Part shown: in pieces, positions 1 through 64,000 of the stretch
Layout of the letters: every line of letters begins with the position of its first letter
How positions within the stretch are numbered: the stretch's first letter is position 1
Assembly (NCBI GenBank): GCA_020438845.1
Contig: JAGQTV010000038.1
Span: forward strand, 1 to 64,000
Reading direction: 5' to 3'
Source of the DNA: Mycobacterium sp.
Lineage (GTDB): Bacteria; Actinomycetota; Actinomycetes; Mycobacteriales; Mycobacteriaceae
DNA length: 64,000 bases
Notes under the pieces: generated by a model
What the model was told of the DNA's origin: nothing
What the model saw: only the letters and a program-made list of their open reading frames with translations
Database searches by the model: none
Program-made: the position numbers and the translations under genes

Positions 1-1250
1 CGGTGGTGGTGGTGTCGGTGACGGCCTGGCGTTGCAGGTCGGTGGGGGTGTAGGTGAACGCCCCGGTGGCGGGGTCGTAGCTGACCGTGGCGGCGGTGGC
101 CACGCTCACGGTGTAGGTGAGGTCGCGGCCGGCGGTGTCGGTGAAGGTCGCGCTGCCGCTGACCTGCCCGGTGCTGGTGTCGGGGTCCCCGACGGTGACC
201 GCACCGGCGGTCGGGACGCCGGGGTCGACGGTCACGGTGACGGTGACGGTCGTGCTGGACAGACCTTGGTGCGCGGTAGCGGTGAACGTGTCGGTGGTGG
301 TCAATCCGGCCGCTTGGCGGGCCTGCTGGGTGGGGGTGTAGGTGAATCTGCCATCCCCGGTCAGGGTCACCACCCCTGCGGTGGGTTGGGTGGCGGTGAA
401 GGTCAACCCGGCGTCGGTAGGGAAACCCAGCGACCCGGTCACCACACCGGTGACAGGGTCGGCGACTCCGACGGTGGGGATACCCGCCGGGGGCGGTGGG
501 TCGAAAACCGTGCTGATCCTGTTGGCCAGCGAGTACAGCGCCCTCTGGATTGCATTATGGGGTTGCGGGTTGGCGGTGCTCATCCCGCCCAGCGACAGCA
601 GCAATCCGATCACCGTCCGCGCCAACGGCGCCAACAGCGATCGCGCCCCCCCCCGGCGTTCCCAGCCCCGCCGCGGTAACCGCAGCGGTCTGCACGCCTC
701 CCACAGCGGTCGCCGAGGCTGCTATCGGAACCGACAGCCCGGGCGTCGCCTCGGTCGCCGAGACCGGAAGCGACCCGAAAGTAGTCCGGACCGACGCCAC
801 AGCCGGGGTCGCCAGCGATGAGCTCCCAACAGGCGGCCCGCCAGTTGCTACGGCTGCCCGGGGGGCCGCCGCCCGGCGAGCGGCACCGGCTGGTACCGCT
901 CTGGCTGCTGTGTCGGAGGCTGAGGGGATCGCCCCCGGGCGACGGCCTCGGCGCGGGTTCCGCGGGGCCGGAGGTTCCCCGGCGGTGACCGGTTCCGCCA
1001 CCGCGGCCAGCGGAGATCTCGGATCTTCGCGGCGGCCCGCCGGCCCCGAGGGACCGGCCGGGTGAGCAGGCCGGCGGCTGCCTGCCACCCCACCCCGGTT
1101 CGGGGGAGCGGTACCTGTACCGCCGGAAACATTCGCCGGATCCCCGGAGGAATCCGCCTGGGCGACAACCACTCCCGACGACACCCCAAACCCGACACCG
1201 AGGGCCACCGCCAAGGCGCCGACCCGACCAACATACCGCCCAGCACCCAT
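1..1250 (-). pseudogene. Exported Ig-like tandem-repeat protein, frameshifted, 3' part outside window
   Basis: The start is taken at ATG 1250 because GGAGA lies 9 bases upstream; a GTG at 1316 is also in frame. The first residues (MGAGRYVGRVGALAVALGVG) look like the export signal of large mycobacterial repeat proteins, followed by a long Ala/Pro/Arg/Thr low-complexity stretch. This frame stops at 555. A different frame, open from about 645 leftwards to the window edge, encodes a second hydrophobic segment (TVIGLLLSLGG) and then Ig/cadherin-like beta repeats of roughly 90 residues, each with a FTYTPT motif and a following RQA. The two frames join at a run of nine G on the coding strand (646-654); eight G would restore one continuous protein. 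Known family members are large cell-surface or secreted proteins of unknown ligand. Whether this is a real null allele, phase variation or a sequencing error cannot be decided here. Confidence 0.7.
646..654. repeat. Nine-base C/G homopolymer at frameshift junction
   Basis: Nine consecutive C on the plus strand (G on the coding strand) lie exactly where the reading frame of the Ig-like repeat protein changes. Removing one base fuses the signal/low-complexity frame to the Ig-repeat frame. Such tracts are prone to slipped-strand mispairing and to sequencing error. Confidence 0.75.
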
Positions 1251-2349
1251 GACCGCGTCTCCAGCAAACCCGTGGCAAGCCCTAAGGGCTTCTCCAATGT
1301 TAGGTAATTCAACCACCTCAGCAGTGCCGATGGCACCCCTTCTGCCAGACCGCCACGAAGGCGGGCCGCCGCCCCACCTCGCTCCCGGATGCCGAACAAC
1401 GCCAGCCAGGCCGCGGGTCCACTACCCAATGTCGTGACCGTTGCAGTTCAATCCCCGAATAGGGCTCTTGTGCAACGTTTTACCGGCACATTGCGCCCGG
1501 CTGTTCGCTGGAATCGCCAAGGTGCCAGGTATGAGATACGCCCATCGTGCCAATGTGACGAAGTTGTCGAAAACCGACGGTCGTACCAGAACCAATCGAC
1601 CTCTCCTCAGGCTCGATTCCCCAAGCCTTCGCGGCAGCGTTTGCGCTAAGGCCTACGCCCTTTCCGCTAATTTCAGTCGGGTCGGGTTCGCCCATGTCCT
1701 CAATGTCTGCGACGCCCTTGCGCAAACGCGCAGCGCTCCGGCGGTGACCCAACGGAGGGCCGTGTACTGCCTGATGCAGTCCGCGATGAACTGGCAGCAC
1801 GCCGCCGCACGCGGGCCAGTCGCCGCAGGAGTGTCTAAGCGGTCTGGTAGTGGAAATGCGGAGAAGGTCATCGCCGACGATGCGTTAGCGCGGGTGCTTG
1901 GCCGGGGCGCGGCGAGCTAGATCGTCTCAGCAGCCAAGATCAGGCCGGTCAAGCGCATGCCGACCTGATCGACCCGGTATCGAGTAGTTCGAGTATGCGC
2001 CCGTCGGTGTGAAGAATATGGCAGCTCAGGCGAAAGCTGACTGGCGACGGCGCGCTCGCCGAGATCGTGGATGCGGTCCTGATCAAGCCGGACCAGTCCC
2101 TTTAGGATTAGGATGCGCCAAGCATCAAGTGTCCCCTTGCTCGGCTTTACCTCCCTTCGGAACGGGCGATCCAGTCACCATTGGCGAATTGTGGGCGCCG
2201 ACCAGTCCCGCTGCTAAATGTCGCACCGCACGTCCATCGGCTCGACCATGCACCCGATGCTCCCCTACGACGGGGATGCGAAGCCGGTGAACCGGGTCAC
2301 TGCCAAGGCGCCGAGCTGGCGGTCAGCGGCACCAGGATTCTGGGCACCG
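1251..2349. other. About 1.1 kb with no supported gene
   Basis: Several open frames cross this stretch on both strands (for example 1441-1920 plus and 1480-1800 minus), but none has a convincing ribosome-binding site, domain or mycobacterial codon pattern. Base composition is less GC-biased than in the flanking genes, which fits decayed or acquired DNA. I found no tRNA, no convincing insertion-sequence ends and no terminator. The right part is the 3' flank of the flavoprotein gene. Confidence 0.5.
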
Positions 2350-3531
2350 TCAGTACTTGTGTTGCGGGCCTTGAGCTTTCTTGTACATGGACCGCAGCAG
2401 CACGTCACGGAAGCGGGCATTGTCGATCAACTTGATGCCCGCGTTCGCGACTTTCGGGTTACCCGCCAGCTTGTGGAAGTAGCGGCCGCGCCGGTACTCC
2501 TTGCCCCACGCCGCTTCCATCCGCTGGGCGTAGTTGGTGAAATCGTCGGGTCCGCCGTTCTCCAGCGCTGCGATCGCGCACTCGCCGGCGGCCAGCCCGG
2601 ATTCCAGGGCCTTGGAAATCCCCGCTCCGGAGGCCGGCTTTCCCGCGCCGAGCGAGTCGCCGGTGAACAGCACCCCGGGACGCCATGGTGGCCACGCGGT
2701 GAAGCCCATCGGGAGCCGCCATGCCCGCACGCTTCTGTTCTTCTTCAGCTCTTCGATCGGGGGTAGCCGCCAGTCCGGCGGGAGTGTCCGCAGGAACTCG
2801 CCGAGGAACTGGGTGGCGTTGATCGACTGCCAGTTCTGATAGCTGTTGACGTATCCGAGGCCGATGTTCAGCCGACCGCCGCCCATCGGGAAAACCCAGG
2901 CGTAACCAGGTAGCTGGTCGCCCTGGAACTCCAGCTTGAGGTAGATGTCGAGGCTGTCGGAGTCGGGCACATTGGCGTCCATCTCGGCACGGATGGCGAT
3001 CGCCGAATACCCGTTGTACTCGGAGTCGAGCTTCAGTGCGCGTTTGATGGGGGAGTAGGCGCCGTCGGCGGCGACGACGGCGTCGCCGTACACCTTCTCG
3101 CCGCCCTTGAGGACCACCCCGGTCACCCGGCCGCGCCCGTCGATGATCGGTTCGGTGACGTCGGCGCCCTGGCGCACCACGGCTCCCGCCTTCTCCGCAT
3201 GCTCGAGCAGTAGGGTGTCCAGCAGCGTACGGCTCACGGTGTGCCCGTGGTCGGGCATGCCGGGCCGCTTGGGGAAGGTCAACTCCCACTGCGACGGGCT
3301 GAAGACAGTCACTCGGTTGATCCGGTGAAACTTCGCCACTTCATGGGCCAGGCCCATCTTCTGCAGGTAGCTCACCGCCCGGGCGGTCAGTCCGTCCCCG
3401 CAGGGCTTGTCGCGCGGGAACACCGCCTTGTCCAGGACCACCACTTTCGCGCCGGTCTGCACCGCCTGCCACGCCGCAGCCGAGCCCGATGGTCCGCCGC
3501 CTGCAATCACCAGGTCGAATCGCTCGGTCAC
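2350..3531 (-). CDS. Geranylgeranyl-reductase family FAD-dependent oxidoreductase
   Basis: 393 residues from GTG 3531; the frame is open further upstream, but that part lies under the divergent TetR gene and shows no family similarity. The N-terminus has the Rossmann FAD motif (LVIAGGGPSGSAAA), then the FPRDKPCGDGLT segment typical of geranylgeranyl-reductase-type flavoproteins, and near residue 290 a second FAD motif (GVLFTGDSLGAGKPASGAGI). Relatives reduce isoprenoid double bonds, such as menaquinone side chains in mycobacteria (MenJ), or act as related monooxygenases. Substrate is not evident. It is transcribed away from the TetR gene with 73 bases between starts, so that regulator is a plausible controller. 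Family placement is confident, substrate is not. Confidence 0.85.
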   Translation of the reverse strand: MTERFDLVIAGGGPSGSAAAWQAVQTGAKVVVLDKAVFPRDKPCGDGLTARAVSYLQKMGLAHEVAKFHRINRVTVFSPSQWELTFPKRPGMPDHGHTVSRTLLDTLLLEHAEKAGAVVRQGADVTEPIIDGRGRVTGVVLKGGEKVYGDAVVAADGAYSPIKRALKLDSEYNGYSAIAIRAEMDANVPDSDSLDIYLKLEFQGDQLPGYAWVFPMGGGRLNIGLGYVNSYQNWQSINATQFLGEFLRTLPPDWRLPPIEELKKNRSVRAWRLPMGFTAWPPWRPGVLFTGDSLGAGKPASGAGISKALESGLAAGECAIAALENGGPDDFTNYAQRMEAAWGKEYRRGRYFHKLAGNPKVANAGIKLIDNARFRDVLLRSMYKKAQGPQHKY

Positions 3532-3604
3532 GTTGTCAGATGTTAGTCGCCGGCGCGCCACTTGATGTTCATGCCCAGGTCGTTGGCACCGGCAGTTCGG
3601 TAAA

Positions 3605-4362
3605 GTGCCGGACGTGCGGCGAGTCTCGACACCTCCGGCTGCCACCGGCAAGGTGGACGCCAGGGGCGAGCGCTGGCGCGAGTACCGCAAAAAGGTGCGC
3701 GCCGAGATCGTCGACGCCGCCTTCCGGGCAATGGACAAATGCGGGCCGGATGTCAGCCTGCAACAGATCGCTGTCGAGGCCGGCACCGCCAAACCCAAGA
3801 TCTACCGCCACTTCAACGACAAAGCCGACCTCTTCCATGCGATCGCGGAGAGGTTGCGAGACCTGTTGTGGGCGAGCATCTTTCCCAATATCGACTTCGC
3901 CGCCGACTCAACCCGCGAGGTGGTCGGCCGCGCCGTCGCAGAATACGTCGCACTCGTTGAACAACACCCCAATGTGGTGCGCTTCGTTCTGCAGGGGCGT
4001 CTTCCGGGGCGGGCCCAGCCGACCGGTCGCGCACTTTCCGAGGGCCGTGAGATCACGATGGCCATGGCTGAGATGTTCAATGTCCAACTGCGGGAGATGC
4101 AGTTGGACCCGACTGCCCTGGAGTTGGCGGCCGCGGCGGCATTCGGTTCGGTATCGGCGGCCACCGACTGGTGGTTGGGTCCGAATCCGGACAGCCTTCC
4201 CCGGATGCCTTCGGTGGATTTCGTCGAACACCTGACGACCATCATGCTCGGCACCGTCAGCGGTACTGCCAACCTGCTGGGCGTCGATCTCGACCCCGGT
4301 CTGCCGATCCGCAGCGCCACGCCGCGGGACGCCGCGCTGGGTGGGTTGGCGCGACACGCCTG

Positions 4363-4363
<1 letters not shown>
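3605..4363 (+). CDS. TetR/AcrR family transcriptional regulator
   Basis: 252 residues from GTG 3605 (GTG 3614 is an alternative). The N-terminal helix-turn-helix occupies about residues 30-75: AEIVDAAFRAM, then VSLQQIAVEAGTAKPKIYRHF and NDKADLFHAI, which is the TetR recognition-helix pattern. The rest is an all-helical ligand-binding domain without recognisable ligand signature. It diverges from the flavoprotein gene and its stop overlaps the first NrdR box of nrdF2 just downstream. In M. tuberculosis a regulator of similar type (Rv3050c) also sits near nrdF2, so this may be its counterpart; that is inference from position. Confidence 0.88.
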
Positions 4364-5446
<1,083 letters not shown>

Positions 5447-5672
5447 GACGACATCCAACTCCGTTCCGATGCTCAGGCTGCGGATGTCGGTTACCCGAGA
5501 ACCTGGCCGCATCGATTCCAAGAGGCGCAACCGCCGGGTCAGTTGACTGAGGGAATCCGCGGATTTCCGGAATTTGTTGGTTGCCCTGCATTTAGGGTCA
5601 GGCTGGTCTGCCGGTGTCCGTTCGGTGCACGCCGCGCGCCGGCTGGCGCCTCCTGGCCAGGAGGGGGTCTGC

Positions 5673-8084
5673 TTGAACTTCCAGTGGGACGCCTTCCTCC
5701 TGCTGCCCGGCGACGGGCTATTGCTCGTTGACGATGGGCTCGTCGTCTACGCCGACAAGGTTGCGGAGCGGACCCTCGCCGTCGATGGCAGGCGGTTAGC
5801 CGGACAGTCACTGGCCGCACTATGGCCCGAAGCGGCCTCGGCTGCTGAGGGGATCCGCCCAAGGCTCGATGTTTCCGGGCCTGAGGACCGTGTCCTTAAC
5901 TGGAGGGGAGGCGAGCGCGTCGTACGACTGTTCCGCACGGACACTGGAATCGGAATCGGCGTGCTAGGTGATGAGCAAGGACGTGTCGGTGCCACTGGCG
6001 ACGGTCAGATCCTGTACCAACGCGTCATCAAGGCGATGTCGGAGTCGGTCTTGGTCACCACCGCCGAGCCCTTCGACCGTCCAGGCCCGGTGATCGTCTT
6101 CTGCAACGACACCTTCCTGCGGGAGACCGGGTATTCCCGTGCCGAGGTCATCGGCAGGAGTCCTCGCATCATTCAGGGACCGGCCACCACTGACGATTCG
6201 CGCAAGCAGTTCAGGATGGCCTTTGAGAAGTGGCAAAGCAGCAGCGTCGAGGTACAGGACCACCGCAAGGACGGATCCACGTTCTGGACCGAGATTTCGT
6301 TCGCGCCGGTGGCTGATGAGACGGGCTGGTTCACGCACTGGGTCTCGGTCGGCGCCGACACCACCGAACGCAGGCGTGCGGAGCAGCGCGACCGTGAGCA
6401 GCGCGCCGTTGTGCAGGGCGTACTCGACTCGATGCCGTCACAGTGCGTCATGATCGACGGTACCGGGCGGATCGTGGCCACGAATGCCGAGTGGGATCGT
6501 CAATGGACCCTCGGTGAAGACGGAAGACCTGACTGGCGGAGCCTCAACTATCTCGAAGTCTGTCGGTCCGGTGAGGGCTTACGAATGTCCAATCCCTTTG
6601 CGTTGCAGGCGGTCGATGCCATTGAAGAATTGCTCGCGGGCCGCAGGGAATCTGTTGTGGCGGAGTACGTCCCCGACGGGTTGATGAACGATTCCGCTGT
6701 GCCAAGGGTTTTTCGGCTCGTGGCACTTCCCTTGCGTGGGGCTCAGGGAGCGGTGCTGACCCACGTAGATCTGACCGCCCTCAACAGTCGTTCGGGTGAT
6801 GACGTGAGCACCCGGATCGGTGATACCGGCGGGCGCGAGGATCTGATCGATCGGATGGACGCGATGCTGGGCGATCAGGGGTCGAACGGCGGTTTCGCAC
6901 TTATCGTCGTGGGAATCGACAACCTTTCCGACGTCATCGATGCTTTCGGGCACCTTGACGGCGACCGACTGGTGGAGGCAATTGGCCATCGCCTCGCTGA
7001 ACACCTCGGACCCGATTGTTTGACAGCGCGCCTACGAGGTGAGGAGTTCGCGGTCCTTTCGACCGGCGTGCCGGACGACGAGTGGGACATGGAGGCCTAC
7101 CTTGGGCCGCTCCGTGACGTCCTCACCCAGCCGATCCACTTGGAACTGGCCGCGGTTCACGCCAGTGTCAGCTTCGGCGTTGCGCGGGGTGCGGCCCCCG
7201 GGGCCAATGCCCGCGACATGTTGCGTGACGCCGATTCCGCCATGCGGGCCGCCCGAAGGCAGCGCAGAGGCGGATGGGCCGAATTCACACCCACCCACCG
7301 AGCTGATGCCCAGGCCCGGATCACTGCGGAGAGGCTGCTGGCTCAGGCTGTCGACCGCAGCGCGTTCGAACTGGTCTATCAACCGATCGTCGACTTGGAA
7401 GCGGGCCGCACCGCCGGGTCCGAGGCACTGCTGCGCATCCGTGAACCGGACGGCAACCTCATTCCGCCGCTGGCGTTCCTCAGTGCGCTGGAGACCGGTC
7501 CCCACGTCGAGCAGGTGGGTGAGTTCGTGCTCAACACCGCGCTGGAAGTCCAGTCGAGGTGGCAGAGGGAGCCGGGGATGGAGCGCCACCGGATGTCCAT
7601 CAACGTCTCAGCCCGACAACTCGGCACGGGGCGTTTCAAGGCGGCCGTGCAGAGGGCGCTGGCGCGGCACGGAGTAACGCCGCAGAACCTGACCGTCGAG
7701 ATCCTCGAAAACGCCATCGTCCGTGCCGGGGACGAAGCCGAGTCTGAACTCCGGGATCTGGCGGAGATGGGAGTGGGCGTCGCAATCGACGACTTCGGTA
7801 CCGGCTACTCCGCGATGTCATACCTGCACTACTTCCCGTTGACCACAGTCAAGATCGACCGGAGTTTCATGTTGGCGGCTGACACCCCACGAGGTCTCCG
7901 CCTGCTAAGGGCAGCCGGTGAGGTAGCGCGCGCCGTCAGCGCCTCCACCGTTGTGGAAGGCATCGAGACACAGGCGCACTTGCTTGCGGCCCAGGCCGCG
8001 GGAATCGAATACGGGCAAGGTTATTTCTTTGGCAGGCCGACTTCCGCTGGTACCCACCCCGTGAGGGTAAGCCCCAAAGGTTGA
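5673..8084 (+). CDS. PAS-GGDEF-EAL protein with degenerate GGDEF and intact EAL (c-di-GMP phosphodiesterase candidate)
   Basis: 803 residues from TTG 5673, chosen because AGGAGGGGG lies just upstream; TTG 5574 is the longest in-frame alternative. After an N-terminal region, a PAS domain at about residues 110-230 carries GRSPRIIQGP, the LOV-like loop without the photoactive Cys. A second sensory segment follows, then GGDEF with the signature changed to RGEEF (R455-F459) and no RxxD inhibitory site. The EAL domain (about 545-800) keeps E584 of SEALLR, the Asn of NVSARQ, the Glu of VEILE, D706-D707 of DDFGTGYS, the Lys of VKIDRS, the Glu of VVEGIET and the Gln of GQGYFFG. A cytoplasmic c-di-GMP hydrolase is therefore more likely than a synthase. 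No transmembrane segment is evident. It stands alone downstream of nrdF2. Confidence 0.88.
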   Translation: MNFQWDAFLLLPGDGLLLVDDGLVVYADKVAERTLAVDGRRLAGQSLAALWPEAASAAEGIRPRLDVSGPEDRVLNWRGGERVVRLFRTDTGIGIGVLGDEQGRVGATGDGQILYQRVIKAMSESVLVTTAEPFDRPGPVIVFCNDTFLRETGYSRAEVIGRSPRIIQGPATTDDSRKQFRMAFEKWQSSSVEVQDHRKDGSTFWTEISFAPVADETGWFTHWVSVGADTTERRRAEQRDREQRAVVQGVLDSMPSQCVMIDGTGRIVATNAEWDRQWTLGEDGRPDWRSLNYLEVCRSGEGLRMSNPFALQAVDAIEELLAGRRESVVAEYVPDGLMNDSAVPRVFRLVALPLRGAQGAVLTHVDLTALNSRSGDDVSTRIGDTGGREDLIDRMDAMLGDQGSNGGFALIVVGIDNLSDVIDAFGHLDGDRLVEAIGHRLAEHLGPDCLTARLRGEEFAVLSTGVPDDEWDMEAYLGPLRDVLTQPIHLELAAVHASVSFGVARGAAPGANARDMLRDADSAMRAARRQRRGGWAEFTPTHRADAQARITAERLLAQAVDRSAFELVYQPIVDLEAGRTAGSEALLRIREPDGNLIPPLAFLSALETGPHVEQVGEFVLNTALEVQSRWQREPGMERHRMSINVSARQLGTGRFKAAVQRALARHGVTPQNLTVEILENAIVRAGDEAESELRDLAEMGVGVAIDDFGTGYSAMSYLHYFPLTTVKIDRSFMLAADTPRGLRLLRAAGEVARAVSASTVVEGIETQAHLLAAQAAGIEYGQGYFFGRPTSAGTHPVRVSPKG

Positions 8085-8205
8085 CTCGTGTCTGGCTCAT
8101 TTGGTCAAGATGGAAGCCGATCCCTTGTTTAACAGAGGGTGAACCGGCGGTGAATCCCCGTGCGGTTAGTGGCGATCTCGGGTCGCACCAACGACACTGT
8201 GGTTC

Positions 8206-8550
8206 ATGCATGGGAAGTCGCGTGTGCAGTCCGTCCTCAACTGGCTTCGCGCCGGCTATCCCGGCGGTGTTCCCGGACCCGACCGGGTTCCGCTGTTGGC
8301 CCTGCTGCGCAACACCCCGCTGACCGAGGATGAGGTCAAGGAAGTGGTTCGCCAGATCACCGCGAAGGACTCTGAAGCGATCGCGGACGGCGTCATCGAC
8401 CACGATGAGATCGAGAAGTTCATCGAGGGGGTGGCCCATCACGACGGCGGGCCGGAGAACATCAAGCGGGTCGCCGACCGGCTGGCTGCCGCGGGCTGGA
8501 AACTCGACCCCAGCCTGGTGGCCGCCGACGCGAGACTCGACGAGGATTAG
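8206..8550 (+). CDS. DUF3349 family small protein (Rv3046c-like)
   Basis: 114 residues from ATG 8206 (GTG 8222 is a plausible shorter start). It has the family pattern of a short N-terminal WLRAGYPGGVPGPD segment, a PLLALLR helix and an acidic helical core (LTEDEVKEVVRQI), ending with LDPSLVAADARLDED. The family is actinobacterial; its function is not established. In M. tuberculosis a member sits between adhC and nrdF2, matching this location. Convergent with the alcohol dehydrogenase. Confidence 0.8.
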   Translation: MHGKSRVQSVLNWLRAGYPGGVPGPDRVPLLALLRNTPLTEDEVKEVVRQITAKDSEAIADGVIDHDEIEKFIEGVAHHDGGPENIKRVADRLAAAGWKLDPSLVAADARLDED

Positions 8551-8581
8551 GCTCCGGCTTCTCTGGAGTCTTGGTTCTTCC

Positions 8582-8596
8582 GGGCCTTCGGGGCCC
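8582..8596. terminator. Possible bidirectional hairpin between convergent genes
   Basis: GGGCCTTCGGGGCCC forms a five-base-pair GC stem in the 46-base gap between the convergent DUF3349 and alcohol dehydrogenase genes. There is no U tract, so the terminator role is tentative. Confidence 0.35.
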
Positions 8597-9649
8597 CTAT
8601 CCCTCGCGAAGTGACGCGGTGTCGATCACGAAGCGGTAGCGGACGTCGCTGGCCACCACGCGCTCGTAGGCCTCGTTGATGTAATCCGGCTCAATCAACT
8701 CGATCTCGGGCGCAACGCCGTGCTCGGCGCAGAAATCGAGCATCTCCTGGGTCTCCGGAATACCGCCGATCATCGAGCCGGAGATGGCGCGGCGCATGGA
8801 GATGATCGACATCGCCGGAACCACCAACGGATTCTCCGGGGCGCCCAGTTCGACAAATACTCCGTCGCGGTCGACTAACTGCAGGTAACGGCCTAGGTCC
8901 AGGTCCGCCGACACCGTATTGAGGATGACGTCAAAGCCGTTGCGCAGCGTCTTGAAGACGGCCGGGTCGCTGGTGGCGTGGTAATGCGTGGCGCCCAGTC
9001 GCAGACCGTCCTCCATCTTCTTGAGCGACTGCGACAGGACCGTCACCTCGGCGCCCATCGCCACACCCAGTTTGACCGCCATGTGGCCCAGGCCGCCGAG
9101 CCCGATCACGCCCAGCCGGGTGCCTGGTCCGACGTTCCAGTGCCGCAGCGGTGAGTAGGTGGTGACGCCGGCGCACAGCAACGGCGCCGCGGCGTCCAGT
9201 GACAGCGCGTCGGGGACGCGCAGAACGTAGTCCTCGTCGACGACGATGCTGCCGCTGTAACCACCGTAGGTCGGTAGGCCATCCCTGCCGACCGCGTTGT
9301 AGGTGCCGACCATTCCGCCGCCGGTGCAGTACTGCTCATCTCCGGCTTTGCAGTTGTCGCAGGTGCGGCAGGAGTCGACGAAGCAACCCACTCCGACGCG
9401 ATCCCCGACCTTGTACTTGCTGACCTGCGGTCCGACTTCGGTCACGACTCCGGCGATCTCGTGGCCTGGCACCACCGGATACTGCGGCTGGCCCCATTCG
9501 GCCCTGACCGTGTGGATGTCGGAATGGCAGATGCCGGCGAAGTGGATGTCGAATCTCACGTCATGTGGCCCGACGTCGCGGCGGCTGATGGTGGTCTTGG
9601 TCAATGGACCGGTGGCCGAGGTCGCCGCATAGGCATTGACGGTTGTCAT
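8597..9649 (-). CDS. adhC: Zinc-dependent NADP(H) alcohol dehydrogenase, cinnamyl-alcohol-dehydrogenase type
   Basis: 350 residues, full length for the family. Interconverts alcohols and aldehydes with NADP(H) in the cytoplasm. Catalytic zinc ligands are visible in GICHSDIH and VPGHEIAG, the structural zinc lobe in [17 protein letters not shown], and the dinucleotide motif in [17 protein letters not shown]. The sequence matches the class of mycobacterial AdhC (Rv3045), which prefers aromatic and aliphatic aldehydes, and the location between the DUF3349 gene and fecB is the same. Divergent from the serine hydrolase gene downstream of its start. Confidence 0.93.
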
Positions 9650-9710
9650 CTGCGTCCCTTTCGATTACCCGATTCCCGGGGTGACCCAATCAGCTTATGC
9701 CCGAGCGGAA

Positions 9711-11075
9711 ATGGTGACCACGGCCCCGGAACAGCTGTTTCGCGTCTACGATTCGCCCATGGTCGAGTGGTCGCTTCCGTCGGTTTCGGTGCCGAGAATG
9801 CCACTGGGCCTACCGGATCCATTGCGTCGCGTCCGCGTTCCCAGCGACCTCGACTCCGTCACCGATTTCGGGGAGGAGGTCGATCCCGGCGAGGCCGACG
9901 CCACATCCGCCCAAGTCGAGTCGATGTGGAAGGCCGTCCAGGACTGGTATCGCACCGGCGTCCATCCGGCATTGCAGGTGTGCGTCCGCCGGCACGGCAA
10001 GGTGATTCTGAACCGGACAATCGGACACGCTCGGGGTAACGGACCTCGAGACGGGCAAGACGTAGAGAAGGTGCAGGCCACCGTCGACACCCCCTTCTGC
10101 GTCTACTCGACGTCCAAGGCGATCACCGCCTTCCTTGTGCACAAACTGGCCGAGCGCGGCCTGCTCGACGTCCACGACCCGGTGGCCGAATACATCCCCG
10201 GCTACGAGAAGCACGGAAAGCGCAAGATCACCGTCGGGCACGTCCTGGCCCACCGCGCCGCCGTCCCGAACCTGCCCAAGACCGCCTTGGAACTGGAGAA
10301 TCTCGGAAACCGGGAGTTCATGATCGACCTCTTGGTCGACGCCGTACCGTTCGCCAAGCCCGGAAAGTACCTGGCCTATCACGCGGTGTCGGGCGGCTTC
10401 ATTCTCGGCGAGATCGTGCACGCTGTCACCGGCAAGAACATCCGCCAAGTCCTGGAAGAGGAGTTCCTCGACCCGTTGCACTTCCGCTGGATGAATTACG
10501 GCGTCAAACCCGACGACGTCGACAAGGTGGCGGTCAACTACATCACCGGTCCGCCGACGGCCCCGCCGTTGTCGACCCTGCTCACGCGGATGCTCGGCGT
10601 CGACATCGACAGCCTGGTCAACCTCACCAACGACCCCCGCTTCCTGACCGGGATCGTGCCGGCCGCCAACACGGTGACCAACGCGTGGGAGTTGAGCCGT
10701 TTCTTCGAGGTCATGCGCTGCGGAGGGGAACTGGACGGGGTCCGGGTGATGCAGACCAAGACGATCCGTCGTGCGCTGGAGGAGCGGTCCCATCTGGAGA
10801 TCGACCTGTCGATGGGTTACCCGACCCGCTTCTCCTACGGACTGATGCTCGGGTCCCGGGTTCTGAGCATCTACGGGCGGAACACCCAGCACGCGTTCGG
10901 CCACCTCGGTTTCACCAACATCCTGGCCTGGGCAGACCCCGGTCGGGCGACCTCGGTCGCCGTGCTCAACAGCGGCAAGCCGATCTTCTATCCGGAGATT
11001 TCGCTTTTTCCGGGCACCATGGCGGCGATCACCAGTGCCATGCCGCGAGTGCCCAGTGCCGAGCACATGCTCTAG
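9711..11075 (+). CDS. Serine hydrolase, beta-lactamase/esterase family (class C-like fold)
   Basis: 454 residues from ATG 9711; the frame opens at 9636 under the divergent adhC start, and ATG 9759 is another candidate. The nucleophile motif S-x-x-K is STSK (about S133-K136), a Tyr-containing YHAVSGG follows as the second motif, and GHLGFTN corresponds to the KTG/HxG element. This is the layout of EstB/LipE-type esterases and penicillin-binding-like hydrolases. The substrate is probably a lipid ester but is not shown by sequence. No signal peptide is seen. Its stop codon abuts the start of the next SDR gene, so the two form an operon, perhaps acting on one lipid-derived substrate (inference). 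Confidence 0.86.
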   Translation: MVTTAPEQLFRVYDSPMVEWSLPSVSVPRMPLGLPDPLRRVRVPSDLDSVTDFGEEVDPGEADATSAQVESMWKAVQDWYRTGVHPALQVCVRRHGKVILNRTIGHARGNGPRDGQDVEKVQATVDTPFCVYSTSKAITAFLVHKLAERGLLDVHDPVAEYIPGYEKHGKRKITVGHVLAHRAAVPNLPKTALELENLGNREFMIDLLVDAVPFAKPGKYLAYHAVSGGFILGEIVHAVTGKNIRQVLEEEFLDPLHFRWMNYGVKPDDVDKVAVNYITGPPTAPPLSTLLTRMLGVDIDSLVNLTNDPRFLTGIVPAANTVTNAWELSRFFEVMRCGGELDGVRVMQTKTIRRALEERSHLEIDLSMGYPTRFSYGLMLGSRVLSIYGRNTQHAFGHLGFTNILAWADPGRATSVAVLNSGKPIFYPEISLFPGTMAAITSAMPRVPSAEHML

Positions 11076-11912
11076 ATGGCGGAGCATCTACGGGGCAAGG
11101 TCGTCGTCGTCACCGGTGCCGCGAGTGGTTTCGGCCGGCTGATCGCGCAGAAGTGCGCGGCGGGCGGGGCCAAAGTGGTGGGGGTTGATATTGCCGCCGA
11201 CGGCCTTGCCGACGTGATCACCCAAATCGAGGGAGCCGGGGGAGAGGCTCTGGGTTGCGTCGCGGATGTCACCGACCTGGCGTCGATGAAGGCCGCCGCG
11301 GGCAGCGCGCTGGACACCTTCGGTGCCATCGACGTGCTGGTGAACAACGCCGGCGTGATGCCGTTGGCCTACTTCGCCGATCACGAACAGGCCTGGAGCC
11401 GTTGGCATCAGGCCATCGATATCAACATCAAAGGTGTGCTCAACGGCATTGTCGCCGTCTACGACCAGATGATCGCCCAGGGTCGTGGCCACGTGGTCAA
11501 CATCGCGTCGATCTACGGAAACGGCGGCATCGAGGGCGCCGGCGTCTACAGCGCGACGAAGGTTGCGGTCGTTGCACTCTCAGACGCGTTGCGGGTGGAG
11601 GCGCAGGGCAAGATCAAGGTGACGACGGTCAAACCCACCGGTGTGCTGGGCACCAACCTAGCCAGCGGCGTGGTCAACCAGGCCGCGATCATGGGCATGG
11701 CCGGTCAGAAGGGCCAGCAATTCGCCCAGAACCTGGGCAATTTCTTCAGCGGGACGTTGCGCCCGGAGCAGACCGACCCCGACTCGGTGCAGTACTGGCT
11801 GATCACCCCGGACGAGTTGGCCGAGGCCGTAGTGCACGTGATCGACCAGCCGTGGGGCATCAGCATCAGCGATATCACCGTCCGGGCCAGCGGCGAGAAC
11901 TACATCCGTTGA
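11076..11912 (+). CDS. Short-chain dehydrogenase/reductase
   Basis: 278 residues from ATG 11076, immediately after the serine hydrolase stop. Classical SDR features: cofactor motif TGAASGFG near the N-terminus, NNAG at about residue 90, the catalytic Ser in NIASIYG and the Y-x-x-x-K in VYSATK. The acidic residue after the second strand (VVGVDI) suggests NAD(H) preference. Substrate unknown; the tight coupling to an esterase-like gene suggests oxidation of a released alcohol, but this is inference. Convergent with fecB seven bases further on. Confidence 0.9.
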   Translation: MAEHLRGKVVVVTGAASGFGRLIAQKCAAGGAKVVGVDIAADGLADVITQIEGAGGEALGCVADVTDLASMKAAAGSALDTFGAIDVLVNNAGVMPLAYFADHEQAWSRWHQAIDINIKGVLNGIVAVYDQMIAQGRGHVVNIASIYGNGGIEGAGVYSATKVAVVALSDALRVEAQGKIKVTTVKPTGVLGTNLASGVVNQAAIMGMAGQKGQQFAQNLGNFFSGTLRPEQTDPDSVQYWLITPDELAEAVVHVIDQPWGISISDITVRASGENYIR

Positions 11913-11919
11913 GCGCTGC

Positions 11920-13023
11920 TCAGTTGATCGGTGCGTTCAGCCAGCGCAGATCCTCGACGATCCCGCGGGCGGCGATCAGGCCCTGACCGGTCTGCCACAC
12001 CTCGTTGTTAACGACGAACACCCGGTTGTCCCGGTTCGCCGAGAGTGCGCGCCAGGCGTCGCTGTCCAGGATGCGCGGTGCGCGGTCCTTGGCCGCCTGT
12101 GAGGCGAACGACATGTAGACGATGTCGCCGTCGGCTGCCGAGAAGTCGGGGGACTTGGCCAGTTCGGCGTCGGTGATACCGATCTCCAGATACGGCTTGT
12201 CGGTAAATCGCTGCGCTGCGGGGCGATCCACACCGACGGCGGAGAGCACGCTTGCCGGGAAGTTGTCGGTACCCCAGACCCGCATTGTCGAATCGGTCAG
12301 TTGGACGATCGAGGCCTGGTAATGCGCGGCGTCGTTGGCGGTGCCGGCCCGACGCGCCTGCTCGGCAAATCCGGCGATCAACTCATCGGCTGCGCTGACT
12401 CGTGCGGTCGCCGCCCCGACCAACCGCAGATTGTCCTGCCACCGGGCGCCGGGAGCTGCCGTGAACACCGTCGGGGCGATCTCGGCCAGCCCAGGGTAGG
12501 CGTCTGGGGTCAGGGCCTGCGACCCCAGGATCAGGTCGGGTTTGGCCGCCGCGATGGCGGCCAGGTCGGGTGCGCTGCGTGATCCCACGCCGGGAAGGTC
12601 GTGCACCACGGTTCCCAGATACGACGGCTGGCCGTCCGCTCCATCGGGCAGTGCGGCAGCCACGATCCGGTTTTGCAGGCCCAGGGCGCAGAGTGCATCG
12701 AGTTCGTCGCCGGCCAGGACGACGATGCGCATGGGGTCCGGAACCACGGCCGTCTCACCGAGGGCATGCCGCAGCGGGCCTGGAGGCGGGCCGTCGATGG
12801 GCGCCGGTTCGGGAGCGCACGATTCATCGGGGCGTCGCTGATTTCCCAGAACGCCGGCAGAGGCGATCTTGGTGACGCTGGTCACTGGGCTGCTTCCCGG
12901 GCTGCCGCCCGGTCCGGCCGCGGGCGTCCCGGCCGAATCCTGTGCCGGACCTGAACAGCCGCTTAGTGCCAAGGTGGCGGCCAAGGCGGTGGCGAACCCG
13001 CAACGCACGGGGCGAAAGAGCAC
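11920..13023 (-). CDS. fecB: FecB-like substrate-binding lipoprotein
   Basis: 367 residues from GTG 13023. A lipoprotein signal peptide ends in LALSGC, so the mature protein is lipid-anchored on the outside of the membrane, followed by a Gly/Ser/Pro linker. The rest is a periplasmic-binding-protein fold of the iron-siderophore type: IVVLAGDELDALCALG, PDLILGSQAL and a C-terminal WQTGQGLIAARGIVEDL. Family members bind ferric siderophore or haem complexes. No permease or ATPase lies beside it; in M. tuberculosis fecB is likewise an orphan between adhC and ctaD. Divergent from ctaD with a 175-base shared promoter region. Confidence 0.9.
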   Translation of the reverse strand: MLFRPVRCGFATALAATLALSGCSGPAQDSAGTPAAGPGGSPGSSPVTSVTKIASAGVLGNQRRPDESCAPEPAPIDGPPPGPLRHALGETAVVPDPMRIVVLAGDELDALCALGLQNRIVAAALPDGADGQPSYLGTVVHDLPGVGSRSAPDLAAIAAAKPDLILGSQALTPDAYPGLAEIAPTVFTAAPGARWQDNLRLVGAATARVSAADELIAGFAEQARRAGTANDAAHYQASIVQLTDSTMRVWGTDNFPASVLSAVGVDRPAAQRFTDKPYLEIGITDAELAKSPDFSAADGDIVYMSFASQAAKDRAPRILDSDAWRALSANRDNRVFVVNNEVWQTGQGLIAARGIVEDLRWLNAPIN

Positions 13024-13198
13024 GACGCGACGGTAACACCCGGTGGGTAAACCGCACCTGACCTGGGGTCCAGGGCTGGTTGGTCCGGTTCGTCGAGGGA
13101 ATTACGACAGAATGTAGGACCGGGGGCACGCAACGCGCCCAATCGGGATAGGATGCGGCTAGGTTTCTTGGGATGCCCCTGTGATGGTTGGAGGATCT

Positions 13199-14923
13199 GT
13201 GACAGCCGTAGTGCCCCCCCGCGGAGAACTAGAGGCCAGTCGCCCGTACCCGTTGCGCACGGGTCCTAAGGGCAATCTCGTCTACAAGCTCATCACCACG
13301 ACCGACCACAAGATGATCGGCATCATGTACGTGGTCGCCTGCTTCACCTTCTTCGCCCTGGCCGGGCTCATGGCGCTGTTCATCCGCGCCGAGTTGACCG
13401 TCCCGGGCCTGCAGTTCCTGTCCAACGAGCAGTACAACCAGCTATTCACCATGCACGGCACGGCGATGCTGCTGTTCTATGCCACGCCGGTTGTGTTCGG
13501 GTTCGCCAACCTGGTGCTGCCGCTGCAGATCGGCGCGCCGGACGTGGCGTTCCCTCGCCTCAACGCGCTGTCGCTGTGGCTCTTCATCTTCGGAGCCCTG
13601 ATCGCACTGGGCGGCTTCATCACTCCCGGCGGAGCTGCCGACTACGGCTGGACGGTCTACGTCCCACTGTCCGACTCCGTGCACAGCCCCGGTGCGGGTG
13701 CTGACCTCTGGATCCTGGGTGTGGCCGTTGGCGGCCTGGGCACCATTCTCGGTGCGGTCAACATGGTCACCACCATCGTCTGCATGCGCTGCCCGGGCAT
13801 GACGATGTTCCGGATGCCGATCTTCACCTGGAACATCTTCGTGACCAGCATCCTGGTTCTGCTGATCTTCCCGCTGCTGACCGCGGCCGCGTTCGCCCTA
13901 GCGGCGGATCGCCGACTCGGGGCGCACATTTACGACCCCGCCAACGGCGGCGTCACGCTGTTCCAGCATCTCTTCTGGTACTTCGGACACCCCGAGGTGT
14001 ACGTGCTCGCGCTGCCCTTCTTCGGCATCGTCACGGAGATCTACCCGGTGTTCTCGCGCAAGCCGGTCTTCGGTTACACCACGCTGGTGTACGCAACCAT
14101 CAGCATCGCCGCGCTCTCGATGGCGGTGTGGGCGCACCACATGTACGTGACCGGGGCGGTGTTGCTGCCGTTCTTCTCGTTCATGACCTTCACCATCGCG
14201 GTGCCGACCGGGATCAAGTTCTTCAACTGGATCGGCACCATGTGGAAGGGCCAGTTGACGTTCGAATCGCCAATGCTGTTCGCCTTCGGCTTCCTGGTCG
14301 TGTTCCTTTGCGGTGGTCTGTCGGGCGTGCTGCTGGCCAGCCCGCCGCTGGACTTCCACGTCAGCGACACCTATTTCGTCGTCGCCCACTTCCACTACGT
14401 GCTGTTCGGCGTGATCGTGTTCGCCACCTATGCCGGCATCTACTTCTGGTTCCCCAAGATGACCGGTCGCCTGCTGGACGAGCGGTTGGCCAAGTGGCAC
14501 TTCTGGCTCACCATGATCGGCTTCAACACCACCTTCTTGGTGCAGCACTGGCTCGGTGACGAAGGGATGCCGCGGCGATACGCCGACTATCTGCCCACCG
14601 ACGGCTTCACCACGCTGAACATCATCTCCACCGCCGGCGCCGCAATTCTGGGTCTGTCGATGCTGCCGTTCTTCTTCAACATCGTCAAGAGCTGGCGTTA
14701 TGGCGAGGTCGTCACCGTCGATGATCCGTGGGGCCACGGCAACTCGCTGGAGTGGGCCACGTCCTGCCCGCCCCCGCGGCACAACTTCACCGAGCTGCCT
14801 CGCATCCGCTCGGAGCGCCCGGCGTTCGAGCTGCACTACCCGCACATGGTCGACCGGATGCGCCGCGAGGCCCATGTCGGCCGTGAGCACAAGCCGCAGG
14901 TCGAATCCCGGATCGACGCCTAG
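13199..14923 (+). CDS. ctaD: Cytochrome c oxidase (aa3) subunit I
   Basis: 574 residues from GTG 13199, preceded by GGAGG; longer starts at 13181 lack support. This is the catalytic haem-copper subunit of the terminal oxidase in the mycobacterial bcc-aa3 supercomplex. About twelve transmembrane helices are visible. Signature segments include [18 protein letters not shown] with the low-spin haem His, [17 protein letters not shown] with the CuB His and the cross-linked Tyr, [10 protein letters not shown] with further CuB ligands, and [11 protein letters not shown] with the haem a3/a ligands. It is the only oxidase subunit gene here; others are elsewhere as usual in mycobacteria. serB2 follows after 24 bases. 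Confidence 0.97.
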
Positions 14924-16168
<1,245 letters not shown>

Positions 16169-16207
16169 ATGCCACACGGTATGGCCAGAGGAACGTCGAC
16201 ATAGCCC

Positions 16208-17092
16208 ATGGGGCACGATGATCGGGTGGGAAACAGCCCCGAGGATGACCTCGAAGACAGCCCCGATGACTCCGCCGACGACCTGCTGATCGACTTCCAG
16301 GATGTGACCCTGGTCCGTGACGGCCGCACCCTGGTGGGGCCGGTGACGTGGCAGGTCGAACTTGACGAGCGCTGGGTGGTGATCGGGCCCAACGGGGCGG
16401 GCAAGACCTCGCTACTGCGTATCGCCGCGGCAATGGAGTTCCCCTCATCAGGCACGGCGAAGGTGCTGGGGGAGCGGCTCGGTCGGGTTGAGATGAGTGA
16501 ACTGCGCCAGCGAGTCGGGCTGAGCAGTGCCGCGCTGGCGCAACGGATTCCCGATGGAGAAGTCGTCAGTGACCTGGTGGTCTCGGCCGGATACGCGGTG
16601 CTGGGACGGTGGCGCGAACAGTACGACGAGGTCGACTGCCTGCGGGCAGTCGACACCCTCGAGAGTGTGGGCGCTGAGCATTTAGCCGAACGGACCTACG
16701 GCACCCTGTCGGAAGGCGAACGTAAGCGGGTCCTGATTGCCCGGGCGCTGATGACCGATCCGGAATTATTACTGCTCGACGAGCCAGCAGCCGGCCTGGA
16801 TTTGGGCGGTCGCGAGGAACTCGTCGCCCGGCTGGCCGACCTGGCCGCCGATCCCGATGGCCCGGCCCTGGTTCTGGTGACACACCACGTCGAGGAGATT
16901 CCGCCGGGATTCAGCCACTGCATGATTTTGGCCGAGGGGCGCGTCCAGTCGGCCGGTCTACTGCAGGACACGCTGACCGGGGAGAACCTGTCCGCGGCGT
17001 TCGGCCAATCCATCGCCGTCGACACAATCGACGGGCGGTATTTCGCTCGCCGCGTCCGAACCCGTGCTGCCCATCGGAGACGCTTTGACTGA
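16208..17092 (+). CDS. ABC transporter ATP-binding protein (Rv3041c-like)
   Basis: 294 residues from ATG 16208; GTG 16226 is a possible alternative. An acidic N-terminal stretch precedes the nucleotide-binding domain: Walker A GPNGAGKTSLLR, signature LSEGERKR, Walker B LLLLDEP and the H-loop THH. No permease or binding protein lies next to it, so its partner is unknown. It overlaps the Nudix gene start (17085), indicating translational coupling. Known relatives include ModF/YlmA-like ATPases; function is not established. Confidence 0.9.
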   Translation: MGHDDRVGNSPEDDLEDSPDDSADDLLIDFQDVTLVRDGRTLVGPVTWQVELDERWVVIGPNGAGKTSLLRIAAAMEFPSSGTAKVLGERLGRVEMSELRQRVGLSSAALAQRIPDGEVVSDLVVSAGYAVLGRWREQYDEVDCLRAVDTLESVGAEHLAERTYGTLSEGERKRVLIARALMTDPELLLLDEPAAGLDLGGREELVARLADLAADPDGPALVLVTHHVEEIPPGFSHCMILAEGRVQSAGLLQDTLTGENLSAAFGQSIAVDTIDGRYFARRVRTRAAHRRRFD

Positions 17093-17966
17093 GCAAGATT
17101 CCGCCCAGCCTGATTCCGCCCAGCCTGATCCTGCCCAGCCCCTACCGGTCCGCCCGGCGGCCACCGTAATGCTGGTCCGCGACACCGATCGCCTGTCTCC
17201 CACCGGGCTCGAGGTGTTCTTGATGCGCCGTCACGGAGGCATGCAGTTCGCCGCGGGCATGACCGTGTTCCCGGGCGGCGGTGTCGATGACCGCGACCGC
17301 GGTGCCGACCTGGTTCCGAACCGGTCCTGGTTCGGACCCGAACCGGCTTGGTGGGCGCAGCGGTTCGGGGTGGACGTCAACCTGGCCGAGGCGCTGGTGT
17401 GCGCGGCCGCACGGGAGACATTCGAGGAGTCAGGCGTGCTGTTCGCCGGGCCCGCCGACGACCCGGACGGCATCGTCGCCGACGCCTCGGTGTACCACCA
17501 GGCGCGCGCGGCGCTGGAAGACCGCAGCCTGTCATTCGGCGAATTCCTGCGCAGTGAGAGCCTCGTCCTGCGTGCCGATCTGTTGCGCCCGTGGTCGAAC
17601 TGGGTGACCCCGAAGGAGGAGCGCACCCGCCGCTATGACACCTACTTCTTCGTGGGTGCGCTGCCGGCGGGACAGCGGGCGGACGGGCAGAACACCGAAT
17701 CCGACCAGGCAGGTTGGGCCAGCCCGTCGACAGCCATTGAGGACTTCGCGGAGGGCCGCGCTCTGCTGCTGCCGCCGACCTGGAGCCAGCTGGATTCGCT
17801 GAGCGGGCGAACGGTTCCGGAGGTGCTCGCCCTTGAGCGCCGGATCGACAAGGTGCAGCCGAAGATGACGGTGCTGAAAGACAATTGGGAAATCGAGTTC
17901 TTCGACAGCGACCGCTACAACGAAGCGCGCCATCGCGCCGCACTGCGGATGCGGGGGAGGGACTGA
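17085..17966 (+). CDS. Nudix hydrolase family protein (Rv3040c-like)
   Basis: 293 residues from TTG 17085, which overlaps the ABC gene stop and has GGAGA upstream; a GTG at 17064 is also in frame. The Nudix helix is visible as AAARETFEESGVLF, with the preceding glycine loop in FPGGGVDDRDRG separated by an insertion. The domain resembles the NUDT7/NUDT19 type that cleaves CoA-like or other nucleoside diphosphate derivatives; the substrate is not shown. The extreme N-terminus contains a five-residue repeat (DSAQP, DSAQP, DPAQP) encoded by a 15-base DNA repeat. echA17 follows after three bases, so co-expression is likely. Confidence 0.85.
   Translation: MTEQDSAQPDSAQPDPAQPLPVRPAATVMLVRDTDRLSPTGLEVFLMRRHGGMQFAAGMTVFPGGGVDDRDRGADLVPNRSWFGPEPAWWAQRFGVDVNLAEALVCAAARETFEESGVLFAGPADDPDGIVADASVYHQARAALEDRSLSFGEFLRSESLVLRADLLRPWSNWVTPKEERTRRYDTYFFVGALPAGQRADGQNTESDQAGWASPSTAIEDFAEGRALLLPPTWSQLDSLSGRTVPEVLALERRIDKVQPKMTVLKDNWEIEFFDSDRYNEARHRAALRMRGRD
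17097..17141 (+). repeat. Three copies of a 15-base in-frame repeat
   Basis: Units at 17097-17111, 17112-17126 and 17127-17141 encode DSAQP, DSAQP and DPAQP at the start of the Nudix protein; the third unit differs by a couple of bases. Copy number can vary without breaking the frame. Confidence 0.85.
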
Positions 17967-17969
17967 GCG

Positions 17970-18683
17970 GTGCCCGAATTTGTCGGTATCTACGTCGGTG
18001 ACCAGCAGCCCCGGCTCGCGACGCTGTTGCTTGGCCGCGAGCCGACCAACGCCCTGACTCGGCAGGTTTATCGGGAACTGGCAGAGGCAGCCACCGAGGT
18101 TTCCCGGCGCGCTGACATCGCCGCGGTCATTCTCTTCGGCGGGCACGAGATCTTCTCCGCCGGAGATGACATGACCGAACTGCGCACTCTGGACCGCGCC
18201 GAGGCTCAGGCCGCCGATCGAGTGCGCCGGGGGGCGCTGGACGCTGTCGCCGCGATCGCCAAGCCGACCGTCGCAGCGGTCACCGGTTACGCGCTGGGTG
18301 CCGGACTGAGCCTGGCATTGGCCGCGGACTGGCGGGTGTGCGGTGACAATGCCAAATTCGGTGCCACCGAGATCCTCGCCGGGTTGGTGCCGGGCGGCGG
18401 TGGCTGCGACCGGCTGGTTCGCGCGGTCGGAGCCGCTCGGGCCAAGGAGTTGGCGTTCAGCGGGCGATTCGTCGGACCCGAAGAAGCGCTGTCCCTGGGA
18501 TTAGCCGATGAACTGGTCGCACCCGACCATGTCTACGACGTCGCGGTGAAATGGGCGACCCGTTTCGTTGACTCACCGGCGGCGGCGCTGGCCGGGGCCA
18601 AGGCGCTGATCGACGCCAACCTGGACGTGGTGGCGCAGGAACGATGCTACGGCGAGGTGTTCGTCGCCGGAGCGCCAGGTTAG
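17970..18683 (+). CDS. echA17: Enoyl-CoA hydratase/isomerase (crotonase) family protein
   Basis: 237 residues from GTG 17970. Crotonase fold with the two oxyanion-hole loops [14 protein letters not shown] and [19 protein letters not shown]. One acidic residue is present in [16 protein letters not shown], whereas the second Glu position of dehydrating hydratases is not evident, so the precise reaction (hydratase, isomerase or other) is uncertain. Likely role is fatty-acid or lipid CoA-ester metabolism in the cytoplasm. Tightly packed between the Nudix and methyltransferase genes, in the same order as Rv3040c-Rv3039c-Rv3038c. Confidence 0.87.
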
Positions 18684-18693
18684 GCTGCCCTAC

Positions 18694-19782
18694 ATGACGG
18701 ATACCCATTCCGATGTAGCCGAAGTCGACCTGACCGACCCGGCTCCGGTGTCTGATGTCGCCGGCGACCCGGCTCCGGTGTCTGATGTCGCCGGCGACCC
18801 GGCTCCGGTGTCTGATGTCGCCGGCGACCCGGCTCCGAACCCGCACGCCACGGCCGAACAGGTCGAGGCGGCCCTGAAGGACTCGAAGCTGGCCCAGATC
18901 CTCTATCACGACTGGGAAGCCGAGACCTACGACGACAAGTGGTCGATCTCCTACGACAAACGCTGCGTCGACTACGCCCGCGACCTGTTCGACGCCACCG
19001 TGCCCGCCGAGGACCTGCGCAAGCTGCCCTATGAGCGGGCTCTGGAACTGGGCTGCGGCAGCGGCTTCTTCCTGCTCAACCTGATCCAGGCAGGCGTCGC
19101 CCGTCGCGGCTCGGTCACCGACCTCTCACCGGGCATGGTTAATGTTGCTGTCCGTAACGGCGAGTCGCTGGGCTTGGACGTCGACGGCCGGGTCGCCGAC
19201 GCCGAGGGCATCCCCTACGACGACGACACCTTCGACCTGGTTGTCGGCCACGCGGTGCTGCACCATATCCCCGACGTCGAGAAGTCGCTGACCGAGGTGA
19301 TCCGGGTGCTCAAGCCCGGTGGCCGGTTCATCTTCGCCGGCGAACCCACGACGGTCGGCAACGGTTACGCCCGGAACCTGTCGACGCTGACCTGGAAGGT
19401 GGCCACCAACGCCACCCGCCTGCCCGGTCTGGGGGGCTGGCGCCGGCCACAGGCCGAGCTCGACGAGTCGTCGCGGGCCGCCGCCCTGGAAGCTGTCGTC
19501 GACTTGCACACCTTCGCCCCCGCTGAGCTGGAAAAGATGGCCCGCAACGCAGGAGCTGTCGAAGTATCCACTGAGACAACCGAATTCACCGCTGCAATGC
19601 TGGGCTGGCCGCTTCGCACCATCGAGGCGATGGTGCCCCCGGGCAAGCTCGGATTCGGGTGGGCGAAGTTTGGATTCACCAGTTGGATGACGCTGAGTTG
19701 GATCGACGACAACCTGTGGCGCAAAGTGGTCCCGAAGTCCTGGTACTACAACGTCATGATCACCGGGGTCAAACCGTCCTGA
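18694..19782 (+). CDS. Class I SAM-dependent methyltransferase with N-terminal repeat tail (Rv3038c-like)
   Basis: 362 residues. The first 50 residues are acidic and contain three exact copies of a ten-residue unit (DPAPVSDVAG) plus a partial fourth. The catalytic domain starts near residue 105: motif I ALELGCGSGFFLL, motif II VTDLSPGM, then AEGIPYDDDTFDLVVGHAVL and LKPGGRFIFAG. The C-terminal third is a hydrophobic, aromatic region (FGFTSWMTLSWIDDNLW) suggesting a lipid or membrane-proximal substrate. The substrate is unknown. Downstream gene overlaps its 3' end. Confidence 0.88.
   Translation: MTDTHSDVAEVDLTDPAPVSDVAGDPAPVSDVAGDPAPVSDVAGDPAPNPHATAEQVEAALKDSKLAQILYHDWEAETYDDKWSISYDKRCVDYARDLFDATVPAEDLRKLPYERALELGCGSGFFLLNLIQAGVARRGSVTDLSPGMVNVAVRNGESLGLDVDGRVADAEGIPYDDDTFDLVVGHAVLHHIPDVEKSLTEVIRVLKPGGRFIFAGEPTTVGNGYARNLSTLTWKVATNATRLPGLGGWRRPQAELDESSRAAALEAVVDLHTFAPAELEKMARNAGAVEVSTETTEFTAAMLGWPLRTIEAMVPPGKLGFGWAKFGFTSWMTLSWIDDNLWRKVVPKSWYYNVMITGVKPS
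18736..18837 (+). repeat. 30-base in-frame minisatellite, three full copies plus partial
   Basis: Identical 30-base units occupy 18736-18765, 18766-18795 and 18796-18825, followed by the first 12 bases of a fourth. All lie inside the methyltransferase N-terminus and keep the frame, so this is a candidate VNTR. Confidence 0.95.
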
Positions 19783-20945
19783 GATTCACAACTGCCGACG
19801 TTGCCTACCTGACCAGCGACGCCGGTTGGGCCGCGCTGGCCGAGGTGGGCCGCTTCGATCTGGGCGAGGCCACCCGGATCAGCGACATCGGCGCAATCCG
19901 GGACCGCTACGGTGACCGTGCCGGTGTGCTGATCGAGACCACGTTGCTGCGCCGCAAGGCCGTCGCCAAATTCGACGGCGTCGACGTGACGGCTTGGCTA
20001 TTCACTGAAGAAGCGCTACAGCAGGCCACCGCCGCTCCAGTCGCGCGCCATCGCGCCCAGCGGTTGACCGGTCTCGTGGTCCACGATGCCACCTGTTCGG
20101 TCGGCACCGAACTGGTGGCGCTACGGGACAAAGCCGACTACCTTCTGGGTTCCGACGTCGACGAGACCCGGCTGGCGATGGCCGCGCACAACGTGCCCGG
20201 CGTCCCGTTGTGCCGGGCCGACGCACTGCACTCGGTCAGCCGCGACGCCGTCGTACTGCTCGACCCGGCCCGCCGTTCAGCGGGGAGGCGACGTTTCGAC
20301 CCTCGCGCCTATGCGCCGCCGTTGGACGAGTTGATCCAGGCGTACCGAGGCCGCGCCGTGGTGGTGAAGTGCGCTCCAGGAATCGACTTCGATGCGGTGC
20401 GGGGGCTGGGTTTCGATGGTGAGATCGAGGTGACCTCACTGGGCGGCTCGGTCCGCGAGGCTTGCCTGTGGTCGGCTGGGCTCACTTCCGGCGTGCGGCG
20501 CCGCGCGACCGTCCTCGACCGTGCCGAGGTGCTCACCGACACCGATCCCGACGAGTGTGCGGTGGGGGCTCCGGGTCGCTGGATCGTCGACCCTGACGGC
20601 GCGGTGGTGCGGGCGGGGCTGGTCCGCCAGTACGCCACCCGCCACGGCCTGTGGCAAATAGATCCTGACATCGCCTATCTGACTGGCGACCGGGTGCCCG
20701 ACGGGGTTCGCGGTTTCGAGATTCTCGACCGGATTCCGTTACGGGAAAAGACTCTGCGCCAGGCGCTTTCAGCGCGCGACTGTGGTGCGCTGGAGGTATT
20801 GGTGCGAGGAGTCGACGTCGACCCCGACGTCTTGCGCCGCCGATTGCGCCCGGTGGGTGGTAAACCGCTGACACTGGTGCTCACGCGCATCGGTTCGGGT
20901 TCCGCTGCGCGAGCGGTCGCCTTCATATGCCGGGCCGATAGGTAG
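19716..20945 (+). CDS. Methyltransferase-like protein with THUMP-like region (Rv3037c-like)
   Basis: 409 residues if started at GTG 19716, but recognisable similarity begins only at LRFTTADVAYL (19779), where a CTG overlaps the stop of the preceding gene; no ATG, GTG or TTG is in frame between. The start is therefore unresolved. The central domain is a class I SAM-binding fold: VVHDATCSVGTELVAL, GSDVDETRLAMAAHN, CRADAL and VVLLDPARRSAGRRRF, resembling nucleic-acid base methyltransferases. The C-terminal part fits the THUMP-like region of this actinobacterial family. Probably acts on RNA or DNA, but the target is not shown. Confidence 0.8.
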   Translation: MAQSGPEVLVLQRHDHRGQTVLRFTTADVAYLTSDAGWAALAEVGRFDLGEATRISDIGAIRDRYGDRAGVLIETTLLRRKAVAKFDGVDVTAWLFTEEALQQATAAPVARHRAQRLTGLVVHDATCSVGTELVALRDKADYLLGSDVDETRLAMAAHNVPGVPLCRADALHSVSRDAVVLLDPARRSAGRRRFDPRAYAPPLDELIQAYRGRAVVVKCAPGIDFDAVRGLGFDGEIEVTSLGGSVREACLWSAGLTSGVRRRATVLDRAEVLTDTDPDECAVGAPGRWIVDPDGAVVRAGLVRQYATRHGLWQIDPDIAYLTGDRVPDGVRGFEILDRIPLREKTLRQALSARDCGALEVLVRGVDVDPDVLRRRLRPVGGKPLTLVLTRIGSGSAARAVAFICRADR

Positions 20946-20955
20946 TCTCGGAACC

Positions 20956-21633
20956 ATGCGACGTTCCCTGCGACCCCTTTCCGTGGCCGTACTGTTGGCG
21001 GCCTGCGCGCTGCCGGCAGCGCCGGCCTGGGCCTTGCCCGGCGATTGCGCATTTCTCGGGGGGGCGGTCCGCTCCGACGGCGTCTGTCATGTGCAAACCA
21101 GCACGCCTGCCTACACCATGAATCTCGATGTTCCTCTGGACTATCCCGACGAACAGGCCGTCGTCGACTATCTCGTAGCGACGCGGGACGGTTTCATCAA
21201 CGTCGCGCAGAACCCGGACGCGCGCAACCTGCCATACGAAATGGACGTCACCGCAGAGTCGTTCAGTTCGCAACAGACTCGCAGCCTCGTGCTCACCCTG
21301 TTCCAGAACGTCGGTAGCGCGCATCCGACGACGTGGTACAAGGCCTTCACCTACGACCTCGAACGTGGCCGACCGGTCACGTTCGACACCCTGTTCGCGC
21401 CAGATGCGAATCCCTTGGGGGCGATCTTCCCGATCGTGGCCCGCGACCTGGGTGGCCAGACAGGTCTCCCCGTTTTTCCCGGCGAAGGACTGGACCCCGG
21501 GCATTATCAGAATTTCGCCATCACCGACGATGCGGTCATCTTCTTTTTCGGCCGTGCCGAAATGCTGCCGTCCTACGCCGGGGCCACCTCGGTCTCAGTG
21601 CCGCGCAATGCTATTCCGCCCTTACAGCTATAA
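20956..21633 (+). CDS. Secreted protein of the RsiV/DUF3298 type (Rv3036c-like)
   Basis: 225 residues from ATG 20956. A clear signal peptide (MRRSLRPLSVAVLLAACALP, cleavage probably after PAWA) indicates export. The mature part contains YTMNLDVPLDYPDEQAVVDYL and, near the C-terminus, NFAITDDAVIFFFGRAEMLP, as in RsiV-type DUF3298 domains. Mycobacterial homologues include the secreted antigen TB22.2; esterase activity has been proposed for that protein. No lipase Ser motif is obvious here. Gene order next to the Rv3037c-like gene is conserved. Confidence 0.85.
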   Translation: MRRSLRPLSVAVLLAACALPAAPAWALPGDCAFLGGAVRSDGVCHVQTSTPAYTMNLDVPLDYPDEQAVVDYLVATRDGFINVAQNPDARNLPYEMDVTAESFSSQQTRSLVLTLFQNVGSAHPTTWYKAFTYDLERGRPVTFDTLFAPDANPLGAIFPIVARDLGGQTGLPVFPGEGLDPGHYQNFAITDDAVIFFFGRAEMLPSYAGATSVSVPRNAIPPLQL

Positions 21634-21892
21634 GGGGCGATCTGCACTCTTGACGTGAGCGGCGGATCCCCAATTCGTTAGGCGCGAATTAACCTGTTAT
21701 TCAACCGGAGTCCGCGACGCCGGTGGCATGATCGGCTCCCGAGACGGCCGTTTATCGCCTACAGTACGAACCGGAACGGCCTCAATCCCTTTTGCAGAAG
21801 GACGCTGAGCCCCCCTTCCGCGCTGAAACCGATCCGGCTGAGCACCACCCCACTGACTTTTCAGGTCGAAGTAGTTAAGGAGGGCGCTGACG
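21634..21892 (+). other. Leader region of mgtE, no recognised element
   Basis: About 260 bases between the RsiV-like gene and mgtE. I looked for an M-box magnesium riboswitch because mgtE genes often carry one; only a short TTCGTTAGG similarity is present, without the later conserved core. An AAGGAGG ribosome site ends the region. Confidence 0.4.
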
Positions 21893-23278
21893 ATGAACCG
21901 ATCCAGTGCGGAGCTCGGCGTACTTGGCGTTCTGACCATTCGGGCGGCCGAACTCGACTCACCCGAAGCGATCGCGGAGTGGCTGCGGGCGGCGGGCACC
22001 GCCGAACGCAGCCGTCAGGTGTCTGCGATGTCGAAAGACAAGCTGGCTCATTTCGTGTCGCTGCTCGATTCCGGCACCGGCCCGGAATTGCTGGGCTCCG
22101 TGGACCCCGATCTGGCGGCTCGCATGGTTCAGTCGGCGGGTGTCGGCCAGTCGGCCTGGTGGTTGGAAGCCCTCGATCCCGACCAGGGCGCGGAAGTCCT
22201 TCGCAGGGTGGATAATTCGATCCGCGAATCGTTGCTGGCCCAGATCGCCCCGGAGCGGGCGCAAGCGCTCGGCGAGCTTTTGCGGTGTCCGCCGAGATCA
22301 GTAGCCGCGCATATCCTGCCGGATGTTTTCGTGGTCACAGAAACGCTGACCGCAGCCGAGGCCGAGTCCACCGTCCGCTCCCAGTGCGCGCAGGTGCGGG
22401 CCAGGGCCCGCGCCGATGCGTACATCTACGTCACTGATGCCGCCGAGCGGTTGACCGGATTGTTGGAATTCCAGGACCTGGTGCTGGCCGAGCCAAATCA
22501 GACTGTCTCCGAACTGATGAGCGGCGACCCAGTCTGGGTTGGCCCGCTGGTCGACGCCGAGCAGGCGGCCAAAGTGCTGCTGGACCATGAACTTACCGCG
22601 CTGCCCGTCCTCGATGACGAGCGCAGGCTCCTCGGCGTTCTGACAGCCGACATCGCCGCCGACATCATCCGCAGGGAGGCGACTGCGGACGCTCAACGCC
22701 AAGGCGGCTCCGCGCCGCTGGAAGTCCCGTATCTTCAAGCCTCGCCGGCGCGGCTGTGGCGTAAGCGCATCGTCTGGCTCCTCGTGCTCTTCGTCGCCGA
22801 GGCCTACACCGGAACGGTGCTCCGAGCGTTCGAAGACGAGATGCAGACCGTCATCGCGCTGGCGTTCTTCATCCCCCTGCTGATCGGGACCGGCGGTAAT
22901 ACGGGTACCCAGATCACTACGACTCTGGTACGCGCTCTGGCCACCGGGCATGCGCGGCTGCGTGACCTGCCGAAGATCCTGTCTAAGGAACTGACAACGG
23001 GGTTGCTCGTCGCTGCCACGATGGCGGCGGCCGCCCTTGTGCGGGCATGGACGCTCGGAGTCGGGGCCGAGGTGACCGTCACCGTATGTCTGACGGTTGC
23101 CGCGATCGTCATGTGGTCCTCACTGGTGGCGGCGGTTCTGCCGCCGCTGCTGAAAAAGCTGAGACTGGATCCCGCAGTCGTCTCGGCGCCCATGATCTCC
23201 ACGATCGTCGACGGCACCGGACTTATCATCTATTTCGTGATCGCCCACCTGACACTGCCGCAGCTGGCAGGCCTCTAG
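21893..23278 (+). CDS. mgtE: MgtE magnesium transporter
   Basis: 461 residues from ATG 21893 behind AAGGAGG. Layout is the standard one: N-terminal superhelical domain (about 10-130), a pair of CBS domains (about 140-260, with TALPVLDDERRLLGVL), and a five-helix membrane domain from about residue 290. The pore signature IPLLIGTGGNTGTQITT is intact. Cytoplasmic Mg2+ sensing closes the channel in known MgtE proteins. It is absent at this position in the M. tuberculosis order as I recall it, so it is an insertion between the Rv3036c-like and Rv3035-like genes. Convergent with the latter at a five-base gap. Confidence 0.95.
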   Translation: MNRSSAELGVLGVLTIRAAELDSPEAIAEWLRAAGTAERSRQVSAMSKDKLAHFVSLLDSGTGPELLGSVDPDLAARMVQSAGVGQSAWWLEALDPDQGAEVLRRVDNSIRESLLAQIAPERAQALGELLRCPPRSVAAHILPDVFVVTETLTAAEAESTVRSQCAQVRARARADAYIYVTDAAERLTGLLEFQDLVLAEPNQTVSELMSGDPVWVGPLVDAEQAAKVLLDHELTALPVLDDERRLLGVLTADIAADIIRREATADAQRQGGSAPLEVPYLQASPARLWRKRIVWLLVLFVAEAYTGTVLRAFEDEMQTVIALAFFIPLLIGTGGNTGTQITTTLVRALATGHARLRDLPKILSKELTTGLLVAATMAAAALVRAWTLGVGAEVTVTVCLTVAAIVMWSSLVAAVLPPLLKKLRLDPAVVSAPMISTIVDGTGLIIYFVIAHLTLPQLAGL

Positions 23279-23283
23279 AAACC

Positions 23284-24588
23284 TCAGTCGCTCTCGGGGC
23301 GGAAGCTGTAGACCTGACCGCTGCTGGTGCCGACGACCACCCGGCGGTCGAAACCGACCGAGATGCCCACCGGAAAGCCGTCCGCCTCGGGAAGTGGGTA
23401 GCTGTTGACCGTGCGCCCGCCGTCTGCGGGGTCGAAGACCGTCAACGTCATCCGGTCCGGCCCGTCGGCGGCCACCACATAGGCGGCCCGCGAGCCAGCC
23501 TGGCTGGAGGTGGTCAACGGGGTGACGTCGTCTCGCCGCCATTGGACCTCGGCGTGGTCGCCGGCGTCGCGGAGGGCGACCAGCCTTGCGCCCGGCCCGC
23601 CGCCCGCGACGATCAACCCCTCAGGTGCTACGGAGGGCGGTGTCTGCGGCTGGAAGTCCAGCGGCAGGGACCATTTGGGCTTTCCGTCGGCGGCGTTGAG
23701 GGCCCAGAGTTGACGGTCGCGGCCGTTGACGTAGACGGTCTGACCGTCCTCGGACAGTACCGGGCTGGCCAGTACGCCGGCGTCGATTGCAGTGCTGGTC
23801 CACTCCTGGGTCAGCAACGGTGTCTGGCCGGCGTGGTAGCGCAGCCCGGTCAGGACCGAGGCTTTCGCACCCGGTTGCCACACGTTCACCACAACGCTCT
23901 GACTTGCCGCCGAGTACGCCGGTGCGGCGGCGACCGGGCAGCCGGGCCGGGACTGTTGACAATCCGTCAGGCCGCGGGTGGCATCCGTCGGGTCGATCCC
24001 GCCCACCAAGTCCAGCGGGGTGCCGGTCACGTCCCCTCTGTGGGAATCGAATACCAGCGTCTGGCCCAGATGGGTGACGACCAGCAGCTGGCCATGATCG
24101 AGAAACCTTGCGGTGGTGGGCATTCCGATCACCGGAGTGCGCCAGCGAACCCACTGGGTGGGCGGGTAGGACAGCATGAGCCCGGGCTGGCCGATGAAGA
24201 GGTTGTCGAACCCGTCGAACAGCGGACTGGAGAACCCTCCGCCCAGCACCATCCGGGTGCACCACCGTTGGCGGCCGTTGTTGTCGTTCTCCCAGACCAT
24301 CAGGGAACAGCCGCCTGCGGTCTGCCCGTTGACCGCCAGATAGCCGTCGCCGCCGAGTGCCGCCGCCGCACCGAGTTCACCCTTGACCGAGCGGGTCCAC
24401 TGCAGGGCCAGTGTCGTGGCACCGGCGGTCGGGGTGTAGCTGCGGTTGGCGGCGTCAGCGTATTGCGCTGGCCATCCCCGGGCTGCCGAAGAGTCCACCC
24501 AGGAGTCGGTGTTGCCGCAGGCCGCAGTCAAGCCTGTCAACGCAGCCACCGACATCACCGCGATCAGCCGCACCGGTGCCCTTCCCAT
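23284..24588 (-). CDS. PQQ-like beta-propeller lipoprotein (Rv3035-like)
   Basis: 434 residues from ATG 24588. A lipoprotein signal peptide with lipobox LTAAC places it on the outer face of the membrane. The mature protein has repeated blade motifs of the PQQ/quinoprotein-like propeller type: LQWTRSVKGELG, DGQTVYVNGRDRQLWALNA, KPKWSLPLDFQPQT, FDPADGGRTVNSYPL. Relatives such as BamB act as scaffolds; the mycobacterial role is unknown. Divergent from the acyltransferase gene with a 44-base gap, an arrangement shared with Rv3035/Rv3034c. Confidence 0.85.
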   Translation of the reverse strand: MGRAPVRLIAVMSVAALTGLTAACGNTDSWVDSSAARGWPAQYADAANRSYTPTAGATTLALQWTRSVKGELGAAAALGGDGYLAVNGQTAGGCSLMVWENDNNGRQRWCTRMVLGGGFSSPLFDGFDNLFIGQPGLMLSYPPTQWVRWRTPVIGMPTTARFLDHGQLLVVTHLGQTLVFDSHRGDVTGTPLDLVGGIDPTDATRGLTDCQQSRPGCPVAAAPAYSAASQSVVVNVWQPGAKASVLTGLRYHAGQTPLLTQEWTSTAIDAGVLASPVLSEDGQTVYVNGRDRQLWALNAADGKPKWSLPLDFQPQTPPSVAPEGLIVAGGGPGARLVALRDAGDHAEVQWRRDDVTPLTTSSQAGSRAAYVVAADGPDRMTLTVFDPADGGRTVNSYPLPEADGFPVGISVGFDRRVVVGTSSGQVYSFRPESD

Positions 24589-24632
24589 CCAGGCGAGACT
24601 AGCGGTTAGGCAGGTGGTTACGCTGGTGCGCC

Positions 24633-25370
24633 ATGACGACCATGTGGGGCGCGCCGATACACAAGCGCTGGCGCGGGTCGCGGCTGCGCGATCCTCGCCA
24701 GGCTCGCTTCCTCACCAAAGCCTCGCTGAAGTGGGTCATCGCCAACCGTGCATACACGCCGTGGTACCTGGTCCGGTACTGGCGGCTGCTCAAGTTCAAG
24801 CTGGCCAACCCGCACGTCATCACCCGCGGAATGGTGTTCCTCGGCAAGGGAGTCGAGATCCACGCCACACCGGAACTGGCGCAATTGGAGATCGGCCGCT
24901 GGGTGCACATCGGGGACAAGAACACCATCAGGGCGCACGAAGGCTCGCTGCGGCTGGGTGACAAGGTGGTTTTCGGCCGGGACAACGTCATCAACTGCTA
25001 CCTCGACATCGAGTTCGGTGAGTCGGCGCTGATGGCCGATTGGTGCTACGTGTGCGACTTCGACCACAAGATGGACAACATCGAGATGGCGATCAAGGAC
25101 CAGGGCATCGTCAAGACCCCGGTGCGGATCGGCCCCGACACCTGGATCGCCACCAAGGTCACCATTCTGCGCGGCACCACGATTGGCCGCGGTTGCGTGC
25201 TTGGCGCGCACGCCGTCGTCAAGGGCGATATCCCGGACTTCTCCATCGCAGTCGGATCGCCGGCCAAGGTGGTCAAGAACCGCAAGCTGGCCTGGGAGAC
25301 CTCGGCGGCGCAACGGGCCGAGTTGGCCGCCAACCTGGCCGACATCGAGCGCAAAAAGGCCTCTCGTTAG
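24633..25370 (+). CDS. Left-handed beta-helix acyltransferase (Rv3034c-like)
   Basis: 245 residues. A basic N-terminus is followed by hexapeptide repeats of a left-handed beta helix, for example VFLGKGVEIHA, LEIGRWVHIGDKNTI, LRLGDKVVFGRDNVI and VRIGPDTWIATKVTILRGTTIGRGCVLGAHAVVKGDIP, ending with the VGSPAKVVKNR motif of maltose/galactoside acetyltransferase relatives. It lies beside the methylglucose-lipopolysaccharide genes, so acylation of that polysaccharide is the likely role; this is inferred from neighbourhood and from the M. tuberculosis locus. Confidence 0.87.
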   Translation: MTTMWGAPIHKRWRGSRLRDPRQARFLTKASLKWVIANRAYTPWYLVRYWRLLKFKLANPHVITRGMVFLGKGVEIHATPELAQLEIGRWVHIGDKNTIRAHEGSLRLGDKVVFGRDNVINCYLDIEFGESALMADWCYVCDFDHKMDNIEMAIKDQGIVKTPVRIGPDTWIATKVTILRGTTIGRGCVLGAHAVVKGDIPDFSIAVGSPAKVVKNRKLAWETSAAQRAELAANLADIERKKASR

Positions 25371-25383
25371 GCCTGCTGCATCC

Positions 25384-28251
25384 TCAATCGAATTTCAGCT
25401 GGATAAGGGAGCAGTCGTCCTCGAAGGATTCTTCACGTGTCAATGTCCGCAGTTCGGCGACGAGGTCATCGAGCGACCAGGCCTCTGATCCGACCATCCG
25501 GGTGACCAGGGTGCGGAAATCGTCCAAAGACAGCTGCCGGTCGTCATCGAGTTGAAGTTCATACGCTCCGTCGCTGAACAACAGGATCTGGCACCCGGGC
25601 GGAACCGCATACGTCGCGCAGGTGAACACGGTGTCTTCGAACATCCCGACCGGTTCCGAGGTCGCGGACAATTCCGTCATTGCTGCTGCAGTGCCGTCAG
25701 CTGAATTGAAGGCGAAGGCCGGCGGGGCACCGGCGCTGGCATAACGCAGCACGCGGTTGGACGCCTCGTAGACCCCTATCCACATGGTGAAGTAGTGGTC
25801 GTTTTGTCGATCCATCTGGAACAGGCCGTTCAACCCGGCCAGCACGGCTTCCGGTGCGGGCACGGCTTCTTGGGCGAGAGAACCGGACCGCAGCATGTTG
25901 TGCACGGAAACCGCCAGGAGTGCTGGTTCGACGCCATGCCCGGAAACGTCGATCATGTAGACCAGCAGGTGATCGTCGTCCATCCAGTTGTAGTAGAAAC
26001 AGTCACCACCGAGTTCCTGGGCCGGCAGATATCGCGACGACACGGCTACCTTGCCGGTGAGGCTGCGCGGCATGATTGACTTCATGTAGTCAGCGGCCCT
26101 GGCCAGTTCCACCGCCATCTGGTCGCTTTGCCGTTGGAGGCGCTGCGTCAGGATGAGGTTGCGTTCCTCGGCCTGAATGGTGGCGGTGACGTCGACGACT
26201 TGTGAAATGAACAGCTCGAGCTGAGCGTCGTCGTCGCGCACGCAGCCCACTGACGAATCGCCCCAGATCCGGTGGCCGTTGGCGTGAATGTACTGCTTGA
26301 GCAGTCGGTAGGAGTCAATGCGCCCGGTCTTGACGTCTTCGACGTACTTCAAATCCACTTCCAGGTGCTCCGGCGCGGTCAACTCCTGCCAGGTCTTCTG
26401 TGTCAGAGTTTCTGCGTCGTAGCCGAACAAGTCGCAGAGCGCGTTGTTGACCTCGAGCAAGCGCCCGTCCGGCGCGATGAGACACATCCCGACCGCCGCG
26501 CTTTCCACCGCGCGGCGCAGGCGTGCGTCGGCTCTCGCCCGCTCCTCCGCCTGCTGAGCCGCCACCTCGGCATCGATCACACGGAATGCGCTGCGAATGC
26601 CGTCCTGTCTACCGTCGGCGTCGTAGAAGGGCTTGGCGAAGAGGTGAACCCAATGAGTCACGCCGTCCAGCGACCTCACCCGCGCGCGGCCCTTCACCGC
26701 CCCTCCCTCGGCGAGAGTCTTCACCCTGGCGAAGTGGGCCGATTCTTCCTCGGGCGGAACGATCTCCAGTTCGGCCCGGCCCAGCCAGTATTCGGGCGGC
26801 GCGCCCAGCACATCCTCGACGGACGGCGACGACCACACGAACTTGCCGTCGCGGATGAGCATGACCACGTCTGCGGCGTTCTCAGCCAGCAAACGGTATT
26901 TCTCTTCGGAGTCGGCAATGCGTCGCACGAGGTCGGAACGCTCCGTGACGTCCCGCCACGTGAGGTTCAGCCGATCGGCACTGGTTCGAGTGGCACGAAT
27001 GTCGTAATGCCGGACGGCTTGCAGGATCTCGCTGAAAAATGGGAAGTCATCGAGGACTACCGGTTCGCCGTCCTCCAGGCACTGGAAGAACCGCCGTTGT
27101 AGGTCCGAGTTACGCAGAGTCGGCGACACTTCAAGTTGGGTACGGCCGATCAATTGGCTGCGCCCGAGCCCGAGCCCGAGTTCGGCCACGGCGGCGCTGT
27201 TGACGGTGAGATACCGGAGGTCGACAACCTGTCCGGCGGAATCGCGGACCGCTTCCAGCAACGTTTGTGGGTCGAGCATGCTGTCGGCGATGGCACGTAG
27301 CTGGTTGCGTTCCGATTCGGCGACCTCGTACTGTTTCCGCTCGCGCTCGCCCAGGTAGAGCGCCAGCAAACCGACCGCAACGGTGCTGACGGCGGTCGAG
27401 AAAGTCAACGCAGCATCTCGTCCGACGCCGAGGGTGAGGAAAATGCGCCGCGACAGCCCCACGAGAAGCGGAAAGCCTGCGATGACAAGGCCCAGTCGGA
27501 CCCGCGAACCCTGGTCGGTTCTAGAGATCAGCCAGGCTATTGGAGCCCGGTCGGGTCGAGCGAGCAGCGCGGCAGCGCCGAGGAAGAGCAAGCCAATAGC
27601 GGTCAGCAGCGACATCCCCGTTGACGTTGCGACCACCACGACGTCCAGGGCATCGAAGACATAAGCCAGGACTGCGATTCCCGGAAGTGTCATCGCAACG
27701 ATCGAACTCACCGTCCAGACCACGCTGGCCCACCGGCGATTCAGCTGAGTGAGCCCAACGGGGGTGGACAGCAAGAGGGTCGCCACCGCCGTATGCGGAC
27801 TGGGCCGGCCGGGCCACGTCGTGTCGAGCGCAGAGACGGCGTTACCGAACCAGATCAGATCCACCCCGAACCCACGACCGGTCGCATACTCCACGAGGAC
27901 GAGCGCGGCGGCGGCGCCCACCACCAACGACAAAACTCGCCCCGCCCAGATCCGGGCTTTTGAAGGGTGGCCCGATTGCAGCAGGATCGCCGCACCCAAT
28001 GCCGCGAGCCACAGCGCCGTCCACGGCGTCATTTCCGGCCAGGTCGAAACGATCCGGGTCAACACCGGGATACCGGCCACCCACCCGACCCAATCCAGCG
28101 TCGCGAGGGCGATTACCAGCACCGCCGCTGCGAATCCCAACCGAACCGATGCCGTCACAGGGGTCAGTCGAGTGGCTGCCGGAGTCATGGCGCCGACGCG
28201 AACGCTCTGCACAAAGTGAGGGCTCCCGATCTCGCTGGAGACGGCTTTCAC
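25384..28251 (-). CDS. Membrane PAS-SpoIIE (PP2C-type) serine phosphatase
   Basis: 955 residues from GTG 28251; ATG 28188 is an alternative. Residues about 30-310 contain around eight hydrophobic helices, forming a membrane sensor region. Three PAS-like segments follow (about 320-440, 450-580 and 590-700). The C-terminal SpoIIE-type domain keeps the metal-binding Asp residues: LGGDCFYYNW, MIDVSGHGVEPAL, FSDGAYEL and EDDCSLIQL. Such enzymes usually dephosphorylate anti-anti-sigma factors in partner-switching pathways controlling alternative sigma factors; no anti-sigma or STAS gene is adjacent. It occupies the place between the Rv3034c-like and Rv3032-like genes. Confidence 0.9.
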   Translation of the reverse strand: MKAVSSEIGSPHFVQSVRVGAMTPAATRLTPVTASVRLGFAAAVLVIALATLDWVGWVAGIPVLTRIVSTWPEMTPWTALWLAALGAAILLQSGHPSKARIWAGRVLSLVVGAAAALVLVEYATGRGFGVDLIWFGNAVSALDTTWPGRPSPHTAVATLLLSTPVGLTQLNRRWASVVWTVSSIVAMTLPGIAVLAYVFDALDVVVVATSTGMSLLTAIGLLFLGAAALLARPDRAPIAWLISRTDQGSRVRLGLVIAGFPLLVGLSRRIFLTLGVGRDAALTFSTAVSTVAVGLLALYLGERERKQYEVAESERNQLRAIADSMLDPQTLLEAVRDSAGQVVDLRYLTVNSAAVAELGLGLGRSQLIGRTQLEVSPTLRNSDLQRRFFQCLEDGEPVVLDDFPFFSEILQAVRHYDIRATRTSADRLNLTWRDVTERSDLVRRIADSEEKYRLLAENAADVVMLIRDGKFVWSSPSVEDVLGAPPEYWLGRAELEIVPPEEESAHFARVKTLAEGGAVKGRARVRSLDGVTHWVHLFAKPFYDADGRQDGIRSAFRVIDAEVAAQQAEERARADARLRRAVESAAVGMCLIAPDGRLLEVNNALCDLFGYDAETLTQKTWQELTAPEHLEVDLKYVEDVKTGRIDSYRLLKQYIHANGHRIWGDSSVGCVRDDDAQLELFISQVVDVTATIQAEERNLILTQRLQRQSDQMAVELARAADYMKSIMPRSLTGKVAVSSRYLPAQELGGDCFYYNWMDDDHLLVYMIDVSGHGVEPALLAVSVHNMLRSGSLAQEAVPAPEAVLAGLNGLFQMDRQNDHYFTMWIGVYEASNRVLRYASAGAPPAFAFNSADGTAAAMTELSATSEPVGMFEDTVFTCATYAVPPGCQILLFSDGAYELQLDDDRQLSLDDFRTLVTRMVGSEAWSLDDLVAELRTLTREESFEDDCSLIQLKFD

Positions 28252-28361
28252 CGTTGAACTTAGCCCATTTCACCCTCGTGACCACGGCAAACTCGACTGG
28301 CTGTCACCAAATTGTGCAGTTCGCAGGTTTCGTTTGACGTGAGCGGCGCGTGTACCGGGGC

Positions 28362-29591
28362 TCAGCGGCCCGGAAGTGGCTGCTTGACGATGGGCCGACG
28401 CTCCAATGGCCCGCGTTCCCGTCTCGTCGCCGCCCGATAGACCCTAGCCGTGCGATCAGCCACGGTGCGCCAGTCGAACTCCGCGGTGAGGCGTTTGCGT
28501 GCGGCAAGGGCCCGTTTCTGGGCGGCAGCGGGGTCGTCGAGTACGGCACGCACCGCCCCGGCGAGGGAGGCAACATCGCGCGGCGGGAATGACAGCCCGG
28601 TCTGCCCGTCGATGACCGCCTCGCCCAAGCCACCGACGTTCGAGGTGACAAGGGGAGCCCCCGCGGCCGCGGCCTCCAGGGCCACGATGCCGAAGGGCTC
28701 GTAATGGCTGGGCAGCACTGCAACATCGACGCGGTGCAGCAATCGCAGGAGATTGTCGTGCTCGGCCCGACCGACGAAACGGACGCACCTGAATACCTTG
28801 TGCTTGCGGGCCATCTCCGCCAGCCAGGCTTCCTGGGTCCCGTCGCCGGCGATCGTCAGTGTGGTCCCGGGATGGGTGCGCCGGATCCGGGGCAGCGCGG
28901 CGATAGCGTCGTGGACGCCCTTCTCATATTCGAGGCGACCGAAATACAGCAGTTCCGGCGGCCCGTGGTGCGGGCGGCGCCGCGCGAAGGGCCAGCGGCT
29001 GGAGTCGATTCCGTTGGGGATGACGCTGATCGGTGGCAATCCGGGGGCGAACAGGTCGTCGATTTCCCGGGCCATCGAGGCCGAACACGCGATCAGTGCG
29101 TCCGATGCTCGCGCCAGCCAGGACTCGCACGCGTGCACCTGGCGGTTAACCGGCCCGGTAACCCAGCCGGAGTGCCGGCCGGCCTCGGTCGCGTGGATGG
29201 TGGAAACCATTGGTGCATCGAAGAATTCGGCCAGTGCGATGGATGGATGGGCAACCAGCCAGTCATGGGCGTGGACGACGTCAGGCGCCCAGCCATCGCG
29301 CAGCGCCAACCCCGCCCGCACCATGGCATGACCCATCGCCAGAGTCCAGGCCATCATGTCGCGGCCGAACTCGAACTCATGCGGGTCCTGGGCGGCGGCG
29401 ATCACGCGTACGCCCTCGTGGACGCCGTCGGTGGTCGGGTGGCTGGCAGGGTCGGTGTCGAAGGGCTGCCGCGATAACACCAGTACCTCGTGGCCGGCGT
29501 CGGCGAGGGCGGTGGCCAGGTGATGTACGTGCCGGCCGAGGCCGCCGATGACCACCGGCGGGTACTCCCACGACACCATCAGCACCTTCAT
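28362..29591 (-). CDS. Alpha-1,4-glucosyltransferase of methylglucose polysaccharide synthesis (Rv3032-like, GT4)
   Basis: 409 residues from ATG 29591; the open frame upstream runs under the neighbouring gene and is discarded. It has the GlgA/GT4 architecture: N-terminal WEYPPVVIGGLGRHVHHLA with the donor-binding glycines, DVVHAHDWLVAHP, and in the C-terminal domain YFGRLEYEKGVHDAI and the E-x7-E motif in SHYEPFGIVALEAAAAG. Rv3032 is known as the main alpha-(1,4)-glucosyltransferase for cytoplasmic 6-O-methylglucose lipopolysaccharide, with a contribution to glycogen. Last of three consecutive minus-strand genes with the branching enzyme and methyltransferase. Confidence 0.93.
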   Translation of the reverse strand: MKVLMVSWEYPPVVIGGLGRHVHHLATALADAGHEVLVLSRQPFDTDPASHPTTDGVHEGVRVIAAAQDPHEFEFGRDMMAWTLAMGHAMVRAGLALRDGWAPDVVHAHDWLVAHPSIALAEFFDAPMVSTIHATEAGRHSGWVTGPVNRQVHACESWLARASDALIACSASMAREIDDLFAPGLPPISVIPNGIDSSRWPFARRRPHHGPPELLYFGRLEYEKGVHDAIAALPRIRRTHPGTTLTIAGDGTQEAWLAEMARKHKVFRCVRFVGRAEHDNLLRLLHRVDVAVLPSHYEPFGIVALEAAAAGAPLVTSNVGGLGEAVIDGQTGLSFPPRDVASLAGAVRAVLDDPAAAQKRALAARKRLTAEFDWRTVADRTARVYRAATRRERGPLERRPIVKQPLPGR

Positions 29592-29649
29592 CCTGAGGTT
29601 TCCGGGCATCCTGAGGCGTTCTCCGGGTCCGCGAGCCAAGCGACAGGGC

Positions 29650-31209
29650 TCACTTGGGCAGGCGTCGAGCGTCCAGTGCGCCGAACAATCCATCGGCACG
29701 ATTCCAGCCCTCAGCCAGTCGCAGGGCGGCATCCCGGCGGCCCGAGGCCAGCGCGTCGGCGATCTCCCGGGTGGCATGGGCGTGCAGGTGCGCCCGGTAG
29801 CGCGCGTAATCGGCGGCGGAATCCTTGCTCACCATGAACGGCCAGTCGCTGGATACCGTCAGCAGCGTCTCACGCAGGATCTGGTCGGCCACGCAGTTGC
29901 GGGTCGGCGCGGTATCGGTCTGCGCCAGCGCCTTGTCGACCGTTGCCAGCGCGGTCTCCACCACCTCGGCGTTGAGCGCCACCAGGTCGGCGACCTTCGG
30001 GCCGGACCAGACCTGCCAGTCCTTGCCGGAACCCCACGAGCTGGGCGGCAATTCGACCGGAGCACCGACGAATCCGTTCGCCAATGCGTCTGACAGCGTG
30101 CCCACCCGGACCCCCGCCTCCGGCAAGGCCCGCAGCAGCCGCTCCAGCCAGACTGGCCCCTCGTACCACCAATGGCCGAACAGTTCGGTATCGAAGGCGG
30201 CCACGACGTGGGCGGGACGACCGATGCGCTCGGACTCGCTGATGAGGCGCTGACGCACCACCCCGACGAAGTCGTCGACGTGGGCGTCCACCGCCCGGTC
30301 AGCGCGCTGCGGTTCGTAGGGGGCCTTGTCGTCCGAGTCGACGTTGCGGCCGGTGACCCGGGCGGGCTTGAGTCCGGTGAGGTGGTCATGGGTGTGGAAG
30401 TCGCGGTAGGCGGCGTGACCCGGGTAGCCGGACTTGGGCGACCACACCCGGTAGCTGACGGTCAGGTCGCGGCCGAACGCCACCACGCCGCTGTCGCCGA
30501 CCGGCCGGCCCAACGCGGTATCGCCGTGCAGCGAGGGCCCGTCGACCATGAAATGGCTGACGCCCGCCGATCGGTAGCCGTGTTCCATCCCCGGGGCATA
30601 GGCGCACTCCGGCGCCCAGATGCCCGACGGGGTGTGAGCGAAGCGCTGGGCCGCATCGGCCAGTCCCTCACGGAGGGCGAACTCGCGCAAGCGCGGATTC
30701 AGCAGTGGCTGGAACGGATGGGCCAGTGGGCCGCCGAGGAGTTCCACGGTGCCGGCATCGATGAGTTCGCGCAGCAGCGGACTGGCGCCGTGACGCCACA
30801 GCACGGTGAAATCCTCCAGGGCCCGCGTGGCCTCGGTGTATTCGCGGCTTCCGAACCGCCGCAACGCCTCCGGATCGGACGCAGTCCCGGGTGCGGCACC
30901 GGTGGGGGCATGGACATTGGCCGCCTCCAGCGCGCGCAACTGCCAGTTGGCCAGCCACCGATGCATGCCGTCCAGGCAGTACGGGTCATCGAGCTGGGCG
31001 GTGACCACCGGGGTGAGGCCCAAGGTGATTAACCGGGTGCGCCCCTCGGCCGCCAAGGTGCGCAGCACGCGGGCCAGTGGAAGGTAGGCCGCCGCCCAGG
31101 ACTGGTAGAGCCACTCCTCGCCCACCGGCCAGCGGCCGTGGTGGGCCAGCCAGGGTAGATGAGTATGCAGGACCAGGCTGAACTGGCCCGGAACGGTCTC
31201 GTGTGTCAT
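29650..31209 (-). CDS. GH57 family 1,4-alpha-glucan branching enzyme (Rv3031-like)
   Basis: 519 residues from ATG 31209, overlapping the stop of the upstream methyltransferase by ATGA. The N-terminal GH57 motif LVLHTHLPWLAHHGRWPVG is present, with GIWAPECAYAPG carrying the nucleophile Glu, and AAFDTELFGHWWYEGPVWL carrying the acid/base Asp. A C-terminal helical domain follows. It introduces alpha-1,6 branches into alpha-glucan; in mycobacteria the gene is assigned to methylglucose lipopolysaccharide synthesis. Translationally coupled to the methyltransferase and followed after 58 bases by the glucosyltransferase. Confidence 0.92.
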   Translation of the reverse strand: MTHETVPGQFSLVLHTHLPWLAHHGRWPVGEEWLYQSWAAAYLPLARVLRTLAAEGRTRLITLGLTPVVTAQLDDPYCLDGMHRWLANWQLRALEAANVHAPTGAAPGTASDPEALRRFGSREYTEATRALEDFTVLWRHGASPLLRELIDAGTVELLGGPLAHPFQPLLNPRLREFALREGLADAAQRFAHTPSGIWAPECAYAPGMEHGYRSAGVSHFMVDGPSLHGDTALGRPVGDSGVVAFGRDLTVSYRVWSPKSGYPGHAAYRDFHTHDHLTGLKPARVTGRNVDSDDKAPYEPQRADRAVDAHVDDFVGVVRQRLISESERIGRPAHVVAAFDTELFGHWWYEGPVWLERLLRALPEAGVRVGTLSDALANGFVGAPVELPPSSWGSGKDWQVWSGPKVADLVALNAEVVETALATVDKALAQTDTAPTRNCVADQILRETLLTVSSDWPFMVSKDSAADYARYRAHLHAHATREIADALASGRRDAALRLAEGWNRADGLFGALDARRLPK

Positions 31210-31982
31210 GGCCGCACCGCGATCGCCAGGAGGTCCAGGCTGGTGTCGATGTCGCGGGCCGCCGCAGCGAGGATCTCGAAATCCTCGCAGCGCACCGCGG
31301 CCACGTCGGCCAGCAGCTCCTCCGGCCAGGGCGCGTCAGCCATTGCTCGCTCGATCTGCGCGTCGATGATCGAGCCACCGTGACGGACGTCCATCGTGGC
31401 AAGGCGCGGGCCATGAAAGACGCCGTAGACACCGTCCACGGAAAACCCGCCAGTGCTCAGCAACTCGTCGAGTTCTGCGGCGTTGAGTTCCCGGGTGTGG
31501 AACGGGTTGACCGGGGTATCGCTACCCGGGGTGAATGTGATCCGGTTGGGCGTCGACATCAGCAGGCGCCCACCCGGACGCAACACCCGCGCGCATTCGG
31601 AGACGAACTGTGGTTGATCCCACAAGTGCTCGATGACCTGGAAGTTGATCACAATGTCCACCGAGGAGTCCGCCAACGGCAGGGCGGCGAGATTGGCGGC
31701 TACGACCTCAACCCTTGGATAGCGGGTGCGCACGTGCGCCACCGTCGCCGCGTCATAGTCGACAGCCACCACCCGGCGGGCCGGTGTGGCAATCAGATCG
31801 GCCCCGTAGCCCTCGCCGCACCCGGCTTCGAGCACGTCTTGACCTGCGCACATGGGTGCACACCACCGGTAAACGACTTCATGGCGGCGGAACCAGTAGT
31901 TCTCCACCGCCAGGCCGGGGACGGTTCGCTCACCGGTCAACGGCAGTCCGCCGTCCGGCGCGTCCGTCATGTGCATGGTCAT
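31206..31982 (-). CDS. SAM-dependent sugar methyltransferase candidate (Rv3030-like)
   Basis: 258 residues from ATG 31982; nearby in-frame ATGs at 31976 and 31970 are alternatives, and the upstream open frame is not supported. Class I methyltransferase fold: DVLEAGCGEGYGADL (motif I), VVAVDYDAATVAHV, then VDIVINFQVIEHLWDQP and LRPGGRLLMSTPN. First gene of the minus-strand polysaccharide set. Its M. tuberculosis counterpart is placed in the methylglucose lipopolysaccharide cluster, so O-methylation of glucose units is the probable role, not demonstrated by sequence alone. Confidence 0.88.
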   Translation of the reverse strand: MTMHMTDAPDGGLPLTGERTVPGLAVENYWFRRHEVVYRWCAPMCAGQDVLEAGCGEGYGADLIATPARRVVAVDYDAATVAHVRTRYPRVEVVAANLAALPLADSSVDIVINFQVIEHLWDQPQFVSECARVLRPGGRLLMSTPNRITFTPGSDTPVNPFHTRELNAAELDELLSTGGFSVDGVYGVFHGPRLATMDVRHGGSIIDAQIERAMADAPWPEELLADVAAVRCEDFEILAAAARDIDTSLDLLAIAVRP

Positions 31983-32089
31983 TGCAACGCAGGCTAACGC
32001 CTCGGTCGGGGCTGGTCTGGTCGGGCCTGCGGGAACCCGTCGGGAGCACTGCCGCAGAACAGCTATCGTTAGGGGGCTTTCCACCATAA

Positions 32090-32105
32090 GTTACCGGCTA
32101 GTAAC
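32090..32105. promoter_or_regulatory. Palindrome upstream of fixA, candidate operator
   Basis: GTTACCGGCTAGTAAC has five-base inverted arms (GTTAC/GTAAC) around a six-base centre, 85 bases before the fixA start in the divergent region between the methyltransferase and fixA. Size and symmetry fit a TetR- or GntR-type regulator site; the regulator is unknown. Confidence 0.45.
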
Positions 32106-32190
32106 ATGGTGTGGTCAGCGAAAGTGACCCCAAACAAGCTCGAGCGGCCGGACGGCCGCCGGGCATCTGCCAGGAGGACGTAGATAAGCC

Positions 32191-32982
32191 ATGACCAACA
32201 TCGTGGTTCTGATCAAACAGGTCCCAGACACGTGGTCGGAGCGCAAGCTCAGTAGCGGTGACTACACCCTCGACCGTGAGGCTGCCGACGCCGTGCTGGA
32301 CGAGATCAACGAGCGTGCCGTCGAAGAGGCGCTTCTGATCAAGGAGCGTGAAGGCGGCGAGGGCACCGTGACGGTCCTGACCGCCGGTCCGGAGCGGGCC
32401 ACCGAGGCCATTCGCAAAGCGCTGTCGATGGGTGCCGACAAGGGCGTGCACCTGCTCGACCCCAATCTGCACGGCTCGGACATGGTGCAGACCGGCTGGG
32501 CGCTGGCCCGGGCACTGGGCACCATCGAAGGCACCGAGCTGGTGATCGCCGGCAACGAGGCCACCGATGGCACCGGCGGCGCAGTCCCGGCGATCATCGC
32601 CGAGTACCTGGGCCTGCCGCAGCTGACCCACATGCGCAAGATCACCGTCGAGGGCGACAAGATCAGCGGCGAGCGCGAGACCGACGAGGGCGTCTACACC
32701 GTCGAGGCCACGCTGCCTGCCGTGGTCAGTGTCAACGAGAAGATCAACGAGCCCCGCTTCCCGTCCTTCAAGGGCATCATGGCCGCCAAGAAGAAGGAAG
32801 TGACCACACTGACCCTGGCCGACATCGGCGTCGAGTCCGACGAGGTGGGTCTGGCCAACGCCGGCTCGACCGTGTTGTCCTCGACCCCGAAGCCGCCGAA
32901 GACGGCTGGCGAGAAGATCGCCGACGACGGCACCGGCGGCACCAAGATCGCCGAGTACCTGGTTGCTCAGAAAATCATCTAG
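32191..32982 (+). CDS. fixA: Electron transfer flavoprotein beta subunit
   Basis: 263 residues from ATG 32191 behind AGGAGG. EtfB/FixA family: N-terminal NIVVLIKQVPDTW, the AMP-binding/partner segment LVIAGNEATDGTGGAVPAIIAEYLG, and the recognition-loop region PAVVSVNEKINEPRFPSFKGIMAAKK. With FixB it accepts electrons from acyl-CoA dehydrogenases and passes them to the membrane ETF:quinone oxidoreductase side of respiration. FixB begins 44 bases downstream, so one operon. Confidence 0.97.
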   Translation: MTNIVVLIKQVPDTWSERKLSSGDYTLDREAADAVLDEINERAVEEALLIKEREGGEGTVTVLTAGPERATEAIRKALSMGADKGVHLLDPNLHGSDMVQTGWALARALGTIEGTELVIAGNEATDGTGGAVPAIIAEYLGLPQLTHMRKITVEGDKISGERETDEGVYTVEATLPAVVSVNEKINEPRFPSFKGIMAAKKKEVTTLTLADIGVESDEVGLANAGSTVLSSTPKPPKTAGEKIADDGTGGTKIAEYLVAQKII

Positions 32983-33026
32983 AGCAGATCGCCTAGCCCG
33001 AAGACATTCGAGAAAAGAGAACCGTG

Positions 33027-33983
33027 ATGGCTGAAGTACTGGTGCTCGTTGAGCACTCCGATGGTGCGGTGAAGAAGGTCACCGCCGAACTCCTCACCGC
33101 GGCCCGTTCCCTGGGCGAGCCGTCGGCCGTCGTCATCGGCGCCCCCGGCACCGCGGCGCCGCTGGTAGAGGCACTCAAGGCCGCCGGCGCGGCCAAGATT
33201 TACGTCGCCGAGTCCGATGATGCGGAGAAGTACCTGATCACACCGTTCGTGGACGTGTTGGCTGAGCTGGTCGAATCGGCTGGCCCGGCGGCGGTGCTGC
33301 TGCCCGCGAGCGCTGACGGCAAGGAGATCGCGGGACGACTGGCGGCCCGCATCGGTTCAGGCGTGCTGTCCGATGTCGTGGAGGTCAAGGAGGGCGGCAC
33401 CGGGGTCCACTCGATCTTCGGCGGGGCCTTCACCGTTGAGGCAAAGGTCAACGCTGACGTGCCAGTGATCACCGTGCGTCCCGGCGCAGTCGAGCCGGTG
33501 CCCAGCGCCGGTGCCGGCGAGCAGGTCACGATTGCGGTGCCGGCTCAGGCCGAGAATGCGACCCGGATCACCGCCCGGCAGCCCGTGGTCGCGGGCGACC
33601 GCCCGGAGCTCACCGAGGCCGCTGTCGTGGTCGCCGGTGGTCGTGGCGTCGGCAGTGCGGAGAAGTTCAGCGTCGTCGAGGCGTTGGCCGACTCGATGGG
33701 AGGTGCCGTTGGCGCTTCTCGTGCGGCGGTCGACTCCGGCTACTACCCGGGTCAGTTCCAGGTCGGCCAGACCGGCAAGACCGTCTCGCCGCAGCTATAC
33801 ATCGCGCTGGGAATCTCCGGGGCGATCCAGCACCGCGCCGGCATGCAGACCTCGAAGACGATCGTCGCGGTGAACAAGGACGAGGAAGCTCCGATCTTCG
33901 AGATCTCCGACTACGGGATCGTGGGCGACCTGTTCAACGTCGCACCGCAGTTGACCGACGCCATCAAGGCCCGCAAAGGCTGA
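33027..33983 (+). CDS. fixB: Electron transfer flavoprotein alpha subunit
   Basis: 318 residues from ATG 33027, preferred over the overlapping GTG 33024. N-terminal [17 protein letters not shown]-terminal FAD-binding domain with [14 protein letters not shown], the [13 protein letters not shown] segment, [19 protein letters not shown] and [21 protein letters not shown]. Holds the FAD of the ETF heterodimer. A strong hairpin follows 15 bases after the stop, ending the fixAB operon. Confidence 0.97.
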
Positions 33984-33997
33984 TCGGCCGGCACAGC

Positions 33998-34042
33998 GCA
34001 GAGGGCTCCCGCACCCTGGTGCGGGAGCCTTCTGCGTCTTTT
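33998..34042 (+). terminator. Intrinsic terminator after fixB
   Basis: A perfect 12-base-pair inner stem (GGCTCCCGCACC / GGTGCGGGAGCC) with a two-base loop is extended by GCAGA/TCTGC-type pairing and followed by GTCTTTT. It separates fixAB from iscS. Confidence 0.85.
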
Positions 34043-34078
34043 CGGCCCTGGTGGGCACACCGGTATCCTGAACAGGCC

Positions 34079-35281
34079 ATGAGCCAGAATCGGTCGGTCT
34101 ACCTCGACCATGCTGCCACCACCCCGATGTACCCACAGGCCATCGAGGCGATGGCTGGCGCGTTGGGCGAGTTCGGCAACGCCTCGTCGTTGCACACGGT
34201 CGGCCGTGCCGCCCGTCGCCGACTGGAGGAGTCTCGGGAGCGTATCGCCGCCCGGTTGGGTGCACGGCCCTCCGAGGTGATCTTCACCGCCGGGGGCACC
34301 GACAGCGACAACCTGGCCGTCAAGGGCATCTACTGGGCCCGGCGCGCGGCCGACCGGCGCCGACGTCGGATCATTACCACGGCCGTCGAGCATCACGCGG
34401 TGTTGGACGCCGTCACCTGGCTGGCTGAACACGAGGGCGCCGAGGTCACTTTCCTTCCGACCGAGGCAGACGGTTCGGTCACCGCCGAAGCGGTGCGGGA
34501 GACACTCGGTGACGGCGGCGACGTGGCCCTGGTGACGGTGATGTGGGCGAACAACGAAGTCGGCACCATCATGCCGATTTGTGAAATCGCCTCCATTGCA
34601 GCCGAGTTCGACGTGCCGATGCACAGCGATGCCGTGCAGTCGGTCGGGCAGATACCGCTTGACTTCGCCGGGTCGGGCTGCTCGGCGGTGAGCATCACCG
34701 CTCATAAGTTCGGTGGTCCTGTCGGCATGGGTGCGCTGCTGTTGCGCCGCGACACTGAGTGTGTGCCCTTGTCGCATGGTGGCGGTCAAGAGCGTGACGT
34801 CCGCTCCGGCACACCGGATGTCGCAGGGGCGGTAGCGATGGCAGTGGCCGCCGACCTGTCCGTCGGCCTGCTGGAGACGACCGCACGGCGGCTGCGCGGC
34901 CTGCGTGACGGACTCATTGACGGGGTGTTGGCGGCCATCGACGACGTGACGCTCAACGGTGCCCTCGGTGACCGTCGGCTTCCTGGCAACGCGCACTTCA
35001 CCTTCCGCGGCTGCGAGGGGGACTCGTTGCTGATGCTGTTGGACGCCAACGGCATAGAGTGCTCCACAGGTTCGGCCTGTACCGCCGGGGTGGCGCGTCC
35101 GTCGCATGTGCTGTTGGCGATGGGCCAGCCCGCCGAACGGGCACGCGGCTCGCTGCGACTGTCCCTGGGGCACACCACTACCGGGGCCGACGTGGCGGCG
35201 GCGCTGCGGGTACTGCCCGCCGCGGTCGATCGGGCCCGACAAGCGGCCCTGGCCAGTGCCTCGGCGATCGGGCTTCGGTGA
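34079..35281 (+). CDS. iscS: Cysteine desulfurase
   Basis: 400 residues from ATG 34079; the frame opens upstream inside the terminator, which is not used. PLP-dependent class V aminotransferase fold: [49 protein letters not shown], and the PLP Lys in [14 protein letters not shown]. The sulfur-accepting Cys is in [11 protein letters not shown]. It releases sulfur from cysteine for Fe-S clusters and for tRNA thiolation; the downstream neighbour mnmA is a direct user. In mycobacteria this is the IscS locus (Rv3025c). Confidence 0.96.
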
Positions 35282-35294
35282 AGGAAGCACCGCG

Positions 35295-36359
35295 ATGAAG
35301 GTTCTGGCCGCGATGAGCGGCGGCGTGGACTCCTCGGTGGCCGCCGCCCGCATGGTCGATGCAGGCCACGAGGTGGTCGGGGTGCATCTGGCCCTATCGC
35401 AGGCACCCGGTGCCTTGCGCACCGGCTCGCGGGGTTGCTGCTCCCGCGAGGATGCCGGGGATGCCCGTCGGGTGGCTGACGTTCTCGGAATCCCGTTCTA
35501 TGTCTGGGATTTCGCGGATCGGTTCACCGAGGACGTCATCGAGGACTTCGTGTCCTCCTACGCCCGCGGCGAGACCCCGAATCCTTGTGTTCGGTGTAAC
35601 GAGCGGATCAAGTTTTCCGCGGTTGCGGCCCGGGCGTTGGCTCTGGGTTTCGACGCCGTCGCGACCGGTCATTACGCCCGCTTGGAGCAGGGCCGGCTAC
35701 GCCGGGCTGTGGACCGTGACAAGGACCAGTCTTACGTGCTGGGGGTGCTGACCGCCGAGCAACTGCGTCATGCGGTATTTCCGGTCGGTGACACGCCGAA
35801 ACCGGCCATCCGTAAGGAGGCCGCCGACCGCGGGCTGGCGGTGGCCGCCAAGCCCGACAGCCACGACATCTGCTTCATTCCGTCCGGCGACACCAGGGCT
35901 TTCCTGGGAGCGCGGATAGGTGTGCGGCCCGGCACTGTAATCGACGCCGACGGCGCGGTGCTGGCCCGCCATGACGGGGTGTACGGCTTCACTGTCGGAC
36001 AGCGCAAGGGCCTGGGCATCGCTGGACCCGGCCCGGACGGCACGCCGCGCTACGTCACAGCCATTGACGCCGCATCGGACACCGTGCGCGTCGGCGCCGT
36101 GGCCGACCTCGACGTCTGGTCGTTGACCGGGCGGGCGCCAGTGTTCACCGGCGGCTCCCCTCCGGAGGACCCGATCGATTGCGAGGTTCAGGTCCGCGCG
36201 CATGGTGGAGTGGTCCCGGCCGTCGCCGAGGTGGTGGCCGACCGGTTGGCAGTGACGCTGCGCGCTCCGTTGCGCGGTGTTGCTCCGGGCCAGACGTTGG
36301 TGCTCTACAGTCCCGATCCGAACGGCGACGAAGTGCTGGGCAGCGCGAAGATTTGCTGA
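35295..36359 (+). CDS. mnmA: tRNA-specific 2-thiouridylase
   Basis: 354 residues from ATG 35295, 13 bases after iscS; the longer open frame under iscS is a shadow. PP-loop ATP pyrophosphatase motif [11 protein letters not shown] at the N-terminus. Catalytic cysteines appear in [14 protein letters not shown] and in [12 protein letters not shown]. It uses IscS-derived sulfur to make 2-thiouridine at position 34 of Lys, Glu and Gln tRNAs. Convergent with the YCII gene. Confidence 0.96.
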
Positions 36360-36376
36360 CCGGAGATCTCGCCGGG

Positions 36377-36685
36377 TTATGCGCCGGGGATCTCTAGGAT
36401 CTGGTGAAACTCCAGGTTGCCGCCCTGCTGACGGTGAGGGTTGGTCTGGAAAATCGTCGCCAACGCGTCCACGGAGTCGGCTTGCACAATGGAGTAGCCG
36501 CCGACGTCGGCACCGCCCCCGGAAACCGCGGTGGTCGGTGCGCCGAAGTCGACGATGGCGTCCCCAGCGGCGTCCTTCCAGTCGAACCACGCCTGCATCA
36601 TGGCCTGCTGCTGCTCCGGGGTGGGCTCGCCCGTCGGCTCATTCCCTGGAGCGCCGGCCTTGTACAACACCAGAAACTTCGACAC
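36377..36685 (-). CDS. YCII-related (DGPF) small protein
   Basis: 102 residues from GTG 36685, preceded by AAAAGGAGT. The sequence begins KFLVLYKAG and carries the YCII ferredoxin-like pattern, with VDFGAPT, GGYSIVQADSVDAL and LEFHQILEI. Family function is unclear; several relatives sit beside ECF sigma factors, but none is here. It occupies, with the GH16 gene, the position where M. tuberculosis carries an esx/PPE and insertion-sequence region, as I recall. Confidence 0.85.
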   Translation of the reverse strand: MSKFLVLYKAGAPGNEPTGEPTPEQQQAMMQAWFDWKDAAGDAIVDFGAPTTAVSGGGADVGGYSIVQADSVDALATIFQTNPHRQQGGNLEFHQILEIPGA

Positions 36686-36732
36686 CTCGGGACTCCTTTT
36701 TACTTGGCGAACCCCATCGGAGACGGGGCGTT

Positions 36733-37806
36733 CTAGCTCGGTTGCCAGCGTATCGAGTCAACCAACATGGTGGCCGGGAACTGAGTCGACGCATCAGGCG
36801 GTCCGGCCCATTCCCCGCCGACGGCCAGATTCAGGATGGCGTAGAACGGCTTGTTGTAGACCCAGGTGGCGTCGGGCGGGATCGACTCCGGCGTGAACGT
36901 CCCCAACTCGGTGTCGTCGACGCCGACGGTGATCGAGTTGAGCTGATGGTCCATCCAGTAGTCGTGGAAGTCTTCGGTCAAATCCTCCCCGGCATAGGTG
37001 ATTTGGGCCTGCTGATATTTCCTTTCGGAATCCTCGATGGGGCCGTGAAGCGTTGCGTGGAACTGGTTCGGGTCTGATGCGAACTCGGCGATGTCGATCT
37101 CGCCGGCCCCCGGCCACGGGTTGGTGGACTCATCGGCGCCAACCAGCCAGAATGCCGGCCACAGGCCCTGGCCAGAGGGCATCTTGATGCGAGCGGTCAG
37201 GGTGCCGTAACCGAAATCGATCCGGTCCTTGGTCTGCACCCGGCCCGAGGTATAGCCGTCGTCGGTTTGCTCGGCCCGGATCGCCAGGTTGCCCGCACCG
37301 TCGAGGACAGCGTTTTCCGGCAGGTACTTTTCGACTCCGGCGTCCCAGCCGGTGCCGACCACGGGGCTCCAGAGATTCGGGTCGGGCGGCGCGCCGCTAG
37401 GGCCGTTGAAATTCTCGACCAGGGGAAGTCCCGGAACAGCGCCAGGGGGCGCAGGGGGCGTTGCGGCGTCGGGCAACGGTGCGGCCTCGAGTGCCGGGTC
37501 GGTCATTGCGGCCGAAGCCGGGATTTCGGCGCCGCCTGGTGCCATGGTGTCCGGCAGGGCCTCCGGCGCGGGCGGAGTGGACGTCGATTCCGGCGGGGGA
37601 GGGGCGGCCCACATCAGAAGGTCGGGGCCGCCCTCGTCGACCGGGGTGCCGAGGTTATCGGACGGGGCCGACGGCGGACCTCCGCCGTCTCCCATTAACT
37701 GTCCGTCGTCGGCCAACGCCGACGGGAGACTGACCAACAATCCGCAGCCGAAAAATCCCGCTGCCACTACCGAAAATTGCAATCCACGTCGATTGACGAA
37801 ACCCAC
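36733..37806 (-). CDS. Secreted GH16 family beta-glucanase
   Basis: 357 residues from GTG 37806 behind GAGGAG. A signal peptide (hydrophobic VVAAGFFGCGLLVSLPSALA) is followed by a Pro/Ala-rich linker to about residue 125, then a GH16 jelly-roll domain. The catalytic signature GEIDIAEF carries both acidic residues (E-x-D-x-x-E), with LWPAFWLVGADES before it and YKPFY-like VYNKPFYAILNLAVGGEW after. Members hydrolyse beta-1,3- or mixed-linkage glucans; mycobacterial relatives such as Rv0315 are exported. Substrate could be fungal, algal or plant glucan. Confidence 0.92.
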   Translation of the reverse strand: MGFVNRRGLQFSVVAAGFFGCGLLVSLPSALADDGQLMGDGGGPPSAPSDNLGTPVDEGGPDLLMWAAPPPPESTSTPPAPEALPDTMAPGGAEIPASAAMTDPALEAAPLPDAATPPAPPGAVPGLPLVENFNGPSGAPPDPNLWSPVVGTGWDAGVEKYLPENAVLDGAGNLAIRAEQTDDGYTSGRVQTKDRIDFGYGTLTARIKMPSGQGLWPAFWLVGADESTNPWPGAGEIDIAEFASDPNQFHATLHGPIEDSERKYQQAQITYAGEDLTEDFHDYWMDHQLNSITVGVDDTELGTFTPESIPPDATWVYNKPFYAILNLAVGGEWAGPPDASTQFPATMLVDSIRWQPS

Positions 37807-37899
37807 TGTTTACTCCTCGCGTCGCGCAACCCGTTCCGAATGGAACCCGCACGCGCAAAGCCAACCTACCAAACTCGACCGCCCTCGGATTTCGGACTA

Positions 37900-38526
37900 T
37901 TAGTCGGGAACCCGGTTCCCGAGATTGGCCAGGACGATCTCGCCGACCGATTCAGGCAATCCACATGAGATCACCTCGATCAGCACAGCGTGTTTCAGCC
38001 GATAATCCCGTCCGCAGTCCCGTGGCCGGGTGCGCAACTGGTCTTCGGTGAGGGTCCAGCCCCCCAGCAGCACCGCGGCGGGGCTGTCGGCGCAGGTGGC
38101 GACATCCGCGGAGAACGCGTCGAAGGCGCGGCGGGCGGCGGTGGGGTCGGGGTAGACCGCTGCCGCCTCCGAGATCAGCGCCCGCCGGGGCGGATACTGG
38201 AACACGACCTTTCGGAAGTCCGAAAGGTCGGTTCCGAATATTGATGTCTCCGCGAAGATGAACCGGCACTCGGGCGGCACGGTGGCGGCCAGGCCGTCGT
38301 CGTCCACCGGGGACGTGGTGCTCATGCCGGGAATGATCGTCAGGTCCATGCCGGCGCCGGTGATGGCCTGCATCTGCTCCTGGCTCAGCAGCACTCGGTC
38401 GGCCGTCAGCGCGCCGGGCTCAGCCAGCTCCGCCCCGCGCACCGGTAGGCCCGCCACCCAGTGGGTACAGCCGGTGCCCAGCAACGCGGCGGCCGCACAC
38501 AAGGCCAACCCGGCTCGCCCGGTCAT
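37900..38526 (-). CDS. lpqA: LpqA-like lipoprotein with sensor-type domain
   Basis: 208 residues from ATG 38526; the frame is open upstream under the divergent gene but the lipoprotein signal (GLALCAAAALLGTGC) defines the start. The mature domain resembles the extracellular PknH-type sensor domain: SQEQMQAITGAGMDL, CRFIFAETSIFGTDLSDFRKV and DCGRDYRLKHAVLIEVISCG with paired cysteines. It would be anchored outside the membrane. The position next to the Rv3015c-like gene matches lpqA (Rv3016). Ligand unknown. Confidence 0.83.
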   Translation of the reverse strand: MTGRAGLALCAAAALLGTGCTHWVAGLPVRGAELAEPGALTADRVLLSQEQMQAITGAGMDLTIIPGMSTTSPVDDDGLAATVPPECRFIFAETSIFGTDLSDFRKVVFQYPPRRALISEAAAVYPDPTAARRAFDAFSADVATCADSPAAVLLGGWTLTEDQLRTRPRDCGRDYRLKHAVLIEVISCGLPESVGEIVLANLGNRVPD

Positions 38527-38583
38527 GGTGTTCACTGTGTTCACTATGCGCGCCAGGCCGGGACAGCGCGCTACCTTGTGCCG

Positions 38584-39594
38584 ATGAATGTCTTCGCTGC
38601 GGCCACCGGCTTGGGTTCCTGGCCCGGTGTTGCGCCGCGCCAGGCTGCCGGGATCGTGGTGGGCGAACTTCACCAGCTTCCGCACCTGGTGGAGTTACCC
38701 GCCCGCGGAGTAGGAGCCGACATGATCGGCCGGGCCGGGGCACTATTGGTCGACATCGCCATCGACACCGTCCCGCGCGGCTACCGCATCACAGCCCGTC
38801 CGGGCGCGGTGACCCGCCGGGCGGCCAGTTTGCTCGACGAGGATGTCGACGCCCTGGAGGAGGCCTGGGAGAAGGCGGGTGGCCCGGGATCGGGACGACC
38901 GGTGAAGGTGCAGGCCCCCGGACCCATCACGCTGGCTGCGTCGCTGGAACTCGGTGGCGGCCATCGGGCCATCACCGATCCGGGTGCCCTTCGCGACCTG
39001 GCCGCCTCGTTGGCCGAAGGCGTCGCCCGACACCGCGCCGAGGTGGCTCGGCGTCTGTCGACGACTGTGGCGGTCCAGTTCGACGAGCCGTTGCTGCCGG
39101 CAGCGTTGGCGGGCCGGTTGTCCGGAGTGACCGCTTTGACACCGGTGCATCCGGTCGACGAGGCCGGGGCCATCGCACTGCTGGACGGCTGCATCGCGGC
39201 CGTCGACGGTCAGGCGATGCTGCACTGCTGTTCAGCTGATATTCCGTGGAACGTGGTGCAGCGCAGCGCTGTCAGTGCGGTTTCCCTGGATGCCAGAGCG
39301 CTTTCCGACCAGTCCTTGGACGGGCTCGGCGAGCTCGTGGACGCGGGCCGAACCGCAGTGCTGGGCCTGGTGCCCGGCGTTGCCCCGCCCACGCGACCCT
39401 CGTTCGAGGAACTCGCTCAAGCGGCGGCAGCCGTCACCGATCGGCTCGGCTTCTCACGGGCCGTGCTGGGCGAGCGGATCGGCATCAGCCCGACCTGCGG
39501 ACTGGCTGGTGCCACCGCGGCGTGGGCGCGGGCGGCTATGGGATTGGTCCAGCGCGCGGGAACATCTATCGCTGAACATCCGGACGCGATCTGA
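38584..39594 (+). CDS. Cobalamin-independent methionine-synthase-like protein (Rv3015c-like)
   Basis: 336 residues from ATG 38584. UROD/MetE-like TIM barrel: VKVQAPGPITLAASLELGGG, VQFDEPLLPAAL, and zinc-ligand positions in MLHCCSADIPW and ISPTCGLAGATAAWA. It is much shorter than MetE (about 750 residues) and corresponds only to the catalytic barrel, as in other single-domain members whose methyl donor is unknown. The gene is conserved upstream of ligA in mycobacteria. Divergent from lpqA. Confidence 0.85.
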   Translation: MNVFAAATGLGSWPGVAPRQAAGIVVGELHQLPHLVELPARGVGADMIGRAGALLVDIAIDTVPRGYRITARPGAVTRRAASLLDEDVDALEEAWEKAGGPGSGRPVKVQAPGPITLAASLELGGGHRAITDPGALRDLAASLAEGVARHRAEVARRLSTTVAVQFDEPLLPAALAGRLSGVTALTPVHPVDEAGAIALLDGCIAAVDGQAMLHCCSADIPWNVVQRSAVSAVSLDARALSDQSLDGLGELVDAGRTAVLGLVPGVAPPTRPSFEELAQAAAAVTDRLGFSRAVLGERIGISPTCGLAGATAAWARAAMGLVQRAGTSIAEHPDAI

Positions 39595-39647
39595 CCGATG
39601 ACTGCTATTGCCGAACAGGCAACGCCTCGATCCATAGACTTGGCCGG

Positions 39648-40364
39648 GTGAACCTCGACAATGTCATCGCGGGCGTGGCGAAATTTCCTATTCGGGCCAG
39701 CCTCGCGGCAGCGGAACTCGGTATCGCCGTTGCGGCGTACGGGCTCGAACGTGTGAAGCAAGCCTTGGGCGAGGAAGGCATGCAACCGGTCGACCCGATT
39801 ACCGACGTACTTCCGGTGCGTGGCGCGCTGGTCGGCGCCAACCGGGTTGCTGAGTTGACCGAGGACGACAGGGCCTTGGGGCGCATCCTGGCCCGCGGCG
39901 GCCCGGCGGACAAGCTGACGCGTCCAGGCGGGGTTGTCGACCTGTTGTCCGAGCCCGGCGGTTTACTCGATCGGCTAACGGACGACACAAGCGCGCTGGA
40001 GCGGATCCTGGCACCCGGTGGCCTCGCGGATCGGCTACTTGGCGAGGACGGACTGTTCGAGCGAATGTTGGCCGAGGACGGCATGATCGAGCGAATGTTC
40101 GCCGATGACGGCATTATCGACAAGCTGACCGCCAAGAATGGACCGCTCGAGCAGTTCACCGAAGCCGCCGAAATCCTGAGTCAGCTCCAACCCGTCGTGG
40201 AGACGCTGACGCCGACAGCCGACACGCTGCAGGCCGGTGTCGACAGGCTGAACAGGGTGGCCAATTCGCTGGCCGGGATCACAGACCGCATTCCGCGGCG
40301 GCGGGCGACGCGGGCGGGTTCTACCCCGAAGGTGATCGAGGGCCAGGATGTCATCGAGGGTTGA
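39648..40364 (+). CDS. Unrecognised protein with ten tandem decapeptide repeats
   Basis: 238 residues from GTG 39648. I do not recognise a family. Residues 1-40 form an amphipathic to hydrophobic helix region (VIAGVAKFPIRASLAAAELG). Residues 70-169 divide cleanly into ten 10-residue units beginning with a hydrophobic residue, with Gly/Asp in the middle and Arg/Lys at the end, for example ILAPGGLADR, LLGEDGLFER, MLAEDGMIER. A helical segment with heptad-like hydrophobics (about 170-215) and a basic, hydrophilic tail follow. No signal peptide cleavage site or catalytic motif is visible. It sits between the Rv3015c-like gene and ligA, a junction that is direct in M. tuberculosis. A membrane-associated scaffold is one possibility; function unknown. 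Confidence 0.75.
   Translation: MNLDNVIAGVAKFPIRASLAAAELGIAVAAYGLERVKQALGEEGMQPVDPITDVLPVRGALVGANRVAELTEDDRALGRILARGGPADKLTRPGGVVDLLSEPGGLLDRLTDDTSALERILAPGGLADRLLGEDGLFERMLAEDGMIERMFADDGIIDKLTAKNGPLEQFTEAAEILSQLQPVVETLTPTADTLQAGVDRLNRVANSLAGITDRIPRRRATRAGSTPKVIEGQDVIEG
39855..40154 (+). repeat. Ten degenerate 30-base coding repeats
   Basis: Encodes residues 70-169 of the unrecognised protein as ten decapeptides in strict phase. The DNA units have diverged, while the hydrophobic/Gly/charged positions are kept, which indicates selection on the protein repeat. Confidence 0.8.
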
Positions 40365-42506
<2,142 letters not shown>

Positions 42507-42512
42507 CCGGTC

Positions 42513-42571
42513 CCAGTCTCAGTCGATCCAGTCTCAGTCGGTCCAGTCTCAGTCGAGCACAGTCTCAGCCG
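42513..42571. repeat. Four copies of a 13-base core at 15-16-base period after ligA
   Basis: CCAGTCTCAGTCG occurs exactly at 42513, 42528 and 42543 and imperfectly at 42559. The array starts seven bases after the ligA stop and runs over the stop codon of the convergent ACT-domain gene. Confidence 0.9.
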
Positions 42572-43230
42572 AGTAATTTGGCGACGATTCCGGCGAGATA
42601 GCCCAGCCTGGCCACCTCCGACGGCCGGAAGTTCGGACCGCCGGCTCGCCCCAGCACGATGGCGGTGTGGGAATGGCCCAGCGGAGCGGCCGCCAGCGCG
42701 GTGTCCATATCGCGCCATATCGAGGGCACCCAGTCCGCGGTTGCGTCCAGAGCGGTGGCGTGGCTGATCGGAAGCCACGGGGCGGCCGGCGCCCGGGTCT
42801 CGGGGGCGGCCGGACTGCCCGCAATGCGGCGGGGGCCGTCGTCAGTGAACTCCACGACGGTGCACCAGGCAACGCGCAGAATTCGTGGCGCCTCGTCGAC
42901 GAGTGCCTGCAGTTTGGCCGCGCTACCGTCGGCTGTCGCGACATGCTCGATGAGTTCCAATTCGCGATGAGCCTCGAGCAGTCCGGTGTGTGGCTTGATG
43001 GTTTCCACCCGTACGCCCTCGAGCGCTTCGGCGGCCGTGATCAGGGAATCCGGCATCGCACCGAGCGGCAGATCGACCACCAGGTCGTCGACTGCGAATC
43101 CCGGACCGCGTTCGACGACGTCGAGCGACAGGATGTCTGCACCCACCGAACCCAGAGCGATAGCCAGTGACCCGAGGCTGCCGGGGCGGTCTTTGAGTTG
43201 GACCCGGAGCAGATAGGACGGCACCCGCAC
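42565..43230 (-). CDS. ACT-domain protein (Rv3013-like)
   Basis: 221 residues from GTG 43230. An ACT domain fills the N-terminus ([23 protein letters not shown] then [10 protein letters not shown]), and a second ACT-like region (VRVETIKPH) follows. The C-terminal half has a GNAT- or GAF-like appearance without clear motifs. ACT domains bind amino acids, so an amino-acid-sensing regulatory role is plausible but unshown. Conserved between ligA and gatC in mycobacteria, opposite in direction. Its 3' end carries part of a short repeat array. Confidence 0.82.
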
Positions 43231-43313
43231 ACTGTTTCACAACCACGATTGACCTGCGAGACGGAATGACGCGCCCCAACTCTGCGGTAGACCGCCCGTT
43301 AGGCTTACCGCCT

Positions 43314-43613
43314 GTGTCCACGATCTCCCGCGACGAGGTGGCGCGGCTGGCCAAACTGGCCCGCCTAGCGCTGACCGACTCCGAACTCGACAGCTTCGCC
43401 GGCCAGCTTGACGCGATCATCGGCTACGTCAGCACCATCCAGGCGTGCGACGTCTCCGGAGTGAAGCCCACCGGCAACCCGCTGCGCAGCGTCAACGTGA
43501 CGCGCCGAGACGTCGTCCAGCCCAGCCTGACCCAGCAGCAGGCGCTTGCCGAAGCGCCCTCCGCCGATGAGGGACGCTTTGTCGTTCCGCAGATCCTGGG
43601 GGAGGCGCAGTGA
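43314..43613 (+). CDS. gatC: Glu/Asp-tRNA amidotransferase subunit C
   Basis: 99 residues from GTG 43314, the usual length; the open frame from 43266 is not needed. Core motif [17 protein letters not shown] and C-terminal [11 protein letters not shown] are intact. GatC wraps around GatA and stabilises the GatCAB complex that converts Glu-tRNA(Gln) and Asp-tRNA(Asn) to the amidated forms. Overlaps gatA by one base (TGATG). Confidence 0.96.
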
Positions 43614-45106
43614 TGAGCCACCCGGCCGATGTCATCCGTCGGGATGCGGCCACCCTCGGCGCTCAGATTGCCCGCGGCGAGCTTTCGTCGGTCGAGCTCA
43701 CCGGGGCCTGCCTGGATCAGATCGCGGCCACCGACGAGCGCTACAGCGCCTTTCTGCACGTCGCGGCGGACCAGGCGCTGGACACCGCGGCCAAGGTCGA
43801 TGCCGCGGTGTCCGCCGGGGACGACCTGCCCTCGCCGCTGGCAGGGGTGCCGTTGGCGCTGAAGGATGTGTTCACCACCATCGACATGCCCACCACATGT
43901 GGATCGAAGATCCTCGAAGGCTGGATGTCGCCATACGACGCAACCGTGACTGCGCGGATCCGGCAGGCCGGCATCCCGATCCTGGGCAAGACCAACATGG
44001 ACGAGTTCGCCATGGGCTCGTCGACGGAGAACTCCGCCTACGGACCCACCCGCAACCCGTGGGACATCGACCGGGTGCCGGGTGGTTCTGGTGGAGGCAG
44101 CGCCGCAGCGCTCGCGGCGTTTCAGGCTCCGCTGGCCATCGGTTCGGATACCGGCGGTTCGATCCGCCAGCCCGCAGCTCTGACCGCGACGGTCGGCGTC
44201 AAGCCAACCTATGGCACAGTCTCGCGTTACGGGTTGGTGGCCTGCGCGTCCTCACTGGATCAGGGCGGCCCCTGCGCGCGCACCGTGCTCGACACGGCAC
44301 TGCTGCACGCTGTGATCGCCGGGCACGATCCGCACGACGCGACGTCCCTGGACATCCCGATCCCCGACGTCGCGGCCGCAGCGATTGCCGGTGCGACCGG
44401 GGACTTGAGCGGCGTGCGGATCGGCGTCGTCAAGCAACTGCACAGCGGCGAGGGTTACCAGCCGGGGGTGCTGGAGTCGTTCAACGCGGCCGTCGAGCAA
44501 CTCCAGGCCCTCGGTGCCGAGATCCGGGAGGTCGACTGCCCGCATCTGGACTACTCGCTGTCGGCGTATTACCTGATCTTGCCCTCGGAGGTGTCGAGCA
44601 ACCTGGCCCGCTTCGACGCCATGCGCTATGGCTTGCGTGTCGGCGACGACGGCAGCCACAGCGCCGAGGATGTGATGGCGTTGACCCGCGAGGCCGGGTT
44701 CGGACCGGAAGTCAAGCGGCGCATCATGATCGGCACGTACGCGCTGTCGGCGGGCTACTACGACGCCTATTACAACCAGGCGCAGAAGGTGCGGACGCTG
44801 ATCGCCGGCGACCTCGACGCGGCCTACCGGGACGTCGACGTGCTGGTGTCGCCGTCCACCCCGACCACGGCCTTCCGGCTGGGCGAGAAGGTGGACGATC
44901 CGCTGGCGATGTATCTGTTCGACCTGTGCACCCTGCCGCTGAACCTGGCCGGGCATTGCGGCATGTCGGTGCCCTCCGGACTCTCGCCGGACGACAACCT
45001 GCCGGTCGGTCTGCAGATCATGGCGCCGGCGATGGCCGACGACCGGCTTTATCGGGTGGGGGCCGCCTACGAGGCGGCGCGTGGCCCACTGCCGTTTGCG
45101 CTGTGA
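43613..45106 (+). CDS. gatA: Glu/Asp-tRNA amidotransferase subunit A
   Basis: 497 residues from ATG 43613 (GTG 43610 is in frame just before), with GGGGGAGG upstream. Amidase-signature family with the Lys of [10 protein letters not shown], the Ser of [13 protein letters not shown] and the nucleophile Ser in [11 protein letters not shown]. It generates ammonia from glutamine for GatB. gatC is coupled upstream; gatB is separated by pfkA and a small gene, as in M. tuberculosis where pfkA intervenes. Confidence 0.97.
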
Positions 45107-45117
45107 CTGACGGAGTG

Positions 45118-45186
45118 ACCGCGTCGGCACCGTGACTGGGGTAGTCACCGCGTCGGCACCGTGACTGGGGTAGTCACCGCGTCGGC
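45118..45186. repeat. 29-base direct repeats in the gatA-pfkA gap
   Basis: Two identical 29-base units (45118-45146 and 45147-45175) are followed by the first 11 bases of a third. The array lies wholly in the 133-base intergenic space and contains inverted GTGACT/AGTCAC elements, so each unit can form a small hairpin. Confidence 0.93.
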
Positions 45187-45239
45187 CGAGTCGCCCCGTT
45201 AGCGCTGTGAGGGACTGACCCGCAGGGTTAGATAGAGCC

Positions 45240-46271
45240 ATGCGTATCGGAGTTCTCACCGGCGGCGGCGACTGCCCCGGCCTCAACGCCGTCATCCGTG
45301 CCGTCGTGCGGACCTGTGACACCCGGTACGGCTCGTCGGTGGTCGGGTTCCAGGACGGCTGGCGAGGACTGTTGGAGAACCGGCGTATCCAACTGGTCAA
45401 CGACGATCGCAACGACCGCTTGCTGGCCAAGGGCGGCACCATGCTGGGTACCGCCCGAACCAACCCGGAGCGCCTGCGTGCCGGCATCGACGAGATCAAG
45501 CAGACGTTGGAGGACAACGGGATCGACGTGCTGATCCCGATCGGTGGAGAAGGCACGCTGACCGCGGCGCACTGGCTGACCCAGGAGGGCGTCCCCGTGG
45601 TGGGGGTTCCCAAGACCATCGACAACGACATCAACTGCACCGACGTGACGTTCGGCCACGACACCGCGCTGATGATCGCCACTGAGGCCATCGACAGGCT
45701 GCACAGCACGGCAGAATCCCACCAGCGGGTGATGCTGGTCGAGGTGATGGGCCGCCACGCCGGCTGGATCGCGCTCAACGCCGGGATGGCCTCCGGAGCG
45801 CATATGACGCTGATCCCAGAGCAGCCCTTCGACGTCGAGGAAGTCTGCCGGCTGGTGAAACACCGATTCCAGCGTGGCGCGTCGCACTTCATCTGCGTGG
45901 TCGCCGAAGGCGCCAAACCCGCCGAGGGCTCGATGCAGCTGCGTAGTGGTGGCATCGACGAGTTCGGCCACGAGAAGTTCACCGGAGTGGCTCAGCAGCT
46001 GGGCTTCGAGGTGGAGAAGCGGATTCGCAAGGAGGTCCGTGTCACCGTTCTCGGCCACATCCAGCGTGGCGGCACCCCGACTGCCTACGACCGGGTGCTG
46101 GCCACGCGGTTCGGCGTCAACGCCGCCGACGCCGCCCATGCCGGCGAGTACGGAATCATGGTCTCGCTTCGGGGGGAGGACATCGGTCGGGTACCGCTGG
46201 CCGACGCGGTCCGCGAGCTCAAGCTGGTGCCGCAGAGCCGCTACGACGACGCCGCGGCATTCTTCGGCTGA
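45240..46271 (+). CDS. pfkA: 6-phosphofructokinase
   Basis: 343 residues. [14 protein letters not shown] at the N-terminus, GGEGTLTAA at the phosphate-donor site, [12 protein letters not shown] with the catalytic Asp, and [10 protein letters not shown] for fructose-6-phosphate binding. It phosphorylates fructose 6-phosphate in glycolysis. The GGEGT motif resembles other actinobacterial group III ATP enzymes; ATP versus pyrophosphate use cannot be settled by eye, though the absence of the GGDD-type motif favours ATP. Position between gatA and gatB is conserved. Confidence 0.95.
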
Positions 46272-46295
46272 CCAGGCGCGCAATCGGGGATCGGG

Positions 46296-46577
46296 CTACT
46301 TGATTGCGGGGTTGCCAGCCCTCAGGTAGTGCAGGTGGTGGTGCTTGACGGCCCCGGTCGGCACTCGAGTAGCTGCCGGAAGGGCGCGTCCGGGGGAATC
46401 GTGGGCTGTCGAGTGCGTGGCGGTTGCTCTTCCGGTCTTGGAGCCTCCGGTGTCGGCGAAGCTTTCCGGTGAGGCACCGAGAGCTAAGAGGGCGGGTCCG
46501 CAGGCCAGTAGGGCAGCTGCCACAGCTCGGGTGAACCAGCGGGAGGAGTTGTCGGTGGGGTTGGTTGCGGTCGTCAT
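46296..46577 (-). CDS. Small secreted protein of unknown function
   Basis: 93 residues from ATG 46577, preceded by an excellent ribosome site (AAGGAGGAACGATC). A signal peptide (AVAAALLACGPALLALGASP, cleavage probably near SFA-DTG) indicates export. The mature part, about 50 residues, is Thr/Ser/Ala/Gly rich and ends in a His-rich, basic segment (VKHHHLHYLRAGNPAIK). The His cluster could bind a metal, but this is speculation. I do not recognise a family. Its promoter region is an AT-rich island with direct repeats, unlike the surrounding DNA. Not part of the conserved pfkA-gatB layout as I recall it. Confidence 0.7.
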   Translation of the reverse strand: MTTATNPTDNSSRWFTRAVAAALLACGPALLALGASPESFADTGGSKTGRATATHSTAHDSPGRALPAATRVPTGAVKHHHLHYLRAGNPAIK

Positions 46578-46639
46578 GATCGTTCCTCCTTGCGGGATCT
46601 GTAATTCCGTCGTGGTTTCGGGCGAACCCCTTTGTTTTA

Positions 46640-46682
46640 TTTGATGAGCTAACTATATAGTAAGACGAGCTAATTAATCAAT
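46640..46682 (-). promoter_or_regulatory. AT-rich promoter region with direct repeats and a palindrome
   Basis: Direct repeats GATGAGCTAA (46643-46652) and GACGAGCTAA (46664-46673), 21 bases apart (two helical turns), flank the palindrome ACTATATAGT (46652-46661). Read on the minus strand, TTGATT near 46680 and TATATAG near 46655 could serve as -35 and -10 elements. It lies 66-105 bases upstream of the small secreted protein. A repressor binding the repeats would cover the promoter (inference). Confidence 0.55.
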
Positions 46683-46794
46683 ACCCCTGGCAGGGCTTTT
46701 CCGGCTCGGCGGGCCGGACCACCAGTGGGTCGCTGGTCCGCGCCGTAAGCCCGCTGTGAGTGCATCGGCGATGCGGAAATTAGGATTGCTACCC

Positions 46795-48321
46795 ATGACC
46801 GGGCCTCTTCTCAACACTCCCACCGCCGAACTGCTCGACTACGACGACGTCCTCGCGCGGTTCGATCCGGTGTTGGGCTTGGAAGTGCATGTCGAACTGT
46901 CGACGCAAACCAAGATGTTCTGCGGTTGCGCGACTACTTTCGGCGCCGAACCCAACACTCAGGTATGTCCGGTTTGCCTGGGGCTGCCCGGGGCGCTGCC
47001 GACCCTCAACGAGGCCGCCGTCGAGTCGGCCATCCGCATAGGCCTGGCACTGAACTGCGAGATCGCGTCATGGTGCCGCTTCGCCCGGAAGAACTACTTC
47101 TACCCGGACCAGCCGAAGAACTACCAAATCTCGCAGTACGACGAGCCGATCGCGTTCAACGGCCACCTCGACGTTCCCCTCGAAGACGGCAGCACGTTCC
47201 GGGTGAACATCGAGCGAGCTCATATGGAGGAGGACACCGGCAAACTCACCCACGTCGGCGGCGACACCGGCCGCATCCACGGCGCCACTGCATCGCTGCT
47301 GGACGTCAACCGGGCCGGGGTGCCGCTGATCGAGATCGTCACCAAACCCATCGAAGGCGCGGGGGAGAACGCGCCGCAGGTGGCCCGCGCCTACGTCACA
47401 GCGTTGCGGGATCTCCTGCGCGCCTTGGGTGTTTCCGACGTCCGGATGGATCAGGGTTCGCTGCGCTGCGACGCCAACGTGTCGTTGCGGCCGCATGCGC
47501 AGGCCGAGTTCGGTATCCGAACCGAGACCAAGAACGTCAACTCGCTCAAGAGCGTCGAGGTGGCCGTCCGCTATGAGATGCGCCGTCAGGCTGCGGTTCT
47601 CGACGCCGGAGGCAAGGTCCACCAGGAGACCCGCCACTTCCACGAGGACGGCCACACCTCGCCGGGCCGGGACAAGGAGACCGCCGAGGACTACCGCTAC
47701 TTCCCCGAGCCCGACCTCGAGCCGGTCGCACCCAGTGCTGAGTTGGTCGAGCAGCTGCGCAGAACCATCCCGGAGCTTCCGTGGTTGGCGCGCAAGCGGA
47801 TTCAGCAGGAGTGGGGAGTTTCCGACGAGGTGATGCGCGATCTGGTCAATGCCGGGGCGGTCGACCTGGTAGCCGCTACCGTCGGCTACGGCGCCGGCAG
47901 TGAGGCCGCCCGCGCTTGGTGGGGAAACTTCCTGGTGCAGAAGGCCAATGAAGCCGGAGTGGAACTCGATGCTGTGGGCATCACGCCCAAGCAGGTCGCG
48001 GCCCTGGTAGCACTGGTCGATGAGGGCAAGCTGTCCAACAAGTTGGCCCGCCAGGTAGTAGAGGGTGTCCTGGCCGGAGAGGGCGAGCCGGAGCAGGTGA
48101 TGGCCGACCGCGGTCTGGCCCTGGTGCGCGACGATTCGCTGATCCAGGCAGCCGTCGACGAGGCGCTGGCTGCCAGCCCCGATATCGCCGAGAAGATCCG
48201 TGGCGGAAAGGTTCAGGCGGCTGGGGCCCTGGTCGGGGCGGTGATGAAGGCGACCAAGGGTCAGGCCGACGCGGCACGGGTACGCGAACTGGTGCTGAAG
48301 GCCTGCGGCCAGGAAGGGTGA
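46795..48321 (+). CDS. gatB: Glu/Asp-tRNA amidotransferase subunit B
   Basis: 508 residues from ATG 46795; GTG 46756 would add a poorly conserved extension. GatB signature [34 protein letters not shown] with zinc Cys pairs, [13 protein letters not shown] and [13 protein letters not shown] are present, with the C-terminal YqeY-like tRNA-binding helical domain ([20 protein letters not shown]). It activates the tRNA-bound glutamate or aspartate and completes GatCAB with gatC and gatA upstream. Confidence 0.97.
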
Positions 48322-48405
48322 GCTCCGTCTTAACCCGGTAGGTCAGGCTTCATAAGCCCCGCTGTCCTGCCGGGAGCAGTATCATGCTGGATCAGATGTC
48401 GGCCG

Positions 48406-51087
48406 ATGGTTTCAGCATCAGGGACGGAGGCAATGGCAAGCGTGCCGATGCCGGATGCGGTCCCGGCAGATTTCGTCGCCGGCCAGGCGGGCCAAGCCAT
48501 CGCGGACGACTACGTTTCCACGGTCCTGGTAGTCGACGACAACGCTCAACTGCGTGAGTTGCTCTGTGCGGTGCTTGCGCCGTTGAACTGCGACACCGTC
48601 GCGGTGGGTTCCGGTGAGGAAGCGCTCACCGAGTTGTTGCGGCGCAAGGTCGCTGTGATCATCCTCGATGTCAAGATGCCTGGGATCGACGGGTTCGAAA
48701 CCGCCCAGCTGATCCGAGAAACCGAAGACTTCGCCACGACGCCGATCATCTTTCTCACCGGCGAGGCCGGGGCAGACAGTGATCTGGAAAAGGGCTATCG
48801 GCTGGGCGCGGTCGATTTCCTGATCAAGCCTGTTTCCCGGCATGTGCTCTTCGCCAAGGTCAAGGCCCTGCTGGAACTGGATCAGTCCTTCGCCCGGCTG
48901 AGGCACGAAGCCGCGGAGTTTCACACCCAGCAACTCCGTGCGGCCCGCGAAGCAGAGGTCAGGCAGCGCGAGGAGTTGATCTTCACCCAGCGACGGGAAC
49001 GGCTGACCAACATCTTTGCCGAAGCGAGCATCGACGTGAAGGCCTTACAGGAAGCCATCGTCGCTGAGGTGAGTCAGTTGTTCGACGCCGATTGCGGGCT
49101 GCGCCTGTCGTCGCCCGGTCACGGTTGGCATGAACCTCTCTCGCTCGCCGTCTCCGGTGACACCTGTCCGGTGATGGAAGCCTGGCTGGTCGGGCGTCCG
49201 GCGGAGCAGGGTCAGCGGGCGGCGCCTTACGACCAGATGATGGTGGAGGATTTGACTGCCCGAGGGCGGGGTGTCGGTGTTCTCTGCGTCGGACGACCCG
49301 ACGGTCGTCCTTTCTCTGACATCGAAGCTGCGCTGTTTCGGGGGGTATCGGTCGCCGCGGCCCTGGCGGTGTCCAACGCGACCCTCTATCAGGTTCAGGC
49401 CGAGTATGCGGCCGTCATGCAAGCCAGCGGCGACGCGATCCTCGCCGTCGATTCCTCAGGTGCCATCCGCAGCTGCAACAAGGCGGCGGCAGCCTTGTTC
49501 GGGGGAGATGCGGACACCCTGATCGGCCGTTCCATCCTGGAATTCGCCGCCGACGCCGATCGAGAGCGGCTGCGGGAGCGGGTGATCAATAACCTCGCAT
49601 CACAGGAAGGTTCGTTGGAGATGGTGTGCGTCTCCCGGGACGGACGTCATGTCGAGGTCGCGGTGACGTTGTCCCCGATCGGCGATTCGGTCGAACTGCA
49701 CGTCGCGGCGGTGGTCCATGACCTGACCGAGATCAAACGTGCGCAGAGCGAAATCCGGCATCTGGCCAGCCACGACCCCCTGACCGGCCTGGCCAACCGA
49801 CGAGAGTTGAACGCCCGGCTTGTCGACGTGGTTGCCGACCACGAGATCAGCGGGGATGTAGCGGCACTGCTGTACATGGACGTCAACCACTTCAAGGCGG
49901 TCAACGACACCTATGGTCACGATGCCGGGGACGACTTGTTGGTGGCCGTGGCCAATCGAATTCGAGCCGCGGTACGTGCCGAAACGCTGGTAGCCCGTAT
50001 CGGCGGGGACGAGTTCGTCGTCTTACTGGAACATCTCCCATCGGTGAGCGCTGCCGCGGCAGCCGGAAACCGAATTCTGAAACAAATTCAGACTGAACCG
50101 ATTTCGTGCCGAAACGCCACCATTAAACCCTCCGTGAGTATGGGCATCGGCTGCCTGGGCGACACCGCCGGGGACCCCGACGAGTTGCTGTCTCACGCCG
50201 ACCTGGCGATGTTCGCGGCCAAGAGCAACGCCCTGGAAGAGGCCGTTGTCTACACCGATCTGATCGGATCGCGATACCGGGAGAAATCCCACCTGCGAGC
50301 CAGATTGCCGGAGGCCCTGGAACGTTCCGAAGTTCGCATGGTTTACCAGCCGATCGTCCATGCCGAGACGGGCGCCTTGTTCGGCATCGAAGCCCTTATT
50401 CGTTGGCAGGTGGGCGACGAGGAGGTGCCTCCCCGCGAGATCGTCTCGCTGGCTGAGACTTCCAATCAGATGGGGGCGCTCGGTCAATGGATTTTGAGGC
50501 GTAGCTTCCGGGATTACCTGGCTCTGGGCAGAAGCGATCTGCGTCTGCATGTCAATCTGTCACCCCACCAACTGCTCGAAGCCGGCTTTCTGGAAGAACT
50601 GACCAACGCCTGCCGGGACAGCGAGCTGACCCCGGCCACCGTGTGTCTGGAACTCACCGAACACGCTTTCAGCAGAGAGCCTGCTCCGGCCTACGCGGCG
50701 TTGCGCAGGGCCAAGGACTTCGGGTTCAGCCTGGCGATCGACGAATTCGGGGTGGAATACGCCAGCATGACCAATCTGCTCGAGGTACCTGCCGACTGGC
50801 TCAAGATCGATCGATCCTTCATCGCCGGCCTGCTCGAGAGCGAACGACTGCAACGGCTTGTGCGCGGACAGATCGCGGTTGCTGCATCCATGCAGGTGGA
50901 TCTGATCGCGGTGGGAGTCGAGACCCAGGCGCAGGCCGACTGGCTCCGAGAGGCAGGATGTGTACTGCACCAGGGCTTCTTGTATAGCCAGCCCGTCGAG
51001 ACCGATGAACTGGCCGCTCTGATCGGGAGGCACTGGCCAGGACGTCGCGAACAGCCCGGAACCGACGATGGAAGCAGTGCAGTGTGA
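48406..51087 (+). CDS. Response regulator with GAF-PAS-GGDEF-EAL output; GGDEF intact, EAL degenerate
   Basis: 893 residues from ATG 48406 (ATG 48430 is possible). N-terminal receiver (about 38-155) with VVDDN, the phospho-acceptor D88 in ILDVKMPG, LTGEA and IKPV. A coiled coil, a GAF-like domain (about 205-325) and a PAS domain (about 330-445) follow. The diguanylate cyclase domain has an intact GGDEF (533-537), but the inhibitory RxxD is RAET. In the EAL domain E662, the Asn of VNLSPHQ and the Glu of LELTEH remain, but DDFGTGYS is DEFGVEYA (D779-E780) and the Glu of the usual AEGVE motif is V836. A c-di-GMP synthase is therefore more likely than a hydrolase. Its stop overlaps the kinase start, so phosphorylation by that kinase is the natural inference. 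Confidence 0.9.
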   Translation: MVSASGTEAMASVPMPDAVPADFVAGQAGQAIADDYVSTVLVVDDNAQLRELLCAVLAPLNCDTVAVGSGEEALTELLRRKVAVIILDVKMPGIDGFETAQLIRETEDFATTPIIFLTGEAGADSDLEKGYRLGAVDFLIKPVSRHVLFAKVKALLELDQSFARLRHEAAEFHTQQLRAAREAEVRQREELIFTQRRERLTNIFAEASIDVKALQEAIVAEVSQLFDADCGLRLSSPGHGWHEPLSLAVSGDTCPVMEAWLVGRPAEQGQRAAPYDQMMVEDLTARGRGVGVLCVGRPDGRPFSDIEAALFRGVSVAAALAVSNATLYQVQAEYAAVMQASGDAILAVDSSGAIRSCNKAAAALFGGDADTLIGRSILEFAADADRERLRERVINNLASQEGSLEMVCVSRDGRHVEVAVTLSPIGDSVELHVAAVVHDLTEIKRAQSEIRHLASHDPLTGLANRRELNARLVDVVADHEISGDVAALLYMDVNHFKAVNDTYGHDAGDDLLVAVANRIRAAVRAETLVARIGGDEFVVLLEHLPSVSAAAAAGNRILKQIQTEPISCRNATIKPSVSMGIGCLGDTAGDPDELLSHADLAMFAAKSNALEEAVVYTDLIGSRYREKSHLRARLPEALERSEVRMVYQPIVHAETGALFGIEALIRWQVGDEEVPPREIVSLAETSNQMGALGQWILRRSFRDYLALGRSDLRLHVNLSPHQLLEAGFLEELTNACRDSELTPATVCLELTEHAFSREPAPAYAALRRAKDFGFSLAIDEFGVEYASMTNLLEVPADWLKIDRSFIAGLLESERLQRLVRGQIAVAASMQVDLIAVGVETQAQADWLREAGCVLHQGFLYSQPVETDELAALIGRHWPGRREQPGTDDGSSAV

Positions 51088-54000
51088 ATCTCGCAAACCG
51101 ATTGGCGATCCTGGCCGGCTCGGCATTGTTGTCCATCATTCTTGCGGCGGGCATGTTCACCTGGCAGACCGCCCGTATCTCAAATCTTTACGAAAAGCGT
51201 TTCGAGGCAAGCCAAGCCGCCTCCACAGCGCTGACCATCGATGGGGACCTGACCGAATTCGTCACGGCAGCCTACGGTCTGTTGTTCGTCAAGGATCAGG
51301 GGCGGCGTGCCGAACTGTCCGCGGCGGTGGACCGACTGGGGAAAGCGATCGACGCGGAGCTTCGCGAAGCGACAGATCAAGCCGGGCAGGACAGCGATCG
51401 ACTGCTGTACCAGTCTGCTCTCTCGAGCTGGACAACCTTCCGGTCGCTCTACCAGGCCCCACGGGACGCAGTGCCGGAGGCTGGACAGGCAGCTGCTGCA
51501 ACGCTCCTGGACAGCCAGACCGCCCCCGTCGAAGGACAAATTCAGCGCATCGTTGACCAGGATGAGCTCGCCATCCGGCAGGCTGATGCAGCGGCGCGGG
51601 CGGCGATACACACCAGCCGGATCGTCATCTGGGTCGCTTCGACCGTGATCGTGCTCGGGCTGGGTGTGCTGCTCTTCCTCACCAGCCGGAAGATCTATCA
51701 CGCGGTAAATCAAGCCACCGAAAAGTCCGAACGAGCAAGGCGGTTCAAGGAAACTCAAGCGGACCTGATGACCGAGGTACAAGGCGAGACCGACCTGGCC
51801 GGTGCGTGCGGGATCATCGTGACGCGCACGGCGCAGGCACTGGGCGCCAGCCACGGAGCCTTTTATCTGAAGCAGACCACTGACGTGCCCCGCTTCGCCC
51901 TGATGGCGTCCTACGCCTTCCACCGCCGCAAGGACTTGCCGAACTCGTTCGGACTGGGGGACGGTCTCGTCGGTCAATGCGCCTTGGAGGGGCAGCGCAT
52001 CGAAATCACCGAGGCCCCGGCCGATTACGTCGAGATCGTTTCGGGGCTGGGCAAGACCCAGCCGGTTTCGCTGATTCTGGTTCCCGTCATGTTCGAGTCC
52101 GAAGTCCTCGGCGTTCTGGAGTTCGCCTCACTTCGCCCCTTCTCCCACGACGACAATGAGCTCTTGGACAGCGTGGCGCTGGGAGCCGGAGTTGCCATCG
52201 CTGCGATCGAAGCGGCGCAGAAGACCCGGGAACTGCTACAGGTGTCCAAGGCCCAGACCGAAGAACTCCAGACCCAGGAGGAGGAACTTCGCGCGGCCAA
52301 TGAGCAGCTGATCCAACGCGAAGAACGGCTGTCTGCGCAGAATGCGGAACTGGAGGAGCAAACCGAGCAACTGCGCTCACAGAAGGAAGAACTGAAGGCG
52401 AGTTCCGAGACGCTCGAAGCGCAGGCCGACGCGCTGGAGAAAAAGAACGACGAACTGCATCGCCTCAGTAAATCGCTGGAGGCGAAGGCCGAAGATCTGG
52501 CCGTCGCGTCCCGGTACAAGTCGGAATTCCTGGCCAACATGTCGCACGAACTGCGCACGCCGCTGAACAGCATCCTGATCCTGGCAGGTCTTCTCGGTGA
52601 CTCGGGTGATCCGCTGACCGAGAAACAGCAGGAATTCGCGGAGACGATCGAACAGTCGGGGCGCGACTTGCTGAATCTCATCGATGAGGTCTTGGATCTC
52701 GCGAAGGTCGAATCTGGCTCGTTGCGCTTCGAACAGGAAGACATCGACATCACTCAGCTCGTCAGTTTCCTGGAGAGGACCTTCCGGCCTATCGCCGAGA
52801 ACAAGGGGGTGGTCTTCCGTGTCGTGGTCAACGAGAGTGCTCCGCGGGAGATCACGAGCGACTACACGCGGGTGAAACAGATCGCGAAGAATCTCGCGGC
52901 GAATGCAGTGAAGTTCACCGATGAGGGATCGGTCACGGTGACGCTCTCGGGGGCCGCTGACACCCAGGGCAATCCCGGAGATCGTTATCTCGCGATCGCC
53001 GTCACCGACACCGGCATCGGGATCGACAAGGTCGACCACAACCTGATCTTCGAATCGTTCCAGCAGGCAAATCGTGGATCCACCCGGCAGTACGGCGGTA
53101 CTGGTCTTGGCCTGGCCATCAGTCGCGATCTGGCCCGCCAGCTGGGTGGTGAGATAACGCTGATCAGCGCACCGGGACAAGGTTCGACCTTCACGTGTTA
53201 TCTGCCTGTCCGAGTTGGGCCCGGTGCCGAAAACCAGCGGGGAGGGGCGCCGACGCCCGCAGCGGCCGCCAGGAGTGCCGCCAGCCCGGTGCCGTCGGCG
53301 GTTGCGTCCAGCGCCCCCGTCGGCGCACCCGTCCCCGTCGAGGCGCCGATTGCTCGGGTGACCGGGACTGTAGAGAGTCGGCAAGCCGAATCCGCACCGG
53401 CCGAAGAGTCGGTGGACATCTCGGACGTCGCCTGGCCGGATGGGGAAAGACCGGTCCTGTTGATAGTGGAGGACGATCGGACCTTTGCCGGGATGTTGGC
53501 CGAACTGGCCAGGGAGACAGGCTTCGATGCGGTCATCACACCGAGCGGTCGTGCGGCCCTGGCCCTGGCCCGGGAACGTCAACCCGCCGCCATCTCCCTG
53601 GATATCGGCCTACCCGACATGGCGGGCTGGGTTGTTCTGGATGTCCTCAAACACGATCTTGCGACCCGACACATACCGGTGGACATCGTTTCCGGTGCAA
53701 CGGATGTCGCTCGTGGTCGCCGGATGGGCGCCATCCATACGCTGAGCAAACCCGCCGACGTCACCGCCATCCGTTCGATGTTGCGGGCCACCGCTGAGTT
53801 TCTGCGGCCGGGACCGCGGCAGGTGCTGGTGGCGGCTGCCGACGATGACAAACAGCGTGCGTTGTCGGAAACCCTGATGGAGGGCGGCGATATTTCCATC
53901 GCCACGGTCAGCACCGGCGAACAAGTGCTGGCCGAGTTGAACGGACCGACGCACTACGACTGCCTGGTCCTCGATCTCGGATTGCCCGACATCGACGGGA

Positions 54001-54662
54001 TCGACCTCATTGAACGCATCAAGGACCAAGTCAACGAGGCGAGTCTGCCGGTGATCGTGCACACCGACCGGGAATTGACCGCTGCCGAAACAGAACGACT
54101 GGAAGTGCTGGCCGCCGCCATCGTTCTGAAGAATGCGAAATCGCCGGAGAGGCTGCTCGACGAGACCGCGCTGTTCCTGCACCGTGTGGCCGACGACCTA
54201 CCGGATGAGGCTCGCGCGATCCTGGCCAATCCGACGCCGTTCGACGAGTCACTCAAGGGCAACACGGTTCTCCTCGTCGACGACGACGTGCGAAACGTCT
54301 TCTCGCTCGGCAGCGCGTTGAAGCGGTACGGCATTACGGTGGTCCCGGCCCGCAACGGGCAGGAGGGAATTGACAACCTCGCCGCTCATCCAGAGATCGA
54401 CCTCGTTCTGATGGACATGATGATGCCCGTGATGGACGGGTATGAGGCGATGCGCCGTATCCGTAGCGAGGCCCGGTGGCGAGACCTGCCCATCGTCGCG
54501 CTCACTGCGAAGGCCATGAAGGGCGACCGGCAGAAGTGCCTGGACGCGGGTGCTTCCGATTACGTCACAAAGCCCGTCGACATGGATCAACTCACCTCCG
54601 TTCTCCGGGTGTGGTTGGCCAGCCGGCCCCGACGGGTGCGAGGACTCTCCGAGCAGCGATGA
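51084..54662 (+). CDS. Membrane hybrid histidine kinase with GAF, long coiled coil and three receivers
   Basis: 1192 residues from GTG 51084, overlapping the previous stop. TM1 is at about residues 8-25 and TM2 at about 180-205, enclosing an external helical sensor domain. GAF domain about 230-370, then a coiled coil (about 375-475) with Leu every seventh residue and Glu/Gln pairs before them. HisKA has H488 in NMSHELRTPLN; HATPase has NLAANAVKF, DTGIGI and GGTGLGLAI. An Ala/Pro-rich linker (about 715-780) leads to receivers with Asp at D840, D964 and D1111; the third has the most canonical motif (LMDMMMPVMDG, KPVD). No HPt domain is visible. Translationally coupled to the GGDEF protein upstream and the CheR protein downstream. 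External signal unknown. Confidence 0.93.
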   Translation: MNLANRLAILAGSALLSIILAAGMFTWQTARISNLYEKRFEASQAASTALTIDGDLTEFVTAAYGLLFVKDQGRRAELSAAVDRLGKAIDAELREATDQAGQDSDRLLYQSALSSWTTFRSLYQAPRDAVPEAGQAAAATLLDSQTAPVEGQIQRIVDQDELAIRQADAAARAAIHTSRIVIWVASTVIVLGLGVLLFLTSRKIYHAVNQATEKSERARRFKETQADLMTEVQGETDLAGACGIIVTRTAQALGASHGAFYLKQTTDVPRFALMASYAFHRRKDLPNSFGLGDGLVGQCALEGQRIEITEAPADYVEIVSGLGKTQPVSLILVPVMFESEVLGVLEFASLRPFSHDDNELLDSVALGAGVAIAAIEAAQKTRELLQVSKAQTEELQTQEEELRAANEQLIQREERLSAQNAELEEQTEQLRSQKEELKASSETLEAQADALEKKNDELHRLSKSLEAKAEDLAVASRYKSEFLANMSHELRTPLNSILILAGLLGDSGDPLTEKQQEFAETIEQSGRDLLNLIDEVLDLAKVESGSLRFEQEDIDITQLVSFLERTFRPIAENKGVVFRVVVNESAPREITSDYTRVKQIAKNLAANAVKFTDEGSVTVTLSGAADTQGNPGDRYLAIAVTDTGIGIDKVDHNLIFESFQQANRGSTRQYGGTGLGLAISRDLARQLGGEITLISAPGQGSTFTCYLPVRVGPGAENQRGGAPTPAAAARSAASPVPSAVASSAPVGAPVPVEAPIARVTGTVESRQAESAPAEESVDISDVAWPDGERPVLLIVEDDRTFAGMLAELARETGFDAVITPSGRAALALARERQPAAISLDIGLPDMAGWVVLDVLKHDLATRHIPVDIVSGATDVARGRRMGAIHTLSKPADVTAIRSMLRATAEFLRPGPRQVLVAAADDDKQRALSETLMEGGDISIATVSTGEQVLAELNGPTHYDCLVLDLGLPDIDGIDLIERIKDQVNEASLPVIVHTDRELTAAETERLEVLAAAIVLKNAKSPERLLDETALFLHRVADDLPDEARAILANPTPFDESLKGNTVLLVDDDVRNVFSLGSALKRYGITVVPARNGQEGIDNLAAHPEIDLVLMDMMMPVMDGYEAMRRIRSEARWRDLPIVALTAKAMKGDRQKCLDAGASDYVTKPVDMDQLTSVLRVWLASRPRRVRGLSEQR

Positions 54663-55513
54663 ACGTGCCCGACGAGGAGTCCGGGTCGCAGTGGTCCCGG
54701 GAGCTGACGCGGATCGAGGCGGAGGCATTCTTTTACACGGTCTACGAGCATCTCGGACACGACTTCCGGCACTACAGTGACGCATCCCGGAATCGTCGGC
54801 TGGTGGGATTCGTGCGCAGGCATTCGCTCGGCACCATTTCCGAGGCGCAGGGAAGGGTTCTGCGCGACCCCGAGCTCCAATCGGCCTTCCTGTCCGAAAT
54901 GACGGTCAACGTGACCGAAATGTTCCGAGATCCCCAGGTGTTCGCCAAGATTCGCACCGAATTGGTGCCCCGGCTGGCGACCTATCCGCGAATACGGGTG
55001 TGGGTGGCCGGCTGCGCGACGGGGGAGGAGGCCTATTCCATGGCCATCTTGCTCGCCGAAGTCGGCTTGCTCGAGCGGACCACCATTTACGCGACCGACA
55101 TCGACACCGTCTCGCTGCGGACCGCCACCGCGGCGATCTACCCGGCCGACGCGATGATCCGTGCCACCCGCAACTACCAGGCCAGCGGAGGCGACAGGCC
55201 ATTCTCGGATTGGTACCTCGCCAGATACGACCGCTGCATTCTCAGCCCCGACCTACGGCCGCGCATCGAATTCTTCTCCCACAATCTGGCCACCGACAGC
55301 ACGTTCGCGGATTTCCACCTGATCTTGTGCCGCAACGTGTTCATCTATTTCGAGCACAGCCTTCAGCGCCGCGTGGAACTTCTTTTCTGGGAGAGTCTGG
55401 TGCCCTTCGGCCATCTCGTCATTGGTCCGCGGGAAACCCTCACGCCCGAGAGTGCCAAGCAGTTTGCCCCGTTGGACCGCAGGCTGGGAATCTATGTCAA
55501 GCGTCACGACTAG
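54659..55513 (+). CDS. CheR-type protein-glutamate methyltransferase
   Basis: 284 residues from ATG 54659, which overlaps the kinase stop (ATGA). The N-terminal CheR helical domain contains MTVNVTEMFRDPQVF; the SAM-binding domain contains VWVAGCATGEEAYSMAILL, TIYATDIDTVSL and LILCRNVFIYFE, all standard CheR motifs. Known CheR enzymes methylate glutamates of chemoreceptor coiled coils. No chemoreceptor is present; the coiled coil of the coupled hybrid kinase is the most likely substrate (inference). Confidence 0.92.
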   Translation: MNVPDEESGSQWSRELTRIEAEAFFYTVYEHLGHDFRHYSDASRNRRLVGFVRRHSLGTISEAQGRVLRDPELQSAFLSEMTVNVTEMFRDPQVFAKIRTELVPRLATYPRIRVWVAGCATGEEAYSMAILLAEVGLLERTTIYATDIDTVSLRTATAAIYPADAMIRATRNYQASGGDRPFSDWYLARYDRCILSPDLRPRIEFFSHNLATDSTFADFHLILCRNVFIYFEHSLQRRVELLFWESLVPFGHLVIGPRETLTPESAKQFAPLDRRLGIYVKRHD

Positions 55514-56144
55514 CGCGTCGGTGCCGAACGTCATCGTCTTCGGAGGCAGCGCCGGTGGCATGAATGCGCTGAAAGGGATTTTCGAGACTTTCGACCAGAT
55601 CGGAAACAGCATCGTCGTCGTGGTTCTGCACCGCGACCCGAAGGATTCACCATTGGCCGAGGTGCTGCAGAACTACACAACCATCCCGATCCGCGAACCC
55701 GACGACAGCCCCTGGACGCCTCCGGAAGGGGTGGTCGCGGTGGCCCCGGCCGGATACCACCTTCTGCTCGGCAATACCCGAACACTCGTGTCAGAACCCC
55801 CGACCCCGGTCTCCCTCTACGAGAACGGCACTGGTGTGCGGACCCACCTGACTCTGGACCCGCCCGTCGCGTACTCCCGTCCCTCGCTGAACGTAACCTT
55901 CTCCAGCGCAGCCGAACTCGTCAACCCCGTGACAGTTGTCCTGCTGTCGTGCGCGAACGACGACGGTGCGCGCGGCTGTGAGGTGGTGAAAGCATCGGGG
56001 GGAAGAGTGGTGCTCCAGGATCCGGCCTCGTGCCAGGCGCCCACCGCGGTCAACTCGGCGATGCGCACGGTGCAACCGGACTTCGTTGCCGATCCGCGGG
56101 CGATCGGTATGTGGCTGTCGCGGAACGCCGCTCGGGGCAGGTGA
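55494..56144 (+). CDS. CheB-type protein-glutamate methylesterase without receiver domain
   Basis: 216 residues from ATG 55494, overlapping the CheR gene by 20 bases. It is only the CheB catalytic domain. The catalytic triad can be placed at S19 (FGGSAGGMNAL), H46 (VVLHRDP) and D157 (SCANDDGARG, in place of the usual GMGxDG). Lacking a receiver, it cannot be activated by phosphorylation in the E. coli manner; constitutive activity or control by protein contacts is implied. Last gene of the signalling operon, 277 bases before hucS. Confidence 0.88.
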   Translation: MSSVTTSASVPNVIVFGGSAGGMNALKGIFETFDQIGNSIVVVVLHRDPKDSPLAEVLQNYTTIPIREPDDSPWTPPEGVVAVAPAGYHLLLGNTRTLVSEPPTPVSLYENGTGVRTHLTLDPPVAYSRPSLNVTFSSAAELVNPVTVVLLSCANDDGARGCEVVKASGGRVVLQDPASCQAPTAVNSAMRTVQPDFVADPRAIGMWLSRNAARGR

Positions 56145-56229
56145 TCTTCGGCGATTCAGACCCGTGCCGCGGAGGGTCTGCGGCAAGCCGTCGGAATGGG
56201 AGGTGTCGAGAATCTTTTAGAACCGAAAG

Positions 56230-56243
56230 ATAATTCGAGTTAT
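56230..56243. promoter_or_regulatory. Imperfect palindrome in the hucS upstream region
   Basis: ATAATTCGAGTTAT matches its reverse complement at 12 of 14 positions. It is an AT-rich site in a GC-rich region, 179 bases before hucS and 70 bases before the upstream ORF, so it may be an operator or part of the promoter. Confidence 0.4.
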
Positions 56244-56312
56244 GAAACCCTCGCCATAGACCCGCCAAAGGTTTAGTGTCAGGGCTAGGTGCCATCGACC
56301 GGGAGGTCTTCG

Positions 56313-56408
56313 ATGATGGCTGTGCTGTCAGTCGTTCCGGCGGCGCTTTCCGATGCCCGCCCACAGTGTCTGACTCCGTTGCGTTCAACTTGCCCCCGGT
56401 TTCTGTGA
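56313..56408 (+). CDS. Possible 31-codon upstream ORF of hucS
   Basis: Two consecutive ATG codons (56313 and 56316) follow GGGAGG at six bases' spacing. The peptide begins MMAVLSVVPAALSD, contains two Cys, and ends RFL. The TGA stop (56406-56408) overlaps the start of the purine-rich GAGAGGAG ribosome site of hucS, 13 bases before its ATG. The layout suits a translated leader coupling ribosomes to hucS or sensing translation status. Short length makes coincidence possible. Confidence 0.4.
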   Translation: MMAVLSVVPAALSDARPQCLTPLRSTCPRFL

Positions 56409-56421
56409 GAGGAGTTCGTCC

Positions 56422-57393
56422 ATGGCGTCTGTTCTGTGGTTCCAAGGAGGAGCGTGCAGTGGTAACACCATGTCGTTCCTCAACGCTGAGGAACCCAATG
56501 TCGTCGACCTGATCGTCGACTTCGGGCTGGACCTGATCTGGCATCCGTCGCTGGGTCTGGAATTGGGCGCCAATGCCCAGAAGCTGTTCTGGGATTGCGC
56601 CAAGGGTGAGCGTCCGTTGGACGTCTTCGTCTTCGAGGGCACGGTCATCGAGGCTCCGAACGGCACCGGCCGAATGGACATGTTCGCCGACCGCCCGATG
56701 AAGGACTGGGTGACTGACTTGGCCAAGCAGGCCGGGATCGTCGTCGCGATCGGTGACTGCGCCTGCTGGGGCGGCATCCCGGCGATGGAGCCCAACCCGT
56801 CGGCCTCAACGGGCTTGCAGTTCCACAAACGCAACAAAGGCGGCTTCCTGGGCCCGAACTTCAAGTCCAAGGCCGGCCTGCCGGTGATCAACATCCCCGG
56901 CTGCCCGGCCCACCCGGACTGGATCACCCAGATCATCGTTGCGCTGGCCACCGGCCGCACCGGGGATATCGCACTCGACGAACTGCAGCGCTCGCAGACC
57001 TTCTTCAAGACCTTCACCCAGACCGGTTGCACCCGAGTGCAGTTCTACGAGTACAAGCAGTCCACCGAATCGTTCGGCGAAGGCACCCGCACGGGTTGCC
57101 TGTTCTACGAGTTCGGCTGCCGCGGACCGATGACCCACTCGCCGTGCAATCGGATCCTGTGGAACCGGCAGTCGTCGAAGACCCGTGCGGGTCATCCCTG
57201 CATCGGTTGCACCGAGCCGGAGTTCCCGCACTTCGACCTCGCACCGGGGACTTTGTTCAAGACCCAGAAGGTCGCCGGGGTGATCCCGAGGGAAACCGGC
57301 ACCGGAACCAAGACGCTGACCTACATGGCTGCTGCCGCCGCGGCCAGGCTGGCCGCCCCGAAATGGTCCAAAGAGGACATGTTCGTGGTGTAG
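56422..57393 (+). CDS. hucS: Group 2a uptake [NiFe]-hydrogenase small subunit
   Basis: 323 residues from ATG 56422 with GAGAGGAG upstream. No Tat signal, as in group 2a enzymes. Start SVLWFQGGACSGNTMSFLN has only C12, with N15 in place of the second Cys of the usual CTGC proximal-cluster motif. Other cluster ligands lie in GDCACWGGIPA, IPGCPAHPDW, GCLFYEFGCRGPM, THSPCNRILW and HPCIGCTEPEFP. The sequence is close to cyanobacterial HupS and mycobacterial HucS as I remember them. Huc oxidises atmospheric H2 and feeds electrons to menaquinone; its three clusters are known to be [3Fe-4S], which suits the lost Cys. hucL follows after 49 bases. Confidence 0.95.
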   Translation: MASVLWFQGGACSGNTMSFLNAEEPNVVDLIVDFGLDLIWHPSLGLELGANAQKLFWDCAKGERPLDVFVFEGTVIEAPNGTGRMDMFADRPMKDWVTDLAKQAGIVVAIGDCACWGGIPAMEPNPSASTGLQFHKRNKGGFLGPNFKSKAGLPVINIPGCPAHPDWITQIIVALATGRTGDIALDELQRSQTFFKTFTQTGCTRVQFYEYKQSTESFGEGTRTGCLFYEFGCRGPMTHSPCNRILWNRQSSKTRAGHPCIGCTEPEFPHFDLAPGTLFKTQKVAGVIPRETGTGTKTLTYMAAAAAARLAAPKWSKEDMFVV

Positions 57394-57442
57394 CCCCCGC
57401 CCCGAGACCCGCTGCCAATCAGAACTTTTGGAGGATTTTCCC

Positions 57443-59050
57443 ATGACCTCACTGGATCTCCACGTCAGTCCGCTCGGTCGCGTCGAGGGCGACCTCGACG
57501 TCCGGGTCACAATCGACGACGGGGTCGTCACCTCGGCGTGGACCGAGGCCGCCATGTTCCGCGGCTTCGAGATCATCCTGCGCGGCAAGGACCCACAGGC
57601 CGGCCTCGTCGTATGTCCCCGTATTTGCGGCATCTGTGGCGGAAGCCACCTGTACAAGTCGGCCTACGCGCTGGACACCGCTTGGCGCACCACGATGCCC
57701 GCTAACGCCACCCTGGTGCGCAACATCGCCCAGGCCTGCGAAACCCTGCAGTCCATTCCGCGCTATTTCTATGCGCTGTTCGCCATCGACCTGACCAACA
57801 AGAACTACGCCAAGTCCTCGCTGTACGACGAGGCAGTTCGCCGCTTCGCGCCCTACGTCGGAACCTCGTACCAAAAGGGTGTGGTGCTCTCCAACAAGCC
57901 CGTCGAGGTCTACGCGATCTTCGGCGGCCAGTGGCCGCACTCCAGTTTCATGGTGCCCGGTGGGGTCATGGGCGCGCCGTCGCTGTCCGACGTGACCCGT
58001 TCGACGGCGATCCTGGAGCACTGGAAGGACAACTGGCTCGAGGCCGTGTGGTTGGGGTGCAGCGTGGATCGCTGGCTGGAGAACAAGACCTGGGAGGACG
58101 TGCTGGCCTGGGTCGACGAGAACGAGTCGCAGTACAACAGCGACTGTGGCTTCTTCATCCGCTACTGCCTCGACATCGGACTGGACAAATACGGCCAGGG
58201 GGTGGGCAACTACATCTCCACCGGCACCTACTTCGATCCGGCGCTGTATCAGCGCCCGACCATCGAGGGGCGCAACGCCGCCCTGATCGGCCGGGGCGGC
58301 GTCTTCGCCGACGGTCAGTACTACGAGTTCGACCAGGCCAAGGTGCGCGAGGACGTGACCCACTCCTTCTATCAGGGCAACAGGCCGTTGCATCCCTTCG
58401 AGGGCGAGACCATTCCCGTCGACCCGGAGAAGGGCAAGACGCAGGGCAAGTACAGCTGGGCCAAATCGCCACGCTACGAGGTGGGTGACTCCGGCACCAT
58501 CCCGTTGGAGGCCGGCCCGCTGTCGCGGCGGATGGCTGCTGCCGGGCCGGGGGCGGCCAAGCATCAGGACAACGACCCGCTCTTCCTCGACATCTATAAC
58601 AAGATCGGGCCCAGCGTCATGGTCCGCCAGCTGGCCCGGATGCACGAGGCGCCGAAGTACTACAAGTGGGTGATGGGGTGGCTCAAGCAACTCGACCTCA
58701 AGGGCAGCTTCCACAAGAAGCCCACCGAACACGCTGAAGGCAAGGGCTTCGGCTCGACAGAAGCCGCCCGGGGTGCGCTGAGCGACTGGATCGTCATCGA
58801 GAACAGCAAGATCAAGAATTACCAAGTGGTGACTCCGACGGCGTGGAACATCGGCCCGCGCGACGGCAGCGAGCAGCTCGGCCCGATCGAGAAGGCGCTG
58901 GTGGGCTCGCCGATAGTCGACCCGGAGGATCCTGTCGAACTGGGCCATGTGGCACGCAGTTTCGACTCCTGCTTGGTCTGCACCGTGCACGCCTATGACG
59001 GCAAGACCGGCAAGGAACTGTCGAAGTTCGTCATCAACGGCATGGTCTGA
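57443..59050 (+). CDS. hucL: Group 2a uptake [NiFe]-hydrogenase large subunit
   Basis: 535 residues from ATG 57443, preceded by GGAGG; a start at 57428 overlaps that site. The L1 nickel motif is R60-ICGIC-GGSH69 (C62 and C65). The L2 motif is FDSCLVCTVH with C510, C513 and H516, having Ser where most groups have Pro. Residues 517-535 after H516 are the tail normally removed by the maturation protease, whose gene follows. It carries the Ni-Fe(CN)2CO site that splits H2. Accessory hyp genes needed to build this site are not in the window. Confidence 0.96.
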   Translation: MTSLDLHVSPLGRVEGDLDVRVTIDDGVVTSAWTEAAMFRGFEIILRGKDPQAGLVVCPRICGICGGSHLYKSAYALDTAWRTTMPANATLVRNIAQACETLQSIPRYFYALFAIDLTNKNYAKSSLYDEAVRRFAPYVGTSYQKGVVLSNKPVEVYAIFGGQWPHSSFMVPGGVMGAPSLSDVTRSTAILEHWKDNWLEAVWLGCSVDRWLENKTWEDVLAWVDENESQYNSDCGFFIRYCLDIGLDKYGQGVGNYISTGTYFDPALYQRPTIEGRNAALIGRGGVFADGQYYEFDQAKVREDVTHSFYQGNRPLHPFEGETIPVDPEKGKTQGKYSWAKSPRYEVGDSGTIPLEAGPLSRRMAAAGPGAAKHQDNDPLFLDIYNKIGPSVMVRQLARMHEAPKYYKWVMGWLKQLDLKGSFHKKPTEHAEGKGFGSTEAARGALSDWIVIENSKIKNYQVVTPTAWNIGPRDGSEQLGPIEKALVGSPIVDPEDPVELGHVARSFDSCLVCTVHAYDGKTGKELSKFVINGMV

Positions 59051-59058
59051 CTCCGGGC

Positions 59059-59895
59059 GTGGCCGACGCTGAACACCCTTTGGCAGAACACACAGCGGCC
59101 GAACAGTCCGGCGTGGACATCGACCCGCCGGGGTACGACGCCCTCGTAGTCGGTTGTGGCAACCTGCTGCGGGGGGACGACGGTGTGGGTCCCGTTCTGG
59201 TGCGCCACCTTTGGGACCGCGGCGTACCCAACGGTGCGCGGCTGGTCGACGGCGGAACCGCTGGGATGGACGTCGCATTCCAAATGCGGGGAGCGGCGCG
59301 GGTCGTGATCGTCGACGCCTCGATGACGGGCGCCGCGCCGGGAACGGTGTACCGGGTACCGGGCGAGGAACTGGCCGACCTGCCACCGCTACAGGGTCTG
59401 CACACCCACTCGTTCCGCTGGGACCACGCGATTCCGTTCGCCCGTTGGGCGCTCGGTGACGCCTGCCCCACCGACATCACCGTGTTTCTCATCGAAGCCG
59501 CCGACGTCGAGATGGGTGCCGAGTTGTCCGAACCGGTGCAGACGGCCATGGAGCAGGTGATCGAGGCGATCGAGCGGGACTTCTTCGCCCCGTTGCGCCC
59601 CCAGACGGCGAACTGCGTCAGTGTCGAGATCACCGCCGAGGGATACCTGCGGCTGGACTCAGGCTTGGCCGCCAGCCGGTTTCCCTCCGACGCGGTGGCG
59701 GCAGTGCTGCGCGACGACGCGCTGTGGCTGATTCCGTTGCGTGGCCCCAGCAGCGGCGGTCTGCTGCTGAAACAACGCAATCCGGCGGGAGACCGCGCCG
59801 TTCTGGTTCGCGACGTGCTGCCGGAAGGTTTCCCGGTGGGCGTCCGTACGGCATTCTGGGACGATGACCGCAGGGCGCTCCGAATCCCGGGGTGA
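59059..59895 (+). CDS. Hydrogenase maturation protease with C-terminal extension
   Basis: 278 residues from GTG 59059, eight bases after hucL. Residues about 28-175 match HupD/HybD endopeptidases: VVGCGNLLRGDDGVGP with the first nickel-sensing acidic residue, DGGTAGMD, IVDASMTG and a His in HTHSFRWDH. These enzymes clip the HucL tail once nickel is inserted. Family members are usually 150-195 residues; here about 85 extra residues (from about 190 on) form a separate hydrophobic/Arg-containing module (ALWLIPLRGPSSGG) that I do not recognise. Overlaps the next gene. Confidence 0.88.
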   Translation: MADAEHPLAEHTAAEQSGVDIDPPGYDALVVGCGNLLRGDDGVGPVLVRHLWDRGVPNGARLVDGGTAGMDVAFQMRGAARVVIVDASMTGAAPGTVYRVPGEELADLPPLQGLHTHSFRWDHAIPFARWALGDACPTDITVFLIEAADVEMGAELSEPVQTAMEQVIEAIERDFFAPLRPQTANCVSVEITAEGYLRLDSGLAASRFPSDAVAAVLRDDALWLIPLRGPSSGGLLLKQRNPAGDRAVLVRDVLPEGFPVGVRTAFWDDDRRALRIPG

Positions 59896-60143
59896 TGCTC
59901 ATGACTGAGCAGCGACCCAAGACCGTTGTCCGTCAAAACAGCTCCACCGACGAGGCACTGGACGTGCAGACCGTCGTGGTCGAGGAGCGCGGCCGGTGGG
60001 CCGTTGAGATCGTCGTGGTCTTCGCCGACGGCGTGGTCCGGAAAAGGATCGACACCCATGCCAGCCGGGCCCGCGCCGAATTATCGGCCAACCTGATCAG
60101 ACGCGCCGCTGAACGCAACATCACCGGCCCCGTGAACGGGTGA
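59895..60143 (+). CDS. Small conserved-looking protein of the hydrogenase operon
   Basis: 82 residues from ATG 59895 (overlapping the protease stop) or 80 from ATG 59901. A polar N-terminus leads to a short alpha/beta core: LDVQTVVVEERGRWAVEIVV, VRKRIDTHASRARAEL and LIRRAAERNIT. No Cys, signal peptide or membrane segment. Family not recognised; strict packing between the protease and TPR genes indicates a role in hydrogenase function or assembly. Confidence 0.72.
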   Translation: MLMTEQRPKTVVRQNSSTDEALDVQTVVVEERGRWAVEIVVVFADGVVRKRIDTHASRARAELSANLIRRAAERNITGPVNG

Positions 60144-60154
60144 GGGAGGAAAAC

Positions 60155-61393
60155 GTGGCTGCAACCGAAGCAGCGAGGCAAACCGTCCTGGCGGTCCGGC
60201 CTCAGCCGCTGGGAGTCTTCCCGCTGCCCCTTGGTTACCTGTTGATCCGGGCCTCGCCTGCGACCGAGGGCGCCCGCATGGACCTGCTGGCCGGTCGGCT
60301 GCCGGACTGGCCGGAGGCCTTGCGCGCCCACAAGCTGGCATCAGCCGGAGACCGGGAAGGTGCATTGTCGGCTCTGGAGGGCGCCGATCCAGTCTCCCGC
60401 TACAACCGCTTCGTGATGGATCCCGATTCCGAGGATCCCGACGAGTTGCGTTCGGAATTAGGTGAATTCGGTGTGCTGGTCGACGTGGTCCAGTTCGCCC
60501 TGGGGCGCTGCGATACCGCTCCGGCGGTTGGTGCGGCCACCGGCGAACTGGCGGCGGTGGTGCTGTCCACACAGGCCGGTCAGGCTCTCGACGAGGGCGA
60601 TGTGACCGGTGCGCTGGCGTTTCTGGACCGGGCTGCCGAGGCGGCCGCCGGAGTGTCCGAACCGCTGCGCGGCGTGCTGCTCGGCGCGTCCGGGTCGATC
60701 AGCCAGGCCGCCGACGCGGTCAGTCGCTACGAGCGGGCGCTGCGTGCCCTCGACGGTGCCGGGGACCTGCGGGTAGCGCGGGCCGAACTGCACCTGGCCC
60801 TGGCCGGGGTGTTGCACGAACAGTCCGTGGACCGGCCTGAAATGTTGGCTCGCGCTGTGCCGCATTACCATTCGGCGCTGCAACTGGTGCTGCGAGCGGA
60901 GGCGCCCCTGCTCTGGGCCGCCGCGCACGCCAACCTGGCGACCGCCTATCTGACCATGCCGATGACCGAGGCCTCAAGTCAATTGCGGCTGGGTGTCGCA
61001 GCGCAGTCGCTGCGCTCGGCGCTGAAGGTCTACACCCGGGAGGACCATCCCGAGCAGTGGGCCAGCGTGCAGCTGAACCTGGCCAATTCGCTGGTGTACA
61101 CGCCGTCGAACCATCAGGCCGACAACCTGGTTGAGGCAGTGGAGCTCTATGAGGCAGTGCTGGCTGCCCGTGACCGACACACCGACCCCCTGGGCCGGGC
61201 GCGGGTGTTGGCGAATCAGGGCAATGTGCTGGCCCACCTCGGCGACTTCGACCAGGCCAAGGCCAAACTCTATGACGCCCGCTTCCTGTTCGAGGAACTC
61301 GGTGACGATGACTCGGTGCGCACCGTACGCGGGGTGCTCGACGAGATTGCCCGCCAACAGGCGCTGGCCCGAACAGAAGCGACGCCTCAATGA
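60155..61393 (+). CDS. TPR-repeat protein of the hydrogenase operon
   Basis: 412 residues from GTG 60155, chosen for the GAGGGAGG site just upstream; GTG 60140 is in frame. No catalytic motif. From about residue 45 it is all helical with tetratricopeptide-like repeats, for example AHKLASAGDREGALSALEGA, LLWAAAHANLATAYL, WASVQLNLANSLVY and RVLANQGNVLAHLGDFDQAKAKL. Such proteins act as binding scaffolds; in this operon a role in hydrogenase assembly or in presenting it to a partner is inferred. Its stop overlaps the NifU-Rieske gene (ATGA). Confidence 0.82.
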   Translation: MAATEAARQTVLAVRPQPLGVFPLPLGYLLIRASPATEGARMDLLAGRLPDWPEALRAHKLASAGDREGALSALEGADPVSRYNRFVMDPDSEDPDELRSELGEFGVLVDVVQFALGRCDTAPAVGAATGELAAVVLSTQAGQALDEGDVTGALAFLDRAAEAAAGVSEPLRGVLLGASGSISQAADAVSRYERALRALDGAGDLRVARAELHLALAGVLHEQSVDRPEMLARAVPHYHSALQLVLRAEAPLLWAAAHANLATAYLTMPMTEASSQLRLGVAAQSLRSALKVYTREDHPEQWASVQLNLANSLVYTPSNHQADNLVEAVELYEAVLAARDRHTDPLGRARVLANQGNVLAHLGDFDQAKAKLYDARFLFEELGDDDSVRTVRGVLDEIARQQALARTEATPQ

Positions 61394-62253
61394 GCGGGGC
61401 CGGGGCGTCGCCCGAGCCGACCTTCGAGGATCTGGCACAGCGAGTGGACGACGCTGTCGCCGCGCTGAACGATCTGGACCCTCCTGCCCGGAAAGTGGCG
61501 CAGGAGTTGCAGACTGCCGTGGAGTCCGTCCACCGCGCCGGCCTGGTCACCATCGTGCGCCGGTTGCGTGCCGATGATTCCACTCGCGATGTGCTCTTCG
61601 AGTTGGCCGACGACCCCGTGGTGCATCTGTTGCTGACGCTGCACGGGATCATTCGGCCGGATCCGTTGACCCATGCCCACCAGGTGCTGGATGCGGTCCG
61701 CCCGCAGTTGCACAGCCATGGCGGGGACGTGGTCCTGGTTGGGGTCGAGGACGGCACGGCATTCGTACGCCTGGAAGGGGCCTGCAACGGTTGCTCGATG
61801 TCCTCGGTGACTCTGCGGAACCTGGTGGAAGAGGCACTGCTGCAGGGAGTGCCTGCCATCACCGGGGTGGAGGTGGTGGCGAACGAGCCGACGCCGACGC
61901 TGATCCCGGTTGAGTCGCTGCGAATCGGCCCGGATCCGGCCGCTGAAGGTTGGGTGAAAGTCGCTCCTGTCGTTGATATTCCGGCTGGCGAGCTGTCGAC
62001 GGCCACCCTGGACGGGGTGAGCCTGCTGATCGTGAATGTCGGCAATCGGCTGTCGGCCTATCGCAACGAATGCGCCCACGAGGCACTGCCGCTGGACGAG
62101 GCCGAGCTTGACCTGTCCACCGGCACGCTCACCTGCCCGTGGCACGGGTTCTGCTTCGACGCGAGTTCGGGGGAGTGCCTGACCGCGCCGGGTGCCCAAC
62201 TCGAACAGGTTCCGCTACGCATCTACGACGGCGAGATTTGGGTGCGCCCTTAG
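61390..62253 (+). CDS. NifU-like/Rieske fusion iron-sulfur protein
   Basis: 287 residues from ATG 61390. The N-terminal 90 residues are helical. Residues about 95-165 form a NifU C-terminal domain with the cluster motif ACNGCSMSSVTL (C-x-x-C). Residues about 180-285 form a Rieske domain with CAHEALPL and CPWHGFCFD, giving C-x-H and C-x-x-H ligands for a [2Fe-2S] cluster. It is well suited to pass electrons from the hydrogenase or to deliver clusters to it. The mycobacterial huc operon is known to encode an iron-sulfur protein HucE; this is the probable counterpart, though I have not verified the homology. Confidence 0.88.
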   Translation: MSGAGASPEPTFEDLAQRVDDAVAALNDLDPPARKVAQELQTAVESVHRAGLVTIVRRLRADDSTRDVLFELADDPVVHLLLTLHGIIRPDPLTHAHQVLDAVRPQLHSHGGDVVLVGVEDGTAFVRLEGACNGCSMSSVTLRNLVEEALLQGVPAITGVEVVANEPTPTLIPVESLRIGPDPAAEGWVKVAPVVDIPAGELSTATLDGVSLLIVNVGNRLSAYRNECAHEALPLDEAELDLSTGTLTCPWHGFCFDASSGECLTAPGAQLEQVPLRIYDGEIWVRP

Positions 62254-62279
62254 GGGCTTTAGGGGGCCCTCCCGTTGGC

Positions 62280-64000
62280 TCAGACCGCAACTGCCGTCGC
62301 CGGAACCAGCCAGGCTTCGTGCACCGGTGCGGCGGGAAGCGGCTGAGTTCCCGGCACCGGGTTGTACGGCCACCACTGCGGCGGGATGATCTGGTTGCCC
62401 GTGACACCGGTGAGCCGGACGATCAGTTGTGCGGGGATGTTGACCATCTGGTAGATCACAGCGCCGACGAACAGGACCGGCTTAGACAGGACCGACGGCA
62501 CTTTGTCGGCTATCGCGGTGCTGAGGGTGTAGACGGTGTACGGCACCGTCGCGACGATGGTGCGCCAGCTGAGGCGGAGGTTGGTCGCGATGTTGGGGTA
62601 GCCGTACATCCCGATCGCATCGTTGAGGGCGTTCTTCAACGCCGCCTGACCCGGAATAGCCGGCTGGTAGTCGCTGGCAGCCTTGTCCATCAGGGGCTCG
62701 CCTGCGAAATACGGCTCGGATCCGAGGCCGAACAGCCGCAGGATCGTCGGCGTGATGTCGACCTGGGAGTAGGTGTTGTTGATGTAGCCGTCGGCGAAGT
62801 CCGGACCGTCGGCGATGATGAACGGTGTCGTCTCGATCGGCGACTGGAAGCCATGCGCTAGAAGGCCCAGGCCCAGAGGGGGATTCAGCATCTGACCGTG
62901 GTCGGTGACCGCGATCACCGTCCACTGCTCACCCGGATTGGCGGTCTCCCACGCGTCCACCTCGGCCATGATGTTGGCGATGTTGTCGTTGACGTTGCGC
63001 AGGGCGGCCGCGTACTCGGGTGATCCGGCCCCGGAGTTGTCGTGCCCGGCGTTGTCGACGCCGACGAAGTAGGTCATCTGGAAGCTCGGGGTTCCGGCCA
63101 CGGTGTTCTGGATCGCCTGGATGGACCTGTCGCCGACCGCGTCGTCGGTTTGCTCCCAGCTGTCGTTGATCTTCGGATAGAAGACGATGGTGTCGGCCGG
63201 AGCCGACCCCGCGCCGGCAATCTGGGCGATGACCTCCCAGTCAGCGACCACCGTGGTGGCGATGCTCGGGGCGGATCCTTCAAGCTGGTTGAACACGGTC
63301 GGCCAAGTGTCGTAGGTCCACGGGGTGAACACGTTGTTGGACACTCCGGCCGTCTCGCTCCAGACACCGGTCAGGATCCCGGTCCAGGACGGGTTGGAGA
63401 TCGTCGTGTGCCCGACCATGGTCGCTACGGCGGTGGTGCCGGTATCCATCAGGTCAAAAAACGCCTGGTTGTAGGGGTCAGAAAGGATGGCGCTCAAGTT
63501 CGTGCCGTCTACGCCGATCAGCAGCACGTGCTGATTGGGGTCCAATGCCGTGACTGCGGCCGCGTCGGCGGTCGCTGCCGCTACGACCGCGCCCTGACCA
63601 ACGGCCGTCCGCCGCGCCAGTAGCAGCGCCCCGGACAGCAAGTCGGACAGCGGGCCGGCCGGCAAGCCCGAAACCAGGTTGGACCGCGTGTCTGCCAAGC
63701 CGACCGCGACAGTGTTCAAACCGACGAGAGCATGCCGGACCTCGGGTGCCCGCAAGACGGGCGGTGCGTACCCGACCGCCGCTGCCGTGGGCGCGGCGGT
63801 CACAGGCGGTGGAGTCAGGGCGCTGACCAGAGGCGAGGCGGTCGCGGAGGTGCCCTGGACCAGGGCGGCGAGCGATGCGGACTGCAGTGCTGAGCGGCTT
63901 GCTGGACGCAGGCCGGCCGGTTTGGCCGACGGCTGCGCTGAACTGGAGCGGGCCGCCGCCGCTGAAGCAGCAGCCGATGCCGCCGACCGGCCGGAATCAG
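62280..64000 (-). CDS. Exported alkaline-phosphatase-superfamily (phosphodiesterase/sulfatase-like) protein, 5' end outside window
   Basis: The frame stays open to the right edge; GTG 63803 is internal, so the true start lies beyond. The visible N-terminal part is Ala/Ser/Pro-rich low complexity typical of exported mycobacterial proteins. The catalytic domain holds the superfamily metal sites: HVLLIGVDGTNL, the nucleophile Thr or Ser in VGHTTISNPSWTGILTG, VGVDNAGHDNSG, AVTDHGQM and LAHGFQSP. The C-terminal 100 residues are rich in hydrophobic and aromatic residues (VLFVGAVIYQMVNIPAQL) and may contact membrane. Substrate unknown. Convergent with the hydrogenase operon. Confidence 0.85.
   Translation of the reverse strand, partial: DSGRSAASAAASAAAARSSSAQPSAKPAGLRPASRSALQSASLAALVQGTSATASPLVSALTPPPVTAAPTAAAVGYAPPVLRAPEVRHALVGLNTVAVGLADTRSNLVSGLPAGPLSDLLSGALLLARRTAVGQGAVVAAATADAAAVTALDPNQHVLLIGVDGTNLSAILSDPYNQAFFDLMDTGTTAVATMVGHTTISNPSWTGILTGVWSETAGVSNNVFTPWTYDTWPTVFNQLEGSAPSIATTVVADWEVIAQIAGAGSAPADTIVFYPKINDSWEQTDDAVGDRSIQAIQNTVAGTPSFQMTYFVGVDNAGHDNSGAGSPEYAAALRNVNDNIANIMAEVDAWETANPGEQWTVIAVTDHGQMLNPPLGLGLLAHGFQSPIETTPFIIADGPDFADGYINNTYSQVDITPTILRLFGLGSEPYFAGEPLMDKAASDYQPAIPGQAALKNALNDAIGMYGYPNIATNLRLSWRTIVATVPYTVYTLSTAIADKVPSVLSKPVLFVGAVIYQMVNIPAQLIVRLTGVTGNQIIPPQWWPYNPVPGTQPLPAAPVHEAWLVPATAVAV

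Follow-up and report, generated by a model that had tools for sequence, protein, structure and literature searches.

A four-gene unit and its distribution

The window, the whole stretch of 64,000 nucleotides of Mycobacterium sp. DNA that was analysed, contains four consecutive forward-strand genes encoding a response regulator, a membrane hybrid histidine kinase, a CheR-type methyltransferase and a CheB-type methylesterase, with the following features:

48406..51087, + strand: response regulator, REC-(sub-threshold GAF)-PAS-GGDEF-EAL, 893 aa (Pfam; alignment of 18 mycobacterial copies)
51084..54662, + strand: membrane hybrid histidine kinase, 1192 aa, with four-helix-bundle-like sensor, GAF, coiled-coil signalling helix, HisKA-HATPase and three receivers (Pfam, alignment)
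52212..52496, + strand: coiled-coil signalling helix of the kinase, aa 377-471, proposed methylation region (alignment)
52281..52298, + strand: proposed methylation site 1 of the kinase, EELRAA, aa 400-405 (alignment)
52386..52403, + strand: proposed methylation site 2 of the kinase, EELKAS, aa 435-440 (alignment)
52545..52547, + strand: phospho-accepting histidine H488 of the kinase (present in 19/19 mycobacterial and 6/6 other kinases)
54659..55513, + strand: CheR-type methyltransferase, 284 aa (Pfam 3.7e-38)
55494..56144, + strand: CheB-type methylesterase, 216 aa, without receiver domain (Pfam 1.3e-30)

The genes overlap end to end: the TGA of the regulator gene and the GTG of the kinase gene at 51084-51087, inside GTGTGA, the TGA of the kinase gene and the ATG of the CheR gene at 54659-54662 (ATGA), and the CheR and CheB genes by 20 bases (55494-55513). 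An ORF check places these junctions exactly where the original prediction had them, and Pfam agrees with its description of a hybrid kinase with three receivers, a CheR and a receiver-less CheB. The GGDEF response regulator that it had set before the kinase does have a GGDEF domain, but it also carries PAS and EAL domains (EAL match 1.1e-62, Pfam) and belongs to the unit; because this upstream regulator is part of the unit, the unit starts at 48406 and not at 51084. A consensus scan for operon signals returned one promoter-like and four terminator-like matches, not above shuffle level (0.9 and 5.3, respectively).

Of 198 genomes in the genus, 20 have a CheB orthologue, and CheB lies directly after CheR at all 20 loci, the window's own included (L010-L029). 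Conservation of the whole gene set, for which a search of Mycobacteriales genomes had been proposed, is borne out by the 17 foreign loci of sufficient length, all of which keep the four-gene order on one strand; the regulator-kinase junction in these 17 complete loci ranges from a 14-base overlap to a 6-base gap (mechanical ORFs). The close relatives L008 and L009 were taken as L049 and L048 and not counted again. The flanks of the unit vary among several unrelated contexts, and no flank of the 17 complete loci resembles those of the window. Control of the gatB-like or [NiFe]-hydrogenase-like genes next to the unit was rejected as a general function because GatB and the two hydrogenase subunits had no match (more than 40% identity across half the query) at any of 19 foreign loci and the flanks differ; a local role with these neighbours could still exist in the window strain.

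Outside the genus, eight Actinomycetota genomes with a CheR 42-45% identical have a homologous kinase adjoining CheR (8/8) and a CheB (7/8), the eighth locus stopping inside CheR. Among 85 genera sampled in the order, 1 yielded a match to the CheR of the unit at E 1e-40 or better. The kinase-CheR-CheB arrangement is also found on plasmids of Sphingomonas, Agrobacterium and Caballeronia and, by annotation, in Sphingopyxis. At the Deinococcus and Caballeronia clusters and at four actinobacterial loci, the receiver encoded alongside shares 42-46% identity with that of the regulator; the figure is only 33-38% in Sphingomonas, Agrobacterium, Ketogulonicigenium and loci L119 and L124. Of four high-scoring plasmid kinases inspected, those of Rhizobium, Bosea and Azospirillum lie next to a regulator but have no CheR; this type of kinase can therefore work without methylation.

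CheR and CheB in a genome with no chemoreceptor match

Both modification enzymes keep the active-site residues examined. CheR gives a Pfam match of 131 bits, with 5ftw as its best solved-structure match, and R90, D91, G118, G122, E123, D147, R225, N226 and Y230 are kept in 20/20 mycobacterial copies. CheB gives a CheB_methylest match of 107 bits without a receiver (Pfam) and also matches CheB structures; of its catalytic triad, H46 and D157 are kept in 20/20 copies and S19 in 19/20. The sole copy without S19 is that of L053, where the gene is apparently frameshifted.

Mycobacteria do not swim, and the original prediction had remarked on the lack of chemoreceptor, cheA and cheW genes in the window. 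This lack extends genome-wide: across 118 contigs, at 99.78% estimated completeness, there were no matches to MCPsignal (chemoreceptor) or to the CheW domain (of CheW and CheA), searches that each gave matches in 7 of 14 control genomes. A search beyond the window for a canonical chemotaxis set that might use this CheR and CheB found none. Two further CheR/CheB modules are present, both of them fused CheB-CheR-PAS proteins on contig C37, along with a weak CheR match on contig C40. Wsp-type chemosensory pathways also link CheR/CheB adaptation to a GGDEF regulator, but they use a chemoreceptor, CheW and CheA, whereas the window genome shows no match to a chemoreceptor or a CheW domain.

Candidate methylation sites and relation to known systems

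Pfam assigns GAF, HisKA, HATPase_c and three receiver domains to the kinase. Its sensor has no CHASE3 match, only a sub-threshold four-helix-bundle match, and CHASE3 was detected in 3 of 18 mycobacterial kinase copies (L046, L052, L053). H488 and all three receiver aspartates are present in every one of the 19 mycobacterial copies. In the helix alignment, site 1 reads EELRAA, EELRTA or EELRAT in 19/19 mycobacterial kinases, and the site 2 motif is present in 17/19 (L041 and L043 differ), with E435 in 19/19; the two sites are spaced 35 residues apart, that is, five heptads. The helix is rich in E and Q and holds three motif copies against 0.75 expected (P 0.04 by plain shuffle, 0.02 by heptad-preserving shuffle), a modest enrichment over chance for such a composition. 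Outside the helix the pattern turns up as well in 15/19 mycobacterial kinases, where it falls mainly within the extracytoplasmic sensor or at the C-terminal end, and among six distant, non-mycobacterial kinases only that of L063 has a methylation-like motif in the helix. Because of the shuffle P values, the copies outside the helix and the absence from 5/6 distant kinases, the motif was dropped as proof of methylation. Glutamate methylation on the helix would most likely fall around E400/E401 and E435/E436. Within its own genome, the helix is matched over its length only by the pair of CheB-CheR fusions, and the coiled coils of these contain tandem EELQAS/EELQAT-like heptads.

Methylation of a kinase helix by a CheR-type enzyme is already known in principle: in Bacillus cereus, RsbM, which is without a cognate methylesterase, methylates the signalling helix of the kinase RsbK, whose output is the REC-PP2C phosphatase RsbY acting on SigB (PMC4574943). 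The window unit resembles RsbK-RsbM in its membrane sensor, GAF domain, signalling helix and hybrid kinase with adjacent CheR, a likeness assessed through a Niallia locus of this architecture (kinase, 678 aa, 34.5% identical; CheR 45% identical) and, for B. cereus RsbK and RsbM themselves, by description. It differs from RsbK-RsbM-RsbY in its CheB, three receivers and GGDEF-EAL regulator and in having no REC-PP2C gene in the cluster. Its distinctive feature is the cognate CheB: in contrast to the orphan state of RsbM, a CheB follows CheR at every mycobacterial locus.

A second relative is CfcA of Pseudomonas putida, a CHASE3/GAF hybrid kinase that is clustered with CheB/CheR and needed for the diguanylate cyclase activity of CfcR (PMC4951495, PMC6849547). 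According to excerpts of these two papers, CfcR is encoded outside the cfc cluster (Rup4959 versus PP_3761), cfcA and cfcR orthologues occur together in P. resinovorans, and no function is shown there for CfcB/CfcC. Compared by description, CfcA-CheB/CheR-CfcR and the window unit have in common a CheB/CheR pair next to a hybrid kinase that includes a GAF domain. The window unit encodes a REC-GGDEF-EAL regulator as a candidate target of its kinase; the regulator gene there overlaps the kinase gene, and the sensor is not a clear CHASE3. Mutants in other cfc genes retain the phenotype that needs cfcA (unpublished results quoted in PMC4951495), which counts against a methylation reading.

In mycobacteria, rsbK-rsbM homologues have been reported in 17 of 244 genomes beside the gene of a PAS-containing receiver-diguanylate cyclase/phosphodiesterase (Mflv_0999 in M. 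gilvum), with rsbM directly downstream of rsbK and control of SigF proposed (PMC8115616). The window unit is very probably this same locus, matched by description and similarly patchy in the genus (17/244 versus 20/198 by CheB), and the original supposition that the system is undescribed in mycobacteria is not supported. The words CheB and chemotaxis do not occur in the main text of that paper. If the reading favoured below is right, its rsbK-rsbM name would conceal both a methylesterase and a c-di-GMP output. Among the best-ranked matches in the open-licence literature, none described a dedicated CheB that demethylates a sensor kinase, and the papers listed for a CheR/CheB kinase system in mycobacteria included none to that effect.

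Proposed mechanism and alternatives

The favoured reading, at a probability of roughly two in three, is a self-contained adaptable two-component unit in which CheR and CheB would reversibly methylate the kinase helix and thereby tune phosphoryl flow to a c-di-GMP regulator. Signal input to the membrane kinase would come through its GAF domain and the extracytoplasmic four-helix bundle; after autophosphorylation at H488, the kinase would pass the phosphate, its own three receivers serving as internal gates, to the receiver domain of the REC-PAS-GGDEF-EAL regulator translated with it; the phosphorylated regulator would then alter c-di-GMP. CheR is predicted to methylate glutamates on the coiled coil between GAF and kinase, probably at the sites named above, and the receiver-less CheB to strip the methyl groups; with one enzyme adding and the other removing them, the set point of the kinase would thus be adjustable in both directions with no need for chemoreceptors, CheA or CheW. 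This proposal starts from what the sequences display, namely the gene set, its order and coupling, the catalytic residues, the conserved candidate sites and the lack of a chemoreceptor or CheW-domain match. The original idea of a methylation-adapted kinase with c-di-GMP output has gained the CheR/CheB active sites, the helix motifs and a GGDEF domain with an intact receiver in its favour, while the methylation, its effect, the phosphotransfer to the regulator and the c-di-GMP output are all inferred. We lean, by a little, towards the stronger proposition that methylation of a sensor kinase by its own CheR and receiver-less CheB is truly reversible, which would give these non-swimming mycobacteria a memory like that of chemotaxis in a c-di-GMP pathway that has neither receptors nor CheA. 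If so, reversible glutamate methylation, a core principle of chemotaxis, works directly on two-component kinases. Since it is compact, with overlapping genes and no chemoreceptor found to compete for the enzymes, the mycobacterial unit is well suited to asking whether CheR and CheB together can endow a histidine kinase with memory.

CheR and CheB might instead act mainly on another target, such as the C37 CheB-CheR-PAS network, and merely travel with the kinase. The related kinases without CheR fit this explanation, as does the ability of CheR to methylate non-receptors, exemplified by PhoP in an excerpt of PMC8546571; it is nonetheless unlikely given the tight gene overlap, a gene order kept while the flanks change, the occurrence of the helix in no protein of the genome outside the fusions, and the CheR and CheB that the C37 fusions carry themselves. 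Quite improbable, too, is an RsbK-RsbM route to SigF, in which the methylated kinase would act on a receiver-PP2C phosphatase of a partner-switching network and the GGDEF-EAL regulator would be a side output. Such a route is proposed for mycobacterial rsbK-rsbM in PMC8115616, the genome has 11 SpoIIE-type phosphatase matches, and the Niallia plasmid locus has an adjoining REC-SpoIIE gene. The same paper, however, finds no RsbY homologue in mycobacteria, and what the loci conserve beside the kinase is the co-translated GGDEF-EAL regulator. No REC-PP2C partner lies in the cluster, and the unit's four receivers had no match (1e-3) within about 1.5 kb on each side of any of the 11 phosphatase loci, a search that a divergent receiver could escape; the unit's regulator did, however, recover the REC-SpoIIE protein of Niallia (7.5e-11).

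The preferred unit further assumes a catalytic c-di-GMP arm. By alignment, the receiver aspartate D88 and the GGDEF motif of the regulator are kept in 18/18 mycobacterial copies, and the D of the RxxD place is absent from all 18. In the EAL domain, the second D of DDFG is E in the window copy only (D in 17/18), its first D is Q in one copy other than the window's, and the first E of EGVET is V in the window copy and S in one other (E in 16/18). The resulting DEFG and VGVET, the weight of which depends on what we take to be the roles of these residues in EAL function, would suit a non-catalytic regulator acting as a c-di-GMP-sensing or protein-interaction output; with GGDEF and the phospho-site invariant and the remaining EAL residues examined likewise kept in 18/18 copies, this is very improbable. 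The regulator is a probable phosphorylation-controlled c-di-GMP enzyme, and, with two motif residues of its EAL domain altered, its output in the window genome is probably biased towards synthesis.

The gene unit and its conservation in the genus

The unit comprises four plus-strand genes, each overlapping the next.

Genes of the unit (window coordinates)
48406-51087, + strand: response regulator with receiver, PAS, GGDEF and EAL domains (GAF sub-threshold)
51084-54662, + strand: hybrid kinase of 1192 residues, with 4 bases common to the regulator gene
54659-55513, + strand: cheR, with 4 bases common to the kinase gene
55494-56144, + strand: cheB, with a 20-base overlap with cheR

The kinase begins with an N-terminal membrane sensor that matches a four-helix bundle below threshold; a GAF domain and a long coiled coil rich in E and Q come next, and HisKA, HATPase_c and three receivers complete the protein. 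CheB is without a receiver domain. The genes, their overlaps and their domains confirm the original prediction of an overlapping hybrid kinase, CheR and receiver-less CheB with a GGDEF regulator upstream; the regulator was incompletely described, as it also carries a strong EAL domain and is itself part of the unit. From 277 bases 3' of cheB, on the same strand, window positions 56422-62253 hold genes resembling those for the small and large [NiFe]-hydrogenase subunits, a hydrogenase maturation protease gene and an NfuA-like gene; the protease match exceeds its family cut-off, and the other three fall below theirs.

A CheB orthologue was found in 20 of 198 same-genus genomes, own genome included (E 1.9e-72 or better, 56-100% identity), with a clean gap to the next-best match at 6.6e-11; 51 genomes gave weak matches alone and 127 no match at 0.001. 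All 19 foreign loci were retrieved, and 17 were long enough for gene order to be judged; L041 and L045, at contig ends, show the remaining parts of the unit. The order regulator, kinase, CheR, CheB on a single strand occurs in 17/17 judgeable loci, so that the check on gene order in relatives proposed with the original prediction came out positive. The regulator-kinase junction ranges from a 14-base overlap to a 6-base gap in these loci (mechanically called ORFs), and kinase-CheR-CheB is also present at L113, a further same-genus locus from an order-wide draw. The flanks of the 17 loci represent at least four contexts that recur between loci and several unique ones, and the window's own insertion site, between a gatB-like gene (our own reading) and the [NiFe]-hydrogenase-like genes, is matched in none of them. 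The same four genes within differing flanks indicate that the unit stays together while its surroundings change.

Among mycobacterial kinases whose N-terminus is complete, 15 of 18 have one sensor type in common (39-44% identity to the window's), and three foreign loci (L046, L052, L053) carry a CHASE3 sensor with the rest of the unit conserved. Because the flanking genes of L052 are common to loci with the other sensor type, sensors appear to have been exchanged within a constant kinase-CheR-CheB core.

Among the residues that we take to be catalytic, those examined in the SAM site and active site of CheR do not vary in 20/20 mycobacterial proteins, nor do H46 and D157 of CheB; S19 is kept in 19/20. 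The sole exception, the foreign locus L053 (5482-6110, - strand), has an apparent CheB frameshift directly after the serine motif, which may be real decay or a sequencing error. In the kinase, the phospho-accepting histidine and all three receiver aspartates are conserved in 19/19 mycobacterial copies. The regulator keeps its receiver aspartate and GGDEF in 18/18 copies, and none of the 18 has the aspartate that an RxxD inhibitory site would require. In the EAL domain of the window copy, DEFG replaces DDFG and VGVET replaces EGVET (window 50740-50913). The DEFG change is absent from the 17 other copies; Q replaces the first D of DDFG in one of them and S replaces the first E in EGVET in one, and the remaining EAL residues examined are invariant. 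Given these two altered motif residues, the window's regulator may have lost phosphodiesterase activity.

Candidate methylation sites and other chemotaxis-type genes

In the receptor methylation consensus, a pair of adjacent Glx precedes a pair of small residues, with two positions between the pairs. It occurs at residues 400-405 in 19/19 mycobacterial kinases, as EELRAA, EELRTA or EELRAT, and at 435-440 in 17/19 (L041 and L043 depart), the two candidate sites lying 35 residues, or five heptads, apart; the window's kinase has a third match at 413. Three matches against 0.75 expected (P 0.04, plain shuffle; 0.02, heptad-preserving shuffle) is only modestly unusual for so E/Q-rich a helix. The consensus also occurs outside the helix in 15/19 mycobacterial kinases and inside it in only one of six non-mycobacterial kinases (L063), which speaks against a general methylation signature.

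The helix-length comparison is more telling than the motif count. Along residues 386-463, the own genome has matches in two other places only, both CheB-CheR fusions. The coiled coil of fusion 1 carries five closely spaced motifs and that of fusion 2 four, mostly EELQAS/EELQAT in seven-residue steps. Ten other own-genome kinase matches start near the end of the helix, at residue 438 or later, and none spans a whole site; 29 other own-genome kinase/receiver loci (L067-L095) gave no match to the helix at 1e-3.

Fused CheB-CheR-PAS proteins of the own genome (contig C37, coordinates of stretch L059)
4833-8006, - strand: fused CheB-CheR-PAS protein, EELQAS/EELQAT-like heptad runs in the coiled coil
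11940-15599, + strand: fused CheB-CheR-PAS protein, likewise

These fusions are the two further CheB/CheR modules of the own genome (4.53 Mb, 118 contigs, 99.78% complete, 2.41% contamination), where contig C40 adds a single weak CheR match. The absence of chemoreceptors and CheW, originally claimed for the window, holds genome-wide, with no MCPsignal and no CheW-domain matches in searches that were each positive in 7 of 14 control genomes. The C37 pair, which has genes for a PAS-GGDEF-EAL protein and a hybrid kinase nearby, may be a second methylation module that does without receptors.

Relatives outside the genus

In an order-wide draw (397 genomes, 85 genera), the five genomes with a CheR match at E 1e-40 or better, the own genome among them, all belong to this genus. 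Of 396 genomes drawn across the phylum, 22 matched CheR at 1e-30, two of them from this genus; eight of the other twenty are 42-45% identical and adjoin a homologous kinase, with CheB next in seven loci and the eighth locus stopping within CheR. For the remaining twelve (32-38% identical), a homologous kinase was not detected in the flanking stretches examined; for several of them the reading frame is long and CheB is near, as in the C37 fusions.

Plasmid CheR relatives occur in Proteobacteria, Deinococcus and a Bacillaceae (40-48% identity in the best 40 of 587 matching records). By ORF comparison, a homologous hybrid kinase lies directly upstream of CheR in 6/6 of the first neighbourhoods opened; CheB follows CheR in Sphingomonas, Agrobacterium and Caballeronia; none was detected at the Deinococcus deserti, Ketogulonicigenium and Niallia loci. 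By annotation, the seventh neighbourhood, Sphingopyxis, reads response regulator-CheR-CheB, and in Deinococcus QL22 kinase-CheR is annotated without a CheB. The Niallia locus encodes sensor-HAMP-GAF-kinase-receiver, then CheR and REC-SpoIIE, the architecture of the RsbK-RsbM-RsbY module. With the kinase as query, four plasmid neighbourhoods were opened among the 30 matches listed. Three of the four, those of Rhizobium, Bosea and Azospirillum, contain a regulator and no adjoining CheR, which counts against specificity of the kinase-CheR pairing.

Known systems and the predicted output

RsbM methylates the signalling helix of RsbK, holding it inactive, and lacks a cognate methylesterase according to its authors (PMC4574943; methylation restated in PMC12848376). 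In P. putida, the cyclase activity of CfcR requires CfcA, encoded by the first gene of a cluster with CheB and CheR (PMC4951495, PMC6849547); mutants in the remaining cluster genes are reported to retain the phenotype (PMC4951495), and CfcA is described as a salt sensor (PMC12421958). M. smegmatis is reported to be without an RsbM homologue (PMC10950880), and rsbK and rsbM are reported in 17 of 244 mycobacteria, with a receiver-diguanylate cyclase/phosphodiesterase gene nearby (PMC8115616). The last report speaks against the original suggestion that the system may be undescribed in mycobacteria, and the window's locus type is very probably already in print; with RsbK-RsbM and CfcA, it makes the kind of system a known one. 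Unlike RsbM as described, the window's unit has a receiver-less CheB beside the kinase, and it is this cognate CheB, together with the co-translated regulator, that merits testing.

The best reading is a kinase that would drive the co-translated c-di-GMP regulator and whose set point CheR and CheB would adjust reversibly. In Deinococcus, Caballeronia and four actinobacterial loci, the receivers next to related clusters share 42-46% identity with the regulator's receiver; in Sphingomonas, Agrobacterium, Ketogulonicigenium and two further actinobacterial loci (L119, L124) the figure is 33-38%. Likeness of this kind, 48% between CfcD and CfcR, was used in P. putida to argue for a shared kinase (PMC4951495). 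The published proposal, in a paper whose main text makes no mention of CheB, is instead that kinase and CheR control SigF (PMC8115616). The own genome has 11 SpoIIE matches through which such control might run, but no receivers were found near them in stretches of ~1.5 kb on each side. One of the 11 lies in the window itself, at 25384-28251 (- strand), in the gene for a 955-residue PAS protein with a SpoIIE-type phosphatase domain.
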